In this document: in pieces, positions 1 through 64,000 of the stretch
How the letters are laid out: each line of letters opens with the position of its first letter
Numbering within the stretch: position 1 is the stretch's first letter
Source of the DNA: Paraburkholderia sp. PGU19
GTDB lineage: Bacteria > Pseudomonadota > Gammaproteobacteria > Burkholderiales > Burkholderiaceae
Assembly: GCF_013426915.1 (NCBI RefSeq)
Contig: NZ_AP023181.1
Location: 1-64,000 of the forward strand
Direction of reading: 5' to 3'
DNA: 64,000 bases
Translations under genes and position numbers: made by a program
Notes under the pieces: generated by a model
Databases searched by the model: none
What the model was told of the DNA's origin: nothing
Seen by the model: only the letters and a program-made list of their open reading frames with translations

Positions 1-48
1 CCGGGCAATGCGGGCGCGATGATCGTCGCGTCAGGCGTCGACATCTGA
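1..48 (+). CDS. C-terminal end of a gene cut by the left edge
   Basis: Frame 1 is open from the first base and stops at TGA (46-48), giving the 15-residue tail PGNAGAMIVASGVDI. The hydrophobic GAMIVASG segment looks like a genuine protein C-terminus. It is too short to name, and the open frame could be chance in GC-rich DNA. The next 190 bases hold no gene I can support. Confidence 0.35.
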   Translation, partial: PGNAGAMIVASGVDI

Positions 49-237
49 CGCACATAGGGCATCGAAAGCCGTCTGTTGCGCCCGGCCGGAGGGGAATGTC
101 GCGCAATGGAGACATGGTAAGGCTTCGAAATAATGCGCAATCGATGCGCAATCACGCAACAGGCCGACGGTTTGCAGGCTGTCCGAGGCTTGCCGGCACG
201 ATGATGGACGACGGGTTGTGTTTTAATCACGGGTACT

Positions 238-1743
238 GTGGTTGTCTTTCAACGTCTCTGTCCTCCATCACCATCAGATGTCCCCGTCGTCAAGTCCGAA
301 CTGCTGGAAAAACTGTGGGCGCGCATGAGCGAGCGCGGGGATTTCCCGATGCTCTCGCAGGCGCTGCGCACCACCGTGTCGGCGATGAATAACGACGATC
401 TGGACTTCACGTCGCTCGTGCAGGTCGTGCTTTCGGATGTCGGCCTCACGCAAAAGGTGCTGCGGCTCGCCAATTCGGCGATGTACGTCGCCTTCGGCGG
501 CAACATCACCACCGTGACCCGCGCGCTGATGGTGCTCGGCATGGATACCGTCGGCCATCTCGTGGTCGGGATGAAGATCGTCGATCACTTTCATCACAGC
601 GCGCCGCACCGGATTGACGCGAAGCTCGAACTGAACCGCGCGCTGCTATGCGGAACGGTTGCGCGGCGCATCACCGAAGGCGTCGATCTGCGCGTTGCGG
701 AAGAAGCCGTGGTGTGCGCGCTGATGCGTCAGGTGGGCAGGCTGCTGGTGGCGTTCTATCTGGAAAGCGAATGGGACCGGCTGCGCCGCACGGCGGCGAC
801 CGACCAGATCGACGATAGCGACGCCTGCGCACAACTGCTCGGCGTGAGCTTCGAGGACATCGGCAGCGAGGCGGCGCGCCGCTGGCGTCTGCCGGACACG
901 ATCTCGGCGGGGATGCAGGCCATCGGCGCGGCATCGGACGAGCCGCTCTCGGAACATGTGCGCTGGCTGCGGGCCGTCAACAGCTATTCGACGGAAGTGG
1001 CCAACCTGCTCGTCACCCAGCAGCCGGGCGACGAACTGGAACGCTGCCTCGCCGAACTCGCGAGCCTCTACAGCGACGCGCTGAGGATCGATGCGGCGAG
1101 GCTCGACGCGTTGAGCGCCGCGTTGATCGACGAAGAAAGCAACGAAGGGCTGATGCAGGAGATTTCCGAGCTGCGCGCGCACGCCGATGCAATCGTGCGT
1201 ACCGGCAAGTCCGCGCAGGCGCGGCTTTCGGCGGGTCTTGAAGACTTGCGTGCGCTGCCGTCGAGCAAGGCGCTCCTGCCCGTGCTGACGCTCGCTTCCG
1301 AAACCATTCTGGCGGGCCTGTCGATGTCGCGCACGCTCGTGTTCGTGCGCCAGGCCGACGCGCGCTATCACGCGCGCATCGGTTTCGGCCCCGACATGGA
1401 ACGCATGCTGCCGACGCTCAACTTCGGCGCAGGCTTTCAGCCCGACGTGTTCCATCTGGCCATTGCGAACCCCGTCGGCATCTTCATCGAGAACGCGCAC
1501 GAGCCGCGCATGGAAGCGCGTCTGCCCGACTGGTTCAAGGCGCATCTCGCCGATGCGCAGGCGTTCGTGCTGCTGCCCGTGAAGGCCAACGACACCACGG
1601 TCGCGCTCGCGTACGGCGACTGGACCGACGTGCAGGCCGTGCACAAGATCACGCAACCGGAAATGGCGATCCTCAACGAGCTCACGCGTGAGCTGAGCCG
1701 TTTCTTTTTCGGCGCGAATCTCGAAGAAGCTGAAATGCTTTGA
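238..1743 (+). CDS. HDOD domain protein with a C-terminal GAF-like region
   Basis: The 501-residue protein has an HDOD domain at about residues 20-220. It shows the usual pattern of short helices, including VVLSDVGLTQKVLRLANSA and the following TTVTRALMVLGMDTV. HDOD proteins are HD-superfamily relatives that usually lack the metal ligands and act as signalling scaffolds. The C-terminal 200 residues (LVFVRQADARYHARIGFGP and onward) resemble a GAF-type sensor, which is an inference. The proposed start is GTG at 238, the only start upstream of the conserved VPVVKSELLEKLWARM segment; an internal ATG at 325 would cut into it. The gene converges on the HAD phosphatase gene downstream. Confidence 0.85.
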   Translation: MVVFQRLCPPSPSDVPVVKSELLEKLWARMSERGDFPMLSQALRTTVSAMNNDDLDFTSLVQVVLSDVGLTQKVLRLANSAMYVAFGGNITTVTRALMVLGMDTVGHLVVGMKIVDHFHHSAPHRIDAKLELNRALLCGTVARRITEGVDLRVAEEAVVCALMRQVGRLLVAFYLESEWDRLRRTAATDQIDDSDACAQLLGVSFEDIGSEAARRWRLPDTISAGMQAIGAASDEPLSEHVRWLRAVNSYSTEVANLLVTQQPGDELERCLAELASLYSDALRIDAARLDALSAALIDEESNEGLMQEISELRAHADAIVRTGKSAQARLSAGLEDLRALPSSKALLPVLTLASETILAGLSMSRTLVFVRQADARYHARIGFGPDMERMLPTLNFGAGFQPDVFHLAIANPVGIFIENAHEPRMEARLPDWFKAHLADAQAFVLLPVKANDTTVALAYGDWTDVQAVHKITQPEMAILNELTRELSRFFFGANLEEAEML

Positions 1744-1785
1744 GTTTGCCGTGCGCGACGCGGGCGCGCGTCGGCGCCAGGGCGT

Positions 1786-2469
1786 TCAGCGTTGCCAGCC
1801 CGCCAGCAGTGCGGGCAAGTGCGCCATCTCTTCAAATACCTCTGCGACACCGATCGCTCTCAACGCTTCTTTCGAGCTATGGCCTTTTTCGCTGGGACTG
1901 TAGCCGAACACCGTCGCGCCCGCCGCGCGGCCCGCCGTGGCGCCCGTCACGGTGTCTTCGATCACCGCGCAACGCGCAGGGTCGACGCCGAGTCCCGCGG
2001 CTGCGGCGAGATAAACGTCCGGGTGGGGTTTGTTGCGCGACGTCTCTTGCCCGCTGAAGATGCGTCCTTCGAAGTCGTCGAGCACGCCGGCTTTCGCGAG
2101 CTGCAAGCGTAGCTTGACGCGGTCCGCGCCGGATGCGACGGCGATCCGTCCATCGAGTCGCGCATGCAACGCAGCGACGGTTTCGACAATGCCTTCGATC
2201 GCCGTCACTTCGCGTTCGAGTGGAGCATTGCGGCGCTCGCGAAAGGTTTCGAGCCAGGTGGGCGTGATACGAACGCCTGTTTTCGCTTCGATCAGCGGCG
2301 CCTCGTCCATCACCGTCTTGCCGACGAAGATCGACATCGCTTCGTCGACACTCAGATGCCAGCCCAGTTCGCCGAGCATCGCTGCCAGCACGGTGTTGGT
2401 GATCGTTTCCGAATCGACGAGCACGCCGTCGCAGTCGAATAACACGGCGTCGAAGGGAAAAGCAGACAT
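1786..2469 (-). CDS. HAD family hydrolase (phosphatase/phosphoglucomutase-like)
   Basis: This 227-residue haloacid dehalogenase-type phosphatase carries all four family motifs. Motif I is FDCDGVLVDS with nucleophile Asp12 and acid/base Asp14, followed by motif II (VASGADR), motif III Lys (SRNKPHPD) and motif IV (VIEDTVTG). The cap lies between motifs I and II, as in the beta-phosphoglucomutase/phosphoglycolate phosphatase subgroup, and the substrate cannot be read from sequence. The start is the ATG at 2469, preceded on the minus strand by AAAAAGGACCGCG, a good ribosome site. The longer frame to 2571 adds only unconserved residues and overlaps a hairpin behind the porin gene. Confidence 0.9.
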   Translation of the reverse strand: MSAFPFDAVLFDCDGVLVDSETITNTVLAAMLGELGWHLSVDEAMSIFVGKTVMDEAPLIEAKTGVRITPTWLETFRERRNAPLEREVTAIEGIVETVAALHARLDGRIAVASGADRVKLRLQLAKAGVLDDFEGRIFSGQETSRNKPHPDVYLAAAAGLGVDPARCAVIEDTVTGATAGRAAGATVFGYSPSEKGHSSKEALRAIGVAEVFEEMAHLPALLAGWQR

Positions 2470-2534
2470 CGCGGTCCTTTTTGGGTCGGTCAAAACCTGT
2501 AAGGGTACCGCGATTGGAGACAGGATGCGCTGAT

Positions 2535-2564
2535 GTGGCCGCGCGCCTTCGGCGCAGCGGCCAC
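2535..2564 (-). terminator. Hairpin behind the porin gene
   Basis: GTGGCCGC plus GCGCC pairs with GGCGC plus GCGGCCAC around a TTC loop, with one bulged A: a 13-bp stem. It starts 12 bases beyond the porin stop and lies just upstream of the HAD gene. There is no clear U-tract, so it may be a Rho-assisted or processing hairpin. Confidence 0.55.
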
Positions 2565-2575
2565 CCATCACACGA

Positions 2576-3738
2576 TCAGAAGCGGTGACGCAGACCGACG
2601 CGCGTCACGAACTGCGTGTTCGCGCCTGCATTGCCGATGAACGACGAAGACGAGCCGATCTCAGCCTGCACGGGCACGTTGCGGCCCGCTACGACGTTGC
2701 TGCCCGACGCCTTCTGGTAGATCCCCAGCAGGTAGACATCGGTGCGCTTGGACAGCGCGTAGTCGACCGAACTGTTGATCTGATGCCACTTGCCTTCGAA
2801 GCGGTCGTCGAGCTTCGAGAACGTGTAGCCCAGGCCCGCCGACAGCGCCGGCGTAAAGCCCAGCGTCCACCGATTTCATAGTTGTTCAGCTTCGACGATT
2901 CGCCCGTGAGCGGCTCGAACTTCGTGTGCGTCCAGTTCGCGAACACGAGACCGGAAGCGATCGCGTAGCGGGCACCGACGCCGAAGGTTTCGAGGTCGCG
3001 CAGGCCGAGCGTGTTGATGTTCGCGATGCTCACGCTGAACGCCGGCGTCGCGCCGTTCGGGAAGCGGATGTTCGTGTACGCCGCGCCGATTCCGAACGGA
3101 CCCGTCGCATAGTTCGCGCCGAAGCTGTACGTGCTCGACGAACCTTGCGTGCCGCCCGTGCCCGTCGTGGTCGGGGTGCCTGCGAACTGCGTCGAGTTCG
3201 AGAAGCCGTACATCGCGCCGAACGTCAGGCCCGCGAAGTTCGCGCTGCTGAACTTCACTGCGTTGTTGATCCGGCTCGACGTCAACTGGTCGAGATCGTT
3301 GATGTGATACGCGTAGTTGCCGGCGGGCGTCTGGCTACCCATCGTGTAGTTCGCACCGATGTAGTCGGTCGAGAACGAGTACTGACGGCCGAAGGTCAAC
3401 GAGCCGATGCCGTCCTTCGCCAGACCCACGAACGCCTGACGGCCGAACAGCGCGCCGCCCTGGCCCGACGTGCCGTCGCCCGTGCTGAAGCCGCTTTCGA
3501 GCACGAAGATCGCCTTCAGTCCGCCGCCGAGATCTTCCGTGCCGCGCAGGCCCCAACGGCTGCCCGATGCAACGCCGTCGCCGTATTTGACGAGACTGTC
3601 ATGTCCCGTCGAAGTCGCCACCTTGTTTGCGTACGTGATACCGGCATCGAGCAGGCCGTACAACGTGACGCTGCTTTGTGCCTGCGCAACGATGCTGAAA
3701 CTCCCGAGAGCCGCTGCGGCCAGGATGGTCTTTTTCAT
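2576..3738 (-). pseudogene. Outer membrane porin, general diffusion type, with one apparent frameshift
   Basis: The start ATG at 3738 follows AAGGAACAG and begins a signal peptide (MKKTILAAAALGSFSIVAQA), then SSVTLYGLLDAGITY, the typical N-terminus of Burkholderia/Neisseria-type trimeric porins. The frame is normal to about 2870 (NNYEIGG). It then reads as arginine-rich nonsense, while the correct C-terminus continues in another frame (TLGFTPALSAGLGYTFSK to FVTRVGLRHRF, stop at 2576), ending in the terminal Phe that beta-barrel proteins need. Adding one G in GGTGGACGC restores 387 residues without a break. It is either a recent null allele or a sequencing error. Confidence 0.85.
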
Positions 3739-4255
3739 TCTGTTCCTTCTTGTAGTGAATGCCTGCGCGCCCGTTGGCGGCGAGCGCGCGGCATGGTGCG
3801 AAAACGTACTGCTAAAGGCGGCACGAAATGTCAAATCGAGCAGGGGCCTCATGCGTGGGCGCACGATTTCGCGTTTCGATGCCGGTGTAATCCTGCTGGC
3901 GCGGCGTGTGATGAGACAGCCGCGTGTGTTGCTGACGTCCTGTCTTCCAGTTTTCGTGGAGCGGACGGACTGCTTGATGCACCGCTGGACCGGGAGTTCA
4001 GCCGTACCGTTGTGATCCGGGGAATATAACGAGATGTTAGCGGACAGTAAACGTTTGTGAGGTGAGTTGTAGCCTTTTGTCCACAAAACCGTCATAGGCA
4101 GATTCAGTGGACGAACTTGAATCGTCTGCTTGACGGATTGTATGACAGGAATATAATCCAACCCATCAACCGGCCGCCTGCGTTCCGACGCAAAACGCAA
4201 CACGGTATGCAAAAGCGGGCGCACAAGAAAACGCTAACGTCACGGAGGCAGCATC
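3739..4255. other. Divergent intergenic region between porin and catabolic cluster
   Basis: This 517-base gap separates the porin (leftward) from the first transporter gene (rightward). It holds the porin leader and a strong rightward promoter near 4130-4157. A long leftward open frame covers part of it, but it has no porin-like residues upstream of the signal peptide and is probably not translated. Confidence 0.6.
4130..4157 (+). promoter_or_regulatory. Sigma-70 promoter of the catabolic cluster with embedded GntR-like site
   Basis: TTGACG (4130-4135) and a perfect TATAAT (4152-4157) are separated by 16 bp. The spacer contains TTGTATGACAG (4138-4148), which fits the TNGTNNNACNA pattern of FCD-type GntR operators except for the last base. 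A repressor bound here would block the polymerase, so the site is a candidate target of the regulator encoded at 16785-17465. Confidence 0.65.
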
Positions 4256-5659
4256 ATGCAGATGGATGCCAGTATCGGAGCACGCCTGGACAGACTGCGT
4301 CTGTCCGGCTTCCATTGGCGTCTGCTGGGCCTGATCGCGGCCGGCATGTACTTCGATTCGTTCGACATCTACATCGCCGGCACCGTGCTCGCCGCGATGA
4401 TCCACAGCGGCGAATCCACGCTCAGCCTCAACGCCACGTTCGTCTCCGTCACCTTCATCGGCATGATGACGGGCGCGTGGCTTTCCGGGCTGCTCGGCGA
4501 CCGCTTCGGGCGCCGCTTCTGCTATCAGTTCAATCTCGGCATCTACGGCTTCGCATCGATTGCCGCAGCGCTCGCGCCGTCGATCTACTGGCTGATCTTC
4601 TTCCGTCTCGTGATGGGCGTGGGCATGGGCGCGGAGATCGTGGTCGGCTATGGCACGCTGAGCGAGTTCATTCCGGCCGACTGGCGCGGCCGCTTCGGCA
4701 CCATCCTCAATCTGATCATCAACACGTCGCTGTTCCTGTCGACCTTCCTCGGCTGGCTGATCGTCCCGCAATACGGCTGGCGCTGGATGTTCGCGATCGC
4801 GGGATGCGGCGCGCTGTTCGTGTGGTTCCTGCGCAAGTCGATGCCGGAGTCGCCGCGCTGGCTCGCGTCGCGCGGACGCGGCGATGAAGCGCGGGAGATC
4901 GTCGAACGCATCGAGACTGCGTGCGGTACCAGAACCAGTTATCCCGTCAACGCATCCGAACCTTCCACGCGCGAGTTCCATTCGAACGACACAGGCCGTC
5001 TCGCTGATCTGTTCTCGCGCCGGCTGCTCACGCGCACGATCACGGCCATCACGGTTCTCGTCGCGCTCTTCACGGTCAACTATGCATTCGTCAGCTGGAT
5101 ACCGACGTTCCTCGTCAAGCAGGGACACAGCGTTTCCAGTTCGCTCGGTCTGACCGCCGTGATGTTCGCGGGCGGCCCGATCGGCTCGCTAATCGCCTTT
5201 GCACTCGCCGAGCATCTGGGCCGGAAGTGGGGCATCGTATTGTTTTCGCTCGTGTGCGTGGCCTTCGGCGTTGCCTATCCGTTTGCGCAGTCGGCGGTTG
5301 CGATCACGGCGCTCGGCTTCGCGATCACCTGCTGCATCTACGTGCTGTCGTCGTTCAGCGTCGCGACGTATGTGCCCGAACTGTTCCCGACGGAACTGCG
5401 CCTGCGCGGCTCGGGCCTTGCGAATACGGTGGGCCGCGCGGTCAGCATCGTCGTGCCTTATGCAGTGGCGAGCGCGTTCATGCGCTTCGGCATTGCGGGC
5501 GTGTTGACCTTGATTGTAGGCACGCTGCTGGTTCAGGCGCTGATCGTCGGCGTGCTCGGCGCGGAAACGAAGCAGAGGTCGCTCGAATCGATTGCCGCCG
5601 ACGCCGATGTCACGAACGCGGAAACCATCGAAGGCGGCGCGACGGCGGCCATGAAATAA
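4256..5659 (+). CDS. MFS transporter, sugar/aromatic acid symporter type
   Basis: A 467-residue 12-helix permease of the major facilitator superfamily. It shows the loop 2-3 signature GDRFGRR and the PESPRWL motif of the sugar porter/metabolite:H+ symporter group. ATG 4256 lies 7 bases after GGAGG (4244-4248); MDASIG two codons later is a weaker alternative. It is the first gene of the catabolic cluster and sits behind the near-consensus promoter at 4130-4157, so it probably imports the cluster's substrate. A second MFS gene at 12957 suggests two related substrates or an exporter. The substrate is unknown. Confidence 0.9.
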   Translation: MQMDASIGARLDRLRLSGFHWRLLGLIAAGMYFDSFDIYIAGTVLAAMIHSGESTLSLNATFVSVTFIGMMTGAWLSGLLGDRFGRRFCYQFNLGIYGFASIAAALAPSIYWLIFFRLVMGVGMGAEIVVGYGTLSEFIPADWRGRFGTILNLIINTSLFLSTFLGWLIVPQYGWRWMFAIAGCGALFVWFLRKSMPESPRWLASRGRGDEAREIVERIETACGTRTSYPVNASEPSTREFHSNDTGRLADLFSRRLLTRTITAITVLVALFTVNYAFVSWIPTFLVKQGHSVSSSLGLTAVMFAGGPIGSLIAFALAEHLGRKWGIVLFSLVCVAFGVAYPFAQSAVAITALGFAITCCIYVLSSFSVATYVPELFPTELRLRGSGLANTVGRAVSIVVPYAVASAFMRFGIAGVLTLIVGTLLVQALIVGVLGAETKQRSLESIAADADVTNAETIEGGATAAMK

Positions 5660-5715
5660 CCGCCGTGCTGCCTACGCTGCGACGGATCACTGCACAAACA
5701 AAGGACACTCGAGAC

Positions 5716-6516
5716 ATGTCATCGCCCACTGAGAACTACCGTATCTACGCAGTCAAGTACGCGCATTTCGAGCGACGCTCTCGCGACAACTTCATCGGCG
5801 GCGATTCGCATGATGTGCCGATGCCGCTCGATTACTTCGTATGGGCCGTGGTGGGCGAATCGCGCACGTTCATCGTCGATACGGGCTTCGATCAGGCAAT
5901 GGCCGACAAGCGGGGCCGCACGATCACGAACACGGTGGAGCGCGGGCTGAAGCAGATCGGCATTCGCGCCGATGACGTCGAAGACGTGATCATCACGCAC
6001 ATGCATTACGACCACGCGGGCAATAGCTCGCTGTTTCCGCGCGCGCGTTATCACCTTCAGGATCGCGAGATGGCGTATTGCACGGGGCGCTGCATGTGTC
6101 ATCACGCGCTGAGTCATCCGTTCGAGCCGGAAGACGTGAAGTCGATGGTTGGCCGCCTGTTCGATGGGCGCGTGCAGTTTCATGACGGCGCGTCGGAGAT
6201 CACGCCGGGACTGAGCGTGCATTGGGTGGGCGGACATACGAACGGCTTGCAGGTCGTGCGCGTGCATACGGAGCGCGGCTGGGTTGTGCTCGCGTCGGAT
6301 GCCTCGCATTTCTACGCGAACATGCAGGAGCATCGGCCGTTCCCTGTCGTCTACAACGTCGGCGACATGCTCGAAGGTTATGAGGCTGCACATCGGCTGG
6401 CAAGCTCGCCGGAACACGTGATTCCGGGCCATGATCCCGCTGTGCTGACGCGCTATCCGTCACATGATCGCGAGATGGAAGGCTGGATCGTGCGTCTCGA
6501 CGCGCAAGCGCGCTGA
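5716..6516 (+). CDS. Metallo-beta-lactamase fold hydrolase, AHL-lactonase (AttM/AiiA-like) family
   Basis: The 266-residue protein has the dizinc motif HMHYDH (His95, His97, Asp99, His100), a later GGH, an SDASH segment and the C-terminal IPGHDP histidine. This is the order seen in N-acyl-homoserine lactonases and the gamma-butyrolactone-hydrolysing AttM. Inside a catabolic cluster a lactone intermediate is a more likely substrate than a quorum signal, but that is an inference. It starts at ATG 5716, 56 bases after the transporter gene, and the SDR gene follows 13 bases after its stop. Confidence 0.85.
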   Translation: MSSPTENYRIYAVKYAHFERRSRDNFIGGDSHDVPMPLDYFVWAVVGESRTFIVDTGFDQAMADKRGRTITNTVERGLKQIGIRADDVEDVIITHMHYDHAGNSSLFPRARYHLQDREMAYCTGRCMCHHALSHPFEPEDVKSMVGRLFDGRVQFHDGASEITPGLSVHWVGGHTNGLQVVRVHTERGWVVLASDASHFYANMQEHRPFPVVYNVGDMLEGYEAAHRLASSPEHVIPGHDPAVLTRYPSHDREMEGWIVRLDAQAR

Positions 6517-6529
6517 GCGGGCGGCACGC

Positions 6530-7315
6530 ATGATGCTGAATGGCAAAGGCGCTTTGGTGACAGGTTCGTCAAACGGCCTGGGTCTCGCGATGGCGCGAGC
6601 GCTCGCGGGCGCAGGCTGCGACATCGTATTGCACGGACTCGAAGCGCCACAGCAGATGACGCAGACCACGGACGAACTGGCATCCGCGTTCGACGTCAAC
6701 GTCGCCTACGTGCAAGCGGATCTCGCGACGCCCGCAGGCGTCGATGCTTTGATCGGTGCCGCGCACGAACGCGTGAAGACGCTCGACGTGCTGATCAACA
6801 ATGCCGTCGTACGTCATTTCGCGGGCATCGAATCATTTCCAATCGAGCATTGGAGCAGCGCGCTCGCGGTGAATCTGACGGCCGCATTTCGCGCGATTCA
6901 ACTGACGTTGCCCGGCATGCGCGAGCGCGGCTGGGGACGCATCTTCAACATGACGTCGGTGTACGGGGCGCGCGCTGTCGCCAATCGCGTCGATTACGTG
7001 ACGACGAAGACGGCGCTGCTCGGGCTGACACGTTCCGTGGCAATCGAGACAGTGAATCAAGGCATCACATGCAATGCGATCTGTCCGGGCTCGGTGCTGA
7101 CGCCGAACATCGACGGACGCATCAACGCGTTGATGGACGAGAGCGGACTGAATCGCAGCGATGCAGTGCGCGAGTTCCTCAAGGGCAAGCAGCCGACGGG
7201 CGAACTGGTCGAAGCCGCGCATGTCGGCGAGATGGTCGTGTTTCTGTGCGGACCGGCGGCGAGCCAGATCACGGGCGCGATGATGCCGATAGAAGGAGGC
7301 TGGCTTGCAGGCTGA
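6530..7315 (+). CDS. Short-chain dehydrogenase/reductase
   Basis: A 261-residue classical SDR. It has the dinucleotide motif TGSSNGLG near residue 11, NNA in the core, a catalytic Ser in MTSVYG, and YVTTK as the YxxxK pair. The pattern resembles 3-hydroxybutyrate or glucose dehydrogenases and should oxidise a secondary hydroxyl with NAD(P). Two adjacent ATGs (6530, 6533) lie 14 bases after the lactonase stop. The stop codon overlaps the start of the next gene by 11 bases, so the two are probably coupled in translation. Confidence 0.9.
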   Translation: MMLNGKGALVTGSSNGLGLAMARALAGAGCDIVLHGLEAPQQMTQTTDELASAFDVNVAYVQADLATPAGVDALIGAAHERVKTLDVLINNAVVRHFAGIESFPIEHWSSALAVNLTAAFRAIQLTLPGMRERGWGRIFNMTSVYGARAVANRVDYVTTKTALLGLTRSVAIETVNQGITCNAICPGSVLTPNIDGRINALMDESGLNRSDAVREFLKGKQPTGELVEAAHVGEMVVFLCGPAASQITGAMMPIEGGWLAG

Positions 7316-8690
7316 TTCCATCGATGCCAACGCGTTGCGCAGCGGCGCATTGACTCGCGCACTTGCATGCTTCGTCGCCGGTACGCAGTGGCATGACTTG
7401 CCCGCTAACGTACGCAACGAAGCGAAGCGCTCGCTCGTCAACTACTTCGCGGTCGCGCTGGCAGGATCGCACGATCCGACGCTCGACAAAGCCGTCAACG
7501 TCTATCAGCGTTTTCGTGCCGATGAAAACGCGAGCATCGTCGGACGCAGCGAGCGCACGGACATGCTGAATGCAGCCGCGCTCAACGCGATGAGCGCGAA
7601 CGTCTACGACTTCGACGACACACATATCCCGACCATCATTCATCCCACGGCGCCCGTCGCGGCCGCACTGTTCGCGCTTGCCGAATCGCATGCGATGAGC
7701 GGCGAAGCGCTGCTGCTCGCGTTCGTGCTCGGCGTCGAAGTGGAATGCCGGATCGGCAACGCGGTGTCGCCGGAGCACTATCAGCGCGGCTGGCACATCA
7801 CGTCGACATGCGGTGTGTTCGGCGCGGCTGCAGCCGTGGCGAAGGCGCTCGAGCTTGATGAACAACATATCGTTTGGGCGCTCGGCAATGCATCGGTGCA
7901 AACGGGCGGACTGGTCGAAACGCTCGGCACGATGTCGAAGAGTATCAGTGTCGGCAATGCGGCGCGCAATGGACTGCTGTCCGCGCTGCTTGCAGAAGAC
8001 GGCTTTTCGGGCCCCGATGCGCCGCTCGAAGGCGAGCGCGGCTTTCTGCGCGTGACGGCTTCGCAACCGTCATGGACTGCGCTCACGCATGAACTCGGGC
8101 ATGAGTGGGAACTACTGAAGAACACCTACAAGCCGTATCCCTGCGGCGTCGTGCTGAACCCGGTGATCGACGCATGCCTCGATCTTCGCCGCGACGCGCG
8201 CTGGTCGCTCGACGATATCGAACAGATCGAACTGACGGGCCATCCGCTGCTGCGCGAGCGCACCGACCGGGCGGGCGCAGGCACGGGCCGCGAATCGCAG
8301 GTCAGTGCGCAGCATGCGGTCGCCGTGGTGTTGTCGCGCGGCAAGGCTGGCCTCGATGAGTTCAGCGATGCCGCTGTCGCCGATCCGTCGCTACGTGCGC
8401 TTGGAAGCCGCCTGCGTTTCATCGATAACGCGTCGTGGCCCGTTGAGTCGGCACAGGTGACGATCGTGCTGCGCTCGGGCGAACGCGTCGCGCACCGCGT
8501 GCATGCCGCGCGCGGCAGTCTCGCCGCGCCACTCGCCAACGTCGAACTGGCGGACAAGCTGCATCAACTGGCCGCGTATTCACGCTCGGGCGTCGATGCG
8601 CAAGCGTTGATCGCCAGATTATGGAAGTTCGAGACCGAGACGGACGCGGCCGCAGTGATGCGTCTCGCGCGTGCGCGCGGTTCGAATTGA
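7305..8690 (+). CDS. MmgE/PrpD family protein
   Basis: This 461-residue protein belongs to the MmgE/PrpD family, which includes 2-methylcitrate dehydratase and cis-aconitate decarboxylase. Recognisable segments are NYFAVALAGSHDPT, DFDDTHIPTIIHPTAPV and YKPYPCGVVLNPVIDA. The family adds or removes water or CO2 from tricarboxylates and related hydroxyacids. No in-frame ATG or GTG precedes the conserved core. The start is therefore the TTG at 7305, five bases after a perfect AAGGAGG (7293-7299), inside the end of the SDR gene. The position among dehydrogenases suggests a dehydratase step. Confidence 0.88.
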   Translation: MQADSIDANALRSGALTRALACFVAGTQWHDLPANVRNEAKRSLVNYFAVALAGSHDPTLDKAVNVYQRFRADENASIVGRSERTDMLNAAALNAMSANVYDFDDTHIPTIIHPTAPVAAALFALAESHAMSGEALLLAFVLGVEVECRIGNAVSPEHYQRGWHITSTCGVFGAAAAVAKALELDEQHIVWALGNASVQTGGLVETLGTMSKSISVGNAARNGLLSALLAEDGFSGPDAPLEGERGFLRVTASQPSWTALTHELGHEWELLKNTYKPYPCGVVLNPVIDACLDLRRDARWSLDDIEQIELTGHPLLRERTDRAGAGTGRESQVSAQHAVAVVLSRGKAGLDEFSDAAVADPSLRALGSRLRFIDNASWPVESAQVTIVLRSGERVAHRVHAARGSLAAPLANVELADKLHQLAAYSRSGVDAQALIARLWKFETETDAAAVMRLARARGSN

Positions 8691-8720
8691 CGCGGAATTT
8701 TTTCATTCATGAGGATTGTC

Positions 8721-9644
8721 ATGTCGAGTAGTCAGGCATCAAGTCAGCAACGCGGGCCATCGCTCGGTTTCGTCGGCGTCGGCACGATGGGGCGGCCGAT
8801 GGCGCGGCGGCTGATCGAAGCGGGTCACACGGTGATCGTGTACGACCGCGATGAAGCTGCCGTCGCGGAACTCAAGGCGGCGGGCGCGCAAGTGGCCGCG
8901 TCGGTGCGCGAAGTGGCCGACAGCGCGCGCGTCGTGTTTACGAGCTTGCCCACGCCCGCGATCTTCAAACAGGTCGCGCTCGGCGACGGCGGCCTGATCG
9001 AAGGCAGTGCGATCAAGGTGCTGGTCGATCTGTCGACGGTCGGCTCGCGCATCGAAAAGGAAGTAGCAGAAGGGCTGCTCGCAAAAGAAATCGAAACCGT
9101 CGACGCACCCGTGAGCGGCGGCGCAGCGGGCGCGAAGAAGGGCACGCTAGCGATCATGGCGGCGGGCAATCCCGTTGCGCTCGAAGAAGTGCGCGGGCTG
9201 TTCGACGTGCTGGGCAAGGTGTTCGTCGTTGGTGACAAGGCGGGGCAAGGGCAGTTGCTGAAGCTGCTGAACAACATGTTGTCGTCGACGGCGTTCGCGA
9301 TCACGTCCGAGGCGTTCGTCGCGGGCATGCGCGGCGGGCTGGACCCGGAAGTGATGATGTCGGTGATCAATGCGGGCAGCGGCAAGAACGGCGCGACGCT
9401 CGACAAGTTTCCGAAGCACGTGTTGCCCGGCACATTCGATTTCGGCTTTCCTGTCGGCAGCGTCTGCAAGGACATCGGCCTTGCCGTCGACGAATGCCAG
9501 GCGCTCGGCGTGCCGATGTGGGTGGGCAGCGTCGCACGCCAGATGTGGAACTACGCCGCGATGCAGGACGGCGCCGCGCGCGATATGACGGAACTCGTCA
9601 AATACGTCGAACGCTGGTCGTCGGTCGACGGCCTTGAAGATTGA
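8721..9644 (+). CDS. NAD(P)-dependent beta-hydroxyacid dehydrogenase (first of three)
   Basis: A 307-residue member of the 3-hydroxyisobutyrate dehydrogenase/tartronate semialdehyde reductase family. It has the nucleotide motif GFVGVGTMGRPM near residue 16, the substrate loop DAPVSGGAAGAKKGTLA and the catalytic Lys in GQGQLLKLLNN. It should interconvert a 3-hydroxyacid and its semialdehyde or oxoacid. ATG 8721 with GAGG six bases upstream is preferred over ATG 8709, which has no ribosome site. Paralogues lie at 10028 and 14337. Confidence 0.9.
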   Translation: MSSSQASSQQRGPSLGFVGVGTMGRPMARRLIEAGHTVIVYDRDEAAVAELKAAGAQVAASVREVADSARVVFTSLPTPAIFKQVALGDGGLIEGSAIKVLVDLSTVGSRIEKEVAEGLLAKEIETVDAPVSGGAAGAKKGTLAIMAAGNPVALEEVRGLFDVLGKVFVVGDKAGQGQLLKLLNNMLSSTAFAITSEAFVAGMRGGLDPEVMMSVINAGSGKNGATLDKFPKHVLPGTFDFGFPVGSVCKDIGLAVDECQALGVPMWVGSVARQMWNYAAMQDGAARDMTELVKYVERWSSVDGLED

Positions 9645-9688
9645 CGCAGTACCGAATCGAACACACAACACGGAACACGGAGAACACT

Positions 9689-10015
9689 ATGATCGTTGAA
9701 ATGCGCATCTATCACTGCGCGCCGACGCGCCTGCCGGCCTTGCTCGACCGCTTCACGACGCACACACTCGGTTTCTTCGAGAAGTACGGCATCCAGCAGA
9801 TCGGCTTCTGGACCACGTTGATCGGCCCGAGCAATCACGCGCTCACGTACATGATCCAATGGGAAAGCCTGGCCGAGCGCGAGCAGAAGTGGAATGCGTT
9901 TCAGGCCGACGCTGACTGGATCGCGACGCGCGCCGCGTCGGAAGCGCAGCGTCCTATCGTCGAGCGCATCGAGAATCATTTTCTGAGCCCGACCTCGTTC
10001 TCCGCGCTGCGCTAG
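9689..10015 (+). CDS. NIPSNAP family protein
   Basis: A 108-residue alpha+beta barrel protein (MIVEMRIYHC, then GPSNHALTYMIQWESLAEREQKW) typical of the NIPSNAP family. Its bacterial members often sit in catabolic clusters without a proven enzymatic role. ATG 9689 is preceded by CGGAGAACACT; the longer frame from 9641 adds residues not seen in the family. It lies between two beta-hydroxyacid dehydrogenase genes and 12 bases before the second, so the same operon is likely. Confidence 0.82.
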   Translation: MIVEMRIYHCAPTRLPALLDRFTTHTLGFFEKYGIQQIGFWTTLIGPSNHALTYMIQWESLAEREQKWNAFQADADWIATRAASEAQRPIVERIENHFLSPTSFSALR

Positions 10016-10027
10016 GAGACGGATGCC

Positions 10028-10915
10028 ATGACACAGAAAAAGCGCATCGGTTTCATCGGGCTCGGCATGATGGGCGCGCCGATGGTGCAATGCCTCGTCA
10101 ACGCGGGCTTCGAGCTTTACATCGACGACGCGGACGCGGCGCGCGCCGACACGCTCGCCATGCAATCGGGCGCGCAGCGATTGACGCGGGACAACGCTGC
10201 GAAGCTCGACGTGTTGATCACGATGCTGCCGAACTCGGCCATTGTCGAGAACGTGCTGGTCGACGGCGGCAACGACGGTTGGGCGAACCGGCTCGCGAAG
10301 GATGCCGTCGTGATCGACATGAGTTCGTCGGAACCGGAACGCTCGCGCAAGCTCGGCGCGGTGCTCGAAGAACGCGGCCTAGCGTATCTGGACGCGCCCG
10401 TATCCGGCGGCGTGAAGAAAGCGAAGGAAGGCACGCTGGCGATTCTCGTCGGCGGTCGTGCGGAAGTGCTCGCGCAGTGCATGCCTGTCCTCGAAGCGAT
10501 GGGCAAGAGCATTTTGCATATCGGCGGCGCGGGCTCGGGGCATGCGGCGAAGGCGCTGAACAACTACGTGTCGGCGGCGGGACTCACGGCGACCGTCGAG
10601 GCGCTGCTCGTCGCGCAACGCTTCGGCATCGAGCCGGATGTGATGACGGACGTGCTGAACGCTTCGTCGGGCCGCAGCAATACTTCGGAAAACAAGGTCA
10701 AGCAATTCATGCTGAGCGGCACGTTCGGGTCTGGCTTCGCACTGCAATTGATGAACAAGGATCTGAAGATCGCTCATGCGCTCGCGCAGTCGGTCGGTTA
10801 TCCGATGACGCTCGGCGACACCGTCACGGCACTGTGGGGCGAAGCCGCGCAACGTTCGACGCCCGCCACCGACCACACCGAAATGTATCGCCTGCTAGAT
10901 CGCGATGCGCTTTGA
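10028..10915 (+). CDS. NAD(P)-dependent beta-hydroxyacid dehydrogenase (second of three)
   Basis: A 295-residue paralogue of the protein at 8721. It keeps IGFIGLGMMGAPM, the substrate loop DAPVSGGVKKAKEGTLA and catalytic Lys in GSGHAAKALNNY. It is clearly diverged from its neighbour, which argues for a different hydroxyacid rather than simple duplication. GGAG lies just upstream of ATG 10028. The aldehyde dehydrogenase gene follows 19 bases after its stop, suggesting that the hydroxyacid is oxidised to a semialdehyde and then to an acid or CoA ester. Confidence 0.9.
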   Translation: MTQKKRIGFIGLGMMGAPMVQCLVNAGFELYIDDADAARADTLAMQSGAQRLTRDNAAKLDVLITMLPNSAIVENVLVDGGNDGWANRLAKDAVVIDMSSSEPERSRKLGAVLEERGLAYLDAPVSGGVKKAKEGTLAILVGGRAEVLAQCMPVLEAMGKSILHIGGAGSGHAAKALNNYVSAAGLTATVEALLVAQRFGIEPDVMTDVLNASSGRSNTSENKVKQFMLSGTFGSGFALQLMNKDLKIAHALAQSVGYPMTLGDTVTALWGEAAQRSTPATDHTEMYRLLDRDAL

Positions 10916-10934
10916 TTCTCGACAGGAACCTGCC

Positions 10935-12362
10935 ATGTCACATGCAGCGCAGTTTTATATCGACGGACGCTGGGTCGAACCTGCGTCCGCCCGCTGGTTC
11001 GATATCGTCGATCCATCCACGGAAACACCGTTCGAGCGGCTCGCGCTCGGCAACGCGGAAGATATCGACCGTGCAGTTGCGGCCGCGCGCCGCGCGTTTC
11101 CCGCGTGGTCTACGACGAGCGTCGCGGAACGCGTCGCGCTGTTGCGGCGCGTGCTGCAGATCTACGAACGCCGCTACGACGAGTTCGCGGAAGCGATGCG
11201 CCGCGAGATGGGCGCGCCCGTCACGTTCGCGCGCAACGGCCAGGCGGCGCGCGGTCCCGCGCATCTGAATGCGCTGATCGACGTGCTGGAGCGCTTCGAA
11301 TTCGAAGAGCAGCGCGGCAGCACGCGTGTCGTGCTCGAAGCGATCGGCGTGTGCGGTCTGATTACGCCGTGGAACTGGCCCGTCAACCAGATCGTCGTGA
11401 AAATCGCGCCCGCGCTCGCAGCCGGTTGCACGATGGTGCTCAAGCCGAGCGAGTATTCGCCGCTGAGCGCGCTGCTCTTCGCGGAAGTGCTCGACGAAGC
11501 GCAACTGCCCGCCGGCGTGTTCAATCTCGTCAACGGCGATGGTCCGGGTGTCGGTGAGGCGATCGCGAGCCATCCGGATATCGACATGGTGTCGTTCACA
11601 GGCTCGACGCGCGCGGGCGTGCTAGTCGCGCAGTCGGCCGCACCGAGCGTCAAGCGCGTTGCGCAGGAACTGGGCGGCAAGTCCGCGAACATTCTGCTCG
11701 ACGACGTCGATCTCGAAGAGGCCGTCAAGCGCGGGGTCGCTGCGTGCTTCGTGAACTCGGGTCAGTCGTGCTCGATTCCGACGCGCATGCTGGTGCCGCG
11801 TCATCTGATGAACGACGCTGCGCAGATCGCGAAGCGCGCAGCGGAAACGTATCGCGTCGGGCCGACCGACGATGCTTCGACGCAACTCGGCCCGCTCGTC
11901 AACCGCAACCAGTTCGAGCGCGTGCAGGCGTTGATCCAGAAGGGTATCGACGAAGGCGCGCGGCTCGTGACAGGCGGCACGGGCTTGCCTGAAGGCATCG
12001 ATAGAGGCTATTACGCAAAGCCGACCGTCTTCGCCGACGTCACGCCCGACATGACGATCGCGCGTGAAGAAATCTTCGGGCCGGTGCTGTCGATGATCCC
12101 GTACGACAGCGAAGCGGACGCCATCGCGATCGCCAACGGCACGGACTATGGTCTCGCCGCGTACGTGCAATCCGCGGATATTGCGCGTGCCCGCAAGGTG
12201 GGCCGTGCATTGCGCGCGGGCGGCGTGCATCTGAACTATCCGCCCGCCGATTTTCACGCGCCGTTCGGCGGATACAAGCGTTCGGGCAATGGCCGTGAAT
12301 GGGGTGAAGCGGGCTTGCGCGAGTATCTGGAAACGAAGGCGATGGTTGGTTACGGCACGTAG
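10935..12362 (+). CDS. NAD(P)-dependent aldehyde dehydrogenase
   Basis: A 475-residue aldehyde dehydrogenase with the cofactor residues PWNWP (Asn147) and SFTGSTRAG, general base Glu245 in QELGGKS and nucleophile Cys279 in NSGQSCS. Length and motifs fit the non-acylating ALDH class. ATG 10935 has AGGA eight bases upstream; the upstream ATG at 10905 overlaps the preceding gene and lacks support. It most likely oxidises the semialdehyde formed by one of the neighbouring beta-hydroxyacid dehydrogenases. The end of the gene is followed by the perfect operator-like palindrome at 12407. Confidence 0.92.
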   Translation: MSHAAQFYIDGRWVEPASARWFDIVDPSTETPFERLALGNAEDIDRAVAAARRAFPAWSTTSVAERVALLRRVLQIYERRYDEFAEAMRREMGAPVTFARNGQAARGPAHLNALIDVLERFEFEEQRGSTRVVLEAIGVCGLITPWNWPVNQIVVKIAPALAAGCTMVLKPSEYSPLSALLFAEVLDEAQLPAGVFNLVNGDGPGVGEAIASHPDIDMVSFTGSTRAGVLVAQSAAPSVKRVAQELGGKSANILLDDVDLEEAVKRGVAACFVNSGQSCSIPTRMLVPRHLMNDAAQIAKRAAETYRVGPTDDASTQLGPLVNRNQFERVQALIQKGIDEGARLVTGGTGLPEGIDRGYYAKPTVFADVTPDMTIAREEIFGPVLSMIPYDSEADAIAIANGTDYGLAAYVQSADIARARKVGRALRAGGVHLNYPPADFHAPFGGYKRSGNGREWGEAGLREYLETKAMVGYGT

Positions 12363-12406
12363 CGAGCCAGGCCGGCCAAAGCGGCCAAAAAATTTTGCAT
12401 GTTTAG

Positions 12407-12419
12407 ATTGTCGGACAAT
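12407..12419. promoter_or_regulatory. Perfect GntR/FCD-type operator palindrome
   Basis: ATTGTCGGACAAT is a perfect 13-bp inverted repeat and matches the TNGTNNNACNA operator pattern of FCD-subfamily GntR regulators. It lies 67 bases upstream of the small CMD gene at 12486. Similar sequences occur in the promoter at 4138-4148 and just before the regulator gene at 16764. Confidence 0.7.
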
Positions 12420-12485
12420 CATCGCGTCAGGCAGTCGTAACGCGCGAGCAACTGAACGGGTTGAAGCAACAAAGAGGACCTCAAG

Positions 12486-12881
12486 ATGGACAGCAACGAA
12501 CGTTTCGAAAAAGGCTTTGAAAACCGCAAGGAAGTGCTTGGCGCGGGGCATGTGGAAAAGTCGTGGGCTAATGCCGACGACTTCAACCGCCCGATGCAGA
12601 GGTTCGTCACCGAGAGCTGCTGGGGCGATATCTGGGGCGACAAGACGTTGTCGTTCAAGACGCGCAGCATGTTGAACCTCGGCATGCTCACGGCCATGAG
12701 CCAGCATCACGAACTCGCCGTGCACGTGAAGGGCGCGCTGCGCAACGGCGTGACGAAGGACGAAATCCGCGCGGTGCTGATGCAGGCGGCCGTGTATTGC
12801 GGCGCGCCGCTGGCGCTGGCTGCGTTCCGCGTCGCGACGGAAGCGATCAAGGCGTACGAAGCGGAGACTTCGGCGGCTTGA
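12486..12881 (+). CDS. Carboxymuconolactone decarboxylase family protein (PcaC-like)
   Basis: A 131-residue all-helical protein of the CMD/AhpD-like family. The C-terminal half (HHELAVHVKGALRNG, then KDEIRAVLMQAAVYCGAP) follows gamma-carboxymuconolactone decarboxylase closely, including the His and Cys positions. PcaC itself belongs to the protocatechuate pathway, but no other pca gene is present, so the substrate here is open. The start ATG follows AGAGGACCTCAAG. An operator-like palindrome upstream and a gap of about 120 bases suggest an own promoter. Confidence 0.88.
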   Translation: MDSNERFEKGFENRKEVLGAGHVEKSWANADDFNRPMQRFVTESCWGDIWGDKTLSFKTRSMLNLGMLTAMSQHHELAVHVKGALRNGVTKDEIRAVLMQAAVYCGAPLALAAFRVATEAIKAYEAETSAA

Positions 12882-12956
12882 TGCTGTGACGAAACCACAC
12901 CTGGCAGCGCGTGCGCGGCACGCCATGCCCGACAAAGACATGGATTGGAGACAACG

Positions 12957-14305
12957 ATGAAAACCCTAACTGCGACCGACATCGCACACTCCGAAGGCGA
13001 GCAATCGATAGAAACGAAAAGACGCAATGCCATCAAAGGCGCATTCTTTTCCGAGTACATCGACATGTTCGATATTTATCTGCCCGTCGTCGTACTGTCG
13101 CCGGTGCTCGCGTTCTTCCAGCCGCCGCATCTCTCCAGCGGCATGGAGACGATACTCGCGTCGCTGGTGTTCATCACGACGCTGCTCGGGCGTCCTATCG
13201 GCGCGTTGCTGTTCGGCATGATCGCGGACCGCATCGGGCGCCGTAAGGCATCGATCTGGTCGGTGTCGGGCTTCGGCGTCGTTACGTTGCTGATCGCGCT
13301 GCTGCCGGGCTACGAGAGCATCGGCATCGTGTCGTACTGGGCGCTCGTGCTGCTTCGCTTCGTCGACGGCATCTTCCTCGGCGGCGGCTACACGGGCGCG
13401 ATGCCGCTCGCCATCGAGTATTCGAAGAAGGAGCAGCGCGGGTTTGTCGGCGGCTTCATCATCGCGGGCTTTCCGGCTGCCTACGTGTCGATCAATCTCG
13501 TCGCGATGCTGATGTTCGCGCTCTTTCCGCTGAACGGTATGAACTCGCCGTACGCGCAATGGGGCTGGCGCATTCCGTTCGTGCTGGGCGCCGTGCTCGC
13601 GGGCATTCTCGCGTTGTACTACGTGCACAAGGTCGCCGAATCGGAGATCTGGAAAAGCGAAGCCGCCGACAAAGGCAATCAGCCGGAAAAGCTGCCGCTC
13701 ACCGACCTGCTGCGCGGAAAGAGCGGTCGCAACCTGCTTCAGGTGCTGATCATGATGACGGGTTTCTGGCTCACGCAGAACATCATTACGATCTACCTGC
13801 CGACGGGCCTGCTCGTGAAGACGCTGCATCTGACGGGTTTCCAGATGACGTCCACGCTGATGATCACGTACTTCGTGCTGTTCTTCAGCTATATCGGCTC
13901 TGGGCTCATTGCACAGTCGATCGGACGGCGGCGCTTCTTCGTGATCGTCGGCCCGCTGATCGCGACGGTTGGCGCAGGGCTGCTGTATGTGCTCGCGAAC
14001 AACGACGGATTGTCTCTGCCGACCATCATCGCGCTGGTCTGCGTGCTCGCCGTGCTGGTCACGTCGCCGTGGGCGTGATCGTCACATACATCAACGAGCG
14101 CTTCGTCACGGATGTGCGCGCAACGGGTTTCGGCGTCGGCTTCAGTCTCTCGGTGATCATTCCGTCGTTCTACGCGTTCTATATGAACTGGCTCGGCGCG
14201 TTCATGCCGTTGCGGATGACTTCCGTCGTGCTGTTGTGCATCGGCGGATTGATCGGTGCGGTCGGCGCGTTGATGGGACCGGAAACGAAAGACGTCGACT
14301 TCTGA
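12957..14305 (+). pseudogene. Second MFS transporter, one apparent frameshift near its end
   Basis: ATG 12957 follows TTGGAG by six bases. The protein is a 12-helix sugar-porter-like permease (GMIADRIGRRKAS in loop 2-3, FLGGGYTGAMPLAIEYSKKEQRG). The frame stops at 14078 after VTSPWA. The remaining helices (GVIVTYINERFVTDVRATGFGVGFS to MGPETKDVDF) continue in another frame to 14305. One extra G in CCGTGGGCG near 14070 restores 449 residues. It is either a true truncation losing the last two helices or a base-calling error. It lies 75 bases after the small CMD gene. Confidence 0.85.
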
Positions 14306-14336
14306 CGAATCAACTGACTGCAAGGGAATAGCGCAA

Positions 14337-15257
14337 ATGAACAAGGAGCGGATCGGTTTCATCGGTCTCGGCAACATGGGCGGCCGCATGGCGCGGCGTC
14401 TCGTCGATGCGGGCATTGCGGTACTCGGTTACGACACCGCGCCCGAGCGCGTGAAGGCAGCGGGCGCGCAGGCCGCGGCTTCAATCGCGGACGTGATGAA
14501 GTTCGCCGACGTCGTGATGATGTCGTTGCCGGACAGCAAGGTCGTCGAAGCCGTGGTCGAAGGCGAGGGCGGCGTGCTCGCGCATTGCTGCGCCGGACAG
14601 ATCGTCGTCGATCTGAGCACGGCCGCCGCGAGTTCGACGATACGGCTCGCGCGGCGCTTCACACAATGCGGCGTGCAGTATGTCGATGCTGGCATTTCAG
14701 GCGGCGCGGCAGCGGCGGAGAAAGGCACGTTGACGCTGATGGTCGGCGGCGACGCGAGTGCCGTCGAAGCGCTCACATGGGCATTCGCACCGATCAGTTC
14801 GAAGGTCGCGCACATGGGCGAGAGCGGCGCAGGCCACACCACGAAGCTGCTGAACAACTTCCTCAATGCCGTAAGCCTTGCGGCGAGCGCGGAAGTCATG
14901 GTGGCGGGCAAGAAGGCCGGGCTCGACCTGCATCTGCTGCTCGACGTGCTCAACAGCAGCAGCGGCGTGAACTTCGCGACGCTGAACCGTTTTCCGAAGA
15001 TCGTCGATGGCGACTATCTGGAAGGCGGGCTGACGGGCAAGCTGATGACGAAGGATGTCGTGCTGTATGTCGATCGCGCGCGCGAACTAGGCGTGGTGTC
15101 GCTGAATGCAGCGGGGCCGCTCGCGAGCTTTGGTCTCGGCACGGCGCTCGGTTATGGCGATGTGATCAGCAATCGTGTCGTCGATGCGATCGGCGATGTG
15201 TCGGGCGGCGTGCGTCTATGGGACGGGAAGATTCGCAAAGAGGAGAAGCAGGCATGA
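14337..15257 (+). CDS. NAD(P)-dependent beta-hydroxyacid dehydrogenase (third of three)
   Basis: A 306-residue relative of the genes at 8721 and 10028 with IGFIGLGNMGGRM and catalytic Lys in GAGHTTKLLNNF. The substrate loop is DAGISGGAAAAEKGTL, with Ile in place of the usual Pro-Val, which points to a different substrate pocket. It starts 31 bases after the second transporter gene. The cupin gene overlaps its stop by four bases (ATGA), so the two are translationally coupled. Confidence 0.9.
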   Translation: MNKERIGFIGLGNMGGRMARRLVDAGIAVLGYDTAPERVKAAGAQAAASIADVMKFADVVMMSLPDSKVVEAVVEGEGGVLAHCCAGQIVVDLSTAAASSTIRLARRFTQCGVQYVDAGISGGAAAAEKGTLTLMVGGDASAVEALTWAFAPISSKVAHMGESGAGHTTKLLNNFLNAVSLAASAEVMVAGKKAGLDLHLLLDVLNSSSGVNFATLNRFPKIVDGDYLEGGLTGKLMTKDVVLYVDRARELGVVSLNAAGPLASFGLGTALGYGDVISNRVVDAIGDVSGGVRLWDGKIRKEEKQA

Positions 15258-15649
15258 AGGTATTTCACGGCAGGGCAGAAGGGAAGATGTCGGAACTGCG
15301 TGGCGAAACGTTTTCGGGCACAGTGTGGGCCGACCCCGTGATGCCGCCGACAGATGGCGTCACCATCAATACAGTGTTCTTCGCGCCGCGTGGCCGCACG
15401 TACTGGCACACGCACGAGCAGGGCCAGGTGCTGCAGGTGACGGCGGGCAAGGGCTGGATTTGCAAGGAAGGTGAAGCGCCGCAGGAAATCCGCCAGGGCG
15501 ACATCGTCTTCATCGGGCCGAACGAGCGGCATTGGCACGGCGCGAGCGACGGCAGCTACATGGTGCACATCGCGACGTCGATCGGCAAGGCGACGTGGCA
15601 GGAAGAAGTGGCCGAAGCGGATTATCCGCAAGGGCTGGTCGCGGGCTGA
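15254..15649 (+). CDS. Cupin domain protein
   Basis: A 131-residue single-domain cupin. Motif 1 is WHTHEQGQVLQVTAGKG, with His, His and a distal acidic or Gln position, and motif 2 is GDIVFIGPNERHWHG with the final His. Such proteins bind a divalent metal and are often found with or fused to CMD domains. ATG 15254 overlaps the previous stop and has AGGAG nine bases upstream. Together with the following double-CMD protein it may form one functional unit. The reaction is unknown. Confidence 0.85.
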   Translation: MKVFHGRAEGKMSELRGETFSGTVWADPVMPPTDGVTINTVFFAPRGRTYWHTHEQGQVLQVTAGKGWICKEGEAPQEIRQGDIVFIGPNERHWHGASDGSYMVHIATSIGKATWQEEVAEADYPQGLVAG

Positions 15650-15686
15650 GGCGGCGCGCATCATCGTCATCGGAAGGAGCAAGCGA

Positions 15687-16478
15687 ATGAAGCAGGGAGA
15701 GCAGCCGGCGCGCGCGCATCGCGAGCCACAGCAGATCAAGGACGACTTCGTGCGTGTGCACGGCGTCTGGAACGCCGCATGGGACAGCATGCTGCGTCTC
15801 GATGCGGGCTTTGTCGATGCCTACGTGCAGTTCTCCGCAGTGCCGCAGCGCAGAAACCATCTCGATGACAAGACGCGCGCGTTCATCGCACTCGCTGCCG
15901 ATGCTTGCGCGACGCAGTTATATGGGCCGGGCGTCGCGCATCATATCGAGCGCGCGCTCGGGTTCGGCGCGACGCGCGAAGAACTGATGGAAGTGCTGGA
16001 GCTGATCAGCACGATCGGCATTCACACCAGCAATGTCGGCGTGCCCGTGCTGCTCGAAGTGCTCGAAGAAGAAGGCTTGCGCGCCGGACCCGCGCCGCTC
16101 GACGAACGCCGTCGCGCGCTGAAGGATGCATTCGAGAAGAATCGCGGCTACTGGCACCCCACATGGGAAGGGCTGCTCGAACTCGATCCCGATCTGTTCG
16201 AAGCGTATGTCGAGTTTTCTTCGGTGCCGTGGCGCACGGGCGTGCTGAGTCCGAAGATCAAGGAGTTCATGTATTGCGCGTTCGATGCTTCATCGACACA
16301 TCTGTACGTGCCGGGCCTCAAGCTGCACATGCGCAACGCGCTGCGCTACGGCGCGACGGCCGACGAACTGATGGAACTGCTGGAGATCGTCAGCACGACG
16401 GGCATTCACGGCGCCGAACTCGGCGCGCCGTTGCTCGAAGCTGCACTGGCGAAGCACCGAGTGGCCGTCGATGCATGA
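15687..16478 (+). CDS. Double carboxymuconolactone-decarboxylase-like protein
   Basis: A 263-residue protein built from two CMD-like halves, about residues 20-135 and 145-263. Each has a DDKTRAFIALAAD- or SPKIKEFMYCAFD-type helix, an HIERALGFGAT/HMRNALRYGAT segment and an ELMEVLELIS/ELMELLEIVS helix, so an internal duplication is visible. Neither half keeps the AhpD CxxC pair. ATG 15687 follows GGAAGGAG by seven bases. It is the last structural gene before the regulator and probably shares the operon of the cupin gene. Function unknown. Confidence 0.82.
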   Translation: MKQGEQPARAHREPQQIKDDFVRVHGVWNAAWDSMLRLDAGFVDAYVQFSAVPQRRNHLDDKTRAFIALAADACATQLYGPGVAHHIERALGFGATREELMEVLELISTIGIHTSNVGVPVLLEVLEEEGLRAGPAPLDERRRALKDAFEKNRGYWHPTWEGLLELDPDLFEAYVEFSSVPWRTGVLSPKIKEFMYCAFDASSTHLYVPGLKLHMRNALRYGATADELMELLEIVSTTGIHGAELGAPLLEAALAKHRVAVDA

Positions 16479-16784
16479 CCGCGCGATGCTGAATCCCAAC
16501 GTATCGAACACGCACGTCACCCGTTCGGCGCGGCCGCCTCAAAACGCCAGTGCGCGCGTCCGCGATCCTCATTCGACGTTCCGCGCGTTGCAGGCGCTGC
16601 CGCTCGCGCGGCTCGCAGCGAACGGCACGGACCACGCGCATGTGCGGGCCGTGGCGATACTTGGCTACAACTGAAGTGCTACAGCGAGGCAACGATGATC
16701 GCGTTTTATGCACAACGGAGGACGGAAAACAGCGGGCGGTGAAGTATCATAGCGACTGTAACTTTGTCGGACGGGAAGACAATA
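16479..16784. other. Intergenic region before the GntR gene
   Basis: These 306 bases contain a short open frame (16471-16674) rich in Arg and Ala with no family features or ribosome site, which I do not call. They also contain a TATCAT -10-like element at 16744 and the operator-like sequence at 16764. Nothing else is recognisable. Confidence 0.5.
16764..16774. promoter_or_regulatory. Operator-like site at the start of the GntR gene
   Basis: TTGTCGGACGG matches the first ten positions of the TNGTNNNACNA pattern and shares TTGTCGGAC with the palindrome at 12407. A second half-site GACAA (16778-16782) lies 9 bp beyond the TTGTC half. The position, just before the ATG at 16785, suggests autorepression. 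Confidence 0.55.
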
Positions 16785-17465
16785 ATGTCGACTGATATCG
16801 GGTTGGTCCGACCTGAGACGCTGCGTCATCAGGTCGAAAACGTGCTGCGGCAGGCCATCATGAGCGGGCGCTTTGCGCCGGGCGCGCGTCTGATCGAGCG
16901 CGAACTGTGCGAGTCGCTCGGCGTGAGCCGTACCTCGGTACGCGAAGCGCTGCGCAAGCTCGAAGCAGAAAAACTCGTGCGCAGCGTGCCGCACAAAGGC
17001 CCGATCGTCGCCGTGATCTCGCAGCAGGAGGCGAGCGAACTGTACGCGTTGCGCGGGCTGCTGGAAGGCTTCGCGGCGCACGAGTTCGCAAGGCTCGCCA
17101 GCGACGCCGCGATTGCGCAGTTCGGCGAGGCCGCGAAGGAACTGCGCACGCAGGCGACGGCGCAGGACCAGGCGGGCGTGCTCAAGGCCAAGACCGCGCT
17201 CTACGAGGTGCTGCTGGACAACTGCGGCAATGCACTGGTTAAGGAGGTTCTGAATAGCCTGTATTCGCGGGTGAATCTGCTGCGCGCCACGTCGCTGATG
17301 CATCCCGACCGGCTGCCGAGCAGCCTGCGCGAAATCGACAAGCTCTACAAGGCGCTCAAAGCACGCGATGCCGACGAAGCCCAGGCGCTCGCGCGCCTGC
17401 ACGTGGCGAACGCGGAGAAAGCCGCGATGCGTATGCTCGGCGAGAGTGACGACGCGCAGGCCTGA
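16785..17465 (+). CDS. GntR family regulator, FCD subfamily
   Basis: A 226-residue regulator. The winged helix lies at about residues 10-75 (ARLIERELCESLGVSRTSVREALRKLEAEKLV), followed by an FCD ligand domain of about 120 residues with the helical pattern ALRGLLEGFAAHEFARLAS. FCD domains bind carboxylic or hydroxy acids through a metal. ATG 16785 is preferred over the TTG at 16764, which lies inside the operator-like site and has no ribosome site. It closes the catabolic cluster and is the obvious candidate for binding the TTGTCGGACAA-type sites. Confidence 0.9.
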   Translation: MSTDIGLVRPETLRHQVENVLRQAIMSGRFAPGARLIERELCESLGVSRTSVREALRKLEAEKLVRSVPHKGPIVAVISQQEASELYALRGLLEGFAAHEFARLASDAAIAQFGEAAKELRTQATAQDQAGVLKAKTALYEVLLDNCGNALVKEVLNSLYSRVNLLRATSLMHPDRLPSSLREIDKLYKALKARDADEAQALARLHVANAEKAAMRMLGESDDAQA

Positions 17466-17474
17466 GCCTTCCGG

Positions 17475-17507
17475 ATGCGAAGCCGGACGCCAGCGCCGGC
17501 TTCGCAT
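17475..17507 (+). terminator. Terminator of the catabolic cluster
   Basis: ATGCGAAGCCGG pairs perfectly with CCGGCTTCGCAT around a 9-base loop, 9 bases after the GntR stop. It is followed by TGCTTCG rather than a clean U-tract. The stem is strong enough to mark the end of the transcription unit. Confidence 0.75.
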
Positions 17508-17908
17508 TGCTTCGATGCAGCGCACAAAGCGTGCGTCCACAAGCACTTCATCAACCCGGCAAAACGCCGGTCCGTTCAACGCGGCGCGAGCGGCCATCAA
17601 TCCTCATACGTGAACCAACCTTCACTTGCGCGGCAATGAGGCGCCAATGCGCTGCCGCGTGCCTGGAATATCGGCATCGCTTGGCCTACGCTTAATTGAG
17701 CCGGCCCCTTGAGGGCGAGAGTGAAGCTGTACTCGCCAAATTTGCGCAGCCGACCCGTCCCGACGAAGCAATCAACGGTTCCAATTCAAAGCCTTTGTCG
17801 TTTGAGAGGGGTTGCGCGACTGTGCCCGTCCACGCGTTGTCTACGCGCGGGCCGCCGCCGCACTCCAGCGTTCGCAAGCTCAAACGATAAAAAGCCGAGG
17901 AGACGTTC
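17508..17908. other. Leader region of the PQQ dehydrogenase gene
   Basis: Roughly 400 bases with no gene that I can support. The right part must contain the promoter of the quinoprotein operon, but no convincing -35/-10 pair or sigma-54 element can be picked out by eye. GCCGAGGAGACGTTC just before 17909 is the ribosome site. Confidence 0.45.
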
Positions 17909-19642
17909 ATGACCCCATCCCCGCGGTACCTCGTCGTCTTCATTCCCCTGCTGTTCGCCGCGCTCGCATCGCCCACCTCGCGAGCCGCCGACGAAGCGCA
18001 GAACACGTCCACCACCACCTCCGCGCCGATGCCGTCGACCTTTGCGCCCGTCAGCCAGGCGCAGCTCGACAGCGCCGCCGGCAACACGTCCGACTGGCTG
18101 CATTCGAACGGATCGTATGCGCAGACGCGCTTCTATCCGGGCACGCAGATCAACCAGACCAACGTGGCGAAGCTGAGGCCCGTGTTCATCTTTCAGACGG
18201 CTGTTAATGAATCGATGGAAACGGCGCCGATCGTCTCGAATGGCGTGATGTTCATCACGACGTCGTTCAATCACGTCTATGCCGTCGATGCCGTGACGGG
18301 CAAGGAATTCTGGCATTACAAGCACAAGATGGGCCCCGTCACGACCTTCTGTTGCGGGCCCAACAATCGCGGCGTGGCGATTTCCGGCGACCGGCTATTC
18401 ATGGGCACGCTCGACGCGAAACTGGTCGCGCTCGACGCGAAGACGGGCAACGTGCTGTGGGAAACCAGGATCGCCGATCCTGACGAGGGCTACTCGGAAA
18501 CGATGGCGCCAACGGTGGTGGACGGCAAGGTGCTGATCGGCACGAACGGCGGCGAATACGGCATACGCGGCTTCGTGAAGGCGTTCGACGCGAATTCCGG
18601 GCAACTGCTGTGGACGTTCTATACGATTCCCGACTCAGGCCAGGAAGGCGTGTGGGCGACCAAAGACGCGACGGGCCGCGACGAGAAGCGCGACATCGCC
18701 GCCGAGAAGAAGCAGCTTGCCGATAAAGGCGGCGACTTCTACAAGACGCTCGGCGGCGGCGTGTGGATGACGCCCGCCATCGACCGCAAGACGCATACGG
18801 TGTTTTTCGTGGTCGGCAACCCGTCGCCGGATCTGTATGGCGCGATCCGCCCGGGCGACAACCTTTATACGGACTCGCTCGTCGCCATCGATCTCGACAC
18901 GGGCAAGTACAAATGGCATTACCAGTACGTGCCGCACGACGTGTGGGACCTCGACGCCGTCAGCCCGCCGATCCTGATCGACGTGCGCGACACGAACGGC
19001 AAGATGATCCCCGGCGTGATCCATGGCGGCAAGACGGGGCACATCTATGTGCATGATCGCGCAACGGGCCGCCTGATCCGCTTCTCGCAGGCAATGATTC
19101 CGCAGGAGAACATGTGGACGCTGCCGACCGCCGAGGGCGCGCGGATGCTGCCGGGCGCGAACGGCGGTGTCGAATGGTCGCCGATGGCGTTCGATCCGAA
19201 GACGCGCCTCGCCTACGCGGCCAACCTGCATCAACCGATGACCTATCAGGTCACGGACGCGCCGTATCCCGGCGGCAGCAAGCTGTGGCTAGGCGGCGCG
19301 TTCAAGGTGATTCCGTCCGAAGAGCAATGGGGCAAGCTGTCGGCCGTCAACGTCGACACGGGCAAGGTGGCGTGGGACTTCAAGACGGCGCAGCCGTTGA
19401 TCGGCGGCGTGCTCGTGACGGGGGGCGGCCTCGTGTTCAACGGCGAAGGCAACGGGCTGTTCCGCGCGTTCGATGCAGCGACGGGCAAGAAGCTTTGGGA
19501 GTTTCAGTGCGGCGCGGGCGTGAATGCGCCAGCCGTGTCGTATAGCGTGCATGGCAAGCAGTATGTGGCCGTCGCGGCGGGCGGCAACACGCAACTGGAC
19601 TTCAAACGCGGTAACACGGTGCTGGTCTTCGCGTTGCCGTGA
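17909..19642 (+). CDS. PQQ-dependent alcohol dehydrogenase, possibly lanthanide type
   Basis: A 577-residue periplasmic quinoprotein without a fused haem domain. The signal peptide ends near SRA (residue 26). The eight-bladed propeller shows the vicinal disulfide Cys148-Cys149, metal ligands Glu216 (NGGEYG) and Asn303 (VGNPSP), and catalytic Asp347. Asp349 two residues later (VWDLDA) is the position taken by the extra lanthanide ligand of XoxF and ExaF/PedH; calcium enzymes have a small residue there. No PQQ biosynthesis gene is nearby. The stop overlaps the GTG start of the cytochrome gene, which is the likely electron acceptor. Confidence 0.9.
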
Positions 19643-20286
19643 CGACGCGAACCGGGACGTCATCGCTCACCGCGCAGCGCGCAGCGCGTATCGTCGCGCG
19701 CGCTTGCGCGGTGTTTCTCGCAGTGGTTCTTTGTGTGGGCGGCGTCACGTGGCCGCTCGCCGACGCACGCGCCGACGCGGAAGCCGGCAAGACGAAGGCG
19801 CAGACCTGCGTGGCCTGTCACGGCCCGATGGGCAATTCGACCGATCCGCAGTATCCCGTGCTCGCGGGGCAGACCGCGCGGTACGTGTACCTTCAGTTGA
19901 AGGACTTCAAGGATGGCCGTCGCAAGGACCCGCGCATGTCGCCGATGGCGGCGCACCTGTCGAAAGACGACATGCAGAATCTCGCTGACTATTTCGCCAC
20001 GCAGAAACCCGTGCCCGTCGATTTCAAGTCGGACGGCGTCGCCGTCGAAGCGGGGCGCACGAAGTCGGCTGCGGAGCTTTGCACGATGTGCCACCTCGGC
20101 AACTTCACCGGTCAGAACGAGATTCCGCGTGTGGCCGGGCAGCACTATCAGTACATCGTCAAGCAACTGCAGGACTTCCGTTCCCGCAAGCGCACCAACG
20201 ATGGGGGCAACATGGGCAGCGTCGCGCGCAATCTGACTGACGACGATATCCGCAACCTTGCCAGTTACGTCGCGAATCTGCAGTAG
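19639..20286 (+). CDS. Dihaem cytochrome c (c4 type)
   Basis: A 215-residue exported cytochrome with two haem sites, CVACH (Cys57, Cys60, His61) and CTMCH (Cys148, Cys151, His152). Each is followed by a cytochrome-c4-like half with a YxxxQLxDF helix, and there is a hydrophobic signal segment at residues 18-46. The GTG start at 19639 overlaps the dehydrogenase stop (GTGA), so the two proteins are made together. It should carry electrons from the PQQ enzyme to the terminal oxidase. Confidence 0.92.
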
Positions 20287-20302
20287 TCTCGGGGAGACGA
20301 TC

Positions 20303-20974
20303 ATGTATCACGCCGTGCGGTATGGGGTGACTGCGTTGTCGATGGTCTGCGCGCTTTGGGCCGCGTCGGGCGCTGCGCTGCCTGCGGCAGCCGAAGAAGC
20401 GGGCGAGGTGAATCGCGCGCTGCTTGCAGCCGCGAAAGACAGCGACCGTGCCAGCGCGATCGCGGCGCTCGATCGCGGCGCGGCCGTCGATGCGATGACG
20501 AGAATCGGCGACACCCCGCTGCTCACGGCATGCAAGAAGGGCGACGCCGAGATGGCGCGCGTGATGGTCGATCATGGCGCAAACGTGAAGCGCGCGAACG
20601 CGTCCGGTGTCACGCCGCTGATGGCGGCCGCGTATGGCGGCTACGACGGCATCGCCGCGTTGCTGCTCGCGCGCGGCGCCGATCCGCTGGCAACGGATCG
20701 CGTCGGCAAGACCGCGATGGAGTACGCGGCGGGACAGGGGCAAACGCAAGTGGTGAAGCAGTTGCTCGATACGGGCATCGACGTGAACCGCCGCTACAAG
20801 AACGATCTCACTGCGTTGATGTGGGCAGCCGGCTACGATCGCGCCGATACCGTGAAGCTGCTGCTCGCGCGCGGCGCTGACGAATCGCTGAAAGACAACC
20901 GCGGCATGACGGCAAAGGATATTGCCGCGCAGACCCAATCGAATCAGGTGGCGAATCTGTTGTCCGCGCATTAA
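20303..20974 (+). CDS. Exported ankyrin-repeat protein
   Basis: A 223-residue protein with a signal peptide (residues 1-30, ending PAAAEE) and about five ankyrin repeats. Examples are GDTPLLTACKKGDAEMARVMVDHGANV, GVTPLMAAAYGGYDGIAALLLARGADP and LTALMWAAGYDRADTVKLLLARGADE. ATG 20303 follows GGGGAGACGATC; the frame from 20258 is longer but overlaps the cytochrome gene. It is only 16 bases behind that gene. Ankyrin proteins next to periplasmic redox enzymes usually act as protein partners, so assembly or protection of the dehydrogenase is a guess. Confidence 0.88.
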   Translation: MYHAVRYGVTALSMVCALWAASGAALPAAAEEAGEVNRALLAAAKDSDRASAIAALDRGAAVDAMTRIGDTPLLTACKKGDAEMARVMVDHGANVKRANASGVTPLMAAAYGGYDGIAALLLARGADPLATDRVGKTAMEYAAGQGQTQVVKQLLDTGIDVNRRYKNDLTALMWAAGYDRADTVKLLLARGADESLKDNRGMTAKDIAAQTQSNQVANLLSAH

Positions 20975-21473
20975 TTGCGGAGACAGCGGCACTTTATCTG
21001 GTTCGTCGAAAGCCATTCCGATTTAAACGAAAAAACTTAATTCGCCAATTCGTTTCATCGATTGCGCGATACAGCATTACGCGAATGATTTCGACGTGAT
21101 TTTCTCGACTCCAAACAATGGATGCGAACGCAAGTTTCGATCCTATTCATCGCGCATAGCCTTTAAAAACGGGCCTTGACAAATCACCGCGCGACCTTCT
21201 ATTTTTCCTCTGCCACCATTCATTACCAAATCTTTCCTTAGCGGATATCGATAAAGAACCAGTACAACTTACCGGCATGGTTTCTCGTTGCGTAATTAGT
21301 GATCCGAATTATTAGAATATTGAGCAACATGTATCAAAGTTGTTAGAAACAAGAAAGTTTAATGTCAGCCGCTGTGAGTGCCGACGAGTTCTGCACCGCT
21401 GTCTGTTTCCTATGCGCCTCACCGGCGAAGGCGGCCTTTGTGTAGCGGTAACTGATCTATCACAGGGACAGAA
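20975..21473. other. AT-rich intergenic region of about 500 bases
   Basis: The stretch is far richer in A and T than its surroundings (for example TTTAAACGAAAAAACTTAA at about 21023 and AATTATTAGAATATTGAG at about 21307). It has no open frame worth calling. It holds a promoter candidate at 21176. The composition suggests a regulatory or nucleoid-protein-bound region or a remnant of foreign DNA. Confidence 0.5.
21176..21204 (+). promoter_or_regulatory. Sigma-70 promoter candidate upstream of the S10 peptidase
   Basis: A perfect TTGACA (21176-21181) is followed after 17 bp by CTATTT (21199-21204), with TATTTT one base later. It points towards the peptidase gene about 270 bases downstream. Confidence 0.4.
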
Positions 21474-23298
21474 ATGAAACCAGACCGTGGCATTAGCGGC
21501 AGCCGCCCGCGTCTGGGGCGGCTAGCCGCTTCAGGCGCAATGATTCTCGGGTTGCTGGTTCTCGCGGGATGTGGGGAGGCGACAGCAGTCCCGCTTCGTC
21601 GGCGACGAGCGCGTTGAGCCAGGCGGCGGCGAATCCGCAAGCGCTCGCGCAGCAACAGGCCCACCCGCAGGCGGCCAACAAGCCGTACACCGATCCGATT
21701 CCCTATTCGCCGCACGCGAATGACGGCCTGGCCGCATCGCAGGTCGCGGAGAAGGCGGCCGTGATGCACTACCAGTGGCAGTCGGGCAAGACGACGGTCA
21801 ACTACACGACGACGACAGGCCACCTGACAGCGGCCGATGCGAACGGCAATCCGGAAGCGACGATGTCGTACGTTGCCTATACGGCGCAGGGTTCGAAAGG
21901 CAAAGCGCGCCCCGTGACCTTCATCTACAACGGCGGCCCGGGGTCGTCGTCGATCTGGCTGCGGCTCGGTTCGTTCGCGCCGACGCGCGTCGCGACGCCC
22001 GATCCGCTTCTCACCAACTGGCCGAACTACCCGCTCGTCGACAATGCGGAAAGCCTGATCGACACCACGGACATGGTGTTCATCGATCCGCCCGGCACAG
22101 GTCTATCGGAAGCGGTCCTGCCTTATACGAACAAGCAGTTCTGGGGCGTCGATTCCGACGTCAACATCATGCGCGATTTCATCATCCGCTATCTGGCGGT
22201 GAACAATCGCGGCGCTTCGCCCATCTATCTCTATGGCGAGTCATATGGCACGCCGCGCACCGACATGCTTGCGCTCGCGCTCGAAACGGCAGGCGTGCCG
22301 CTGACGGGCATCGTGCTGCAGTCAGCGATTCTCAACTACTTCGCCGACGCAATCGAAGCCGTGGCGATCTTCGGCACCAAGGAAGGTCTGCAGCTGGACA
22401 CCGATACGCTCGCCGGTTACTACCCCGGCTATGCAGAGGTTGCGGCGTACTTCCATCAGGTGTCGCCGCCGCTGCTCGATCAGGGGCTGTTCGCGCTGCA
22501 ATCGGAAATCTTCGCGACGGGCCAGTACAACCATTTCAGGCAGTACGCGGAGACATGGGTGCTGAGCCAGTTCGGACTTCCCGGTTACTTCGACCCGCCC
22601 GTGTATCCGGCGACGCGCACGCTGCAATCATGGGAGTGGCCGTCGAGCCTCACGCTGCATGCGTTGCAGGCTTACTTCGATCCCAACTCGTTTGGCCTGG
22701 CGCTGGTTCCGGGTTCCACGATCGGCCGCTACGATGGACGTGTGTCGCTGCCCAATTCGGACCCGCGCCTGCAGACAGATGGCGACCCGTCCGACATCCT
22801 GATCTCGCAGCCGTTCACGACGGCACTAGCGACGCAGATGCCGGACTATCTCGGCTACACGGCGCCGAACGCGACGTACATGCCGCTGAACGACGAGATC
22901 ATCCAGGTATGGGACTTCTCGCACGACGGCCAGGCGCTGCCCGATACGCTGCCTGATCTGCTCGGCGCGATCACGCTCAATCCGAAGCTCAAGGTGCTCG
23001 CCGAGAACGGCTTCCACGATCTCGCCACGCCGTTCTTCAAGACGGAAAAGGATCTGGCGCGTCTGCAAACGGTGCCCGGCCTGAATCCGGATCTGCAAGT
23101 GAACTTCTTCCAGGGCGGGCATATGATTTATCTGGACGACGTGGCGCGTCCAAAGATGAAGAGCGATCTGGTGGATTACTACAGCCGCCAGCCGATTCCG
23201 CTCGCGCTGTCGCTGTGGACGTTGCCGGCGCCGTGGAGCGACGAAAGCCCGGCGGGCACGCGCCGACCTCTACGGCACAGGCTGCGGCGACGCAGTAG
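21474..23298 (+). pseudogene. Serine carboxypeptidase (S10) lipoprotein with two apparent frameshifts
   Basis: ATG 21474 starts a lipoprotein signal ending in LVLAGC (Cys33). The frame then breaks at GGGG (21573-21576). With one G added it runs GCGGGDSSPASS into the main frame. That frame shows the family segment NGGPGSSS, nucleophile Ser in YGESYG, Asp in ENGFHDLATP and His in GGHMIYLDD. Near 23250 a second G insertion (CCCGG to CCCGGG) would give the tail GGHAPTSTAQAAATQ and a stop at 23296-23298, just before a hairpin; the uncorrected frame reads through that hairpin to 23371. Both corrections give 608 residues. The protein is probably an outer-membrane-anchored periplasmic peptidase. Confidence 0.8.
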
Positions 23299-23312
23299 GG
23301 GCAATGGAACAG

Positions 23313-23343
23313 GTCCCCGCCCGTCACTGTTGCGTGCGGGGAC
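23313..23343 (+). terminator. Hairpin between the peptidase and EF-hand genes
   Basis: GTCCCCGC (23313-23320) pairs with GCGGGGAC (23336-23343). It lies 15 bases after the corrected peptidase stop and 31 bases before the next gene. Its position supports a stop at 23298 rather than read-through. Confidence 0.55.
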
Positions 23344-23373
23344 TCCCGGCTCATCTATTCAGGGCGAGTGATC

Positions 23374-23769
23374 ATGACTTCAATCGATAGGTTGTCGCGC
23401 ATTCTTTCCATCATCGTCGTGCTCGGCGCCGCGATGGGCAGCGCGCATGCAGCGACGCAGGCCGTTGCGCCCGTTACGTTGCCAAAGGGCGGCCATGGCG
23501 TCGACGGTCCGTTCTTCCCGACCAACCGCGTCGCCGCTGTTACGCCCTCCACAGGGACGCAATTGCAGCAGCAGGCGCAGCAGCGCATCGACGCGCGCAT
23601 GGGCGCGAATTCGGTGCTGGGCAACGGCGCTTCGATTACGAAAGCGCAGGCGCAAAGCAGCGGCCTTGGGTTTATCGCGCAGCACTTCGATCAGATCGAC
23701 ACCGCGCATTCGGGGCGGGTGTCGTTGAATGACGTCAAGCAGTATTTGCAGCAGCAACAGGGGCAATAA
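23374..23769 (+). CDS. Exported EF-hand-like protein
   Basis: A 131-residue protein with a signal peptide ending near SAHA (residue 28). One C-terminal EF-hand loop is visible: D-T-A-H-S-G-R-V-S-L-N-D has Asp1, Ser5, Gly6, hydrophobic 8 and Asp12, but Ala at position 3, so calcium binding may be weak. The middle is Gln-rich. ATG 23374 follows AGGGCGAGTGATC; a GTG at 23368 is possible. It may be co-expressed with the S10 peptidase upstream. Function unknown. Confidence 0.75.
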   Translation: MTSIDRLSRILSIIVVLGAAMGSAHAATQAVAPVTLPKGGHGVDGPFFPTNRVAAVTPSTGTQLQQQAQQRIDARMGANSVLGNGASITKAQAQSSGLGFIAQHFDQIDTAHSGRVSLNDVKQYLQQQQGQ

Positions 23770-23774
23770 AAAAA

Positions 23775-23806
23775 GCCCGCGCATCGATTGACGTCGATGC
23801 GCGGGC
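23775..23806. terminator. Bidirectional intrinsic terminator
   Basis: GCCCGCGCATCGA pairs perfectly with TCGATGCGCGGGC around TTGACG, six bases after the EF-hand gene stop. On the minus strand the stem is followed by seven Ts, so it is a textbook terminator for the deacetylase gene that ends at 23840. It also closes the forward unit. Confidence 0.9.
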
Positions 23807-23839
23807 TATCCTTGCAGATGCCGGACGCAGCGTCGCGGC

Positions 23840-24775
23840 TCAAGTCCCCATCAACGCGCGCACATGCGCGCGCGTGCCGCCCGACAGCCCCTCCATGCTG
23901 TAGCCGCCTTCGAGTATCGACACCACGCGTCCCTCGCAGGTCTCGTCGGCGATGCGTACCAGTTCACGCGTGATCCAGTGGAAGTCGTCATCGTCGAGAC
24001 GCAGTGCGGCGAGCGGATCGAGCCGATGCGCGTCGAAGCCCGCTGAAATGATGATCAGTTCTGGACGAAACTCGCGCACGGCGGGCAGCATATCGGCCTC
24101 GATGCGCGAACGGAACAGATCCGAATCGCAACCTGGCGGCAGCGGCACGTTGAGGATGTTGTGGCTCACGCCCGTTTCGGCCGACTTGCCCGTGCCGGGA
24201 TACAGCGGCGATTGATGACTCGATGCATAGAAGAGTTCGGGCCGGTCATAAAACGCGGCCTGCGTGCCGTTGCCGTGATGAACGTCGAAATCGACGACGG
24301 CCACGCGCTCCAGTTTGTGCACGTCGTAGGCATACGCAGCCGCGATGGCCGCCTGATTGAAGATGCAAAAGCCCATCGCCTTGCCGGGCTCCGCATGGTG
24401 CCCGCAAGGACGCGTCGCGCAAAACACGTTGCGCGCGTCGTTGTTGAGCACGGCATCGACGCCCGCGCACGCCGCGCCGACGCAGCGCATCACGGCTTCC
24501 CACGAACCCGGCGACATGACCGTATCGCCGCCGTCGAGCGGCATATAGCCGTGCTTCGGCGCGATCTCCGCCACTTCGTCGATGAAGTCCTGGTTGTGAA
24601 TGAGCAGCACCTGTTCGAGCGTGCCCATCGGCGCGTCGCGCCATTCGAGCGCGGCGAATTCCGGCGCGCGCAAGGTTTGCAGCACGGTCTTCAGCCGTTC
24701 CGGCGATTCGGGATGATGCGGGCCGGGCTGATGGTTCAGGCAGGCGGCGTGCGTGTAGACGAGGGTGGGCGGCAT
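23840..24775 (-). CDS. Histone deacetylase family protein (acetylpolyamine/acetoin-type)
   Basis: A 311-residue zinc deacetylase fold. Motifs are HPESPERL, the active-site pair in RPCGHHAEP, and the metal-site segments VVDFDVHHGNGTQ and SAGFDAHRLDPLA, with the C-terminal EGGYSMEGL. Bacterial members deacetylate small molecules such as acetylpolyamines or act in acetoin use; histones are not expected. The ATG at 24775 has only a weak ribosome site. An AraC-type regulator gene lies upstream on the same strand, 167 bases away. A strong terminator follows. Confidence 0.9.
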   Translation of the reverse strand: MPPTLVYTHAACLNHQPGPHHPESPERLKTVLQTLRAPEFAALEWRDAPMGTLEQVLLIHNQDFIDEVAEIAPKHGYMPLDGGDTVMSPGSWEAVMRCVGAACAGVDAVLNNDARNVFCATRPCGHHAEPGKAMGFCIFNQAAIAAAYAYDVHKLERVAVVDFDVHHGNGTQAAFYDRPELFYASSHQSPLYPGTGKSAETGVSHNILNVPLPPGCDSDLFRSRIEADMLPAVREFRPELIIISAGFDAHRLDPLAALRLDDDDFHWITRELVRIADETCEGRVVSILEGGYSMEGLSGGTRAHVRALMGT

Positions 24776-24911
24776 CGGCTGCTGATGCCCGGAAGGCCGG
24801 GCATCGTCTCCTTGGCGTAGATGTTTTCGAATGAGGAGAACGCGCTGTGCGGCGGTGGCGGCTCCGGAGTATTCATCAAGTGTAAGGTCGCGGCTTTCGC
24901 GCCGAACAATA

Positions 24912-24944
24912 AAACAAACTTTGGCACGCCATACACGTTTGTTT
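24912..24944. repeat. Inverted repeat AAACAAAC/GTTTGTTT
   Basis: An 8-bp perfect inverted repeat with a 17-base spacer overlaps the stop of the AraC gene and lies upstream of the deacetylase start. On the minus strand GTTTGTTTT is followed by ATTGTT, so it may end the AraC transcript weakly or serve as an operator for the deacetylase gene. Confidence 0.4.
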
Positions 24945-26040
24945 ATGGAAGCGCCGTGCCGCGATCGCGCCGGACGTCGTTCGGCGTCTTGCCGGTCCAG
25001 CGCTTGAACGCATGGCGAAAGCTCACGGCGTCGCTGAAACCCAGCGTCACGGCAATGTCTTCGATGCTGAGGGTCGTCGTGCTCAGATAGTCGACGGCGA
25101 GCGCCTTGCGCACGCCCGTCAATAACTCGCTATACGACGCGCCTTCTGCTTCGAGCTTGCGGCGAAGCGTGCGCGACGTCATGCACAGACTCTCCGCGAT
25201 CTGTTCGATGTCCGGGAACTTGCCGGGCGTGCGCGTGAGTTCCTGATAGACGCGCCGCGTGACGCCCGCCTGCCAGCGGAACTGCTCCACCAGCCGCGCG
25301 CATTGCGTCGAGACTTGCGCGGCCGTGATCGGATTGGCGAGTTGCGGCGCGCGCGATAGCCACGCGGCGGGGTAGCTCAACAGGTTCTGCGGCTGGTCGA
25401 AGGCGAGCGGGCATTCCAGCACGTCGGACAGCAACGCCGCATGCGGCGGTTGCGCCTGTGTGAACATCGCGCGCGCCGGCACGCACCATGCGCCCATCAC
25501 GTCCTTGATGACCGTCACGTGCACGGCAAACTGCAGGTCGATCAAAAAGCGATAGAGCGACTCGCCGATGTCGGGCATGCGCACTTCGTCGCGATTCGGG
25601 AAGATCCACGATGCCGCGTCGTCGTGCTCGAACCAACGGATATCGAGCATGCCATTGGCGAGCTGATGGTATTTGACGGCGGTATCGAAGGTCTGCGCGA
25701 GCGCTTCCGAGCACAGCAACGCATAGCCGTACATGCCGTAGCTCGATGCATGCAACCGGCAGCCGACACGCACACCGAGATCAGGTCGCCCACATAGACG
25801 GACAGCATTGCCGGCCGCAACCAGGAATTGCAGCGACGAAGTCAGCGTGAACGGGTTGGCAACAGCCCCGGCGTCGAGTTCCGTGCCCGCCAGCACGGCA
25901 TTCGCGTCAATGCCGGCTTCCGACGTCACGTCGAGCAGCGCGACGAGCTTGGAAGGCGCAAAGCGCTTCTCACGCCATCCGATAACGGACGGCGCGTGTT
26001 GATGGATTGCCGCCGCATGCGCGGGCGCGCGTTGCTGCAT
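24943..26040 (-). CDS. AraC family regulator with arabinose-binding-like sensor domain
   Basis: A 365-residue regulator. Residues 20-210 form the N-terminal sensor region of the OruR/ArgR-like AraC group (ALLDVTSEAGIDANAVLAGT, YHQLANGMLDIRW). The C-terminal 100 residues carry two helix-turn-helix motifs (DIEQIAESLCMTSRTLRRKL and SIEDIAVTLGFSDAVSFRHAF). The ATG at 26040 is preferred because the frame further upstream to 26175 is low-complexity and unconserved. It is divergent from the acyl-CoA ligase gene and may control it, the deacetylase gene, or both. Confidence 0.9.
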   Translation of the reverse strand: MQQRAPAHAAAIHQHAPSVIGWREKRFAPSKLVALLDVTSEAGIDANAVLAGTELDAGAVANPFTLTSSLQFLVAAGNAVRLCGRPDLGVRVGCRLHASSYGMYGYALLCSEALAQTFDTAVKYHQLANGMLDIRWFEHDDAASWIFPNRDEVRMPDIGESLYRFLIDLQFAVHVTVIKDVMGAWCVPARAMFTQAQPPHAALLSDVLECPLAFDQPQNLLSYPAAWLSRAPQLANPITAAQVSTQCARLVEQFRWQAGVTRRVYQELTRTPGKFPDIEQIAESLCMTSRTLRRKLEAEGASYSELLTGVRKALAVDYLSTTTLSIEDIAVTLGFSDAVSFRHAFKRWTGKTPNDVRRDRGTALP

Positions 26041-26300
26041 ACGTGAGTGAGTCCTGTGTCCGAAAAGATACCGGTTGCGTGCCCGGAATTCTGCGCCCGA
26101 ACGCATCGGCCTGCCATAGGGTTCACCCTTATTCATCCTGCTGATGCCGCGCGCAAACGCGCATGAATGACGCATGGCGGATCGATCGAGGGCGAAGCAG
26201 CTTGTCCGTTGCGATCACCATTTCGGCCTCGCCGATCATTTGCATCCGCCCGTCCGCGCGCGATAGTTCAACCTGCACAAAAGATCGATCAGGAGACAGC

Positions 26301-27992
26301 GTGGACGACAGCCACATCAGCACCCGTCATTGCATGAAACCGTCCGTGGAAAGCCACGCCAGCAAGCGACACTGGATCGCATCGTATGGCTCGATCCCTG
26401 CGGAGATCGACGCCGACCGCTATCCGTCGATCAACGCGCTGCTGGAAGGCGCGATGCGCCAGTTCGCGGCGAAGCCCGCGTTTCGCGCATTCGGCCACAC
26501 GTTGACTTATGCGGACATCGACCGCCTGTCGTCGGCATTCGCAGCGTATCTGCAGAAGGTGGCGGGCGTCGGCAAGGGCGACCGCGTGGCCGTGATGCTG
26601 CCGAATCTGCTCGCGTTTCCGATCGCGTTCATCGCCATCGCGAAGATCGGCGCGGTGCAGGTCAACGTCAATCCGCTCTACACAGCGCGCGAACTGGAGC
26701 ATCAACTGAACGATGCGGGCGTCGAAACGATTGTCGTGTTCGACGGCTCGACGCGCACGCTGGCCGAAGTCGTCAGCCGCACGAAGATCAGGACTGTGAT
26801 CACGGCAGGCGCCGGCGACGGCAGCGGCACCACGCTTCCCGGTCCCGCCGCCGACCCCGCGCTGCGCGGCGCGATCACGCTGCCACAAGCGCTCGCGCAA
26901 GGCGAGCGGCTCGCCGCCGATCCCATCGATGTCAACGGCAGCGATCTGCTCTTTCTGCAATACACAGGCGGCACGACGGGGCTATCGAAGGGCGCGGCGC
27001 TGTCGCATCGCAATTTGGTCGCGAACATCGAGCAGTTCAAAGCCTTCATGCCCGATTCGCTGCGGCCAGGCGTCGAGGTCGTCGTTACGGCGATCCCGCT
27101 TTATCACATCTTCGCGCTGACCGTGAACTTCCTCACGTACTTCTCCGTCGGCGCGGAGAACTGGCTGGTGGCGAATCCGCGCGACGTCGAGCCGTTCATC
27201 GACGTGCTGAAGGCCGCGCGTCCGACCATCTTCGTCGGCGTCAACACGCTGTACGCGGGGCTGGCCGCGCATCCGCGCCTCGCGGAAGTCGACTGGTCGC
27301 GGCTCAGGCTGTCCGCGGGCGGCGGGGCGGCCGTGATCGATATCGTGTCCGAGCGCTGGAAGTCCGTGACGGGCAGCTTCATCCGCGAGGGCTATGGGTT
27401 GTCGGAGACATCGCCCGTGGTGTCGTTCAACCCGCAGTTCATCGACGGCTTCACGGGCAACACGGGCCTGCCCGTGCCTTCCACCGACGTCAAGCTGCTC
27501 GACGACGACAACCGCGAAGCGGGCATCGGCGAGGCGGGCGAGATCTGCGTCAAAGGCCCACAAGTGATGCGCGGCTACTGGCAGCAGCCCGAGGCCAACG
27601 CGCGCGCTTTCACAGCGGATGGCTACTTCCGGACCGGCGACGTCGGCGTGTTCGACGACAAGGGCTTTCTGAAGATCGTCGATCGCAAGAAGGACATGGT
27701 GATCGTTTCCGGCTTCAACGTTTACCCGAACGAAGTGGAAGCGGTAGCGACCGCGTTTCCCGGCGTCGCCGAATGCGCGTGTATCGGCGTGCCCGATGAA
27801 AAGACGGGCGAGGCGCTCAAGCTGTTCGTCGTCCCCGCGCCAGGCGCCGACGTGACGCAGCAGGCGCTGATCGCGCATTGCCGCGCGAGCATGGCGGCGT
27901 ACAAGGTGCCCAAGGCCATTCACTTCGTCGATGCGTTGCCGAAGTCGACAGTCGGCAAAATTCTTCGTCGCGAGTTGCGACGCGTCGAATGA
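26301..27992 (+). CDS. Long-chain acyl-CoA ligase (AMP-forming)
   Basis: A 563-residue adenylate-forming enzyme. It has the P-loop YTGGTTGLSKGA, the A5 segment EGYGLSETSP, YFRTGDVG and the C-terminal DRKKDMVIVSGFNVYPNEVE, and ends with the catalytic Lys of KSTVGKILRREL. This matches FadD-type fatty acyl-CoA synthetases. The start is GTG 26301, five bases after AGGAG; ATG 26334 lacks a ribosome site. It is divergent from the AraC regulator gene. It would activate free fatty acids for beta-oxidation. Confidence 0.9.
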   Translation: MDDSHISTRHCMKPSVESHASKRHWIASYGSIPAEIDADRYPSINALLEGAMRQFAAKPAFRAFGHTLTYADIDRLSSAFAAYLQKVAGVGKGDRVAVMLPNLLAFPIAFIAIAKIGAVQVNVNPLYTARELEHQLNDAGVETIVVFDGSTRTLAEVVSRTKIRTVITAGAGDGSGTTLPGPAADPALRGAITLPQALAQGERLAADPIDVNGSDLLFLQYTGGTTGLSKGAALSHRNLVANIEQFKAFMPDSLRPGVEVVVTAIPLYHIFALTVNFLTYFSVGAENWLVANPRDVEPFIDVLKAARPTIFVGVNTLYAGLAAHPRLAEVDWSRLRLSAGGGAAVIDIVSERWKSVTGSFIREGYGLSETSPVVSFNPQFIDGFTGNTGLPVPSTDVKLLDDDNREAGIGEAGEICVKGPQVMRGYWQQPEANARAFTADGYFRTGDVGVFDDKGFLKIVDRKKDMVIVSGFNVYPNEVEAVATAFPGVAECACIGVPDEKTGEALKLFVVPAPGADVTQQALIAHCRASMAAYKVPKAIHFVDALPKSTVGKILRRELRRVE

Positions 27993-28121
27993 CGCGCGGA
28001 TTGCACCGACCCCATCTACGGGCATAAGCTGGCTCATGTGACATGCGGCAGCCGCAGGGCGACAGGCGCCTCGCGGCCGCGTATTCGACGTGAAGCGCTT
28101 CTTGACTCGAGAGGGCGGACC

Positions 28122-29909
28122 ATGAGCCGAACGACCACCGATCCGGATCATGCCGCGGCCCGCCGCCCTCATCCGCTACTGCGCCGCGTGCCGGGCATCG
28201 CGATGCTGCGCGCGTATCGGGGCGCGTGGCTTTCGCACGATCTGATCGCGGGCATCGTGCTCACCACGGTGCTCGTGCCCGCCGGGCTCGGCTACGCGGA
28301 AGCGGCGCGCTTGCCCGCCATCACGGGCCTCTACGCCACCATTGCTTCGATTGTCGCGTATGCGGCGTTCGGGCCGAGCCGCATCCTCGTGCTCGGACCC
28401 GACTCGGCGCTGGCGGCGCTGATCGCATCGATCGTGCTGCCGATGGCAGGCGCGCGCCCGGAGCTGGTGCTGCCGCTGGCGGGCATGCTGGCGATCCTGT
28501 CGGGCGTGTTCTGTATCGCGGTGGGCGTGTGCCGTCTCGGCTTTCTCACCGACCTGCTGTCGAAGCCGATCCGCCAGGGCTATCTGAACGGCGTCGCGCT
28601 GACGGTCATCATCAGCCAGGCGCCGAAGCTGCTCGGCTTCGGCGTCAAGGGCAGCAACCTGTTGCAGGAAGCGGCCGGTCTGGTGCGCGGCGTAATGGAC
28701 GGCAAGCTGAACGAGGTGACGTGCGTGATCGGCGTCGTGTGCCTGCTGGTCATTCTCGCGTGCAAGCGCTGGATGCCCGTGGTGCCGGGGATACTCGTCG
28801 CCGTGGTCGGCGCGACGCTTGCCGTCGCGCTGCTCGACCTGGACGCGCGAGCGGGCGTGGCCGTGGTCGGCGACGTGCCGCAGGGTTTGCCCGTGCCGTC
28901 CTTCCCCTCCGTTTCATTCGATCAGATCGTCGCGCTGGTGCCCGGCGCGATCGCCATCGGGCTGATTTCACTCGCGGATATCAGCGTGCTGTCGCGCGTG
29001 TTCGCGGAACGCAGCGGCGAACGCGTCGACCGCGATCAGGAACTGGTCGCGCTCGGCGCGGCCAACATCGCCGCAGGACTGTTCCAGGGCTTCCCTGTGA
29101 CGAGCAGTTCGTCGCGCACGCCCGTCGCCGAATCAGCGGGCGCGAAAACGCAGCTGACGGGGATCGTCGCCGCGCTGTGCGTCGCCGCCTTGCTGATCTT
29201 CGCGCCGACGCTGCTGCGCTCGCTGCCGGCCGCCGCGCTCGGCGCCGTGGTCGTCGCAGCGGGCCTGGGGCTGTTCGAAGTGCGAGATGTGATCCGTACG
29301 TTGCGCCTGCGTCGCAGCGAGTTTACCCAGTCGATGGTGTGCTTCGCGGGCGTCGCGCTGATCGGTCCAATCCAGGGCATTTTCATTGCTGTGGGGCTGG
29401 CGCTGATGGCCTTCGTCTGGCGCGCGTGGCGGCCTTATGACGCCGTGCTCGGGCGCGTCGATGGTCGCAAGGGCTACCACGATATTTCGCGGCATCCCGC
29501 AGCGCGGACCATTCCGGGGCTGGTGCTGTACCGCTGGGATGCGCCGCTCTTCTTCGCGAATGCCGAGATCTTCCGCGACCATGTGCAGCGCGCGATCGAA
29601 ACAGCGGCCACGCCTGCCAACTGGGTCGTCGTCGCAGCGGAGCCGATCACGGATGTCGACGTCACGGCCAGCGAAATTCTGCGCGAGTTTCATGCGAGTC
29701 TGCACGAGCGGCATATCGAACTCTGCTTCGCCGAGATGAAGGGGCCGGTGAAGGATATGCTGCGGCGCTACGGTCTGTTCGACACGATGGGCGAGCAGCA
29801 CTTCTTCCCGACGACGGGTGTGGCCGTGGACGCGTATCTCGAACAGCACGATGTCGAATGGCGCGACTGGGAGGACGACGCCGACGCGCAGCAAAAAGGC
29901 AAGCCGTGA
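28122..29909 (+). CDS. SulP family anion transporter with STAS domain
   Basis: A 595-residue inner-membrane carrier with the SulP core (DLIAGIVLTTVLVPAGLGYAEAA at the first helices and the conserved QGFPVTSSSSRTPVAESAG near residue 325), followed by a cytoplasmic STAS domain from about residue 450. Transport of sulfate, bicarbonate or a dicarboxylate is possible and cannot be told apart. ATG 28122 has GAGAGGGCGG upstream. It converges on the sensor kinase gene, 16 bases apart. Confidence 0.92.
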   Translation: MSRTTTDPDHAAARRPHPLLRRVPGIAMLRAYRGAWLSHDLIAGIVLTTVLVPAGLGYAEAARLPAITGLYATIASIVAYAAFGPSRILVLGPDSALAALIASIVLPMAGARPELVLPLAGMLAILSGVFCIAVGVCRLGFLTDLLSKPIRQGYLNGVALTVIISQAPKLLGFGVKGSNLLQEAAGLVRGVMDGKLNEVTCVIGVVCLLVILACKRWMPVVPGILVAVVGATLAVALLDLDARAGVAVVGDVPQGLPVPSFPSVSFDQIVALVPGAIAIGLISLADISVLSRVFAERSGERVDRDQELVALGAANIAAGLFQGFPVTSSSSRTPVAESAGAKTQLTGIVAALCVAALLIFAPTLLRSLPAAALGAVVVAAGLGLFEVRDVIRTLRLRRSEFTQSMVCFAGVALIGPIQGIFIAVGLALMAFVWRAWRPYDAVLGRVDGRKGYHDISRHPAARTIPGLVLYRWDAPLFFANAEIFRDHVQRAIETAATPANWVVVAAEPITDVDVTASEILREFHASLHERHIELCFAEMKGPVKDMLRRYGLFDTMGEQHFFPTTGVAVDAYLEQHDVEWRDWEDDADAQQKGKP

Positions 29910-29925
29910 CGGGCGAAAGCCGCGC

Positions 29926-31026
29926 TCACTGCACGGCGGAAACAGGCACGCGAATCGAAATATGAAAGCCCGCGCCCTGCGAACTGGCGAACGACACCGT
30001 GCCCTGTAGCTGTCTGACGCGCTCGCGAATGCCAAGCAGCCCGAATGATGTGCTGACAGGCGGCAGAGTGAGCGTCGCGCCCACGCCGTTGTCCTCGATG
30101 TCGAGCGAGACGAGATCGCCGATACGCGCCAGCTCGATGCGCACGCGGCTCGCGTTCGCATGACGCGCGACGTTGGTCAGCGCTTCCTGCACGATGCGAA
30201 AAAGATTGGTCGAAGCAAATTCGTTGAACTGCGGCTCGTTGGCTTCGATGTGAACCGTCGCGGCGACGCCGTAGCGCTTCGTGAAGTCTTCGACGAGCCA
30301 TTCGAGCGCGGCCGTGAGGCCCAGATCGTCGAGCAGCGGCGGGCGGAGATCGGAAGCGATGCGGCGCAGCGAGATCGCCATCGCGTCGATCTCCTTTTGC
30401 AGCGAGCGCGTTTGCGGCACGAGTGGCGCGGTCTCGGCCTTCGCGGCAAGAGTCGCTTCCATCAGCGCGACACTCATTTTCAGCGCGGTCAATTGCTGTC
30501 CGAGGTCGTCGTGCAATTCGCGCGCGATGCGTTTCTGTTCGTTCTCGCGCGTGATCTGCACCTGCGCCGAGACCTCGCTCGCCCGTTCGAGTTCGGCGAG
30601 GCGCATGCGGTCGGTCATGTCCCGCGTGATCTTGGCGAAGCCGAGCAGCGCGCCGCTGGCATCGCGCACGGCTGAAATGGTGACGTTGGCCCAGAACCGC
30701 GAGCCGTCGCGCCGCACGCGCCAGCCTTCGTCCTCGACGCGCCCTTCGGCGGCGGCGATTGCCAGTTCGCGCGCCGGCTTGCCGGCGGCGATGTCCTCGC
30801 CCGTGTAGAACGCCGAAAAATGACGGCCGATAATCTCGTCTTGTGAATAGCCTTTGATGCGCTGCGCGCCCGGATTCCAGCTGGCGACATTGCCTGCCGG
30901 ATCGAGCATGAAGATCGCGTAGTCCTGAACCGCTTCGATCAACAGGAAATAACGGTCCTCGAGCGGCACATCCGATGCGGACGCCGCTTTGTCGCTGCGG
31001 AACGGATCGTTGCCCGGCGCGGTCAT
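29926..31026 (-). CDS. PAS sensor histidine kinase, HisKA_3 (NarX/DegS) type
   Basis: A 366-residue kinase without membrane segments. A PAS domain spans about residues 25-145 (AVQDYAIFMLDPAGNVASWN and RRDGSRFWANVTISAVRD). The phospho-acceptor helix ARELHDDLGQQLTALKM and a HATPase domain follow (EALTNVARHANASRVRI, IEDNGVGA, GLLGIRERV). Being soluble, it probably senses an internal redox or oxygen signal. No response regulator gene is directly attached; the NarL-type regulator at 34526 is the nearest candidate partner, perhaps shared with the kinase at 35170. CGGGAA precedes ATG 31026. Confidence 0.9.
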   Translation of the reverse strand: MTAPGNDPFRSDKAASASDVPLEDRYFLLIEAVQDYAIFMLDPAGNVASWNPGAQRIKGYSQDEIIGRHFSAFYTGEDIAAGKPARELAIAAAEGRVEDEGWRVRRDGSRFWANVTISAVRDASGALLGFAKITRDMTDRMRLAELERASEVSAQVQITRENEQKRIARELHDDLGQQLTALKMSVALMEATLAAKAETAPLVPQTRSLQKEIDAMAISLRRIASDLRPPLLDDLGLTAALEWLVEDFTKRYGVAATVHIEANEPQFNEFASTNLFRIVQEALTNVARHANASRVRIELARIGDLVSLDIEDNGVGATLTLPPVSTSFGLLGIRERVRQLQGTVSFASSQGAGFHISIRVPVSAVQ

Positions 31027-31154
31027 CGTGATTCCCGGCGGTTGGTGACAGGACGGTTGAGTTATATCAGTTCACGAACGGTTGTACCAGTTCGCCGGGC
31101 GATCGTGCATCGGGCGCGCGGGGGGGCGAGTCCGGCGGGCGAAGCTTTGCCGCG

Positions 31155-31168
31155 TTGATATGGGTCAA
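31155..31168. promoter_or_regulatory. FNR-type box upstream of the HPF-like gene
   Basis: TTGAT-ATGG-GTCAA differs from the FNR consensus TTGAT-N4-ATCAA at one base. TACGCT at 31191-31196 fits a -10 whose centre is 32 bp downstream of the box centre, which is the class II activator arrangement. It points towards the gene at 31261. Confidence 0.65.
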
Positions 31169-31260
31169 TCGCGGCGTCGCGCGTGGCCGGTACGCTGAGG
31201 GCACGGATCTGCGCAAGACTTGCTCTATGCATCCAATGAAGTGGGCGTCAACGGGAGGCG

Positions 31261-31581
31261 ATGGTGGGCATCGGCATGCAGATTGTCTATCTGGGTTGCA
31301 GCGCGACGGCTGCGCTCGAAGCGGAGGCGGCGATGCAACTGATGCGCCTGCAACCGTTCGGCGCGTCGCTGTCGGACTGTCAACTGGAGATCGAAGCGCT
31401 GCGCTTGCGCTCGGGCGAGCCGCTCTACGATGTTCGCCTCGACCTCGTCACCGCGGCGCACGAACTGAAGCCGATTGGCCGCCATGCGGCGGAGAGCGCG
31501 GAAGAGGCCATGCGTCGCGCGTTCGACGCTGCGGAGCGCGCACTGCAGACAGCGGCCTCTGCGTCCGCGCCACGGCGTTGA
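31261..31581 (+). CDS. HPF/RaiA-like ribosome-associated protein (tentative)
   Basis: A 106-residue protein. The pattern MQLMRLQPFGASLSDCQLEIEALRLRSGEPLYDVRLDLVTAAHELKPIG followed by a helix EEAMRRAFDAAERALQ resembles the beta-alpha fold of the hibernation factor/RaiA family. Ribosome silencing under low oxygen would suit the FNR-type promoter and the neighbouring stress proteins. GGGAGG is only two bases before ATG 31261, so GTG 31264 or ATG 31276 may be the real start. Family assignment is by pattern only. Confidence 0.6.
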   Translation: MVGIGMQIVYLGCSATAALEAEAAMQLMRLQPFGASLSDCQLEIEALRLRSGEPLYDVRLDLVTAAHELKPIGRHAAESAEEAMRRAFDAAERALQTAASASAPRR

Positions 31582-31633
31582 GCGTATGCCGTTGAGTGCG
31601 CGCTGCTGAGTACGTCAGGCTGACTGCGCGTAG

Positions 31634-32002
31634 TCAGACCTCGTCGGCGAAAACGCCGTGCTCCGGCTCGGATTCGGTCCCGTCGATCCACTGCACATGC
31701 CATTGCCCGGCGACGGGCACGCGACCTTCTTCGCGATACCAGAGCGCCTGCCCCGATTCGCCTTCGAACGGCCCATCCAGCGTGAGCAGATCGAGGCCCG
31801 GCAACTCGCAGCAGACGCGATTGGCCGCCGCGTCCAGAATGCGCGTGCCGTCGTGCGAAAGCGCCAGCGTTCCCCATTCAGGCAGATCGATCACGGCGTG
31901 CCCTTCGCGCGACCATTTGCGGGCGTCGCGGTCGAGCCAGAGAATGGCGTAGACGGACGGCTCGGTGCACTCGAACGTATCGAGATGAAGGGTGATTCTC
32001 AT
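31634..32002 (-). CDS. Conserved hypothetical protein
   Basis: A 122-residue acidic soluble protein starting MRITLHLDTFECTEPSVYAILWLDRD and ending EHGVFADEV. I do not recognise a domain. The start is firm: ATG 32002 follows AAGGAG by seven bases. The longer frame beyond it is a shadow of the opposite strand. An FNR-like box at 32064 with a well-spaced TAGATT -10 gives a leader of about 28 bases, so it belongs to the putative low-oxygen set. It converges on the HPF-like gene. Confidence 0.75.
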   Translation of the reverse strand: MRITLHLDTFECTEPSVYAILWLDRDARKWSREGHAVIDLPEWGTLALSHDGTRILDAAANRVCCELPGLDLLTLDGPFEGESGQALWYREEGRVPVAGQWHVQWIDGTESEPEHGVFADEV

Positions 32003-32063
32003 CGACGGCTCCTTTTTTGCGGTGGCGCACACATTCAATCTACCGCGTGTGCGTCGCTGGAAA

Positions 32064-32077
32064 TTGAGGCACGTCAA
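32064..32077. promoter_or_regulatory. Weaker FNR-like box upstream of the hypothetical gene
   Basis: TTGAG-GCAC-GTCAA (minus strand TTGAC-GTGC-CTCAA) has two departures from the FNR consensus. On the minus strand TAGATT at 32042-32037 is a good -10 with its centre 31 bp from the box centre. The predicted start of transcription is near 32030. Confidence 0.55.
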
Positions 32078-32121
32078 TGGCCGCCGACATGCGCATGCGG
32101 CAAAGTGCTGCAGCCATGAAG

Positions 32122-33153
32122 TCAGGGGACGACGTCGGCGAGCGGGCGTCGCGGCGAGTGCGCGGCCTGCGGGCCGCGTCCGACGCGCAGCAGCAGTTGC
32201 GGCGTCGCGTCGAGGTGCAGCAGGCCGCTGATCTGCACGCGCAGCGTGGTCACTTCGATGGGCTGGTTGAGATAGGACGCTGTCAATCCTTCGAAGACGG
32301 CGACCAGCAGCATGCGTTCGAGCGCCTGGCCGGCGGCGACCCATGCTTCGCGGTCGTTGCGCAAGGTTGCAATGCCGACGATCAGCGGCGAACCGTCGAC
32401 CAGATGCAGGTGCGTGGCAGGCGTCCCCGCGCCGGCATCGAACACGCGGACCACGGCGGAAACGAGCGGCACCGCGAAATCGAGCAGCCCGCTCACGGCT
32501 GTTCCGTATGCCGGCATGCCGTCGTCGCGGCGGCGCGGATGAGTCCAGACGGCAAGCTCGCGCCGAAAGCGCGGGTCGGCGAACTGGGTATGGTCGGCTT
32601 CGGCGACGAGGTACGCAATCGCCTGGCGATCGGCTCGCTCATGCAGGCAGCCCGCGAGCGCCCCTTCCGCGTCGCAGGCGTCGACCAGCTTTTGTTGCAC
32701 GGCGGCGGGAACGGGTTCGTCGGCAAAGGGCGCGCGCGTCGTCACGCGCCGCGTGATCGCGTCGAAGAGCGACGCCACGGCGGCGTCGCCTGGACCGTGA
32801 CGCGACACCCGCACCAGCGCGACGACGTCGGGGTCCGCATCCGAAGGAAACAGCGTGATCGCATAGGCGAACCCGAAATGGCTCAGCGCCACGCGCAGAT
32901 TGAAGAGGGCGGCACCGCAACTGATGATCAACTCACGATCGAACGGATCGACGACGGGCAGCGCCCGAAGCCTGTCCACGCACACCTGCACGGTGCTGCC
33001 GTCGATCAGGAAGTGCCACGGCTGCGTGTTGTGATTGGACGGCGCGAGCACCGCGTATTGCAGTGCAAAACGCAGTTGCGCGTCGAGCGGCGCGGCAGGA
33101 TCGAACTGCTTTTCGTCGATTTCCCATACGGAACGCGGATTGGCGTGAATCAT
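32122..33153 (-). CDS. Acg-like nitroreductase family protein
   Basis: A 343-residue protein of the Acg/nitroreductase-like FMN family. It has the conserved LAPSNHNTQPWHF near residue 40, FDRELIISCGAALFNLRVAL, and a second half with TRAPFADEPVP and DGSPLIVGIAT. In mycobacteria Acg-type proteins belong to the hypoxia regulon and may store FMN rather than reduce nitro groups. ATG 33153 has GAGGA upstream and lies 26 bases after the FNR gene stop, so the two are likely co-transcribed. Confidence 0.85.
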   Translation of the reverse strand: MIHANPRSVWEIDEKQFDPAAPLDAQLRFALQYAVLAPSNHNTQPWHFLIDGSTVQVCVDRLRALPVVDPFDRELIISCGAALFNLRVALSHFGFAYAITLFPSDADPDVVALVRVSRHGPGDAAVASLFDAITRRVTTRAPFADEPVPAAVQQKLVDACDAEGALAGCLHERADRQAIAYLVAEADHTQFADPRFRRELAVWTHPRRRDDGMPAYGTAVSGLLDFAVPLVSAVVRVFDAGAGTPATHLHLVDGSPLIVGIATLRNDREAWVAAGQALERMLLVAVFEGLTASYLNQPIEVTTLRVQISGLLHLDATPQLLLRVGRGPQAAHSPRRPLADVVP

Positions 33154-33179
33154 CTGGGTGTCCTCGCGCCAGACCCGCG

Positions 33180-33980
33180 CTATACGCGCGCGAGTCCCTC
33201 ATGATCGACGATGCGGATCGTCTTGCCGTTCGCGTCCACGAGCCGCTCGCGCTGGAACTTCGAGAACATGCGGCTCACGGTTTCGAGTTTCATCCCGAGA
33301 TAGCAGCCGATCTCCTCGCGCGTCATGCGCAGATGAAACTCCGCGGCGGAGAAGCCGCGCGCCTTGAAGCGCCGCGACAGGTTCAACAGGAAGGTCGCCA
33401 CGCGCTGTTCGGCCGTCATCGTGCCGAGCAGCATCATCTGGCTGGACTCGCGGACGATCTCGCTGCTCATCATCTGATAGATGTGATGCTGCATCGGCTT
33501 TACCTCGCGGCAGATCGCTTCGAGTTGCGCAAACGGAATGATGCAGACGACGCTGTCTTCGAGCGCGATGGCATCGCAGTTGTGCTGACTCGTGCCGATA
33601 CCGTCGAGCCCCAGCGCCTCGCCCGCAATCTGGAAGCCCGTCACGTGCTCGCGGCCGTCGCGATGCATCACGACCGTCTTGAACGACCCTGCGCGCACCG
33701 CGTAAATGCTCTGAAACACGTCGCCCGCGCGATACAGCGTGTCGCCGCGCTTGACGGAACGCGTCGAGCAGATGATGGTGTCGAGTTTTGCCAGTTCGTC
33801 CGCGTTCAGGTCGGCGGGCATGCAGAGCGCGCGCATCGCGCACGCGGAGCAGCGGGACGTGCGATGCGCCGGCGGCTCGGCCCGCGAGACGGGATGAATC
33901 GGCACGACGCGCGCCGCGCGTACGGTCGGAAGGGCGCAGTTGGTGACGGTTGCTGTTGCGGTGGCAGTTGCGGCAAGCAT
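33180..33980 (-). CDS. fnr: FNR-type oxygen-sensing transcription regulator
   Basis: A 266-residue CRP/FNR family protein. The four cluster cysteines of FNR are present: Cys44, Cys47 and Cys53 (RCSACAMRALC) and Cys146 (DSVVCIIPF, aligned with E. coli Cys122). The recognition helix EEIGCYLGMKLETVSRMFSKF keeps the E-x-x-S-R contacts that read TTGAT half-sites. It should dimerise with a [4Fe-4S] cluster when oxygen is low. ATG 33980 has AGGAG six bases upstream; GTG 34001, overlapping the receiver gene stop, is the alternative. The matching DNA boxes occur at nearby genes. Confidence 0.92.
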   Translation of the reverse strand: MLAATATATATVTNCALPTVRAARVVPIHPVSRAEPPAHRTSRCSACAMRALCMPADLNADELAKLDTIICSTRSVKRGDTLYRAGDVFQSIYAVRAGSFKTVVMHRDGREHVTGFQIAGEALGLDGIGTSQHNCDAIALEDSVVCIIPFAQLEAICREVKPMQHHIYQMMSSEIVRESSQMMLLGTMTAEQRVATFLLNLSRRFKARGFSAAEFHLRMTREEIGCYLGMKLETVSRMFSKFQRERLVDANGKTIRIVDHEGLARV

Positions 33981-33997
33981 GGTTGGCTCCTGTTTGC

Positions 33998-34408
33998 TCA
34001 CGGGGACGCGCGTTGCGTCCGGGCAATGCCTGCGATGGTTCGGCAGGCCGCATCGAATTCAGACGTCTTGTCGAAGAAGAAATCGGCGCCCGCCGCGCTG
34101 CATGCGTCGCGGAAAGCGCGCGCGATGTGGTTCGTCAGCACGATCTTGACGATGGCCGGGTGCAGGCGGGACAGCGTCTCGATGAGTGCGAGGCTGTTGC
34201 CGTCGGCAAGGCGCAGGTCCAGCACGACGATATCCGCGTCGCAGGCACGGATGCCTTCCAGTGCCGAGTCTTCGTCCTCAGCCTCGCCGGCGATCTCCAC
34301 GCCCGCGATGGCGCCCAGCAGACACGCAAGACGGCGTCTCACTTCGACGGCGGCGTCGACGAGATAGACCTTCGCGGCGAGGGTTGGCACGGCGGTATCC
34401 ATGTCCAA
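33998..34408 (-). CDS. Stand-alone response regulator receiver protein
   Basis: A 136-residue receiver domain without an output domain. Phospho-acceptor Asp64 (VVLDLRLADG), Thr92 and Lys114 are present, but the usual N-terminal acidic pair is reduced to one residue (YLVDAA, Asp18). This may weaken magnesium binding and phosphorylation. Its stop overlaps the alternative GTG start of fnr, so the two genes form one unit. It may act as a phosphate sink or a protein partner for the adjacent kinases. Confidence 0.85.
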   Translation of the reverse strand: MDMDTAVPTLAAKVYLVDAAVEVRRRLACLLGAIAGVEIAGEAEDEDSALEGIRACDADIVVLDLRLADGNSLALIETLSRLHPAIVKIVLTNHIARAFRDACSAAGADFFFDKTSEFDAACRTIAGIARTQRASP

Positions 34409-34480
34409 CAGTATCGACGGGCCTATCTCAAAAATGTATAGGACAGGATGGAACCGACCCTAGGAGTTTAGGTAGGCATT

Positions 34481-34496
34481 GTAGGAATATTCCTAC
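34481..34496. promoter_or_regulatory. Perfect palindrome upstream of the receiver-fnr operon
   Basis: GTAGGAATATTCCTAC is a perfect 16-bp inverted repeat in the 117-base gap between the NarL-type regulator gene and the receiver gene. A TATACA -10 candidate lies at 34440-34435 on the minus strand, putting the palindrome near -60. It is a candidate target of the NarL-type regulator encoded next door. Confidence 0.55.
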
Positions 34497-34525
34497 TGAC
34501 AGCAGCGAAGCCTTAAGAATCGCGG

Positions 34526-35173
34526 CTAGATGTCGGCGCCGTCGTCGATCAGCTTGTGGCGGATCGCGTAACGCACCAGCCCGTTTTCATTCGGCATCTG
34601 CATTTTTTCGAGGATGCGGGTCTTGTGCGTGCTGATGGTTTTGACGCTCACGCACAGTTCGTGCGCGATTTCGGTGATGCTCTGACCGGAGACGATGCGC
34701 CGGAACACGTCGTACTCGCGGTCCGACAGCCGGTGGTGCGGCAGCGCTTCGGCGGGTTCGTTCAGATGCTGCGCGAAGCGCTCGGCCATTGCGAGACTGA
34801 CGTAGACGCCGCCCGACGCCACCTTCGTCACGGCGCCGACCAGTTCTGCGCTGGCGCTTTCCTTCGTCATGTAGCCGGATGCGCCTGCCTTGAAGGCGCG
34901 CACCGCGTATTGCTGCTCCGCGTGCATGGTCAGCACGAGGATGCGCAGCGCGGGTTTTTCGTCCTTGATCTGCTTGATCAGGTCGACGCCGTTACGGCCG
35001 GGCATCGACAGGTCGAGCACCAGCACGTGGGCTTCCGTGGCGCGGATCAGCGCGATGGTCGTGGCGCTGTCGCATGCCTCGCCCGCCACCTCGAAGCCGC
35101 TCGCGGATTGCAGAATGTGGCGCAGGCCGTCGCGCACGAGTGTGTGGTCGTCGGCAAGCAATACCTTGATCAT
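34526..35173 (-). CDS. NarL/FixJ family response regulator
   Basis: A 215-residue regulator. The receiver domain has the acidic pair ADDH, phospho-acceptor Asp54 (VLDLSMPG) and the Lys in GYMTKES. The LuxR-type helix-turn-helix is LSDREYDVFRRIVSGQSITEIAHELCVSVKTISTHKTRI. Its start overlaps the stop of the upstream kinase gene by four bases, a standard cognate pair. The likely target is the palindrome just downstream at 34481, in front of the receiver-fnr operon. Confidence 0.93.
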   Translation of the reverse strand: MIKVLLADDHTLVRDGLRHILQSASGFEVAGEACDSATTIALIRATEAHVLVLDLSMPGRNGVDLIKQIKDEKPALRILVLTMHAEQQYAVRAFKAGASGYMTKESASAELVGAVTKVASGGVYVSLAMAERFAQHLNEPAEALPHHRLSDREYDVFRRIVSGQSITEIAHELCVSVKTISTHKTRILEKMQMPNENGLVRYAIRHKLIDDGADI

Positions 35174-36513
35174 GGATGCGTATGTTCCTGTTGCACGGTT
35201 TGCAAGGGAAAGGTCACCGTCAACGCAAAGCCCTGGTTCCTCGTCGTGTCGATCCGAACCGAGCCGCCCAGCATATGAGCCCGCTCGCGCACGCCGATCA
35301 GGCCAAACGGCCTGTCCAGGTCCGCTTGCTCTCCCGTGCCGATGCTCGCGTCAGGTTCGGCGCCACGGCCATTATCCGCGATGCGCAGCACATAGTGTTG
35401 ACTGCTCGCGTGCAGCGTCAGCTCGACGGCGCTTGCATCGGCGTGCCGTGCGACATTGGTCAGCGCTTCCTGGACGATGCGAAACAGGGCGGTCGCCGCG
35501 TCTTTCGTGAAGGCCGCGTCGCCTGCCTCGATGTTTCGTTCGACCGCGATGCCATAGCGGCTGGTGAAGTCGTTTGCGAGCCATTCGATGGCGGGGGCGA
35601 GGCCGAGATCGTCGAGCATCACGGGCCGCAAGTCGGCGGCGATGCGGCGCAGGGAAGCCACCGTTGCGTCGATCGTGCGAGCCATGCCGTGCAGACGCGC
35701 AATGGCGTCGATCGGCTCGCGTGCGCCTGAACGCGACGTCAGCTCGTTTTCGAGGGCCGAAAGCTCCATTTTCAGTGCGCTGAGCTGCTGGCCCAGATCG
35801 TCGTGCAACTCGCGGGCGATGCGCGTTTTTTCCTCTTCGCGCACGCTCTGCAGATTGGCCGACAGCCGCCGCAGTTCCTCCCGCGACTGCTTCAGCGCGT
35901 TGTCCGACTTCACGCGTTCGGTGACATCGCGCAACATCACCGTATAGAGCTTGCCGCCGTCTTCGCGTATCTGCGAAATCGATGCCTCCAGCGGAAATTC
36001 CTCGCCGTCCGCGCGCAAGCCGAACAGAACCGGCTGTCGTCCCATCATTCGTTCGGAGATGCCCGTCGCGCCGAACTGCGCGACGTGCTGCGCGTGGCCG
36101 TCGCGAAACCGCTGCGGGATGAAGCGCGCGAGCGGCGTGCCGAGCGCCTGCGCGGCGGGCACGCCGAAGATGCGTTCCGCAGTCGGATTGAAGATCACGA
36201 TGTTCTGCGCTTCGTCGATTGTGATGATCGCTTCCATCGACGAGCGGATGATCCCCATCATGCGCGATTCGTCGCGGCTCGCGTTGCACGTGGCGAGCAC
36301 CTGCGCGCGCGCGGCGGCGATCACGCTGACCACGGCCGCAACGATGGACAACGCGCACAGCGTCGTGATTAGCGCGAGCGTTGCCGCGCCGTTCGACGCA
36401 ACGACGGCAAGCACGACGACTGCGGCCAGACCGCAGGCGACCGCGCCGAGTTGCGCCCTGGCAACGCGTCGATGCGCGAGAGACTTGCTGGTGATGTCGA
36501 GGTCGACTTTCAT
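35170..36513 (-). CDS. Membrane-linked PAS sensor histidine kinase, HisKA_3 type
   Basis: A 447-residue kinase with two hydrophobic helices (about residues 20-65: AVACGLAAVVVLAVVAS and ALITTLCALSIVAAVVSVIA). A PAS domain follows (EAIITIDEAQNIVIFNPTAERIFG), resembling the FixL-type PAS motif but without an obvious haem His that I can assign. The acceptor helix IARELHDDLGQQLSALKMEL and a HATPase domain close the protein. ATG 36513 with GAGGCAGG upstream is preferred to ATG 36576, which has no ribosome site. It is coupled by a four-base overlap to the NarL-type regulator gene. Confidence 0.9.
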   Translation of the reverse strand: MKVDLDITSKSLAHRRVARAQLGAVACGLAAVVVLAVVASNGAATLALITTLCALSIVAAVVSVIAAARAQVLATCNASRDESRMMGIIRSSMEAIITIDEAQNIVIFNPTAERIFGVPAAQALGTPLARFIPQRFRDGHAQHVAQFGATGISERMMGRQPVLFGLRADGEEFPLEASISQIREDGGKLYTVMLRDVTERVKSDNALKQSREELRRLSANLQSVREEEKTRIARELHDDLGQQLSALKMELSALENELTSRSGAREPIDAIARLHGMARTIDATVASLRRIAADLRPVMLDDLGLAPAIEWLANDFTSRYGIAVERNIEAGDAAFTKDAATALFRIVQEALTNVARHADASAVELTLHASSQHYVLRIADNGRGAEPDASIGTGEQADLDRPFGLIGVRERAHMLGGSVRIDTTRNQGFALTVTFPLQTVQQEHTHP

Positions 36514-36684
36514 CCGTGCCTGCCTCGCGATAAAGACGGACAGCGCGCGACGCTGCGCGACGAATGCCGCTGTCATGCGAAGTTCGTGCCCGCTCGCGCG
36601 GGGCCGCCGATGCGCGTGGCCCGCACGCCGCCGCGCTCGTCCGCCGCGTGGCGTCCCGTCCGTGACGCCATCTTCATGCGCCCG

Positions 36685-37518
36685 TCAATGCGACATCAGC
36701 ACGGGCACCGTCATCGATTCCAGCATGGTCCGCGTGACGCCGCCGAATACGCGTTCGCGCGCGCGTGCATGCCCATACGCGCCCATCACGAGCAGGTCCG
36801 CGTGCAGATCGGATGCGCGGTTGAGCAGCGTCGCGCCCGCTCCGAGACCCGTATGAGGCGGCGTCGTCGAAAACGACGCTCGCACGCCATGTACGTCGAG
36901 CCATGCGGCGACGTCGATGCCTTCGGGCGCGTCCGTCTGCTGCTGCGCATGGTGCCGCACGATCTCGACGCCGACATGGCGCGCCCGTTGCAGTAAGGGC
37001 AGCGCGTCAGCGGCGGCGCGCGCTGCCTCGCGGCTGCCGTCCCACGCGACCAGCACGTTTTCGCCGAGCGTCCGCACGTCGCCCGCATACGGAACGACGA
37101 GCGCGGGGCGGCCCGCGCCCAGCACCAGATCGCCGACGAAGTGCTGCGTGACGAACGAAGCGGGATCGTTCGGGTCTTGCTGGCCGAGCACCAGCAGATC
37201 GGCGTGCCGCGCATGCAGCATTGCGACGTCGAGCGCGGGTCCTGGCGGCGCGCGCCATTCGGCGCTGCGGCCGGCGCGTTCGGCGGCGGCGAGAAAGGCG
37301 TTGTGCGCCTTGTCGCGACGCTCGTCTGCGTGCGCTTCGAGCTTCCCGAATGACAGCGTCGTGTCCTGCCGGAAGATGGGCCTGAAGAGATCCTGGCAGA
37401 CGATATACAGGCCGATCAGATGCGCATCCCAGCGCTGCGCGAGTTCGAGCGACAGCGCGATGCGCGTATCGCTGCGGCGGCTGTCGTCGATATGGACGAG
37501 CAAGGTCTTGTAGCTCAT
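36685..37518 (-). CDS. Tandem universal stress protein
   Basis: A 277-residue protein with two UspA-type halves: MSYKTLLVHIDDS at the start and ENVLVAWDGSREAARA near the middle. The second half ends with VMGAYGHARARERVFGGVTRTML, a variant of the nucleotide-binding G-x2-G-x9-G motif. It is transcribed 25 bases behind the related gene at 37544 and has AAGGAA before its ATG. Tandem Usp proteins in this family are commonly induced by oxygen limitation. Confidence 0.92.
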   Translation of the reverse strand: MSYKTLLVHIDDSRRSDTRIALSLELAQRWDAHLIGLYIVCQDLFRPIFRQDTTLSFGKLEAHADERRDKAHNAFLAAAERAGRSAEWRAPPGPALDVAMLHARHADLLVLGQQDPNDPASFVTQHFVGDLVLGAGRPALVVPYAGDVRTLGENVLVAWDGSREAARAAADALPLLQRARHVGVEIVRHHAQQQTDAPEGIDVAAWLDVHGVRASFSTTPPHTGLGAGATLLNRASDLHADLLVMGAYGHARARERVFGGVTRTMLESMTVPVLMSH

Positions 37519-37543
37519 GTCAGTTCCTTTTTCAGCGAGACGC

Positions 37544-38383
37544 TCAATGCGACAGCAGCACGGGCACGGTCATCGACTGGAGCACGGTGCGCGTTGCGCC
37601 GCCCAGCACCAGTTCGTGCAACCGGGAATGCGCGTAGGCGCCCATCACGATCAGATCGCAGCCCGATTCCGCCGCCTGCGACAGCAGCACATCGCCGATC
37701 GTCGTGTCGCCGCTGGCGGACACTTCCCGCACGTTCACCTTGACGCCGTGTCGCGCGATGGTCAGCGCAATGTCGGCGCCCGGAATGCGCCACAACGGTG
37801 GCTCGTCTAGCGTCGCATTGACGGTGAGCAACGTGACGTCGGCGGCGTGCGACAGGAACGGCATCGCGTCGTGAATCGCGCGCGTGGCTTCGCGGCTGCC
37901 GTCCCACGCGACCAGCACATGCTGGCCGAGCGTCGCGCGGGCGCCCGTCGACGGCACCAGCAGCACAGGGCGGCCCGCGGACATCAGCAGATGCTCGACG
38001 AACTGGTCGGCGATGAACGATTCGGGGTCTTCCGGATCGGTCTGTCCGGCGATCACGAGATCCGCGAGACGCGCGTAAGGCGGCACGACGTCGTTCGCAT
38101 AGCCCGCCGCCGCGATCCAGCGCCCGTCCACTTTCGCGCGCGCGGCTTCCGCATGGAACAGGCGGTCGAGCGCGGCGCACCGTTCGTGACGTTGACGCTC
38201 ATGCTCCGCATAGTAGAAAGCCGTGCCTGCCATCACGAATAACGCGTGTGGATCAGGCAGGTAAGTGGTGAAGAGGCCCGTCAGCCTCGCATGAAACTGA
38301 TGGGCGACACGTAGCGCGATTTCGAGGCGCGGATGCGCGTGAACGCCCGTATCGAGTTGCACGAGGATGTTCTTGTAACTCAT
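37544..38383 (-). CDS. Tandem universal stress protein
   Basis: A 279-residue paralogue of the gene at 36685, beginning MSYKNILVQLDTG. The mid-protein repeat is QHVLVAWDGSREATRA and the end is VMGAYAHSRLHELVLGGATRTVLQSM. It is the first gene of the two-usp operon. The perfect FNR box at 38467-38480 and a TAGACT -10 at 38445-38440 place its predicted transcription start near 38433, about 50 bases before ATG 38383. Confidence 0.92.
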   Translation of the reverse strand: MSYKNILVQLDTGVHAHPRLEIALRVAHQFHARLTGLFTTYLPDPHALFVMAGTAFYYAEHERQRHERCAALDRLFHAEAARAKVDGRWIAAAGYANDVVPPYARLADLVIAGQTDPEDPESFIADQFVEHLLMSAGRPVLLVPSTGARATLGQHVLVAWDGSREATRAIHDAMPFLSHAADVTLLTVNATLDEPPLWRIPGADIALTIARHGVKVNVREVSASGDTTIGDVLLSQAAESGCDLIVMGAYAHSRLHELVLGGATRTVLQSMTVPVLLSH

Positions 38384-38466
38384 CGCCGTTACTCCAGAAC
38401 AGAGAGACGTGGGGCGGGCGTCGGCCCGCTATGCAAACGAGTCTACGGGGTGTATCCCTATCGCGA

Positions 38467-38480
38467 TTGATGCAGATCAA
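38467..38480. promoter_or_regulatory. Perfect FNR box for the usp operon
   Basis: TTGAT-GCAG-ATCAA matches the FNR consensus exactly. On the minus strand TAGACT (38445-38440) has its centre 31 bp from the box centre, the class II activation geometry. It faces the tandem usp genes. Confidence 0.8.
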
Positions 38481-38520
38481 GCGGTGTCTTATCGCGGATC
38501 ACGCGGCTGTTTCCGGGGCG

Positions 38521-38592
38521 ATTGATCGACGCATTTATCGGCGTATTGTGCGACGTATTGATCCGAGTATTGAGCGACGGATTGATCGACGT
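38521..38592 (+). repeat. Six 12-bp tandem repeats between usp and adh
   Basis: Exactly six units of 12 bp with consensus ATTGATCGACGT: ATTGATCGACGC, ATTTATCGGCGT, ATTGTGCGACGT, ATTGATCCGAGT, ATTGAGCGACGG and ATTGATCGACGT. Three units carry an intact FNR half-site TTGAT. The last unit is completed by CAA to form a full box (38582-38595). The array lies in the regulatory region of the alcohol dehydrogenase gene. Confidence 0.85.
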
Positions 38593-38595
38593 CAA
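38582..38595. promoter_or_regulatory. FNR-type box for the alcohol dehydrogenase gene
   Basis: TTGAT-CGAC-GTCAA, one base from consensus, is formed by the last 12-bp repeat and the next three bases. TAGATT at 38617-38622 has its centre exactly 31 bp downstream of the box centre. The predicted transcription start is near 38629, in front of ATG 38666. Confidence 0.7.
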
Positions 38596-38665
38596 GCGCG
38601 GCGGCGCGCATGCGTCTAGATTGGTCTGTGTGAATTGCTTCATTCCTTCAATGGAGGACTCTGTC

Positions 38666-39706
38666 ATGAAAGCACTCGTCTATCACGGCCCCAACGAGAA
38701 ATCGCTCGACGAACGCCCGATGCCCGAACTCGCGGCGCCAACGGATGCCATCGTCAGGATGACGCGCACGACCATCTGCGGCACCGACCTGCACATCCTC
38801 AAGGGTGACGTGCCGACCTGCGAGCCGGGGCGCATCCTCGGCCACGAAGGCGTGGGCGTCGTGCATAGCGTGGGCAGCGCGGTGAGCGGCCTCGCGGTCG
38901 GCGATCACGTGCTGGTGTCGTGCATTTCGTCGTGCGGACGATGCGACTATTGCCGGCGCGGCATGTACTCGCATTGCACGACGGGCGGCTGGATTCTCGG
39001 CCATCGCATCGACGGCACGCAGGCCGAATACGTGCGCATTCCGCACGCGCAGACGAGTCTTTACCGGATTCCCGACGGCCTCGACGAAGAGGCGCTCGTG
39101 ATGCTCTCCGATATCCTGCCGACGGGCTTCGAATGCGGTGTGCTCAACGGCAAGGTTCAGCCGGGCAGCACGGTGGCCATCGTCGGCGCGGGGCCGATCG
39201 GGCTCGCGTCGCTGTTGACGGCGCAGTTCTACTCGCCCGCGCAGATCATCATGATCGACCCCGACGCGAACCGGCTCGACGTGGCGCAACGCTTCGGCGC
39301 GACGGCCTGCATCGACAACAGCCACGCGGATGCCGTTGCGCAGGTCATGGCGCTGACGGAGTCGACGGGGGTGGATTGCGCGATCGAAGCCGTCGGCGTG
39401 CCCGCGACGTTCGAACTCTGCGAAGCACTGATCGCGCCCGGCGGCACGATTGCGAACGTCGGCGTGCATGGCGTGAAGTGCGATCTGCATCTGGAAAAGC
39501 TGTGGGACCGCAACATTTCGATCACGACGCGTCTGGTCGATACCGTCAGCACCCCGATGCTGATGAAAACCGTGCGCTCGGGCCGCCTCGATCCGAAACA
39601 GCTGATCACGCACCGCTTCGCGCTCGACGACATGCTCGCGGCGTACGAGACGTTCTCACATGCGGGAAGCACGCGTGCGCTGAAGGTGCTGATCGAAGTA
39701 TCTTGA
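38666..39706 (+). CDS. Zinc-dependent alcohol dehydrogenase
   Basis: A 346-residue medium-chain dehydrogenase. Catalytic zinc ligands are Cys38 and His60-Glu61 (GHEG). The structural zinc is bound by Cys90, Cys93, Cys96 and Cys104, and the NAD site is GAGPIGLAS. It resembles Zn-ADHs of the isopropanol/2,3-butanediol type. ATG 38666 follows GGAGG by eight bases. Under the FNR-type box it could serve NADH reoxidation when oxygen is low. A usp gene follows 69 bases later. Confidence 0.92.
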   Translation: MKALVYHGPNEKSLDERPMPELAAPTDAIVRMTRTTICGTDLHILKGDVPTCEPGRILGHEGVGVVHSVGSAVSGLAVGDHVLVSCISSCGRCDYCRRGMYSHCTTGGWILGHRIDGTQAEYVRIPHAQTSLYRIPDGLDEEALVMLSDILPTGFECGVLNGKVQPGSTVAIVGAGPIGLASLLTAQFYSPAQIIMIDPDANRLDVAQRFGATACIDNSHADAVAQVMALTESTGVDCAIEAVGVPATFELCEALIAPGGTIANVGVHGVKCDLHLEKLWDRNISITTRLVDTVSTPMLMKTVRSGRLDPKQLITHRFALDDMLAAYETFSHAGSTRALKVLIEVS

Positions 39707-39775
39707 CGTGTGCGCGCGCTATATTAACAAGCGGCCTCGCGTCCCAATCTTTCGAGCACTAAAAGGAGCGTCAAC

Positions 39776-40246
39776 ATGTACAAGAAGATCCTCGTTGCAG
39801 TGGACGGCAGCGCCACATCGAAGCTGGCCGTGCAGGAGGCCGTGAAGATGGCATCGCTCACGAGCGGGACGGTGCACGCCGTCTATGTCGTCGATACATC
39901 ACCCATCTTCAACTACGCGGGTTATGTCGACCCGACCGTGTGGACGGACGCATTGCGCAGCGACGGGCGCAACGCGCTGGAAAGCGTCGAGGCCGTGTGC
40001 AGGGAGTCGGGCGTCGCGTGCGCGAACGAGCTGGTGGAGACCGAGCCGCTCAACGACGATGTCGCGCAGACGCTGCAACGTTGCGCAGCGCGCCTCGGCG
40101 CGGAACTCGTGGTGCTCGGCACGCATGGGCGGCGGGGCATGAAACGGATCGTGCTGGGCAGCGTCGCCGAACACTTCGTGCGGATTTCGCCATGTCCCGT
40201 GCTGCTGGTGCGCGGCAGCGACGAGAAAGATGAAGCCGGGCAGTAG
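39776..40246 (+). CDS. Single-domain universal stress protein
   Basis: A 156-residue UspA-type protein starting MYKKILVAVDGSATS. The ATP-binding motif GTHGRRGMKRIVLGSVAEHFVR (Gly-x2-Gly-x9-Gly-Ser) is intact. AAAAGGAGCG precedes the ATG. It probably follows the alcohol dehydrogenase gene on the same transcript, though TATATT at 39720 could be part of an own promoter. It belongs to the local stress set. Confidence 0.92.
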   Translation: MYKKILVAVDGSATSKLAVQEAVKMASLTSGTVHAVYVVDTSPIFNYAGYVDPTVWTDALRSDGRNALESVEAVCRESGVACANELVETEPLNDDVAQTLQRCAARLGAELVVLGTHGRRGMKRIVLGSVAEHFVRISPCPVLLVRGSDEKDEAGQ

Positions 40247-40276
40247 AGAGCGTATTGCGATAGATGAATGAAGAAT

Positions 40277-40304
40277 GCGCCGTTCGTGTCAGCGCGAGCG
40301 GCGC
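40277..40304. terminator. Hairpin between convergent usp and nitroreductase genes
   Basis: GCGCCGTTCG pairs with CGAGCGGCGC (one wobble pair) around an 8-base loop. It sits in the 68-base gap between the convergent genes and may end both. There is no clear U-tract. Confidence 0.55.
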
Positions 40305-40314
40305 GTTCGCATGA

Positions 40315-41049
40315 TCAGAAAAAGGTCGTCGCGAAGTCTTCATCGGATGGGCGACGTTCGTGGCCCGCTGCGAAGTGCCCGACCGTCTGCGCAAGCAACG
40401 CGACCGATCCGACGGGCAGCTTCAGATTGACGGCGAGCGCCGTGCGGCTCATCCAGCCGCGCGCGGCAGCCGCGAGCCCCGTCGATGCACAGAACAGGTA
40501 CACGTTCTGCAGGATCGCGCCCGCGCTCGCCGACGCAAAGGCTTCACGCTGCGCTTGCGGAACGTCCTGCATGCGTGTCAGGTCGGCGACATACACCAGA
40601 TTGACGGGCGCGTGGCCGAGGAATTCCTGATAACCCGTCATCGCGCGCAGGTCGGCGGCGGCGACGAGGGTAAGCGCATGCGCGGCGGGATCGTAGCGAT
40701 ACGCGCCGCTTGCGAGCAGCACGTAAATGTCGATCTCGTAGCCGCCCAGCGCCGACGGCGCGGTGCGACCGTGACCGTGGGCGCGGTTGATGCCGTCGGC
40801 GGCCCACAGCAGATCGCCGAGCGTGTCGTGATCGAGTGGCGTGTCAGCGAACTCGCGCGACGTTTGCCGCGCGGCGAGCGCGTCGAGCAAGGGCATACCG
40901 CCCGTTCGCTGCGGGGGCGCGAAGCCGATATACGGGGCCGGTGTGCCTTCGACGGGCCGCGGCGCGGGCGTGTTGAGCAGTGCGGAACCGATGCGGAACA
41001 GAGGTTTGGTCATGGCGTGCCGTCCGCGCATGGAAGGCGACTTCCGCAT
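40315..41049 (-). CDS. SagB/ThcOx-type nitroreductase
   Basis: A 244-residue FMN-dependent nitroreductase-fold protein (LLDALAARQTSREFADTPLD at the FMN contact, YLFCASTGLAAAARGWMSRTAL near the end). It is unlike the Acg-type protein at 32122, so the region has two distinct flavin proteins. ATG 41049 follows GGAGG by six bases and is preferred over the internal ATG at 41013. It is divergent from the CBS gene, with an FNR-type box between them. Confidence 0.85.
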   Translation of the reverse strand: MRKSPSMRGRHAMTKPLFRIGSALLNTPAPRPVEGTPAPYIGFAPPQRTGGMPLLDALAARQTSREFADTPLDHDTLGDLLWAADGINRAHGHGRTAPSALGGYEIDIYVLLASGAYRYDPAAHALTLVAAADLRAMTGYQEFLGHAPVNLVYVADLTRMQDVPQAQREAFASASAGAILQNVYLFCASTGLAAAARGWMSRTALAVNLKLPVGSVALLAQTVGHFAAGHERRPSDEDFATTFF

Positions 41050-41102
41050 GCGGACCTCCGAAAGAACATGAGTTCATCGTCCCACGCTTCGGATCGCGCC
41101 GG

Positions 41103-41116
41103 TTGATGCAGGTCAA
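41103..41116. promoter_or_regulatory. FNR-type box between nitroreductase and CBS genes
   Basis: TTGAT-GCAG-GTCAA is one base from consensus. Towards the CBS gene, CAAAAT (41138-41143) has its centre 31 bp from the box centre, placing transcription start near 41150 and leaving an AAAGGAG leader. A weaker GACGAT on the minus strand at the same distance could serve the nitroreductase gene. Confidence 0.7.
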
Positions 41117-41167
41117 ACTCTGCCGCTCCAGGAGGCACAAAATGGTCAGTGTGCAAAGGAGAAGACC

Positions 41168-41863
41168 ATGTTAGCTATTGATGTCATGACACCGTCCGTC
41201 ATCTGCGCGAAACCGGAAATGACCGTGCAGGAAGCCGCGAAATGTCTGGTCGAGAACAGGATCAGCGGCATGCCCGTCGTCGACGCAAACGGCGCGCTGG
41301 CGGGAATCCTGAGTGAAGGCGACTTGCTGCACAGGGTCGAGACGGGAACGGAGAAACGGCGTTCGCGCTGGCTCGAACTCTTTTCGTCGACGCGGGATCT
41401 GGCCAGCAGCTTTGTGAAGGAACACGGGCGCATGGTCGCCGACGTCATGACCCCGACCGTCATCACCGTCGACGAGACAATGCCTGTCGCCGACATCGCC
41501 GAACTGATGGAGACGCGCCGTATCAAACGCGTGCCCGTGATGCGTGACGGCGCGCTGGTCGGCATCATTACGCGCGGCAACCTGATTCGCGCGCTGGCGA
41601 GTACGGCAGCGCCAGCGCAGGCGCAAGACACGCCATCCGCGGACGACCGCGAAATCGCCGATGCGATCGTCGCCGCGTTGAGCGACAAACGCTGGGCGTT
41701 ATCGAAGGGAAACGTGATCGTCAAGGATGGCGTCGCGCATCTGTGGGGCGTGATCGCATCCGAAGAAGAGGAACGCGCGCTTTGCATCGCCGCGCTCGAA
41801 GTGAAGGGCGTGAAGGAAGCGCGTGCGCATCTGAGCTATCCGACCATCATGCCTTTTATGTGA
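41168..41863 (+). CDS. CBS-pair and BON domain protein
   Basis: A 231-residue soluble protein with two CBS motifs (DVMTPSVICAKPEMTVQEAAKCL and DVMTPTVITVDETMPVADIAELM) and a C-terminal BON domain from about residue 160 (DREIADAIVAALSDKRWALSKGNVIVKDGVAHLWG). CBS pairs bind adenine nucleotides and report energy state, and BON domains bind lipid or protein surfaces. ATG 41168 follows AAAGGAG by six bases. It belongs to the FNR-linked gene set. Confidence 0.92.
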   Translation: MLAIDVMTPSVICAKPEMTVQEAAKCLVENRISGMPVVDANGALAGILSEGDLLHRVETGTEKRRSRWLELFSSTRDLASSFVKEHGRMVADVMTPTVITVDETMPVADIAELMETRRIKRVPVMRDGALVGIITRGNLIRALASTAAPAQAQDTPSADDREIADAIVAALSDKRWALSKGNVIVKDGVAHLWGVIASEEEERALCIAALEVKGVKEARAHLSYPTIMPFM

Positions 41864-41893
41864 CGATTGCATGACATTGCAATCCGCCGCGAT

Positions 41894-41940
41894 GCGCGCG
41901 GCGAAGGGCCCTTGAACGTTTCGGGACCTTCGCCGCGCGC
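41894..41940 (+). terminator. Intrinsic terminator after the CBS gene
   Basis: GCGCGCGGCGAAGG pairs with CCTTCGCCGCGCGC, extended by an inner CCC/GGG pair, and is followed by TTTACGTTT. The stem is very strong. The remaining bases to 42146 hold only the leader of the SDR gene. Confidence 0.85.
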
Positions 41941-42146
41941 TTTACGTTTCAAGGACTAGAATCCACAGCGGGCGGTTCCAGGTCATCAATCCGTTTTCGA
42001 TTGTTCGCCAGATCCTTCAAGTCAATTCGCCTTGAGCCGCTTTATCGCGGCGAATCGTCTGTCTACATTCACTCCATCGCAGGCCGGCTGGTTCGAGAAG
42101 CCGCCGGTCCCGTCAAACGGTATCGAATCGATTGAGGAAACAGATC

Positions 42147-42893
42147 ATGAGCAAGCTTGCAGGTAAGGTCGCTGTCGTCACGGGCGCGTCGAAAGGAATC
42201 GGCGCGGCCATCGCCAAGGCGCTTGCAGCGGAAGGCGCATCCGTGGTCGTCAACTACTCCAGCAGCAAAGCCGCTGCTGATGCAGTCGTCGCCGACATCA
42301 ACGCAGCGAGCGGCAAGGCGATTGCAGTCGGCGGCGATGTGTCGAAGGCGGCGGACGCGCAAGGCATCATCAATGCCGCTGTCGAAACCTACGGCCGTCT
42401 CGACATCCTCGTGAACAATTCAGGCGTCTATGAGTTCGCACCCATTGAAGAGTTGACGGAAGACCAGTTCCACAAGCAGTTCAATATCAACGTGCTCGGC
42501 CTGCTGCTGACCACGCAGGCGGCCGTCAAGCATCTGGGCGAAGGCGCGAGCATCATCAACATCAGCTCGGTGGTGACGAGTCTCACGCCGCCGACCAGCG
42601 CGATTTACAGCGGCACGAAAGGTGCTGTCGACGCGATCACGGGCGTCCTTGCCCGCGAACTGGGGCCGAAGAAGATTCGCGTCAACGCGATCAATCCTGG
42701 CTTCGTCATCACGGAAGGCACGCACGAAGCAGGGATTGCGGGCTCCGACTTCGAAACCAACGCAGTGAGCCAGACGCCGCTTGGCCGTGCAGGCCAGCCG
42801 CACGATATTGCATCGGTCGCCGTGTTCCTCGCATCCGACGATTCTGGCTGGCTGACGGGCGAACACGTCGTCACAAGCGGCGGTCTGCGCTGA
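42147..42893 (+). CDS. Short-chain dehydrogenase/reductase (FabG-like)
   Basis: A 248-residue SDR with TGASKGIG at residues 12-19, NNSG in the core, catalytic Ser in INISS, and YSGTK as the YxxxK pair. It is closest in pattern to 3-oxoacyl reductase and glucose dehydrogenase relatives that use NADPH (Ser-Ser-Ser-Lys after NYS). ATG 42147 has GAGGAA upstream. It converges on the MocR gene and is probably a separate unit. The substrate is unknown. Confidence 0.9.
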   Translation: MSKLAGKVAVVTGASKGIGAAIAKALAAEGASVVVNYSSSKAAADAVVADINAASGKAIAVGGDVSKAADAQGIINAAVETYGRLDILVNNSGVYEFAPIEELTEDQFHKQFNINVLGLLLTTQAAVKHLGEGASIINISSVVTSLTPPTSAIYSGTKGAVDAITGVLARELGPKKIRVNAINPGFVITEGTHEAGIAGSDFETNAVSQTPLGRAGQPHDIASVAVFLASDDSGWLTGEHVVTSGGLR

Positions 42894-42911
42894 TTCAACG
42901 TCACGAGGCGA

Positions 42912-44303
42912 TCACATCATCGGCATATGCAGATGATGGGGATCGCTCAAGGTTTCCGCGACGCGCTGTAACGCGTCGCGGCAATCGCTTCTGTCCTGCG
43001 GGCCGCCCAGACAGACGCGGATCGTATTAGGCGGGTTTCCATCGGTCGAAAACGCCGCGCCCGCTACCGCTCCCACGCCCTGATTGCGCAATTGCAGCGC
43101 AAGCTCGGGCGCGCTCCAGTCGCACTGCGGCGGAATCGGCAACCACAAATGAAAGCCATCGGCCTGCGCTTCGTAATGCCAGTCGGCAAGTTCCTGTGAG
43201 GCAATCGCCTGGCGCGCGTTCGCTTCCTTGCGGATCGCGTCGAGCATCTCGTGCGCGGTGCCATCGTTGACCCATTGCGTCGCCAGCAACACCGTGAACG
43301 GACTCGGCATCACGGTTGTCGCGCGCAACGCGCCCGCAACGCGCTGCGTCTGCCTCGCTGTCGGCGCGCGCAAATAAGCGACGCGCAGCCCCGCGCCGAA
43401 GGTCTTCGAAAAACCCGTTACATACCAGGTGAGTTCCGGCGCGAGTGACGCTAGCGCGACAGGCTTGTTCGCCGGCAGCCAACCATACGCATCGTCTTCG
43501 ATAATAGGGACGCTGTAGCGCAACGCGACATCCGCGAGTGCTTCACGCCGTTGCACCGAAAGCGTCAGCGTGCTCGGATTCTGCAAGGTCGGATTGCAGT
43601 AGAAGGCACCGGGCTTCTCGGTCTTGCACAGCGCTTCGAAGGCGTGCGGCAACGGTCCTTCTTCATCGCGCGGGAGCGGTTGCAAGCGCACGCCGAGTTG
43701 CGACGCGATCGCCTTGATGCCGGGATAGGCGAGCGTGTCGAGGCAAATGGTTTCGCCAGGTCTTGCGAGTTGCGACACGAGCGCGACCAGCGCGCTATGA
43801 ATGCCGGGACACACAAGCACGGTATCGTCTTCGCAATCGGGCAAGCGCTCTTTCAGCCACGCGCGTCCTGCCGCGCGGTCGTCCGGCGTGCCGCCGAAAT
43901 CCTGGTAGCGCAGCAGCCTGTATGGATCAGTTTGCGCAAGCAGATGCGCCGACGATTCTCTCAAGCGCGCCGCAAGTTCGGGCGGCTCGGGCGGCATGTT
44001 CATCGACATCTCGACGCTGCTGCCGCCCGCGAGCGGCAAGGTCTGCGTGCGTCCGCGCACGAACGTGCCGCTGCCCGCACGCGCATCGAGCAGGCCGCGT
44101 TTGCGCGCCTCCGCATACGCGCGCGCGACAGTGGTGTAGTTCAACTGCAATGCACCCGCCAGATCGCGCAAGCCGGGCAGACGGTCGCGCGGACGCAGAC
44201 GACCGCTGGCGAGATCTTCCTCGATCAGATCCGGTATCACGAGATACGCCGGTTTGCGGCTTTCCGTCAGCCGCTTGAGCCAGTGATGCGCGAGACTGTC
44301 CAT
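42912..44303 (-). CDS. MocR-type regulator (GntR HTH plus aminotransferase domain)
   Basis: A 463-residue fusion of an N-terminal GntR winged helix (DRLPGLRDLAGALQLNYTTVARAYAEARKRGLL) and a fold-type I aminotransferase domain. The PLP lysine is likely in SKTFGAGLR, with IIEDDAYGWL and YCNPTLQNPS as further cofactor segments. MocR proteins respond to PLP or amino-compound ligands. It is divergent from the Nit1C-type operon, 396 bases away. In pseudomonads the Nit1C cluster is instead led by the sigma-54 activator NitA, so this regulator may have taken its place. Confidence 0.9.
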   Translation of the reverse strand: MDSLAHHWLKRLTESRKPAYLVIPDLIEEDLASGRLRPRDRLPGLRDLAGALQLNYTTVARAYAEARKRGLLDARAGSGTFVRGRTQTLPLAGGSSVEMSMNMPPEPPELAARLRESSAHLLAQTDPYRLLRYQDFGGTPDDRAAGRAWLKERLPDCEDDTVLVCPGIHSALVALVSQLARPGETICLDTLAYPGIKAIASQLGVRLQPLPRDEEGPLPHAFEALCKTEKPGAFYCNPTLQNPSTLTLSVQRREALADVALRYSVPIIEDDAYGWLPANKPVALASLAPELTWYVTGFSKTFGAGLRVAYLRAPTARQTQRVAGALRATTVMPSPFTVLLATQWVNDGTAHEMLDAIRKEANARQAIASQELADWHYEAQADGFHLWLPIPPQCDWSAPELALQLRNQGVGAVAGAAFSTDGNPPNTIRVCLGGPQDRSDCRDALQRVAETLSDPHHLHMPMM

Positions 44304-44418
44304 GCTGTTAATTCCGATGCGGATGGCGTGAATGCGTTATTCAAGGTAACACGCGAATTCCGCGAAAAATAAATCGGTTTGCATTCAATTCGAAACTTGA
44401 TCGCATTGATTGGATGAA

Positions 44419-44435
44419 TGCACGCTTGCGGTGTA
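44419..44435. promoter_or_regulatory. NtrC-like enhancer site candidate
   Basis: TGCACGCTTGCGGTGTA matches the NtrC pattern TGCACC-N4-TGGTGCA at 10 of 13 defined bases. It lies about 190 bp upstream of the sigma-54 promoter, a usual enhancer distance. This is a visual match only. Confidence 0.4.
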
Positions 44436-44611
44436 TCGCGCACCATCCGCACGCAAAAGACGCTGCGACGTTGTGCGAAACCGGTGCGCGCGCATCCGTC
44501 GCCGATACCCGAAAACCCCCATCAGACACGGCTCGCAAAGAAATTTTCGGGTCGCTCGAACAATCGCGATTTGATTGATTGGAAGTTGATTGCATGAACC
44601 AGGCCGGAAAT

Positions 44612-44626
44612 TGGCATATCCGTTGC
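44612..44626 (+). promoter_or_regulatory. Sigma-54 promoter of the Nit1C-type operon
   Basis: TGGCATATCCGTTGC carries the essential GG (-24) and GC (-12) with exactly 10 bp between, and agrees with TGGCAC-N5-TTGC at all but one base. The predicted start is near 44638, giving a leader of about 60 bases before ATG 44700. It implies control by nitrogen status through an enhancer-binding protein. Confidence 0.75.
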
Positions 44627-44699
44627 GTTAAGTGATTCGCCAATCGGGATATTTCCCGTCGAGCAATCCGATCAATTACGCGACTTATTGGAGAGCGAT

Positions 44700-45182
44700 A
44701 TGCCTGCCGTCAACAAACCGCTGCATCAGAAAGGCGATTACCTGGTCGACTACGAAGAAAAGGTATTTCCCGACGTCAAGGCCGAACCCGGCGAGAAAGC
44801 GCTCGTCACCTTTCACACGGTCGCATTCGAAGGCTCGATCGGTTTCGTCAACCTGTTGCAGGCCACCCGCCTGCAACGCAAGGGCTTCGATACGTCGGTG
44901 CTGCTGTATGGCCCCGGCGTCACGCTCGGCCTGCAACGCGGCTTTCCGACGCTTGGCGACGAAGCCTTTCCCGGCCATCTGAACTTCAACAAGCAACTCG
45001 TCAAATTCATGGAAGAGGGCGGCAAGGTCTACGCATGCCGCTTCGCGTTGCAGGCGCTGTATGGGCATGGTGAAGCGTCGCTGATCGAAGGCATCCGGCC
45101 GATCAATCCGCTCGACGTGCTCGACCTGCAGCTTCTGCATCGCAAGGAGAACGCGCTGATCATCCATACGTGGACCGTCTGA
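44700..45182 (+). CDS. nitB: Sll0783/MSMEG_0572 family nitrogen-starvation protein
   Basis: A 160-residue soluble alpha/beta protein ([41 protein letters not shown]) of the family named after Synechocystis Sll0783, which is induced by nitrogen starvation and needed for polyhydroxybutyrate build-up there. The fold looks DsrE-like; the reaction is unknown. ATG 44700 follows TTGGAGAG by four bases. It opens the ten-gene operon and is followed 17 bases later by the nitrilase gene. Confidence 0.85.
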
Positions 45183-45199
45183 CGCGCCGGGTGCCCATC

Positions 45200-46225
45200 A
45201 TGTCCGAGCAGCGAATCATCCGTGCAGCGGCGGTGCAGATTGCGCCGGAGTTCGAGCGTCCCGGCGGCACGCTCGACAGGGTATGCGCCGCAATCGACGA
45301 AGCCGCATCAAAGGGCGTGCAGCTGATCGTCTTTCCCGAGACGTTCGTGCCGTACTACCCGTACTTTTCGTTCGTGCGTCCGCCCGTCGCGTCGGGCGCC
45401 GAACATATGCGGCTCTACGAGCAGGCCGTCGTCGTGCCGGGCCCCGTCACGCAAGCGGTGAGCGAACGCGCGCGCCGTCATTCGATGGTAGTCGTGCTCG
45501 GCGTGAACGAGCGCGATCACGGCAGCCTGTACAACACGCAACTCGTGTTCGACGTCGATGGGCGTCTCGTGCTCAAGCGCCGCAAGATCACGCCGACGTT
45601 TCATGAACGGATGATCTGGGGGCAAGGCGACGCGGCGGGGCTCAAGGTCGCGCATACGGGCATTGCGCGAGTCGGCGCGCTCGCGTGCTGGGAGCACTAC
45701 AACCCGCTCGCGCGCTACGCGCTGATGACGCAGCACGAAGAGATCCATTGCAGCCAGTTTCCCGGCTCGCTGGTCGGGCCGATTTTCGCCGAGCAGATCG
45801 AGGTCACGATCCGTCATCACGCGCTTGAATCGGGCTGCTTCGTCGTCAATTCGACGGGCTGGCTCAGCGAAGCGCAGATCGAATCTGTGACGACGGACCC
45901 GAAGCTGCAAAAGGCGCTGCGCGGCGGCTGCATGACGGCAATCATCTCGCCCGAAGGCCAGCATCTCGCCGAGCCGCTGCGCGAAGAAGAAGGGATGGTC
46001 GTCGCGGATCTCGACATGTCGCTGATCACGAAGCGCAAACGGATGATGGACTCGGTCGGCCACTATGCGCGGCCCGAGCTGCTGAGTCTTGCCATCAACG
46101 ACCGTCCGGCGCTGCCCGTTGCGCCGATGTCGATGTCGTTCGAACGCGCGGGCGCGGACGCCGCACCCGACGAAACCACGAGTGGAGGTCAGGATGAATG
46201 CCAGCGTGAACCTGTCGCCGGTTGA
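45200..46225 (+). CDS. nitC: Nitrilase (Nit1C/Nit6803 type)
   Basis: A 341-residue nitrilase-superfamily enzyme with the catalytic triad Glu47 ([12 protein letters not shown]), Lys129 ([12 protein letters not shown]) and Cys163 ([12 protein letters not shown]). These segments are typical of aliphatic nitrilases of the Sll0784 subgroup. It converts R-CN to the acid plus ammonia, or forms an adduct that other cluster enzymes use. In pseudomonads the equivalent gene is essential for growth on cyanide. ATG 45200 is the conserved start; its C-terminus overlaps the radical SAM gene by 32 bases. Confidence 0.92.
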
Positions 46226-47327
46226 GCCGCGCACGCAGCGCCAGTTGATGGAACTGCGCACGGAACTGCAATCGGCCGGGCTGCGTCTCGTCGATCCGAA
46301 TGCGGGCGCCGCGAGCCGGCGTGGCGGCGCGGGTCCGTCGGATCACAAGGCCGTGACTGTCGACGGCGTGACGATCATGGTGCCCGTGCATACCAGCTCC
46401 GCGTGGCATTCGCCATTCGTCGCCGGCGCGCCGGATGAGGCGGGGACGAGTGCGCTGATGCGCGGCACGATCCCGATTGCCAGCATCAGCTTTCCGAAAG
46501 CGCCACGCTTCACGCAGCTGCAAACACTTGACGGCGTGCCGTACTCGCACATCGCGACGCTGCATGGCACCGACGTCCTCGCGACGACGGTGCTGCAAAC
46601 TTGCATCCGCTATGAGAGCCGCAAGAAGACCTGCAAGTTCTGCGCGATCGGCCAATCGCTCGCGGCGGGTCGCACGATTGCGCGCAAGACGCCGGAGCAG
46701 CTTGCGGAAGTGGCGCGCGCCGCCGTGCTGCTCGATGGCGTGAAGCACATGGTGCTGACCACGGGCACGCCGCCCACGCCGGATCGCGGCGCGCAGATCC
46801 TGTGCGAAAGCGCGTTTGCGATCAGGGCCGCTGTCGATCTCCCGATTCAGGCGCAGTGCGAGCCGCCCGACAACGATGCGTGGTTCGAGCGCATGAAGGC
46901 GAGCGGCATCGACACGCTCGGCATGCATCTCGAAGTGGTGACGCCGGACGTGCGCGCTCGCGTGATGCCGGGCAAGGCGAGCGTGCCCATCTCGCGCTAT
47001 ATGGAAGCATTCAGGGCGGCCGTCGCGGTGTTCGGCAAGGGGCAGGTCAGCACGTATATCCTCGCGGGCCTCGGCGATACGGCGGAATCAATCCTGTCGA
47101 TCTCGCGCGAACTGATCGACATCGGCGTGTATCCGTTCGTCGTGCCCTTCGTGCCGATCAGCGGCACGCCGCTCGAAGACCATCCCGCGCCTTCGCCCGA
47201 GTTCATGAAGTCGATCCTAGCGCCGCTCGGCGCGATGCTGCGCGACGCGCAGATGCGTTCCGCCGATATCAAGGCGGGCTGCGGCAAATGCGGCGCGTGC
47301 TCGTCGCTCGCATCGTACGAGGACTGA
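46194..47327 (+). CDS. nitD: Radical SAM protein, MSMEG_0568 family
   Basis: A 377-residue radical SAM enzyme. The cysteines expected to hold the SAM cluster are Cys137, Cys147 and Cys150 ([15 protein letters not shown]), i.e. C-x9-C-x2-C instead of the classic C-x3-C-x2-C. A second Cys set lies at the very end (Cys363, Cys366 and Cys369, GCGKCGAC), suitable for another Fe-S cluster. AGGLGDT-like and QAQCEPPDN strands fit a partial TIM barrel. GGAGG lies five bases before ATG 46194. The substrate is unknown; the family is always found with this nitrilase. Confidence 0.88.
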
Positions 47328-47329
47328 TC

Positions 47330-47893
47330 ATGTTCTGCGAGACATTCGACGAACTGGATGCATTGCCGCTCGACTTCACACCCGCCGAGTATCGCGTGAA
47401 ATGGGCGACGCTGCCGTGGGAAAGCAATGAAGCGTACGCGTTGCGGCGCGCGGTGTTTTGCGTCGAGCAGGGGATCTTCGTTGGCGACGACCGCGACGAG
47501 ATCGACCGTCACGTGAAGCTGCTGGTCGCGCTGAGTTGTATTGCGGGCGTGCCGGAACAGGTGGTCGGCACGGTGCGGATACACGAAACGCAGCCGCGCA
47601 CGTGGCTCGGCTCGCGCCTTGCCGTGCATGCGGCGTTCCGCTCGCACGGCAAGCTCGGCTCGACGCTGATCCGCCTCGCTGTCAGCAGCGCGCACGCGTT
47701 GGGGTGCGATACGTTTCTCGCGCATGTGCAGCGTCAGAACGTGCCGCTGTTCAGGCGGCTGCACTGGCAGACGGTCGCGGAGGAAACGCTGTTTGGCCGG
47801 CCTCACGATTTGATGGAGGCGGACCTTGCGCACTATCCGCCGTGCTTTACGCCGGAAAGCGGTTTCGTCACGTCGTCGCGAGGCCGCTCATGA
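47330..47893 (+). CDS. nitE: GNAT N-acetyltransferase, MSMEG_0567/Sll0786 family
   Basis: A 187-residue GNAT-fold protein. The acetyl-CoA region includes VVGTVRIHETQPRTWLGSRLAVHAAFRSHGKLGSTLIRLAVSSA, with a reduced R/Q-x2-G-x-G/A loop, followed by LAHVQRQNVPLFRRLHW. N-acylation of a cluster intermediate is likely. It starts two bases after the radical SAM stop and ends in an ATGA overlap with the next gene, so it is tightly coupled. In some genomes this domain is fused to the following AIR-synthase-like protein. Confidence 0.85.
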   Translation: MFCETFDELDALPLDFTPAEYRVKWATLPWESNEAYALRRAVFCVEQGIFVGDDRDEIDRHVKLLVALSCIAGVPEQVVGTVRIHETQPRTWLGSRLAVHAAFRSHGKLGSTLIRLAVSSAHALGCDTFLAHVQRQNVPLFRRLHWQTVAEETLFGRPHDLMEADLAHYPPCFTPESGFVTSSRGRS

Positions 47894-48876
47894 GTCTGCA
47901 AGCGCTGGTCGAAAGGATGCGCGCAAGCCGCGGCTTTCGACACAAGACGGATATAGCGGGCGTGGTGGCGTCACTGGCGTCGCGATTGCCGAACGGCACG
48001 CGCGATCTCGCACAAGCCGTTGCCGTGGGCGACGACTGCGCGGCGCTGGGCGATGGCGACGGCTATCTGCTGTTTGCGATCGAAGGGCTGGTCAGCGATT
48101 TCGTCGAAACGATGCCGTGGTTCGCGGGCTATAGCAGTGTGATGGTGAACATCAGCGACGTGTATGCGATGGGCGGCCGGCCACTCGCCGTCGTCGATGC
48201 GCTGTGGAGCGATGGGCTCGATGCGGCTGGGGAGATTCTGGCGGGTATCGCGGCGGCATCGAATGCGTATGGCGTGCCTGTCGTAGGCGGACATAGCAAC
48301 ACGCGCAGCGCGGAGCCGCAGCTTGCCGTGTCGATACTCGGCCGTGCGCGCGCGTTACTGTCGAGCTTCAACGCGCGACCGGGCGACAGCCTCGTGATGG
48401 CCGTCGATCTGCGCGGCCGTTTCGAAGATCCGTATCCGTTCTGGAATGCGTCGGTGGGCGCGCCCGCCCAGCGTCTGCGCGACGATCTAGAGCTGCTGCC
48501 ACAACTCGCGGAAAGCGGGCTCTGCGACGCGGCGAAGGACATCAGCATGGCGGGTGTGCTGGGCACGTCGCTGATGTTGCTCGAATGTTCGGGTGTCGGC
48601 GCACGCATCGATCTCGATGCGATCCCTCGCCCGGAGCATGTCGATTTCGAACGCTGGCTCAGTGCGTTTCCGAGTTATGGCTTCGTGCTTTCCGTGCGCG
48701 ATGAGCGCGTGGATGAAGTGCTCGCGCGCTTCACGCAGCGCGGCCTGGCGTGCGCGACGATTGGTGACGTGGATGCGTCGCGTGAAGTAGTGCTCACGCA
48801 GCAGGGCGATTCGGCGTTGCTCTGGAGCTTCAAGGACAGCGCGTTCATCGGCGCGCCAGTGGGAGCGCAAGCATGA
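47890..48876 (+). CDS. nitF: AIR-synthase-related protein, Sll0787 family
   Basis: A 328-residue PurM/SelD/ThiL-like protein with an N-terminal ATP-binding half (AVGDDCAALGDGDGYLLFAIEGLVSDF, MVNISDVYAMGGRPLAVVDAL) and a C-terminal half (DISMAGVLGTSLMLLECSGVG). The superfamily activates an amide, nitrile-like or acid oxygen with ATP to form C-N bonds. Four-base overlaps with both neighbours show strict co-translation. The substrate is unknown but probably derives from the nitrilase or radical SAM product. Confidence 0.87.
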   Translation: MSLQALVERMRASRGFRHKTDIAGVVASLASRLPNGTRDLAQAVAVGDDCAALGDGDGYLLFAIEGLVSDFVETMPWFAGYSSVMVNISDVYAMGGRPLAVVDALWSDGLDAAGEILAGIAAASNAYGVPVVGGHSNTRSAEPQLAVSILGRARALLSSFNARPGDSLVMAVDLRGRFEDPYPFWNASVGAPAQRLRDDLELLPQLAESGLCDAAKDISMAGVLGTSLMLLECSGVGARIDLDAIPRPEHVDFERWLSAFPSYGFVLSVRDERVDEVLARFTQRGLACATIGDVDASREVVLTQQGDSALLWSFKDSAFIGAPVGAQA

Positions 48877-50054
48877 ACGGCACGACGATGCGCATTGCGT
48901 TGTTCACGCATTCCGTCAATCCGCGCGGCGGTGTGGCGCATACGCTGGAACTCGGGCGCGCGCTGCATGAAGCAGGGCAGGATGTGACGATCTTCGCGCC
49001 ATCCGTCGACGGCGCGCCTATGTTCCGTGCATCACCTTGCCGTGTCGTGCTCGCACCTGTCGCGGCGCACGGCAACGATACGGTGACGATGGTGCGGACG
49101 CGCATCGACGCGCTGAAAGCGGCATTGCTCGAAGGCGGCGCGTCCGGCTTCGACGTGCTTCATGCGCAGGACAGCATCAGCGGCAACGCGCTTGCGGAGT
49201 TGCGCGAAGCGGGCGCGATTCGCGGTTTCGTGCGCACGGTTCATCATCTCGATACCTTCGACGATGCACGGCTGAGCGAGTGGCAACGACGTGCGTTCGC
49301 GGATGCCGATGATGTGTTCTGTGTGAGCGATGCATGGACGCGCAAGATGAGCGACGAGTTCGGTATTGCGGCTTCAACGGTCAGTAACGGCGTTGACGTG
49401 CAGCGCTTCCGCAGTTCAACCGAAGCAAAAGACTCAGACGTCTTGGTGAGGCTCGGCGTTATCGGCAAGCCGGTCGTACTGGCCGTGGGCGGCATCGAGG
49501 AACGCAAGAACACGCTGCAACTGCTGGAGGCGTTTGCATTGCTCAGGCAAACGCATGCCAACTCGCAACTCGTGATCGCAGGTGGCGCGAGCCTGCTCGA
49601 TCACGATGCCTATACGCGCCGCTTCTTCGCGCGCGCTGCGCAACTGAGTCTGTGCATCGGGCAAGGCGAACCGATCGTAATCACTGGTCCGCTCGATGAC
49701 GCGGCCATTCCCGCATTGATGCGGCGTGCCGATGTCGTTTCGATGGTGTCGTTGCGCGAGGGCTTTGGTCTCGTCACGCTCGAAGCGCTGGCGGCGGGCG
49801 CGCCCGTCATCGTGTCGCAGATCGAGCCATTTACCGGCTATCTCGACGAACACGTCTGCTGCTGGGCACTACCCGATGACGCCGCCAGCATCGCCGACGC
49901 ACTCCGCCGTGCGTTGCGCGAACGCGGCGGCATCGACTTCGAACATGCAGTACCCGAGCTTCTTGCAAGCTTCAGTTGGCACGAAAGCGCGCGCCGTCAT
50001 GTCGCGCTGTATGCGAGCCACGTGCGGCACATCATGCAACCGCTCGGCGCCTGA
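48873..50054 (+). CDS. Glycosyltransferase, MSMEG_0565 family
   Basis: A 393-residue GT-B fold glycosyltransferase. The N-terminal half has HSVNPRGGVAHTLELGRALHEAGQ, and the donor site has VLAVGGIEERKNTLQLLEAF and the E-x7-E-like RADVVSMVSLREGFGLVTLEALAAGAPVI of GT4 enzymes. It overlaps the previous gene by four bases. Its presence suggests that the cluster makes a glycosylated product rather than only degrading nitriles. The donor and acceptor are unknown. Confidence 0.87.
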   Translation: MNGTTMRIALFTHSVNPRGGVAHTLELGRALHEAGQDVTIFAPSVDGAPMFRASPCRVVLAPVAAHGNDTVTMVRTRIDALKAALLEGGASGFDVLHAQDSISGNALAELREAGAIRGFVRTVHHLDTFDDARLSEWQRRAFADADDVFCVSDAWTRKMSDEFGIAASTVSNGVDVQRFRSSTEAKDSDVLVRLGVIGKPVVLAVGGIEERKNTLQLLEAFALLRQTHANSQLVIAGGASLLDHDAYTRRFFARAAQLSLCIGQGEPIVITGPLDDAAIPALMRRADVVSMVSLREGFGLVTLEALAAGAPVIVSQIEPFTGYLDEHVCCWALPDDAASIADALRRALRERGGIDFEHAVPELLASFSWHESARRHVALYASHVRHIMQPLGA

Positions 50055-50077
50055 ATGTCTCAATCAAAGGAAACGTG

Positions 50078-50362
50078 ATGCCAGTCATGCACTTCAAGGT
50101 CCAGTGGCCGGACGGCAGCGAGGCCAACTGCTATTCGCCTTCGACCGTAGTCGGCGAGTTTTTCGTTGCCGGACAACGTTACGCGCTTGGCGATTTCGTC
50201 GAGCGAGCACGCGAGGCGCTGCATATCGGCTCCGAACGCGTGCGCGAGAAGTACGGCTTCGCGTGCTCGGCGGCGATGGATCAGCTAGCGCAGATCGAAA
50301 CCCAGGCGCAGCGCTTTTCAACCGATCCGCAAGCGGAAGTCCAGGTCGTCGAACTTTTGTGA
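50078..50362 (+). CDS. nitG: Small nitrogen-starvation protein, MSMEG_0570 family
   Basis: A 94-residue protein (MHFKVQWPDGSEANCYSPSTVVGEFF, then helical to VQVVELL). AAAGGAAACGTG precedes ATG 50078. It has no phosphopantetheine Ser in a DSL-like motif, so it is not an acyl carrier protein despite the acyltransferase-like gene downstream. The family is known only from this cluster type, and the function is unknown. It may be a subunit or carrier for a cluster enzyme. Confidence 0.82.
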   Translation: MPVMHFKVQWPDGSEANCYSPSTVVGEFFVAGQRYALGDFVERAREALHIGSERVREKYGFACSAAMDQLAQIETQAQRFSTDPQAEVQVVELL

Positions 50363-50382
50363 ACCGAACGCAGGAAAGAATC

Positions 50383-51675
50383 ATGTCGAACGCAAACATC
50401 ATTGCTCCCGATGCAACGAGCGCGGCTCCCCACCATACGGTGATCGTCGTAGGCGGCGGACAGGCGGGACTGTCGATCAGCTACTACCTGAAAGAGGCGG
50501 GCATCGATCATCTCGTGATTGAAAAGCACACGGTCACGCACACCTGGCGCTCGCAGCGCTGGGATGCGTTCTGCCTCGTCACGCCGAACTGGCAGTGCGC
50601 GCTGCCGGGCTATCCGTATCGCGGCGACGATCCGCATGGCTTCATGAAGAAGGACGAGATCATCGCGTATCTGGACGGCTTCATCGCGATGGTCGATGCG
50701 CCCGTGCTCGAACATACGGAAGTGCGCAAGATCAGGCGCATGGCATCAGGCGGCTATGTCGTGTCGACGTCGAACGGCGACTTTACGGCCGATCAGGTTG
50801 TGGTGGCCTCAGGCGGCTATCACACGCCCATCGTGCCGCGCATGGCCGAGCGGTTGCCTACCGATATCGTGCAGTTGCAGTCGTCGCATTACCGCAATCC
50901 GCAGGCACTGCCCGAAGGCGCGGTGCTCGTCGTCGGTTCGGGGCAATCGGGCGCGCAGATTGCCGAAGACCTGCATCTTGCGGGCCGCAAGGTGTATCTG
51001 GCCGTAGGTGAAGCGCCGCGTTGCGCGCGCTTCTATCGCGGCCGCGATGTGGTCGACTGGCTCGCCGACATGCGCTACTACGACATGCCCGTCGATCAGC
51101 ATCCGCTGCGCGAAGGCGTGCGCGACAACACGAATCACTATGTCACGGGCCGCGATGGCGGACGCGATATCGATCTGCGGCGCTTTGCGCTCGAAGGCAT
51201 GGAACTCTATGGGAGGCTCGACGATCTGCGCGACGGCCGTCTGCAATTCGCGCCGAATCTGATCGACGCCCTCGATAGCGCGGACGATACGTACAACCGG
51301 ATCAATACGAGCATCGATGGCTTCATAGAGAAGCATGGTATCGATGCGCCGACTGGCGTGCCTTACGAACCCGTGTGGCAACCCGAAGGCGAACGCACAT
51401 CGCTCGATCTTGCAGAAAGCGGTATCACGTCAATCATCTGGTGCATCGGTTTCAGGCCGGATTTCAGCTGGATCGATGCGCCCGTTTTCAACGGACGCGG
51501 CTATCCCGCGCATGTTCGCGGCATCACGCCGCAAGCGGGGCTGTATTTCATCGGGCTGCCGTGGCTGCATACATGGGGATCGGGCCGCTTCTCCGGTATC
51601 GCGCGTGACGCCGGGCATGTGGTCGACACGATCCGCTCGGCCATCGACGCGACATCGGCGAGTCTCGCGGCGTGA
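50383..51675 (+). CDS. nitH: FAD-dependent oxidoreductase, MSMEG_0569 family
   Basis: A 430-residue flavoprotein monooxygenase-like enzyme with an N-terminal FAD motif (VVGGGQAGLSISYYL, near residue 22), a second dinucleotide motif for NAD(P)H (VVGSGQSGAQIAEDL) and a C-terminal FAD segment (GLYFIGLPWLHTWGSGRFSG). This two-motif layout fits class B monooxygenases that oxygenate C, N or S atoms. ATG 50383 has AGGAAAG upstream. The stop overlaps the GTG start of the following gene, linking the Nit1C set to the LnmK-like gene. Confidence 0.87.
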   Translation: MSNANIIAPDATSAAPHHTVIVVGGGQAGLSISYYLKEAGIDHLVIEKHTVTHTWRSQRWDAFCLVTPNWQCALPGYPYRGDDPHGFMKKDEIIAYLDGFIAMVDAPVLEHTEVRKIRRMASGGYVVSTSNGDFTADQVVVASGGYHTPIVPRMAERLPTDIVQLQSSHYRNPQALPEGAVLVVGSGQSGAQIAEDLHLAGRKVYLAVGEAPRCARFYRGRDVVDWLADMRYYDMPVDQHPLREGVRDNTNHYVTGRDGGRDIDLRRFALEGMELYGRLDDLRDGRLQFAPNLIDALDSADDTYNRINTSIDGFIEKHGIDAPTGVPYEPVWQPEGERTSLDLAESGITSIIWCIGFRPDFSWIDAPVFNGRGYPAHVRGITPQAGLYFIGLPWLHTWGSGRFSGIARDAGHVVDTIRSAIDATSASLAA

Positions 51676-52493
51676 GCATGATTCAACGCTATCGCGCGGG
51701 CATGCCGCAACTGAGCTATACGGGGCTGTCGGAAAACTGGTTGCTCAAGGAGTGCGGGCATCGCCATTGGGAGGCGCTCGCAGCGCACGCGGGCCGCGAA
51801 CAAACCGACTTTCACAACGACAACGGCGGGCGCTCGTATGCGGCGTTTACAGCGATACGCTTGCACACAAGCGGTCTCGACTTGATCAGCGAAAACGACA
51901 CGTTCGACATTCGCAGCACACTCTGCAGAACGGGTCCTGTTCGCCATTTCAGCACGCATCGCGTCATGCGCGGCGAAACGGAAATCGCGGAACTGTCGAT
52001 GTCGTCGGCATTTGTCTCACGCGGCGAGCAGCGCAGCAACCGTTGCGTTGCGCGCGCGGCGCTTGCGGCACTACCAGGTGAAGTGGAGCCGATGCCCGAA
52101 CGTGCATTGCAGATGATGCAGATGAGCAAGCGCCTGCGTGCGGCGGACGGCAGCGCAATGCCGGACCTCGCGCCCGCAACCGACGAGCCGATCGACTTCC
52201 TGCCGTGCCCGAATAGCGATTTCAACGGCGCGGACTTTCTCTATTTCGCGAGCTTTCAGGCTTTTGTCGATCGCGCCGAATGGCAATGGCGTCGCTTCGA
52301 CGAGCCGCCTGTCGTGACAAGCCGCTCGCTGTTCTACTACGGCAATGTCGATGTCGGCGATACGTTGAGCGTGCGCGTGGTCGGCAGCGCCGAAGATGAA
52401 CAGGGCATCCGGCACTGGACGGAAGTGCACCGCAAGAGCGACGGCATGAAGATCGCCGATGTCACGACGGAAAAGTACTGGAGGCGCCGATGA
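51672..52493 (+). CDS. LnmK/Pnap_2097-like protein (hot-dog fold, methylmalonyl-CoA handling, tentative)
   Basis: A 273-residue protein with the double hot-dog pattern of the Pnap_2097/LnmK group (LSYTGLSENWLLKECGHRHWEAL, FYYGNVDVGDTLSVRVVG). LnmK of leinamycin synthesis takes methylmalonyl-CoA, loads it on a carrier protein and decarboxylates it to a propionyl unit. The neighbour being methylmalonyl-CoA mutase makes the same substrate likely here. GTG 51672 overlaps the previous stop (GTGA); ATG 51678 is an alternative. Its own stop overlaps the mutase start. No carrier protein gene is visible. The family call is from memory of these patterns. Confidence 0.72.
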   Translation: MSMIQRYRAGMPQLSYTGLSENWLLKECGHRHWEALAAHAGREQTDFHNDNGGRSYAAFTAIRLHTSGLDLISENDTFDIRSTLCRTGPVRHFSTHRVMRGETEIAELSMSSAFVSRGEQRSNRCVARAALAALPGEVEPMPERALQMMQMSKRLRAADGSAMPDLAPATDEPIDFLPCPNSDFNGADFLYFASFQAFVDRAEWQWRRFDEPPVVTSRSLFYYGNVDVGDTLSVRVVGSAEDEQGIRHWTEVHRKSDGMKIADVTTEKYWRRR

Positions 52494-54571
52494 GCCCAAC
52501 CCGTGCACGCCGCCGCGCCGTGCCGCTCAAGCGTGTCTATACGCGCGCGGATATCGACGGCATCGCGCATCTCGACAGCATGCCGGGTGAAGCGCCGTTC
52601 GTGCGTGGGCCGTTCGCTTCGATGTACACCGAAAAGCCCTGGACGATCCGTCAGTACGCAGGCTACGCGCAGGCCGCCGACACGAACCTCGCGTTCCGCA
52701 CAGCATTGGCGGAAGGCGCGCAAGGTCTGTCCGTCGCATTCGATCTGCCGACCCAGCGCGGTTACGATTCGGACGATCCCACCGTCAGCGCCGACGTCGG
52801 CATGACGGGCGTCGCGATCGACACAGTAGAAGACATGGCCCGCCTCTTCGAAGACATTCCGCTCGACCGCGTGTCGGTATCGATGACGATGAACGGAGCC
52901 GTCTTGCCCGTGCTCGGCGCGTTCATCGTCGCGGCAGACGAAAGCGGCGTGCACGAGTCGCAACTGCGAGGCACGATCCAGAACGACATACTGAAAGAGT
53001 TCATGGTTCGCAACACGGCCATCTTCGCGCCCGAACCCTCGCTGCGCATCGCCGCCGATGTGGCCGCATATCTCGCGCAACAGGTGCCACGTTTCAATGC
53101 GCTGTCGGTATCCGGCTATCACTTTCAGGAAGCGGGCGCGGACGCTGTGCTCGAACTCACGCTGACGATGGCCAATGCGCGCGCCTACGTCGACACGCTC
53201 GTCGCACGCGGCATGCAGGCAAACGATGCGTGCGAGCGCATGAGTTTCTTCTTCGGTGTCGGCACGGATTTCTATGTCGAGGTCGCGAAGCTGAGAGCCG
53301 CGCGGCTGTTGTGGTCGGAGATTGCGGCGCAAAGCGGCGCGACGTCGGGCAAGGGTCGCGCGCTGCGCATGCATTGCCAGACTTCGGGCTGGTCGCTGAC
53401 GGCGCAAAAGCCGATGAACAACGTCGTGCGAACAACGGTCGAGGCGCTCGCGGCTGTGTTCGGCGGCACGCAGTCGTTGCACACCAATGCGTACGACGAG
53501 GCACTGGCTCTGCCTTGCGCCGAGTCTTCGCGGCTCGCGCGCGATACGCAACTGCTGCTTCAGCACGAGACGGGAGTTTGCGATGTAGTCGATCCGTGGG
53601 CGGGGTCGTACATGATGGAAGCGCTGACGGCTGATATCGCAAGCCGTGCGCGTGCCATGCTCGATGAGATCGACGCGAGCGGTGGCGTCGTTGAGGCGAT
53701 ACATTCGGGCTGGGTACGCACGCGCATTCACGAATCGGCGCTGCGCGTGCAGGCCGAAATCGAAAGCGGGCAACGTGTAATCGTGGGCGTGAACCGCTTT
53801 ATGACGGATGACGAGGATGAGCCTCCTGTTCCGCAAGCATTGGACGCTGCACAGACTCGCACGCTACAGGCGCGCCGCATCGCGCAGGTGAAGCGCTCGC
53901 GCGACGTAACCCGTGTGCGCGACACGCTCGCGGTGTTGCAGCGGGCGGCGCGCGATGGCGAAGGCAACCTGCTTGAATTGACCATCGAATGTATGCGTGC
54001 GCGCGCGACAGTCGGCGAATGCACACAGGCACTGGCGGCCGTGTGGCCTCGGCATGGCGTGGATTTGCCGATATCGTCGCAGGTGTATGGCGAGATGGTC
54101 TTGTCCGAAGCCGAATGGATCACAGCCCGCGCAGCGGTGGACCGAGCGACAAAGCGGTTAGGGCGTGCGCCGCGCATCCTGTTGGCAAAGCTCGGCCAGG
54201 ACGGACACGATCGTGGCGCGCGTGTCGTTGCTGCCGCGTTGACGGACGCCGGCTTCGAAGTGACAACGGGCGCGATGTTCGCGTCAGCAGAGGAAGTCAG
54301 CGAACTGGCGTTGAAGGATGACGTCGATGTGATCGGCGTGTCGTCGCTTGCAGGCGCGCATGTCGAACTGGTGTCGGGTCTGCTCGACGCATTGCGTAAG
54401 CGGCGCGCACGCATCCCCGTCGTGATCGGCGGGAACATCGACAGCGCGAGTTGGCATGTGCTGAAGGAACGGGGCGTCGCCCGATACTTTCCGACCGGCG
54501 CGAGCATCCAGACAATTGTCACGGAGCTGGCGGCGCACGTCTGCGAGATCGATTTCGCAGCGGCGTCATAG
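52490..54571 (+). CDS. Methylmalonyl-CoA mutase, single-chain form
   Basis: A 693-residue B12 enzyme with catalytic barrel and cobalamin domain in one chain. Residues that bind methylmalonyl-CoA are kept: Tyr56 (TIRQYAG), Arg174 (FMVRNT, aligned with the Arg that reads the carboxylate; isobutyryl-CoA mutase has Gln) and His211 (SVSGYH). The cobalt ligand is His573 in GQDGHDRG. It overlaps the LnmK-like gene by four bases. No GTPase chaperone, epimerase or small subunit accompanies it, so it is unlikely to be the cell's housekeeping propionate enzyme and probably supplies the LnmK-like protein. Confidence 0.92.
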   Translation: MSPTRARRRAVPLKRVYTRADIDGIAHLDSMPGEAPFVRGPFASMYTEKPWTIRQYAGYAQAADTNLAFRTALAEGAQGLSVAFDLPTQRGYDSDDPTVSADVGMTGVAIDTVEDMARLFEDIPLDRVSVSMTMNGAVLPVLGAFIVAADESGVHESQLRGTIQNDILKEFMVRNTAIFAPEPSLRIAADVAAYLAQQVPRFNALSVSGYHFQEAGADAVLELTLTMANARAYVDTLVARGMQANDACERMSFFFGVGTDFYVEVAKLRAARLLWSEIAAQSGATSGKGRALRMHCQTSGWSLTAQKPMNNVVRTTVEALAAVFGGTQSLHTNAYDEALALPCAESSRLARDTQLLLQHETGVCDVVDPWAGSYMMEALTADIASRARAMLDEIDASGGVVEAIHSGWVRTRIHESALRVQAEIESGQRVIVGVNRFMTDDEDEPPVPQALDAAQTRTLQARRIAQVKRSRDVTRVRDTLAVLQRAARDGEGNLLELTIECMRARATVGECTQALAAVWPRHGVDLPISSQVYGEMVLSEAEWITARAAVDRATKRLGRAPRILLAKLGQDGHDRGARVVAAALTDAGFEVTTGAMFASAEEVSELALKDDVDVIGVSSLAGAHVELVSGLLDALRKRRARIPVVIGGNIDSASWHVLKERGVARYFPTGASIQTIVTELAAHVCEIDFAAAS

Positions 54572-54627
54572 CGTAGCGGCACGCCATGACGCTCGCACCT
54601 GGAACCGCGCGCGAGCGTGAGCGTCGA

Positions 54628-54954
54628 TCAATATCCGTAGCCGCCCTGACAAGGCACATAGGCACGTTGATAGCTGTCGTAGCAAGCGGCCGACGGCGGT
54701 TGCGAATAAGCGGGTTGCGCATAAACGGGTTGCTGATAGACAGGTTGCTGATACACCGGTTGCGCGTACGCGGGCTGCGCATTGGCAACCGACGTCACGA
54801 GCGCACCAAGCACTGCGCCTCCGATCAGTGCCCCCACGATGGCACCGCCATCTACGCCGCCGCCATGGCCCCAGCCGCCGCGCCCGTGCGCCGATGCCTG
54901 CTGGGCCACCGACAAGCTACCGATCATCAACAAGACAAGCGCTGCGCGTTTCAT
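54628..54954 (-). CDS. Small exported Tyr-Gln-Pro repeat protein
   Basis: A 108-residue protein with a signal peptide ending QASA (residue 22), a Gly/His-rich stretch, a Gly-zipper-like hydrophobic segment (DGGAIVGALIGGAVLGALV) and a five-residue repeat region of the type PVYQQ/PAYAQ (about six copies), then two Cys near the end. GGAG lies about 10 bases before ATG 54954. Such proteins are common in Burkholderia envelopes with no known role. It converges on the mutase gene. Confidence 0.8.
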   Translation of the reverse strand: MKRAALVLLMIGSLSVAQQASAHGRGGWGHGGGVDGGAIVGALIGGAVLGALVTSVANAQPAYAQPVYQQPVYQQPVYAQPAYSQPPSAACYDSYQRAYVPCQGGYGY

Positions 54955-55095
54955 GATTTGATTCTCCGCTTTCCGTTTAACGGGTTCATGGAGATCATCT
55001 TAATCAGCACTCGATGAAATAACTTATGCAGTTGGTAACCGCGCATTTCAACGCTTACAAATTCGCATAGGCTGCGAACGACTGCAGCGGTTCGC

Positions 55096-55809
55096 TCAGA
55101 CGTTGAACTGTCGTCCGACATAGTCGATGTGCATGTACATGGCCTGTTGCGCCGCATCCGGATTACCTTCACGAATCGCGTAGTAGATGGATTCGTGCTG
55201 GCGCAAGCGGCTGCGTGCCTGCTCCGCTGCATTCGCGTTGTTGACGGTGGCGTCGTACGTGTTGCTCGCGATGTGTTCGCGCAGCATGCCAATCACGCTC
55301 GCATAGAACTGATCGAGCAGCCGGTTTTGCGACGCTGCAACCAGCGCCGTATGGAATTCACCGTCGGTTGCGGCTTCTTCATGGACGTCCCTACCTGCAA
55401 CCGCGTCGCGCATGCGTTCGAGCACGGCCTCGAAACGTTCGAGTTCCCGATGGGACGCACGTTGCGCAGCGAAACGCGCGGCGGCGCACTCGAACACCAG
55501 TCGGAATTCAAGCGTTTCCGAACGCAGCGGCGGGGTATCGGCGATGAGCTGAAGCCACGGCGCCGCTAGTGAAGTTGGCTTGCTGCGCAGCAGATAGACG
55601 CCGCTACCGCGTCGCGTTTCCAGAAGACCCCTGGTTGCGAGGCGCCCAATCGCTTCACGTACCGTCGCGCGCGACACACCCAACGACTCCGCGAGCGTAC
55701 GTTCGGACGGCAAGCGTTCGTCAGGCTGCCAGCGACCTGCCTGAATGCCTGACTCGATGTGGCGGATTGTCTGCGCCAATGCGCCCGTTGCTTTCAAACG
55801 ACTTTCCAC
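55096..55809 (-). CDS. GntR family regulator, FadR/FCD subfamily
   Basis: A 237-residue regulator with an N-terminal winged helix (ERLPSERTLAESLGVSRATVREAIGRLATRGLL, then RRGSGVYLL) and an FCD ligand domain (LEFRLVFECAAARFAAQRAS and EFHTALVAASQNRLLDQFY). It is divergent from the dehydratase gene. Such pairs usually control sugar acid use and respond to the acid or its keto-deoxy product. A FadR-like operator lies in the shared promoter region at 55861. Confidence 0.92.
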   Translation of the reverse strand: MESRLKATGALAQTIRHIESGIQAGRWQPDERLPSERTLAESLGVSRATVREAIGRLATRGLLETRRGSGVYLLRSKPTSLAAPWLQLIADTPPLRSETLEFRLVFECAAARFAAQRASHRELERFEAVLERMRDAVAGRDVHEEAATDGEFHTALVAASQNRLLDQFYASVIGMLREHIASNTYDATVNNANAAEQARSRLRQHESIYYAIREGNPDAAQQAMYMHIDYVGRQFNV

Positions 55810-55860
55810 TTTTCATCCTTCATCAGCCACTCGGGGAGGGCCTGTTTTCAACCCCATCAA

Positions 55861-55877
55861 AAGTGGCCTGACCAGTT
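55861..55877. promoter_or_regulatory. FadR-like operator between regulator and dehydratase
   Basis: AAGTGGCCTGACCAGTT, read on the minus strand as AACTGGTCAGGCCACTT, agrees with the FadR consensus AACTGGTCNGACCAGTT at 14 of 16 defined bases. It abuts a TTGCGT -35 candidate (55876) facing the dehydratase gene. The FCD regulator at 55096 is the likely ligand. Confidence 0.65.
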
Positions 55878-55984
55878 TGCGTGTCATACCGGGCCGACCG
55901 CAATATGAGTCCGCGCCGGCAAACGCTCCACAATTCAGCAGAGAGCGTCGCCTGCCCTAACCCACAATCCGAAACAGGAGGACC

Positions 55985-57514
55985 ATGATGAGCCAGGTCA
56001 CACTCGCGATCAAACTGCACGACATCGACGATGTACTCATTGCGCGCGGCGCGCTCACCGCCGGCACTATTCTCGCTGATTTCGACAATCTCGTTGCATC
56101 CGCTGACATTCCTGCGGCACACAAGATCGCCTGCCGCGACGTTGCACAAGGTGCGCCCGTGCGGCGCTACGGCCAGATCATCGGCTTCGCGACGCAGCCG
56201 ATTCGCGCAGGCGATCACGTACACGTTCACAACGTGTCGATGGGCGACTTCGCGCGCGACTACGCGTTCGGCGAAGACATGAAGCAGGTCGATGCCGCTA
56301 CAGTGCCGCTCACGTTCAACGGCTTCCGGCGAGCAGACGGCCGCGTCGCAACCCGTAACTACATCGGTGTGGTCAGCACCGTGAACTGCTCGGCCACCGT
56401 CACAAAGCTGGTCGCTCAGCACTTTGCACAACCGGGCGCGCTCGACGCGTTTCCGAACGTCGACGGCATCGTGCCGATCACGCACAGCTTCGGTTGTTGT
56501 ATCGACCATCATGGCGAGGGCATCCAGCAACTGCGTCGCACGGTTGGCGGATATGTGAAGCATCCGAACTTCGCTGGCATCGTCATCATCGGGCTTGGCT
56601 GCGAAGCCAACCAGATGGGCGCAATGTTCATCGCCGAGGGCGTCGAGCCGGGCCCGCTGCTGGTGCCGCTCGTGATGCAGGAAGAAGGCGGTACGCAAAA
56701 GACCGTCGACGCGGCTATCGCCGCAGTCAAAAACATGTTGCCTGTCGCAAACCAGGCCGTGCGTGAGCCGGTTCCCGTTTCGCACATCAATATCGCGCTG
56801 CAATGCGGCGGCTCCGACGGCTATTCCGGCATCACGGCGAATCCGGCACTGGGTGCGGCTGTTGATCTGCTGGTGCGGCACGGCGGTACTGCGATCCTGT
56901 CGGAAACGCCGGAAATCTACGGCGCGGAGCATCTGCTGACACGTCGTGCCGTGAGCAAAGAGGTGGGCGAGAAGATTGTCGAGCGAATTCACTGGTGGGA
57001 AGACTACGCGAAGCGCGAAAAGGGCAGCATCGACAACAACCCGACGCCGGGCAACAAGGCGGGCGGCCTCACGACGATTCTCGAGAAATCGCTTGGCGCG
57101 GTTGCCAAGAGCGGCTCGTCGCCGCTGATGGGCGTGTACCGCTACGCAGAGCCGATTGATACACACGGACTCGTCTTCATGGACGCGCCGGGCTATGACC
57201 CGATGGGCGCGACCGGACAGATCGCGAGCGGCGCGAATCTCGTGGTGTTCACGACGGGGCGCGGCTCCTGTTTCGGCGCCAAACCTGCGCCGTCAATCAA
57301 GCTCGCGACGAACTCGACGATGTACAAGCGGATGGCCGATGACATGGACATCAACTGCGGCGACATCATGGACGGCACCGTGAGCGTGGAGCAGAAGGGC
57401 GAAGAAATTTTCCGGATGATCCTCGACGTTGCATCGGGCCACAAGAGCAAGAGCGAAGCGCTTGGCGTTGGCAACGAGGAATTCGTGCCCTGGATGATTG
57501 GCGCGCAGATGTAA
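55985..57514 (+). CDS. UxaA/GarD family sugar acid dehydratase
   Basis: A 509-residue dehydratase with an N-terminal SAF domain (about residues 5-90, ending DHVHVHN) and the two-part UxaA catalytic region. Metal-site cysteines are expected in STVNCSATV, SFGCCIDHH and GLGCEANQM. Altronate and galactarate dehydratases share this layout and I cannot separate them; GarD-type use of galactarate would fit the KdgT-like transporter next door. AACAGGAGGACC gives an excellent ribosome site for ATG 55985 or 55988. Confidence 0.88.
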   Translation: MMSQVTLAIKLHDIDDVLIARGALTAGTILADFDNLVASADIPAAHKIACRDVAQGAPVRRYGQIIGFATQPIRAGDHVHVHNVSMGDFARDYAFGEDMKQVDAATVPLTFNGFRRADGRVATRNYIGVVSTVNCSATVTKLVAQHFAQPGALDAFPNVDGIVPITHSFGCCIDHHGEGIQQLRRTVGGYVKHPNFAGIVIIGLGCEANQMGAMFIAEGVEPGPLLVPLVMQEEGGTQKTVDAAIAAVKNMLPVANQAVREPVPVSHINIALQCGGSDGYSGITANPALGAAVDLLVRHGGTAILSETPEIYGAEHLLTRRAVSKEVGEKIVERIHWWEDYAKREKGSIDNNPTPGNKAGGLTTILEKSLGAVAKSGSSPLMGVYRYAEPIDTHGLVFMDAPGYDPMGATGQIASGANLVVFTTGRGSCFGAKPAPSIKLATNSTMYKRMADDMDINCGDIMDGTVSVEQKGEEIFRMILDVASGHKSKSEALGVGNEEFVPWMIGAQM

Positions 57515-57650
57515 AAGCCGCGCGCATCAGGTTGCTCGATGCGCATTCGTGCGGTGTAGCTGGAGCCTCCCGTTTCTGGCGCACCGCACGCCGTAAGATA
57601 AATGCTGGTCGGGCCGTGTCGAACCCGCGCCAGGATCAAGGAGACTCGAC

Positions 57651-58628
57651 ATGAAAATCAAACAGGCCATCGAACGCTTTCCGGGCGGCATGATGGTCAT
57701 TCCTTTGCTTTGGGGTAGCCTGCTCAACACCTTCGCACCGAAGGTGTTGGGTATCGGCAGTTTTTCGACCCAGCTCGCGCATGGTGCGCTGCCAATTCTC
57801 GCTGTGTTCTTCGTTTGCATGGGAGCCGAGATTCAACTGCGCACAGCACCGCGTGCGCTGAAGAACGGGGCTGCTATCACCCTCGCCAAGCTCGCGAGCG
57901 GCGTGCTCATTGGTTTGCTCGTCAGCAAGGTATTCGGGGCGAACGGGTTTCTCGGTCTCTCCGGCATGGCGACCATCGCCGCCGTGACCAACGCGAACAT
58001 GGGACTGTACGCAGCGTTGACCCGGCAGTTCGGCGACGAGGTCGATCGGGGCGCGCTTGCGGTCCTGTCGATCCTGGAAGGGCCGTTCGTGACCATGCTC
58101 GCGCTGGGATTGTCCGGGTTGGCGAAGATCCCGGTTCTCGATCTCGTTGCAACCGTGCTGCCGATCGTCATCGGCATGGTGCTGGGAAATATCGACCCCG
58201 ACATGCGCAAGTTCCTCAAGTCAGGCGGCGATTTGCTGATCCCGTTCTTTGCGTTCGGTCTCGGCGCGCAAATCAATCTGCACGCCATTCTCGGCGCGGG
58301 CTTGTCAGGGATCGTTCTTGGTCTGATTACGCTTGGGGTAGGCGCGGTATTCAACGTAATCGCATCACGCCTGTTCGGTGGTTCGGGTGTGGGGGGCGTA
58401 GCGTCGGCGACGACGGCGGGCAACGCGGTTGCGACGCCGACTGCGATTGCGGCTGTCGATCCTCATCTCGGCGCACTGGTCGCCGTGGCGACGCCTCAGA
58501 TCGCCGCATCCACGATCGTTACCTCGCTGCTCGCGCCACTGTTGACGGCCGCGTATGCACGCTGGCGCATGCGTCGGCTGGGCAGGGTTGTGGATGACGT
58601 AGCAGTCGTCGCGCACGCCGACGTGTGA
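57651..58628 (+). CDS. kdgT: 2-keto-3-deoxygluconate permease
   Basis: A 325-residue ten-helix permease of the KdgT family. It begins MKIKQAIERFPGGMMVIPLLWGSLLNTFAPKVL and has the signatures NANMGLYAALTRQFGD and SATTAGNAVATPTAIAAVDP. It imports 2-keto-3-deoxygluconate or a related sugar acid with protons. AAGGAG precedes the ATG. The 136-base gap after the dehydratase gene has no terminator, so joint transcription under the FadR-type operator is likely. An intrinsic terminator follows at 58701. Confidence 0.92.
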   Translation: MKIKQAIERFPGGMMVIPLLWGSLLNTFAPKVLGIGSFSTQLAHGALPILAVFFVCMGAEIQLRTAPRALKNGAAITLAKLASGVLIGLLVSKVFGANGFLGLSGMATIAAVTNANMGLYAALTRQFGDEVDRGALAVLSILEGPFVTMLALGLSGLAKIPVLDLVATVLPIVIGMVLGNIDPDMRKFLKSGGDLLIPFFAFGLGAQINLHAILGAGLSGIVLGLITLGVGAVFNVIASRLFGGSGVGGVASATTAGNAVATPTAIAAVDPHLGALVAVATPQIAASTIVTSLLAPLLTAAYARWRMRRLGRVVDDVAVVAHADV

Positions 58629-58700
58629 ACACAGCAGGCGCGTGCCGCGAAGGATCGCGAATGCGCCAATGCTGTTGCCATATCAAGGCACAATGAAAAA

Positions 58701-58726
58701 ACCCCGGCGCCTGTGGGCGCCGGGGT
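58701..58726. terminator. Bidirectional intrinsic terminator
   Basis: ACCCCGGCGCC pairs perfectly with GGCGCCGGGGT around TGTG. Six As flank it on the left, so on the minus strand the stem is followed by a U-tract, serving the MocR gene; it also closes the kdgT unit. Confidence 0.88.
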
Positions 58727-58809
58727 CTAGTGCTTGCCACGCTCGATACATCGTTGCTGCAGGCTCTGCGGGTTGAAGGCCGAGGCCTCGGGCACTCACG
58801 CAGTGATCC

Positions 58810-58855
58810 CAACGCGCTTCGTTAAAAGGAGGAAGGAAATGCTCGAAGCGCGTTG
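58810..58855 (+). other. Long inverted repeat enclosing a ribosome site and five-codon frame
   Basis: CAACGCGCTTCG (58810-58821) and CGAAGCGCGTTG (58844-58855) form a perfect 12-bp stem. The loop carries AAAGGAGG and, seven bases on, ATG 58839, which starts M-L-E-A-R-stop. The codons themselves make up the right arm of the stem. No plus-strand gene follows for 1.6 kb. It may be an sRNA, a leader-peptide remnant or chance. Confidence 0.4.
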
Positions 58856-58943
58856 AGCGAATTATTCATGTATAGCCGTGTTTCGTACAGCAGCAGTTGG
58901 CGAAGATTTCAGCGCAGCAGATTCAAAGAGCGGAAGCATCGCG

Positions 58944-60347
58944 CTAGATCAGCAAGCGGTTATCGGCGGAAGGCTTGCGTTCGACGAGCGCGGCGAGCTT
59001 GCGCAGCGCCGACGTCAATTCCGTGCGCCGCGTGCAGCCGCCTAGCGAAATACGGATCGCGTTCGGCACGTCGCCGGCCTGGCAAAACGCGGAAGACGGC
59101 GCAAAGACGAGACCTTCCGTGCTCGCGGCCGCCGCGAGGCTTTTCGCGGCCCAGTGCGCAGGCAAGGGCTGCCACACATGAATCGCGCCGCTGGAGGCTG
59201 GCATGCTCACCGTCGACAGTATCTGGTTTGCCGCAAGCAGGCGTTCTGCCGATTCCTTCAATACCCCCGCCAGCACATCCGCTGCCGTGCCGTCGAGTAT
59301 CCATTGCGTGACCAGCGCCGTGGTGAGCGGCGGCGACATCAGCGACAGCGAACGCAGCGCCTTCAGAAACGCTTCCTGCGCTGCGGCGGCAGGCAATACG
59401 ACAAACGCAGCGCGCAAGCCCGGCGAGATGCATTTGGACAAGGTGGACAGGTAATACACCTGCTGCGGCGCGAGACTCGCGAGCGGCGCGGGTGGCTCGT
59501 CGGCGAATAGCCAATAGGGATCGTCTTCGACGATAGGCACATTGCGGCGCGCCGCGACGGCCAGAATTTCCTTGCGACGACGCAGGGGCATGGTCTGCGC
59601 GGTTGGATTGCGGATGGTCGGGTTCAGATAGATCAGCCCGCCCTCAGTACGCGAGCAAGCGGCTTCGAGCGCGTCAGGCCGCATGCCGTGCTCGTCGGAG
59701 GCGATTGTGTCGAGCGTGCGGCCTAGCTGCCGCGCGATCAGCGGCAGGCCCGGATAGATCAGCTGTTCGGTGAAAATAGGCGCGTTCTGCTTGGTGAGCG
59801 CCAGTATCAGCGCGGCGAGCGCCGAATGCGCGCCGGGCGTCACGACGACGCGCGAAGGGTCCACGCGACCGAGTATCGGCTTGAGCCAGGCCGCGCCCGC
59901 CTGCCGGTCCGTATCGCTGCCGCCGCCCAACTGATAGGTCATCAGCAGATCGACGTCGCTGCGCACCAGCACCTGGGACAGTCCGCGCCTGAGCAACACG
60001 GCGAGATCGAGGTCGGCGGGAGGCGGCGGAATGTTCATGCTCAGGTCGACTTGCTGCATGAACGTCGCTATTGGCGGCGCGATGAACGTGCCCAGCGGAC
60101 CGCGCGATTCGATCAGGCTGCGCCGGTGCGCCTCGGCGAAGCCGCGCGTCACGGTGGTCAGATCGACGCCGATCATCTCCGCGAGCTTGCGTTGCGGCGG
60201 CAGCCGGTCGCCGGGGTTCAGCTTGCCGTTCGCAACGGCGCGCTCGATCAGATCGACGATCTGCAGATAGCGTGCCTTGCCGTTGTCGGCGAAGTCCGTG
60301 ATCCAGTCCGGCCGCCGCGCAGGCCGCTTTCTTGAAGATGAAGTCAT
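58944..60347 (-). CDS. MocR-type regulator (GntR HTH plus aminotransferase domain)
   Basis: A 467-residue regulator with a GntR winged helix (DRLPPQRKLAEMIGVDLTTVTRGFAEAHRRSLI) and an aminotransferase-like domain with a PLP lysine in STLSKCISPGLRA and VEDDPYWLF. It is a distant paralogue of the protein at 42912. ATG 60347 is chosen as the last start before the conserved DNA-binding domain; ribosome sites are weak for all starts. It is divergent from the cytochrome bo operon, with repeated CCATAG motifs between them. Confidence 0.88.
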   Translation of the reverse strand: MTSSSRKRPARRPDWITDFADNGKARYLQIVDLIERAVANGKLNPGDRLPPQRKLAEMIGVDLTTVTRGFAEAHRRSLIESRGPLGTFIAPPIATFMQQVDLSMNIPPPPADLDLAVLLRRGLSQVLVRSDVDLLMTYQLGGGSDTDRQAGAAWLKPILGRVDPSRVVVTPGAHSALAALILALTKQNAPIFTEQLIYPGLPLIARQLGRTLDTIASDEHGMRPDALEAACSRTEGGLIYLNPTIRNPTAQTMPLRRRKEILAVAARRNVPIVEDDPYWLFADEPPAPLASLAPQQVYYLSTLSKCISPGLRAAFVVLPAAAAQEAFLKALRSLSLMSPPLTTALVTQWILDGTAADVLAGVLKESAERLLAANQILSTVSMPASSGAIHVWQPLPAHWAAKSLAAAASTEGLVFAPSSAFCQAGDVPNAIRISLGGCTRRTELTSALRKLAALVERKPSADNRLLI

Positions 60348-60400
60348 GTGTGGCAACTTGTCGCGCATGTATGGTCTATGTCTTACTCTAGCATGCGCCG

Positions 60401-60442
60401 CCATAGCCTATGTATGTATCCGCCGCAAGGCCATAGCCATAG
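60401..60442. repeat. CCATAG repeats between MocR and cyoA
   Basis: CCATAGCC occurs at 60401-60408 and 60431-60438, exactly 30 bp apart, with a further CCATAG at 60437-60442. The first copy is part of the perfect palindrome CATAGCCTATG (60402-60412). ATGGTCTATG lies at 60371. Thirty-bp spacing puts the copies on nearly the same helix face. Candidate operators of the MocR regulator. Confidence 0.5.
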
Positions 60443-60516
60443 CGGAAGCTCGCGCGTGTACGACGGTTGGGGGATAGATGCATGGGGCTATGTAACCCGG
60501 CAACCAACCTGAAAGC

Positions 60517-61515
60517 ATGCGCAACCCACCTACACACGGGGGTTCCCCCCAAACAGCGGGACGATGGTTCCGCTCCCCTCCATTTCGAAGACAGCTCGTA
60601 CGCGCAGGCCGCGTTGCCGCGACTGGCGCGCTGAGCCTGCTAGGCGGCTGCAGCATGGTGCTCTTCAATCCGAAAGGCGACATCGGCGAGCAGGAAAAAA
60701 ACCTGATCCTGATCGCGCTCGGGCTGATGCTGCTGGTCGTGATTCCCGTGATCGCGCTGACGCTGTATTTCGCGTGGCGCTACCGGGCGTCGAACACGAA
60801 GGCGAAGTACGCGCCGACGTGGGCGCATTCGACCACCATCGAAGTCGTCGTGTGGACCATTCCGTGCATCATCGTCGCGACGCTTGCGGTGCTGATCTGG
60901 AAGACAACGCATAGCCTCGATCCATACAAGCCGATCGAATCGGACGTGAAGCCCGTGCGCGTCGAAGTGGTTGCGCTGAACTGGAAGTGGCTGTTCATCT
61001 ACCCGGACTACGGTGTGGCCTCCGTCAACCAGCTTGCGCTGCCGGTGGATACGCCCGTCGATTTCCGTCTGACGGCGGAATCGCTGATGAATTCGTTCTT
61101 CATCCCGCAACTGGGCAGCCAGGTCTACGCGATGTCCGGCATGCAGACGCAACTGCATCTGATCGCGAACAGCGCGGGCACGTATGCGGGCCGTTCGTCG
61201 GCATTCAGCGGACCGGGCTTTTCCGACATGAACTTCGACACGGTCGTCACGAGCCGCGGCGAATTCGATGCATGGGTCGCGCGCGCGAAAGCATCGCCGC
61301 AGGCGCTCGACGTGACAGCCTACGACAGCTTGCAGCAACCGAGCAAAAAGAACCCTGTGACGCTGTACAGCAACGTGGCGCCGGGACTGTTCGATGGCAT
61401 CGTCTATCAGTACATGCGTGACGCGGCAGGCCGCCCGATATGTACGACGGCCAACGCTGACATGTATGTCAAGCCGGCTCGCTTGCCTTCACACGCAGCT
61501 TTGGTATCGGAGTAG
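60517..61515 (+). CDS. cyoA: Cytochrome bo-type ubiquinol oxidase subunit II
   Basis: A 332-residue lipoprotein subunit with lipobox LLGGC near residue 45, two transmembrane helices ([24 protein letters not shown] and [21 protein letters not shown]) and the periplasmic cupredoxin-like domain. Copper-site residues of cytochrome c oxidases are absent ([18 protein letters not shown]), as expected for a quinol oxidase. TGAAAG precedes ATG 60517. The stop codon overlaps the alternative GTG of cyoB. Confidence 0.92.
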
Positions 61516-61520
61516 TGGAT

Positions 61521-63524
61521 ATGTTTGGAAAACTTACGCTCGATGCGATTCCATATCACGAGCCCATCATCATGGGCACGCTCGGCGTCGTCATACTGGG
61601 TGGCCTCGCGCTGCTCGGAGCCATCACCTATATCGGCAAGTGGACGTATTTGTGGAAGGAGTGGATTACGTCCGTCGATCACAAGCGGATCGGCGTGATG
61701 TACATCATTCTCGCGCTCGTCATGCTGCTGCGCGGTTTTGCCGACGCGATCATGATGCGCGCGCAGCAGGCTGTCGCCTTCGGTGATTCAGCGGGCTATC
61801 TGCCACCGCATCACTACGACCAGATCTTCACCGCGCACGGCGTGATCATGATCTTCTTCGTCGCGACGCCGCTGATTCTCGGCCTGATGAACGTCGTCGT
61901 GCCGCTGCAGATCGGCGCGCGCGACGTTGCGTATCCGTTCGTCAATTCACTGGGCTTCTGGCTGTCGGCCGTCGGCGCGGTGCTGGTGATGATCTCGATG
62001 TTCGTCGGCGACTTCGCGGCGACGGGCTGGGTGGCTTACCCGCCGCTGTCCGAGCTTGGCTACAGTCCAACCACGGGCGTCGACTATTACATATGGTCGC
62101 TACAGGTGTCCGGTTTAGGGACGACGCTGAGCGGCATCAACTTCATCGTGACGATTCTACGCATGCGCGCGCCGGGTCTGAACCTGATGAAGATGCCCGT
62201 GTTCTGCTGGACGGCGCTGATCACGAACATCCTGATCGTCGCGGTGTTCCCCGTGCTGACGGGCACGCTCGCGCTGCTGACGATGGACCGCTATCTCGAC
62301 ATGCACTTCTTCACGAACGAGCTGGGCGGCAACGCGATGATGTACATCAACCTGATCTGGGTGTGGGGCCACCCCGAGGTGTACATCCTGATTCTGCCCG
62401 CGTTCGGTGCGTTCTCGGAAATCATCGCCACGTTCTCCGGCAAGCCGCTGTTCGGCTACAAGTCGATGGTGTATGCAACGGCGTCGATCGGCGTGCTGTC
62501 GTTCTTCGTGTGGCTGCATCACTTCTTCACGATGGGTTCGGGCGCGAACGTGAATGCGTTCTTCGGCATCATGACGTCGATCATTTCGGTGCCGACGGGC
62601 GTGAAGCTGTTCAACTGGCTCTTCACGATGTATCGCGGCCGGATTCGCTTCCATACGTCCACGCTCTGGACGATCGGCTTCATGGTGACGTTCGCCGTGG
62701 GCGGCATGACGGGCGTGCTGCTCGCCGTGCCGGGCGCGGACTTCGTGCTGCACAACAGCCTGTTTCTCGTCGCGCACTTTCACAACGTGATCATCGGCGG
62801 CGTGGTGTTCGGCTGTCTCGCGGGCATCAGCTACTGGTTCCCGAAAGTGTTCGGCTTCACGCTCGACGAGTTCTGGGGCAAGGTCGCGTTCTGGTGCTGG
62901 CTGGTCGGTTATTGGCTCGCGTTCACGCCGCTGTATATCCTCGGCTTCCAGGGCATGACGCGCCGCATGAATCATTACTCGGTGGCCGAGTGGCATCCGT
63001 GGCTGATCGTTGCGCTCGTAGGTGCCGTGGTCGTCGGCATGGGCATTCTCGCGCTGCTGATCCAGTTCGCGGTGAGCATCCGCAAGCGCGAGCAGTATCG
63101 CGATCTGACGGGCGATCCTTGGGATGCGCGCAGCCTCGAATGGTCGACGGCATCGCCGGCGCCGTTCTATAACTTCGCGCATGTTCCCGTCATCACGTCG
63201 CTCGAACAGCATTGGGACAACAAGCAGTCGGGCAGCGCTTACGCCAGGCCCATGAAAAAGTACGAGGACATTCATATGCCGCGCAACACGGCGGCGGGCT
63301 TCATCATCTCGGCGTTCAGCCTGCTGTTCGGCTTCGCGATGGTGTGGCACATGTGGGTGTTCGCGATCGTCGCGCTGATCGGCATGATCGGCACGTTCAT
63401 CGCGCGCTCTTACGATCAGGATGTCGACTACTACGTGCCTGCTGCCGAAGTGGAGCGGATCGAGAACGCGCGCTACAGGAAGATCGAAGACGAGCGTGAC
63501 GAAGAATTTGCGGAGATGGCCTGA
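61521..63524 (+). CDS. cyoB: Cytochrome bo-type ubiquinol oxidase subunit I
   Basis: A 667-residue haem-copper oxidase core subunit. It has the low-spin haem His in [11 protein letters not shown], the CuB/tyrosine cross-link segment [14 protein letters not shown], the CuB His pair in WLHHFFTMG and the haem ligands in [11 protein letters not shown]. The Glu of WGHPE and the D and K channels fit type A oxidases. GGAG lies eight bases before ATG 61521; GTG 61515 is an alternative. It pumps protons while reducing oxygen with ubiquinol. Confidence 0.95.
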
Positions 63525-63526
63525 CC

Positions 63527-64000
63527 ATGACAAGCGTATCGACCTATCGGGGCAGCGAGCATCACGACGCGCACGGCCACGATCATGACCACGACAGCGG
63601 AACCCGCACCACGCTCGGGTTCTGGATTTACCTGATGAGCGACTGCCTGATCTTCGCGACGCTGTTCGCGACCTTCGGCGTGCTCGCCAATGCGACGGCG
63701 GGCGGGCCGACGGGCAAGGAGCTGTTCGAGTTGCCGTATGTGCTGGGCGAAACCTTGCTGCTGCTCGCCAGCAGCTTCACGTTCGGCATGGGCGTGCTGA
63801 GCATGAACGCGAACCACCGCGGCAAGGTGGTCGGCTGGCTGGCCGCGACCTTCGTGCTGGGCGCGGCCTTCATCGGCATGGAAATCTATGAGTTCGCCCA
63901 TCTGATCAGTGACGGCGCTGGCCCGTCGACGAGCGCCTTCCTGTCGGGCTATTTCACGCTCGTCGGCACGCACGGTCTGCACGTGACGACGGGGCTGCTT
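63527..64000 (+). CDS. cyoC: Cytochrome bo-type ubiquinol oxidase subunit III, cut by the right edge
   Basis: The first 158 residues of a subunit III protein: a His/Asp-rich N-terminus ([14 protein letters not shown]), then helices [40 protein letters not shown] and the conserved [12 protein letters not shown]. It starts two bases after cyoB. The His-rich start might bind a metal, but many Burkholderia homologues share it. The rest lies outside the window. Confidence 0.92.

Follow-up and report, generated by a model that had tools for sequence, protein, structure and literature searches.

In 2005 the Nit1C gene cluster was reported from cyanobacteria, proteobacteria and a verrucomicrobium (excerpts of PMC1199592). 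NCBI names several of its families nitrogen starvation response proteins. No named Nit1C product turned up among the matches listed or in the excerpts, which came from open-licence PubMed Central literature. Viridisamide was considered and discarded; among the matches listed, the name goes with cyanobactin, aeruginosamide and cyanobacterial metabolite literature. A nine-gene Nit1C operon with the same arrangement as the cluster analyzed here was listed in 2016 for Red Sea NitraS-ATII, without interpretation in the excerpted text, and its nitrilase is 98% identical to one of Cupriavidus basilensis (PMC4751646). For the polyketide enzyme LnmK, a title cited in PMC8666670 states that it specifies (2R)-methylmalonyl-CoA.

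We analyzed a window of 64,000 nucleotides from Paraburkholderia sp. PGU19. Ten open frames, all on the + strand, are present between positions 44700 and 54571 (Table 1). Eight of them make up a Nit1C cluster, the ninth belongs to the LnmK family and the tenth encodes a methylmalonyl-CoA mutase (MCM). In a profile scan, all ten exceeded the curated cut-offs of their expected NCBIfam models, with some scanned stretches starting 3 to 9 bases off the given start codon. NitB, the nitrilase, the radical SAM protein, the GNAT protein, the AIR synthase-like protein, NitG and the flavoprotein were all over their cut-offs and in the conserved order. Thus, the ten same-strand genes of named families claimed by a sequence-only reading were confirmed by coordinates and cut-offs. 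The MSMEG_0565 glycosyltransferase was unmatched in a number of related loci, being absent or a remnant in some.

Table 1. Features of the Nit1C cluster and its upstream region (window positions).
Feature	Position	Strand	Evidence
MocR-type regulator (GntR DNA-binding and aminotransferase-like domains), divergent from the cluster	42912..44303	-	PF00392, PF00155
Repeat TTGATCGCATTGATTGG, possible regulator site	44397..44413		TTGATnGCAT motif
Direct repeats TTGATTGATTGGAAGTTGATTGCAT, adjoining the promoter on its upstream side	44571..44595		repeat coordinates
Sigma-54-type promoter match TTGGCATATCCGTTGC (-24/-12)	44611..44626	+	only match in window, 0.02 expected
MSMEG_0572/Sll0783 family protein (NitB)	44700..45182	+	TIGR04044, 289 bits
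Nit6803-family nitrilase (NitC)	45200..46225	+	TIGR04048, 577 bits
MSMEG_0568 radical SAM protein (NitD)	46194..47327	+	TIGR04043, 595 bits
MSMEG_0567/Sll0786 GNAT acyltransferase (NitE)	47330..47893	+	TIGR04045, 241 bits
sll0787-family AIR-synthase-like protein (NitF)	47890..48876	+	TIGR04049, 488 bits
MSMEG_0565 family GT4 glycosyltransferase	48873..50054	+	TIGR04047, 507 bits
MSMEG_0570 family small protein	50078..50362	+	TIGR04042, 137 bits; predicted alpha/beta fold
MSMEG_0569 flavin-dependent oxidoreductase (NitH)	50383..51675	+	TIGR04046, 700 bits
Pnap_2097/LnmK-family decarboxylase-acyltransferase (putative)	51672..52493	+	TIGR04099, 350 bits; TIGR04098, 299 bits
Adenosylcobalamin-dependent methylmalonyl-CoA mutase, single chain with B12 domain	52490..54571	+	PRK09426, 988 bits; PF01642, PF02310

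Four-base overlaps had been claimed at most junctions, which was an overstatement. They are certain at three of the nine (GNAT/AIR synthase-like, AIR synthase-like/glycosyltransferase and LnmK/MCM), and a fourth, flavoprotein/LnmK, holds only if the start is GTG at 51672 and not ATG at 51678. The nitrilase and radical SAM genes overlap by 32 bases, and at the junctions without overlap the genes lie 2 to 23 bases apart. The LnmK/MCM overlap is conserved, since 50 of 61 related loci have a start codon in frame with MCM that shares four bases with the LnmK stop. A consensus scan gave no sigma-70-like promoter. Terminator-like sites were no commoner than in shuffles (9 versus 9.2), and no terminator signal stood out at the flavoprotein–LnmK junction in the sequence scan.

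The LnmK-like gene was found in 15 of 35 genus genomes, and an MCM-type mutase adjoined it near Nit1C in the same 15. The other 20 genomes had neither gene; nine of these have Nit1C. Fisher tests, which ignore relatedness, gave 3e-10 over the 35 genomes and 8e-7 within the 24 Nit1C-bearing ones; L093 and L106 were set aside in a third test. A neighborhood survey of the mutase had been called for, and it indicated that the co-occurrence exists and is strict in these 35 genomes. The two genes also adjoin Nit1C genes in other families and orders. Among the best 80 of 130 loci, at least one of the six core Nit1C genes was within reach in 77 of 79 LnmK loci, and all six in 71; MCM was present in 61 of the 79, with aligned ends 3–197 bases after LnmK in 60 of those 61. 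A1 drew on 32 sequences, one from the window and 31 from the 120 proteins listed (493 found), and only the best 80 of 130 loci were used, so this locus set leans to close relatives.

Among 369 class genomes, only the window's own passed the Pnap_2097 cut-off. A phylum sample of 398 held 15 other Nit1C clusters. Three of these had a distant LnmK-like gene (30–37% identity), and no MCM was found in the stretch read of any of the 15. The pair is rare outside these lineages and is an optional add-on to Nit1C: 9 of the 24 Nit1C-bearing genus genomes and 12 of the 15 phylum-sample clusters lack it, the latter having neither gene. Therefore, the word "fused", used in the sequence-only reading, was too strong. 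One genome (G029) has two Nit1C clusters, of which only one includes the pair. On a Nit1C radical-SAM tree of 102 rows (rows in which the radical-SAM protein could be read and a flavoprotein gene was present), pair presence needed 11 changes, at least 8 of them forced by well-supported branches. L239, L240 and L241 were scored as pair-bearing in this tree, the pair lying elsewhere in their genomes, and 12 rows were chosen for lacking LnmK, so that group sizes should not be read as frequencies. A conserved extra gene after MCM and a single conserved substitute in pair-less clusters were both sought by simple frame comparison and by eye, and both were rejected; the downstream genes vary by lineage.

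The sigma-54-type promoter with its upstream repeats and the divergent MocR-type regulator are absent from the sequence-only reading. The predicted promoter is a conserved GG-N10-GC match 5' of the first gene. TGGCA-N6-TTGC was found upstream in 76 of 103 Nit1C loci (1.1 expected), and 76 of 102 loci had TTGATnGCAT, on either strand, ahead of the first gene (3.5 expected). A MocR-type homologue adjoins Nit1C in 26 of 27 Nit1C-anchored loci, 12 of which were chosen for lacking LnmK. A 10/14 sigma-54-type match also occurs inside the LnmK gene, ahead of MCM, so such a score alone proves little. NtrC enhancer sites were considered for the tempting half-sites in the window and were discarded, the best scores having a mean of 8.63 versus 8.42 in shuffles. 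For TGCACCA-N4-TGGTGCA, the consensus of NtrC enhancers, p fell below 0.05 upstream at 1 of 76 loci. Transcription would start from a single sigma-54-type promoter ahead of the first gene, and the MocR-type regulator would read the repeats beside it, which are probably its sites. Sigma-54 control is suggested for many proteobacterial Nit1C clusters.

At five Pseudomonas operons and three satellites, the pair lies away from Nit1C and has its own sigma-54-type matches, one of them weak. The matches of the Pseudomonas operons agree with the consensus at 10–13 of its 14 positions (shuffle p 0 to 0.042). Those of the satellites are 12/14 (L075, p 0.004), 11/14 (L086, scored without shuffles) and 10/14 (L066, p 0.124). 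The satellites also contain second copies of GNAT, flavoprotein or NitB genes. Co-occurrence, Nit1C neighbors and like promoter matches when separated all support the earlier placing of the LnmK-like gene and MCM in the Nit1C system.

We propose, with a probability of about 0.6, that genes 9 and 10 add an acyl-supply module to Nit1C, leading from succinyl-CoA through (2R)-methylmalonyl-CoA to a propionyl unit. The families, catalytic residues, co-occurrence and shared promoter pattern are evident at the level of sequence. The mutase would convert succinyl-CoA to (2R)-methylmalonyl-CoA, which is the probable direction of the reaction. The LnmK-family protein would take this (2R) stereoisomer directly, without an epimerase, and decarboxylate it, and its active-site tyrosine would hold or deliver the propionyl group. 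This group, the probable product, may be used in a Nit1C metabolite; the LnmK-like enzyme might transfer it to a Nit1C intermediate on its own, or the GNAT protein might do so using propionyl-CoA. A propionyl or methylmalonyl building block had been proposed before; we infer that there is one, with propionyl as the best reading. The putative mutase-decarboxylase pair suggests that the cluster makes a small molecule and does more than degrade cyanide. The sequence-only reading was partly supported; its nitrogen-containing product and its nitrile chemistry as a step of biosynthesis are hypothetical.

The LnmK-family assignment of gene 9 was well above the TIGR04098 cut-off of 100 bits, and a profile match to LnmK 6x7l had an E value of 4e-9. 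The seven best PDB matches of its model were all LnmK (TM 0.80–0.82 by query length). When gene 9 is aligned to LnmK (6x7l), Y56 falls on residue 62 and N185 on the Asn in the conserved LnmK loop; Y56 was kept in 82 of 82 readable rows and N185 in 83 of 83. We take Tyr62 of LnmK to be the acylated residue. The known acceptor of LnmK is an acyl carrier protein. In this respect gene 9 departs from the LnmK family, as family and domain scans found no such partner among the ten genes. MSMEG_0570 was considered as the missing carrier protein and rejected, its model being predicted as alpha/beta (pLDDT 95.6), not a carrier-protein bundle. Since identity to LnmK was only 17–19% in the structural alignment, the substrate or acceptor may have changed. 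The mutase might then supply methylmalonyl-CoA for a transfer of methylmalonyl or another acyl group without decarboxylation. The low identity and the cluster's lack of a carrier protein would suit such a transfer, as would the model around the catalytic Asn, where residues 182–190 are the sole stretch with pLDDT below 50. We consider it unlikely: Tyr and Asn are invariant in the readable rows, and LnmK and the Mad proteins decarboxylate using an Asn on such a loop (excerpts of PMC8666670).

Nit1C may instead serve cyanide or nitrile assimilation, with the pair recycling or venting carbon (succinyl-CoA to propionate) under nitrogen stress and no acylated product. Excerpts of two papers are consistent with this, one stating that P. 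pseudoalcaligenes cannot detoxify cyanide without Nit1C (PMC6368324), the other reporting that a mutase-decarboxylase pair yields propionyl-CoA in the E. coli Sbm operon (PMC3850637). However, a nitrilase with a purely catabolic role would presumably have no use for radical SAM, GNAT and glycosyltransferase partners, the satellite pairs keep GNAT and flavoprotein duplicates, and no YgfH-kind CoA-transferase is among the ten genes. We regard carbon venting as quite improbable.

The remaining alternative concerns the mutase, a full-length single chain with a B12 domain that exceeds the equivalog cut-off of 876 bits (PRK09426). Mutases of the MutA type are marked by Tyr89, Arg207, His244 and DxHxxG (P. 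shermanii numbering). The window's mutase keeps Y46, R174, H211 and the DxHxxG motif. A residue alignment indicated that in-cluster mutases retain the methylmalonyl/succinyl recognition residues: in the 60 of 62 rows aligned (fragments L110 and L124 were left out), Tyr was kept in 59, Arg in 60, His244 in 60 and DxHxxG in 57. The IcmF of the window's genome has Arg and Gln at the Tyr89 and Arg207 positions, and mutase L002 has the Tyr without the Arg and the His. At L099 and L124, the in-cluster MCM gene is split or short. All 27 genomes tested, out of 61 loci, had no MCM-type mutase other than the in-cluster MCM. A housekeeping MCM was found elsewhere in 15 of 18 genomes having LnmK without an adjoining MCM; in Cupriavidus campinensis (L091), which has LnmK and Nit1C, no MCM-type mutase was found. 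In a tree from which 12 of 87 rows were left out (fragments, IcmF, unlike paralogues), the 15 housekeeping MCMs formed one clade apart from the Nit1C MCMs, which are not necessarily a single clade; L151, from the L093 genome and labeled housekeeping, grouped with the Nit1C mutases. The contrast between in-cluster and housekeeping MCMs follows taxonomy. Neither the window's genome nor any of 20 in-cluster genomes had an epimerase scoring above the model cut-off, a weak argument because betaproteobacterial genomes with a housekeeping MCM also reached only about 40 bits.

Many bacteria use MCM to convert propionyl-CoA to succinyl-CoA. Such propionate or odd-chain catabolism, placed here by chance or co-regulation, would fit a fully conserved MCM and an epimerase model that is weak in betaproteobacteria, but we rejected it as very improbable because of the sole-mutase genomes and the epimerase scans, and also on the genus distribution (the 20 genomes lacking the LnmK-like gene all lack an MCM-type mutase too), the mutase tree and the neighbor's decarboxylase family, which would undo the carboxylation.

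Returning to propionyl supply, a more specific version is offered tentatively. The Nit1C core could be biosynthetic, for a shared amine- or nitrile-derived compound, and the pair a movable propionylation cassette with its own sigma-54/repeat copy, whose LnmK-like enzyme propionylates the small molecule directly, with no carrier protein. A dedicated propionyl supply narrows the product search: a C3-acylated, B12-dependent, succinate-labeled product would be expected in pair-bearing strains, so isotope tracing and comparison with pair-less strains become possible. If true, it would also indicate what the Pnap_2097 family probably catalyzes and to which system it belongs.

All seven genes of Nit1C and their order (Podar 2005; P. 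pseudoalcaligenes nitBCDEFGH; the MSMEG/sll sets after which NCBIfam calls the families) are common to the window, and a glycosyltransferase insertion was already reported in Burkholderia (excerpts of PMC1199592). The window's cluster differs in adding the LnmK-like gene and MCM. In Pseudomonas, NitA is a sigma-54-dependent regulator (excerpt of PMC11049912), a sigma-54 link like the window's, whereas the MocR-type regulator occupies the NitA place in the window. As excerpted, the NitraS-ATII account lists no glycosyltransferase, does not name its hypothetical protein LnmK-like, and proposes no co-occurrence, regulation or reaction (PMC4751646).

Gene 9 shares the fold and the aligned Tyr and Asn with LnmK of leinamycin (4hzn, 6x7l) and LrgK of largimycin, and by analogy their methylmalonyl-CoA to propionyl chemistry would be expected of it. 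In their polyketide clusters, LnmK and LrgK act with a discrete carrier protein and a homologue of HMG synthase (excerpts of PMC9396626); the window's ten genes include neither. The E. coli Sbm operon (sbm-ygfD-ygfG-ygfH) takes succinyl-CoA to propionyl-CoA with a mutase and a methylmalonyl-CoA decarboxylase, like the proposed pair. However, as excerpted in PMC3850637, it has YgfD and YgfH, stands without Nit1C and uses YgfG, a crotonase-superfamily enzyme, whereas the window's decarboxylase candidate is LnmK-like.

Ten complete genes were found in the Nit1C cluster (a conserved nitrilase gene cluster) of the window, whose source genome comprises 11.2 Mb in five contigs. All ten scored above the curated NCBIfam cut-off of their family, confirming the ten same-strand genes of the sequence-only reading. 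Four-base overlaps, claimed there for most junctions, were present at only three or four of nine, but the overlap between the LnmK-like gene and the methylmalonyl-CoA mutase (MCM) gene, together called the pair, was kept in 50 of 61 related loci. The observation of a Nit1C cluster with this pair stands. No carrier protein was encoded among the ten genes, as judged by NCBIfam and Pfam families. The genes on the 3' side show no evident link to the cluster; they encode a GntR/FCD regulator, a protein of altronate-dehydratase type and a KdgT permease.

Features of the window and of compared loci (L-numbers)
Feature	Position	Orientation	Remark
MocR-type regulator (GntR and aminotransferase domains)	42912-44303	divergent from cluster	Pfam
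Promoter match and TTGATnGCAT repeats	44397-44626		5' of Nit1C; kept in about three quarters of loci compared
Sigma-54-type promoter match TTGGCAYRNNNNTTGC	44611-44626		single match in window; 0.02 expected
NitB, nitrilase, radical SAM, GNAT, AIR-synthase-like, glycosyltransferase, MSMEG_0570, flavoprotein, Pnap_2097/LnmK, MCM	44700-54571	+	NCBIfam
MSMEG_0570	50078-50362	+
Mutase relative L002, window's own genome	C5:34089-35609
LnmK-like gene of L126 (Polaromonas glacialis)	3313-4278
Glycosyltransferase match in Nit1C cluster L230	7898-8035		short, remnant-like
IcmF-type mutase at L233, a Nit1C cluster without LnmK	15249-16790		about 1.4 kb past divergent MocR gene

In 21 MSMEG_0570 sequences, a WPD motif, C63 and the SPS of a CYSPS motif were invariant, and the Cys and Tyr of the latter nearly so. 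Its predicted model was alpha/beta (pLDDT 95.6). The glycosyltransferase gene was unmatched in a number of other Nit1C clusters.

The claimed tie of the pair to Nit1C was borne out by a co-occurrence survey. Among 35 genomes of the genus, the window's included, Nit1C was present in 24, the LnmK-like gene in 15 and an MCM-type mutase (641-679 bits) in 15. The last two sets were identical, and the two genes were adjacent in all 15, at most about 5.5 kb from the Nit1C radical SAM gene. Neither gene was found in the remaining 20 genomes, nine of which had Nit1C. Fisher's test, which ignores relatedness, gave 3e-10 overall and 8e-7 within Nit1C-bearing genomes. One of the 15 genomes had an extra, shorter mutase match (644 bits, 556 residues). 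Another genome, G029, carried two Nit1C clusters (C9 and C30, the latter L234), one with and one without the pair.

Searching species genomes with an alignment of 32 sequences gave 79 distinct LnmK loci, kept from the best 80 of 130 and leaning to close relatives. Within the stretch examined, 77 of them had one or more of six core Nit1C genes near LnmK, and 71 had all six. One exception, L067, is cut by a contig end, and Nit1C was found on a different contig of the same genome. For the other, L126, the Nit1C radical SAM gene was not found in the genome; its neighbouring genes looked integrase-like by eye. MCM was present at 61 of the 79 loci, in Burkholderiaceae, Methylophilaceae, Pseudomonas and Oceanospirillaceae. 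Its aligned end lay 3-197 bases after LnmK in 60 of them; at L092, an inserted frame separates the two by 1183 bases. The closest LnmK-like proteins were from Paraburkholderia, with 92% identity to a P. hospita protein.

Rearranged copies are the best evidence that the pair belongs to the Nit1C system. LnmK-MCM was divergent from Nit1C at five Pseudomonas loci (L103, L107, L108, L109 and L113). Three satellites, pair copies outside the main operon, carried duplicated Nit1C genes. L075 reads NitB-GNAT-flavoprotein-LnmK-MCM, and L066, from a metagenome-assembled genome, flavoprotein-LnmK-MCM; both have a complete Nit1C on a separate contig, without LnmK in the stretch examined there. The Ralstonia locus L086 has two GNAT genes, one inside a Nit1C cluster and a second at the head of the adjoining LnmK-MCM. 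Traced over a tree built from 102 Nit1C radical-SAM proteins, including 12 loci picked for absence of LnmK, pair presence changed 11 times, at least eight of them forced by well-supported branches, indicating that the pair is an add-on repeatedly gained or lost.

Beyond these lineages, the pair is not very general. The Pnap_2097 cut-off was passed by a single one of 369 class genomes, that of the window. The Nit1C radical SAM gene exceeded its cut-off in 16 of 398 phylum genomes, the window's included. In the 18-20 kb examined around the other 15, a distant LnmK-like gene (30-37% identity) occurred at three, MCM at none and neither gene at 12.

The LnmK-like identity of gene 9 was upheld. It matched LnmK structures by profile (E 4e-9), and the best PDB matches of its model (pLDDT 87.6) were seven LnmK entries (TM 0.80-0.82, 17-19% identity). 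Y56, aligned with LnmK residue 62 by hand counting in the profile alignment, was found in every readable row (82 of 82), as was N185 (83 of 83). We take LnmK Tyr62 to be the acylated residue. According to the available part of PMC8666670, LnmK and Mad decarboxylases use an Asn on a loop of the kind bearing N185; a title cited there states that LnmK specifies (2R)-methylmalonyl-CoA.

For the mutase, we assumed the residue roles and numbering, with Tyr, Arg207 and His244 in carboxylate recognition and DxHxxG as the B12 motif. All are kept in the window's mutase; among 60 in-cluster rows, Tyr was present in 59, Arg and His in 60 each and DxHxxG in 57. In the IcmF of the window's genome, the Tyr and Arg positions hold Arg and Gln, respectively. 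L002 has the Tyr and lacks Arg207 and His244, so a different substrate is likely.

The in-cluster gene was the sole MCM-type mutase in all 27 genomes tested (of 61 pair loci); other matches were IcmF-type. It was split or short in two of them: in two pieces in L099 (Cupriavidus necator UYPR2.512), and with the first part alone matched in L124 (Pseudomonas sp. ZH-FAD). We also checked 18 genomes with LnmK and no adjacent MCM. Fifteen had a separate housekeeping MCM (770-807 bits); L093, whose contig is cut, had a Nit1C-type MCM gene on a different contig, L106 had a partial match (591 bits), and no MCM-type mutase was found in the L091 genome. In a quick tree, whose outgroup was distant, housekeeping MCMs formed a single clade separate from the Nit1C mutases; those of Methylophilaceae adjoined it, and the Nit1C mutases need not be one clade.

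TGGCA-N6-TTGC occurred within 400 bases 5' of the first gene at 76 of 103 Nit1C loci (1.1 expected). The other 27 included near matches, such as a Pseudomonas form with TTCGC; L078, L093, L125 and L209 had no upstream match worth naming. The TTGATnGCAT repeat was 5' of the first gene at 76 of 102 loci (3.5 expected). The five Pseudomonas LnmK-MCM operons had their own sigma-54-type matches at 10-13 of 14 positions (shares of 500 shuffles as good: 0.002, 0, 0.006, 0.042 and 0). So did the satellites L075 (12/14, share 0.004), L086 (11/14, by score alone) and L066 (10/14, share 0.124, not significant alone). TTGATnGCAT-type repeats were present in all three satellites and absent from L103, the one Pseudomonas operon inspected. 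In the window, the best matches were 8/14 in the 450 bases 5' of LnmK and 10/14 inside LnmK ahead of MCM.

Eight Pseudomonas loci carry a conserved regulator gene; the one tested, of L095, encodes a sigma-54 activator domain and PAS domains. NitA of P. pseudoalcaligenes, in the available part of PMC11049912, agrees with such an activator. A MocR-type gene takes its place beside 26 of 27 Nit1C-anchored loci, and Pfam showed no sigma-54 activator domain in the window's MocR-type regulator. NtrC sites were not enriched upstream of Nit1C loci. In 2005, Podar and colleagues stated that conserved upstream sites could not be identified (PMC1199592, available in part).

The interpretation in the sequence-only reading is supported for the linkage of the pair to Nit1C and, by inference, for a methylmalonyl or propionyl unit. 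The mutase would make (2R)-methylmalonyl-CoA from succinyl-CoA, and the adjacent LnmK-family enzyme would convert this form to a propionyl unit. Flow from succinyl-CoA to propionyl fits, since a 2R-making mutase lies beside a family that takes 2R. The best epimerase match in the window's genome scored 36 bits against a cut-off of 115, and none passed in 20 pair-bearing genomes versus 3 of 14 others; this is supporting evidence only, because the epimerase model performs poorly in betaproteobacteria. Two of the three satellites carry a second GNAT gene along with the pair, which makes the GNAT enzyme a candidate partner in propionyl transfer.

In open-licence PubMed Central, Pnap_2097 did not occur among the papers listed, no interpretation of the Nit1C and LnmK/mutase arrangement was found, and only PMC4751646 combined nitrilase, methylmalonyl-CoA mutase, radical SAM and gene cluster. 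The available part of that 2016 paper lists nine genes, ending with one for a conserved hypothetical protein followed by one for a putative methylmalonyl-CoA mutase. The arrangement is a variant of an already known cluster, Nit1C. The E. coli Sbm operon, as described in the available part of PMC3850637, likewise leads from succinyl-CoA to propionyl, but its decarboxylase is of another kind.
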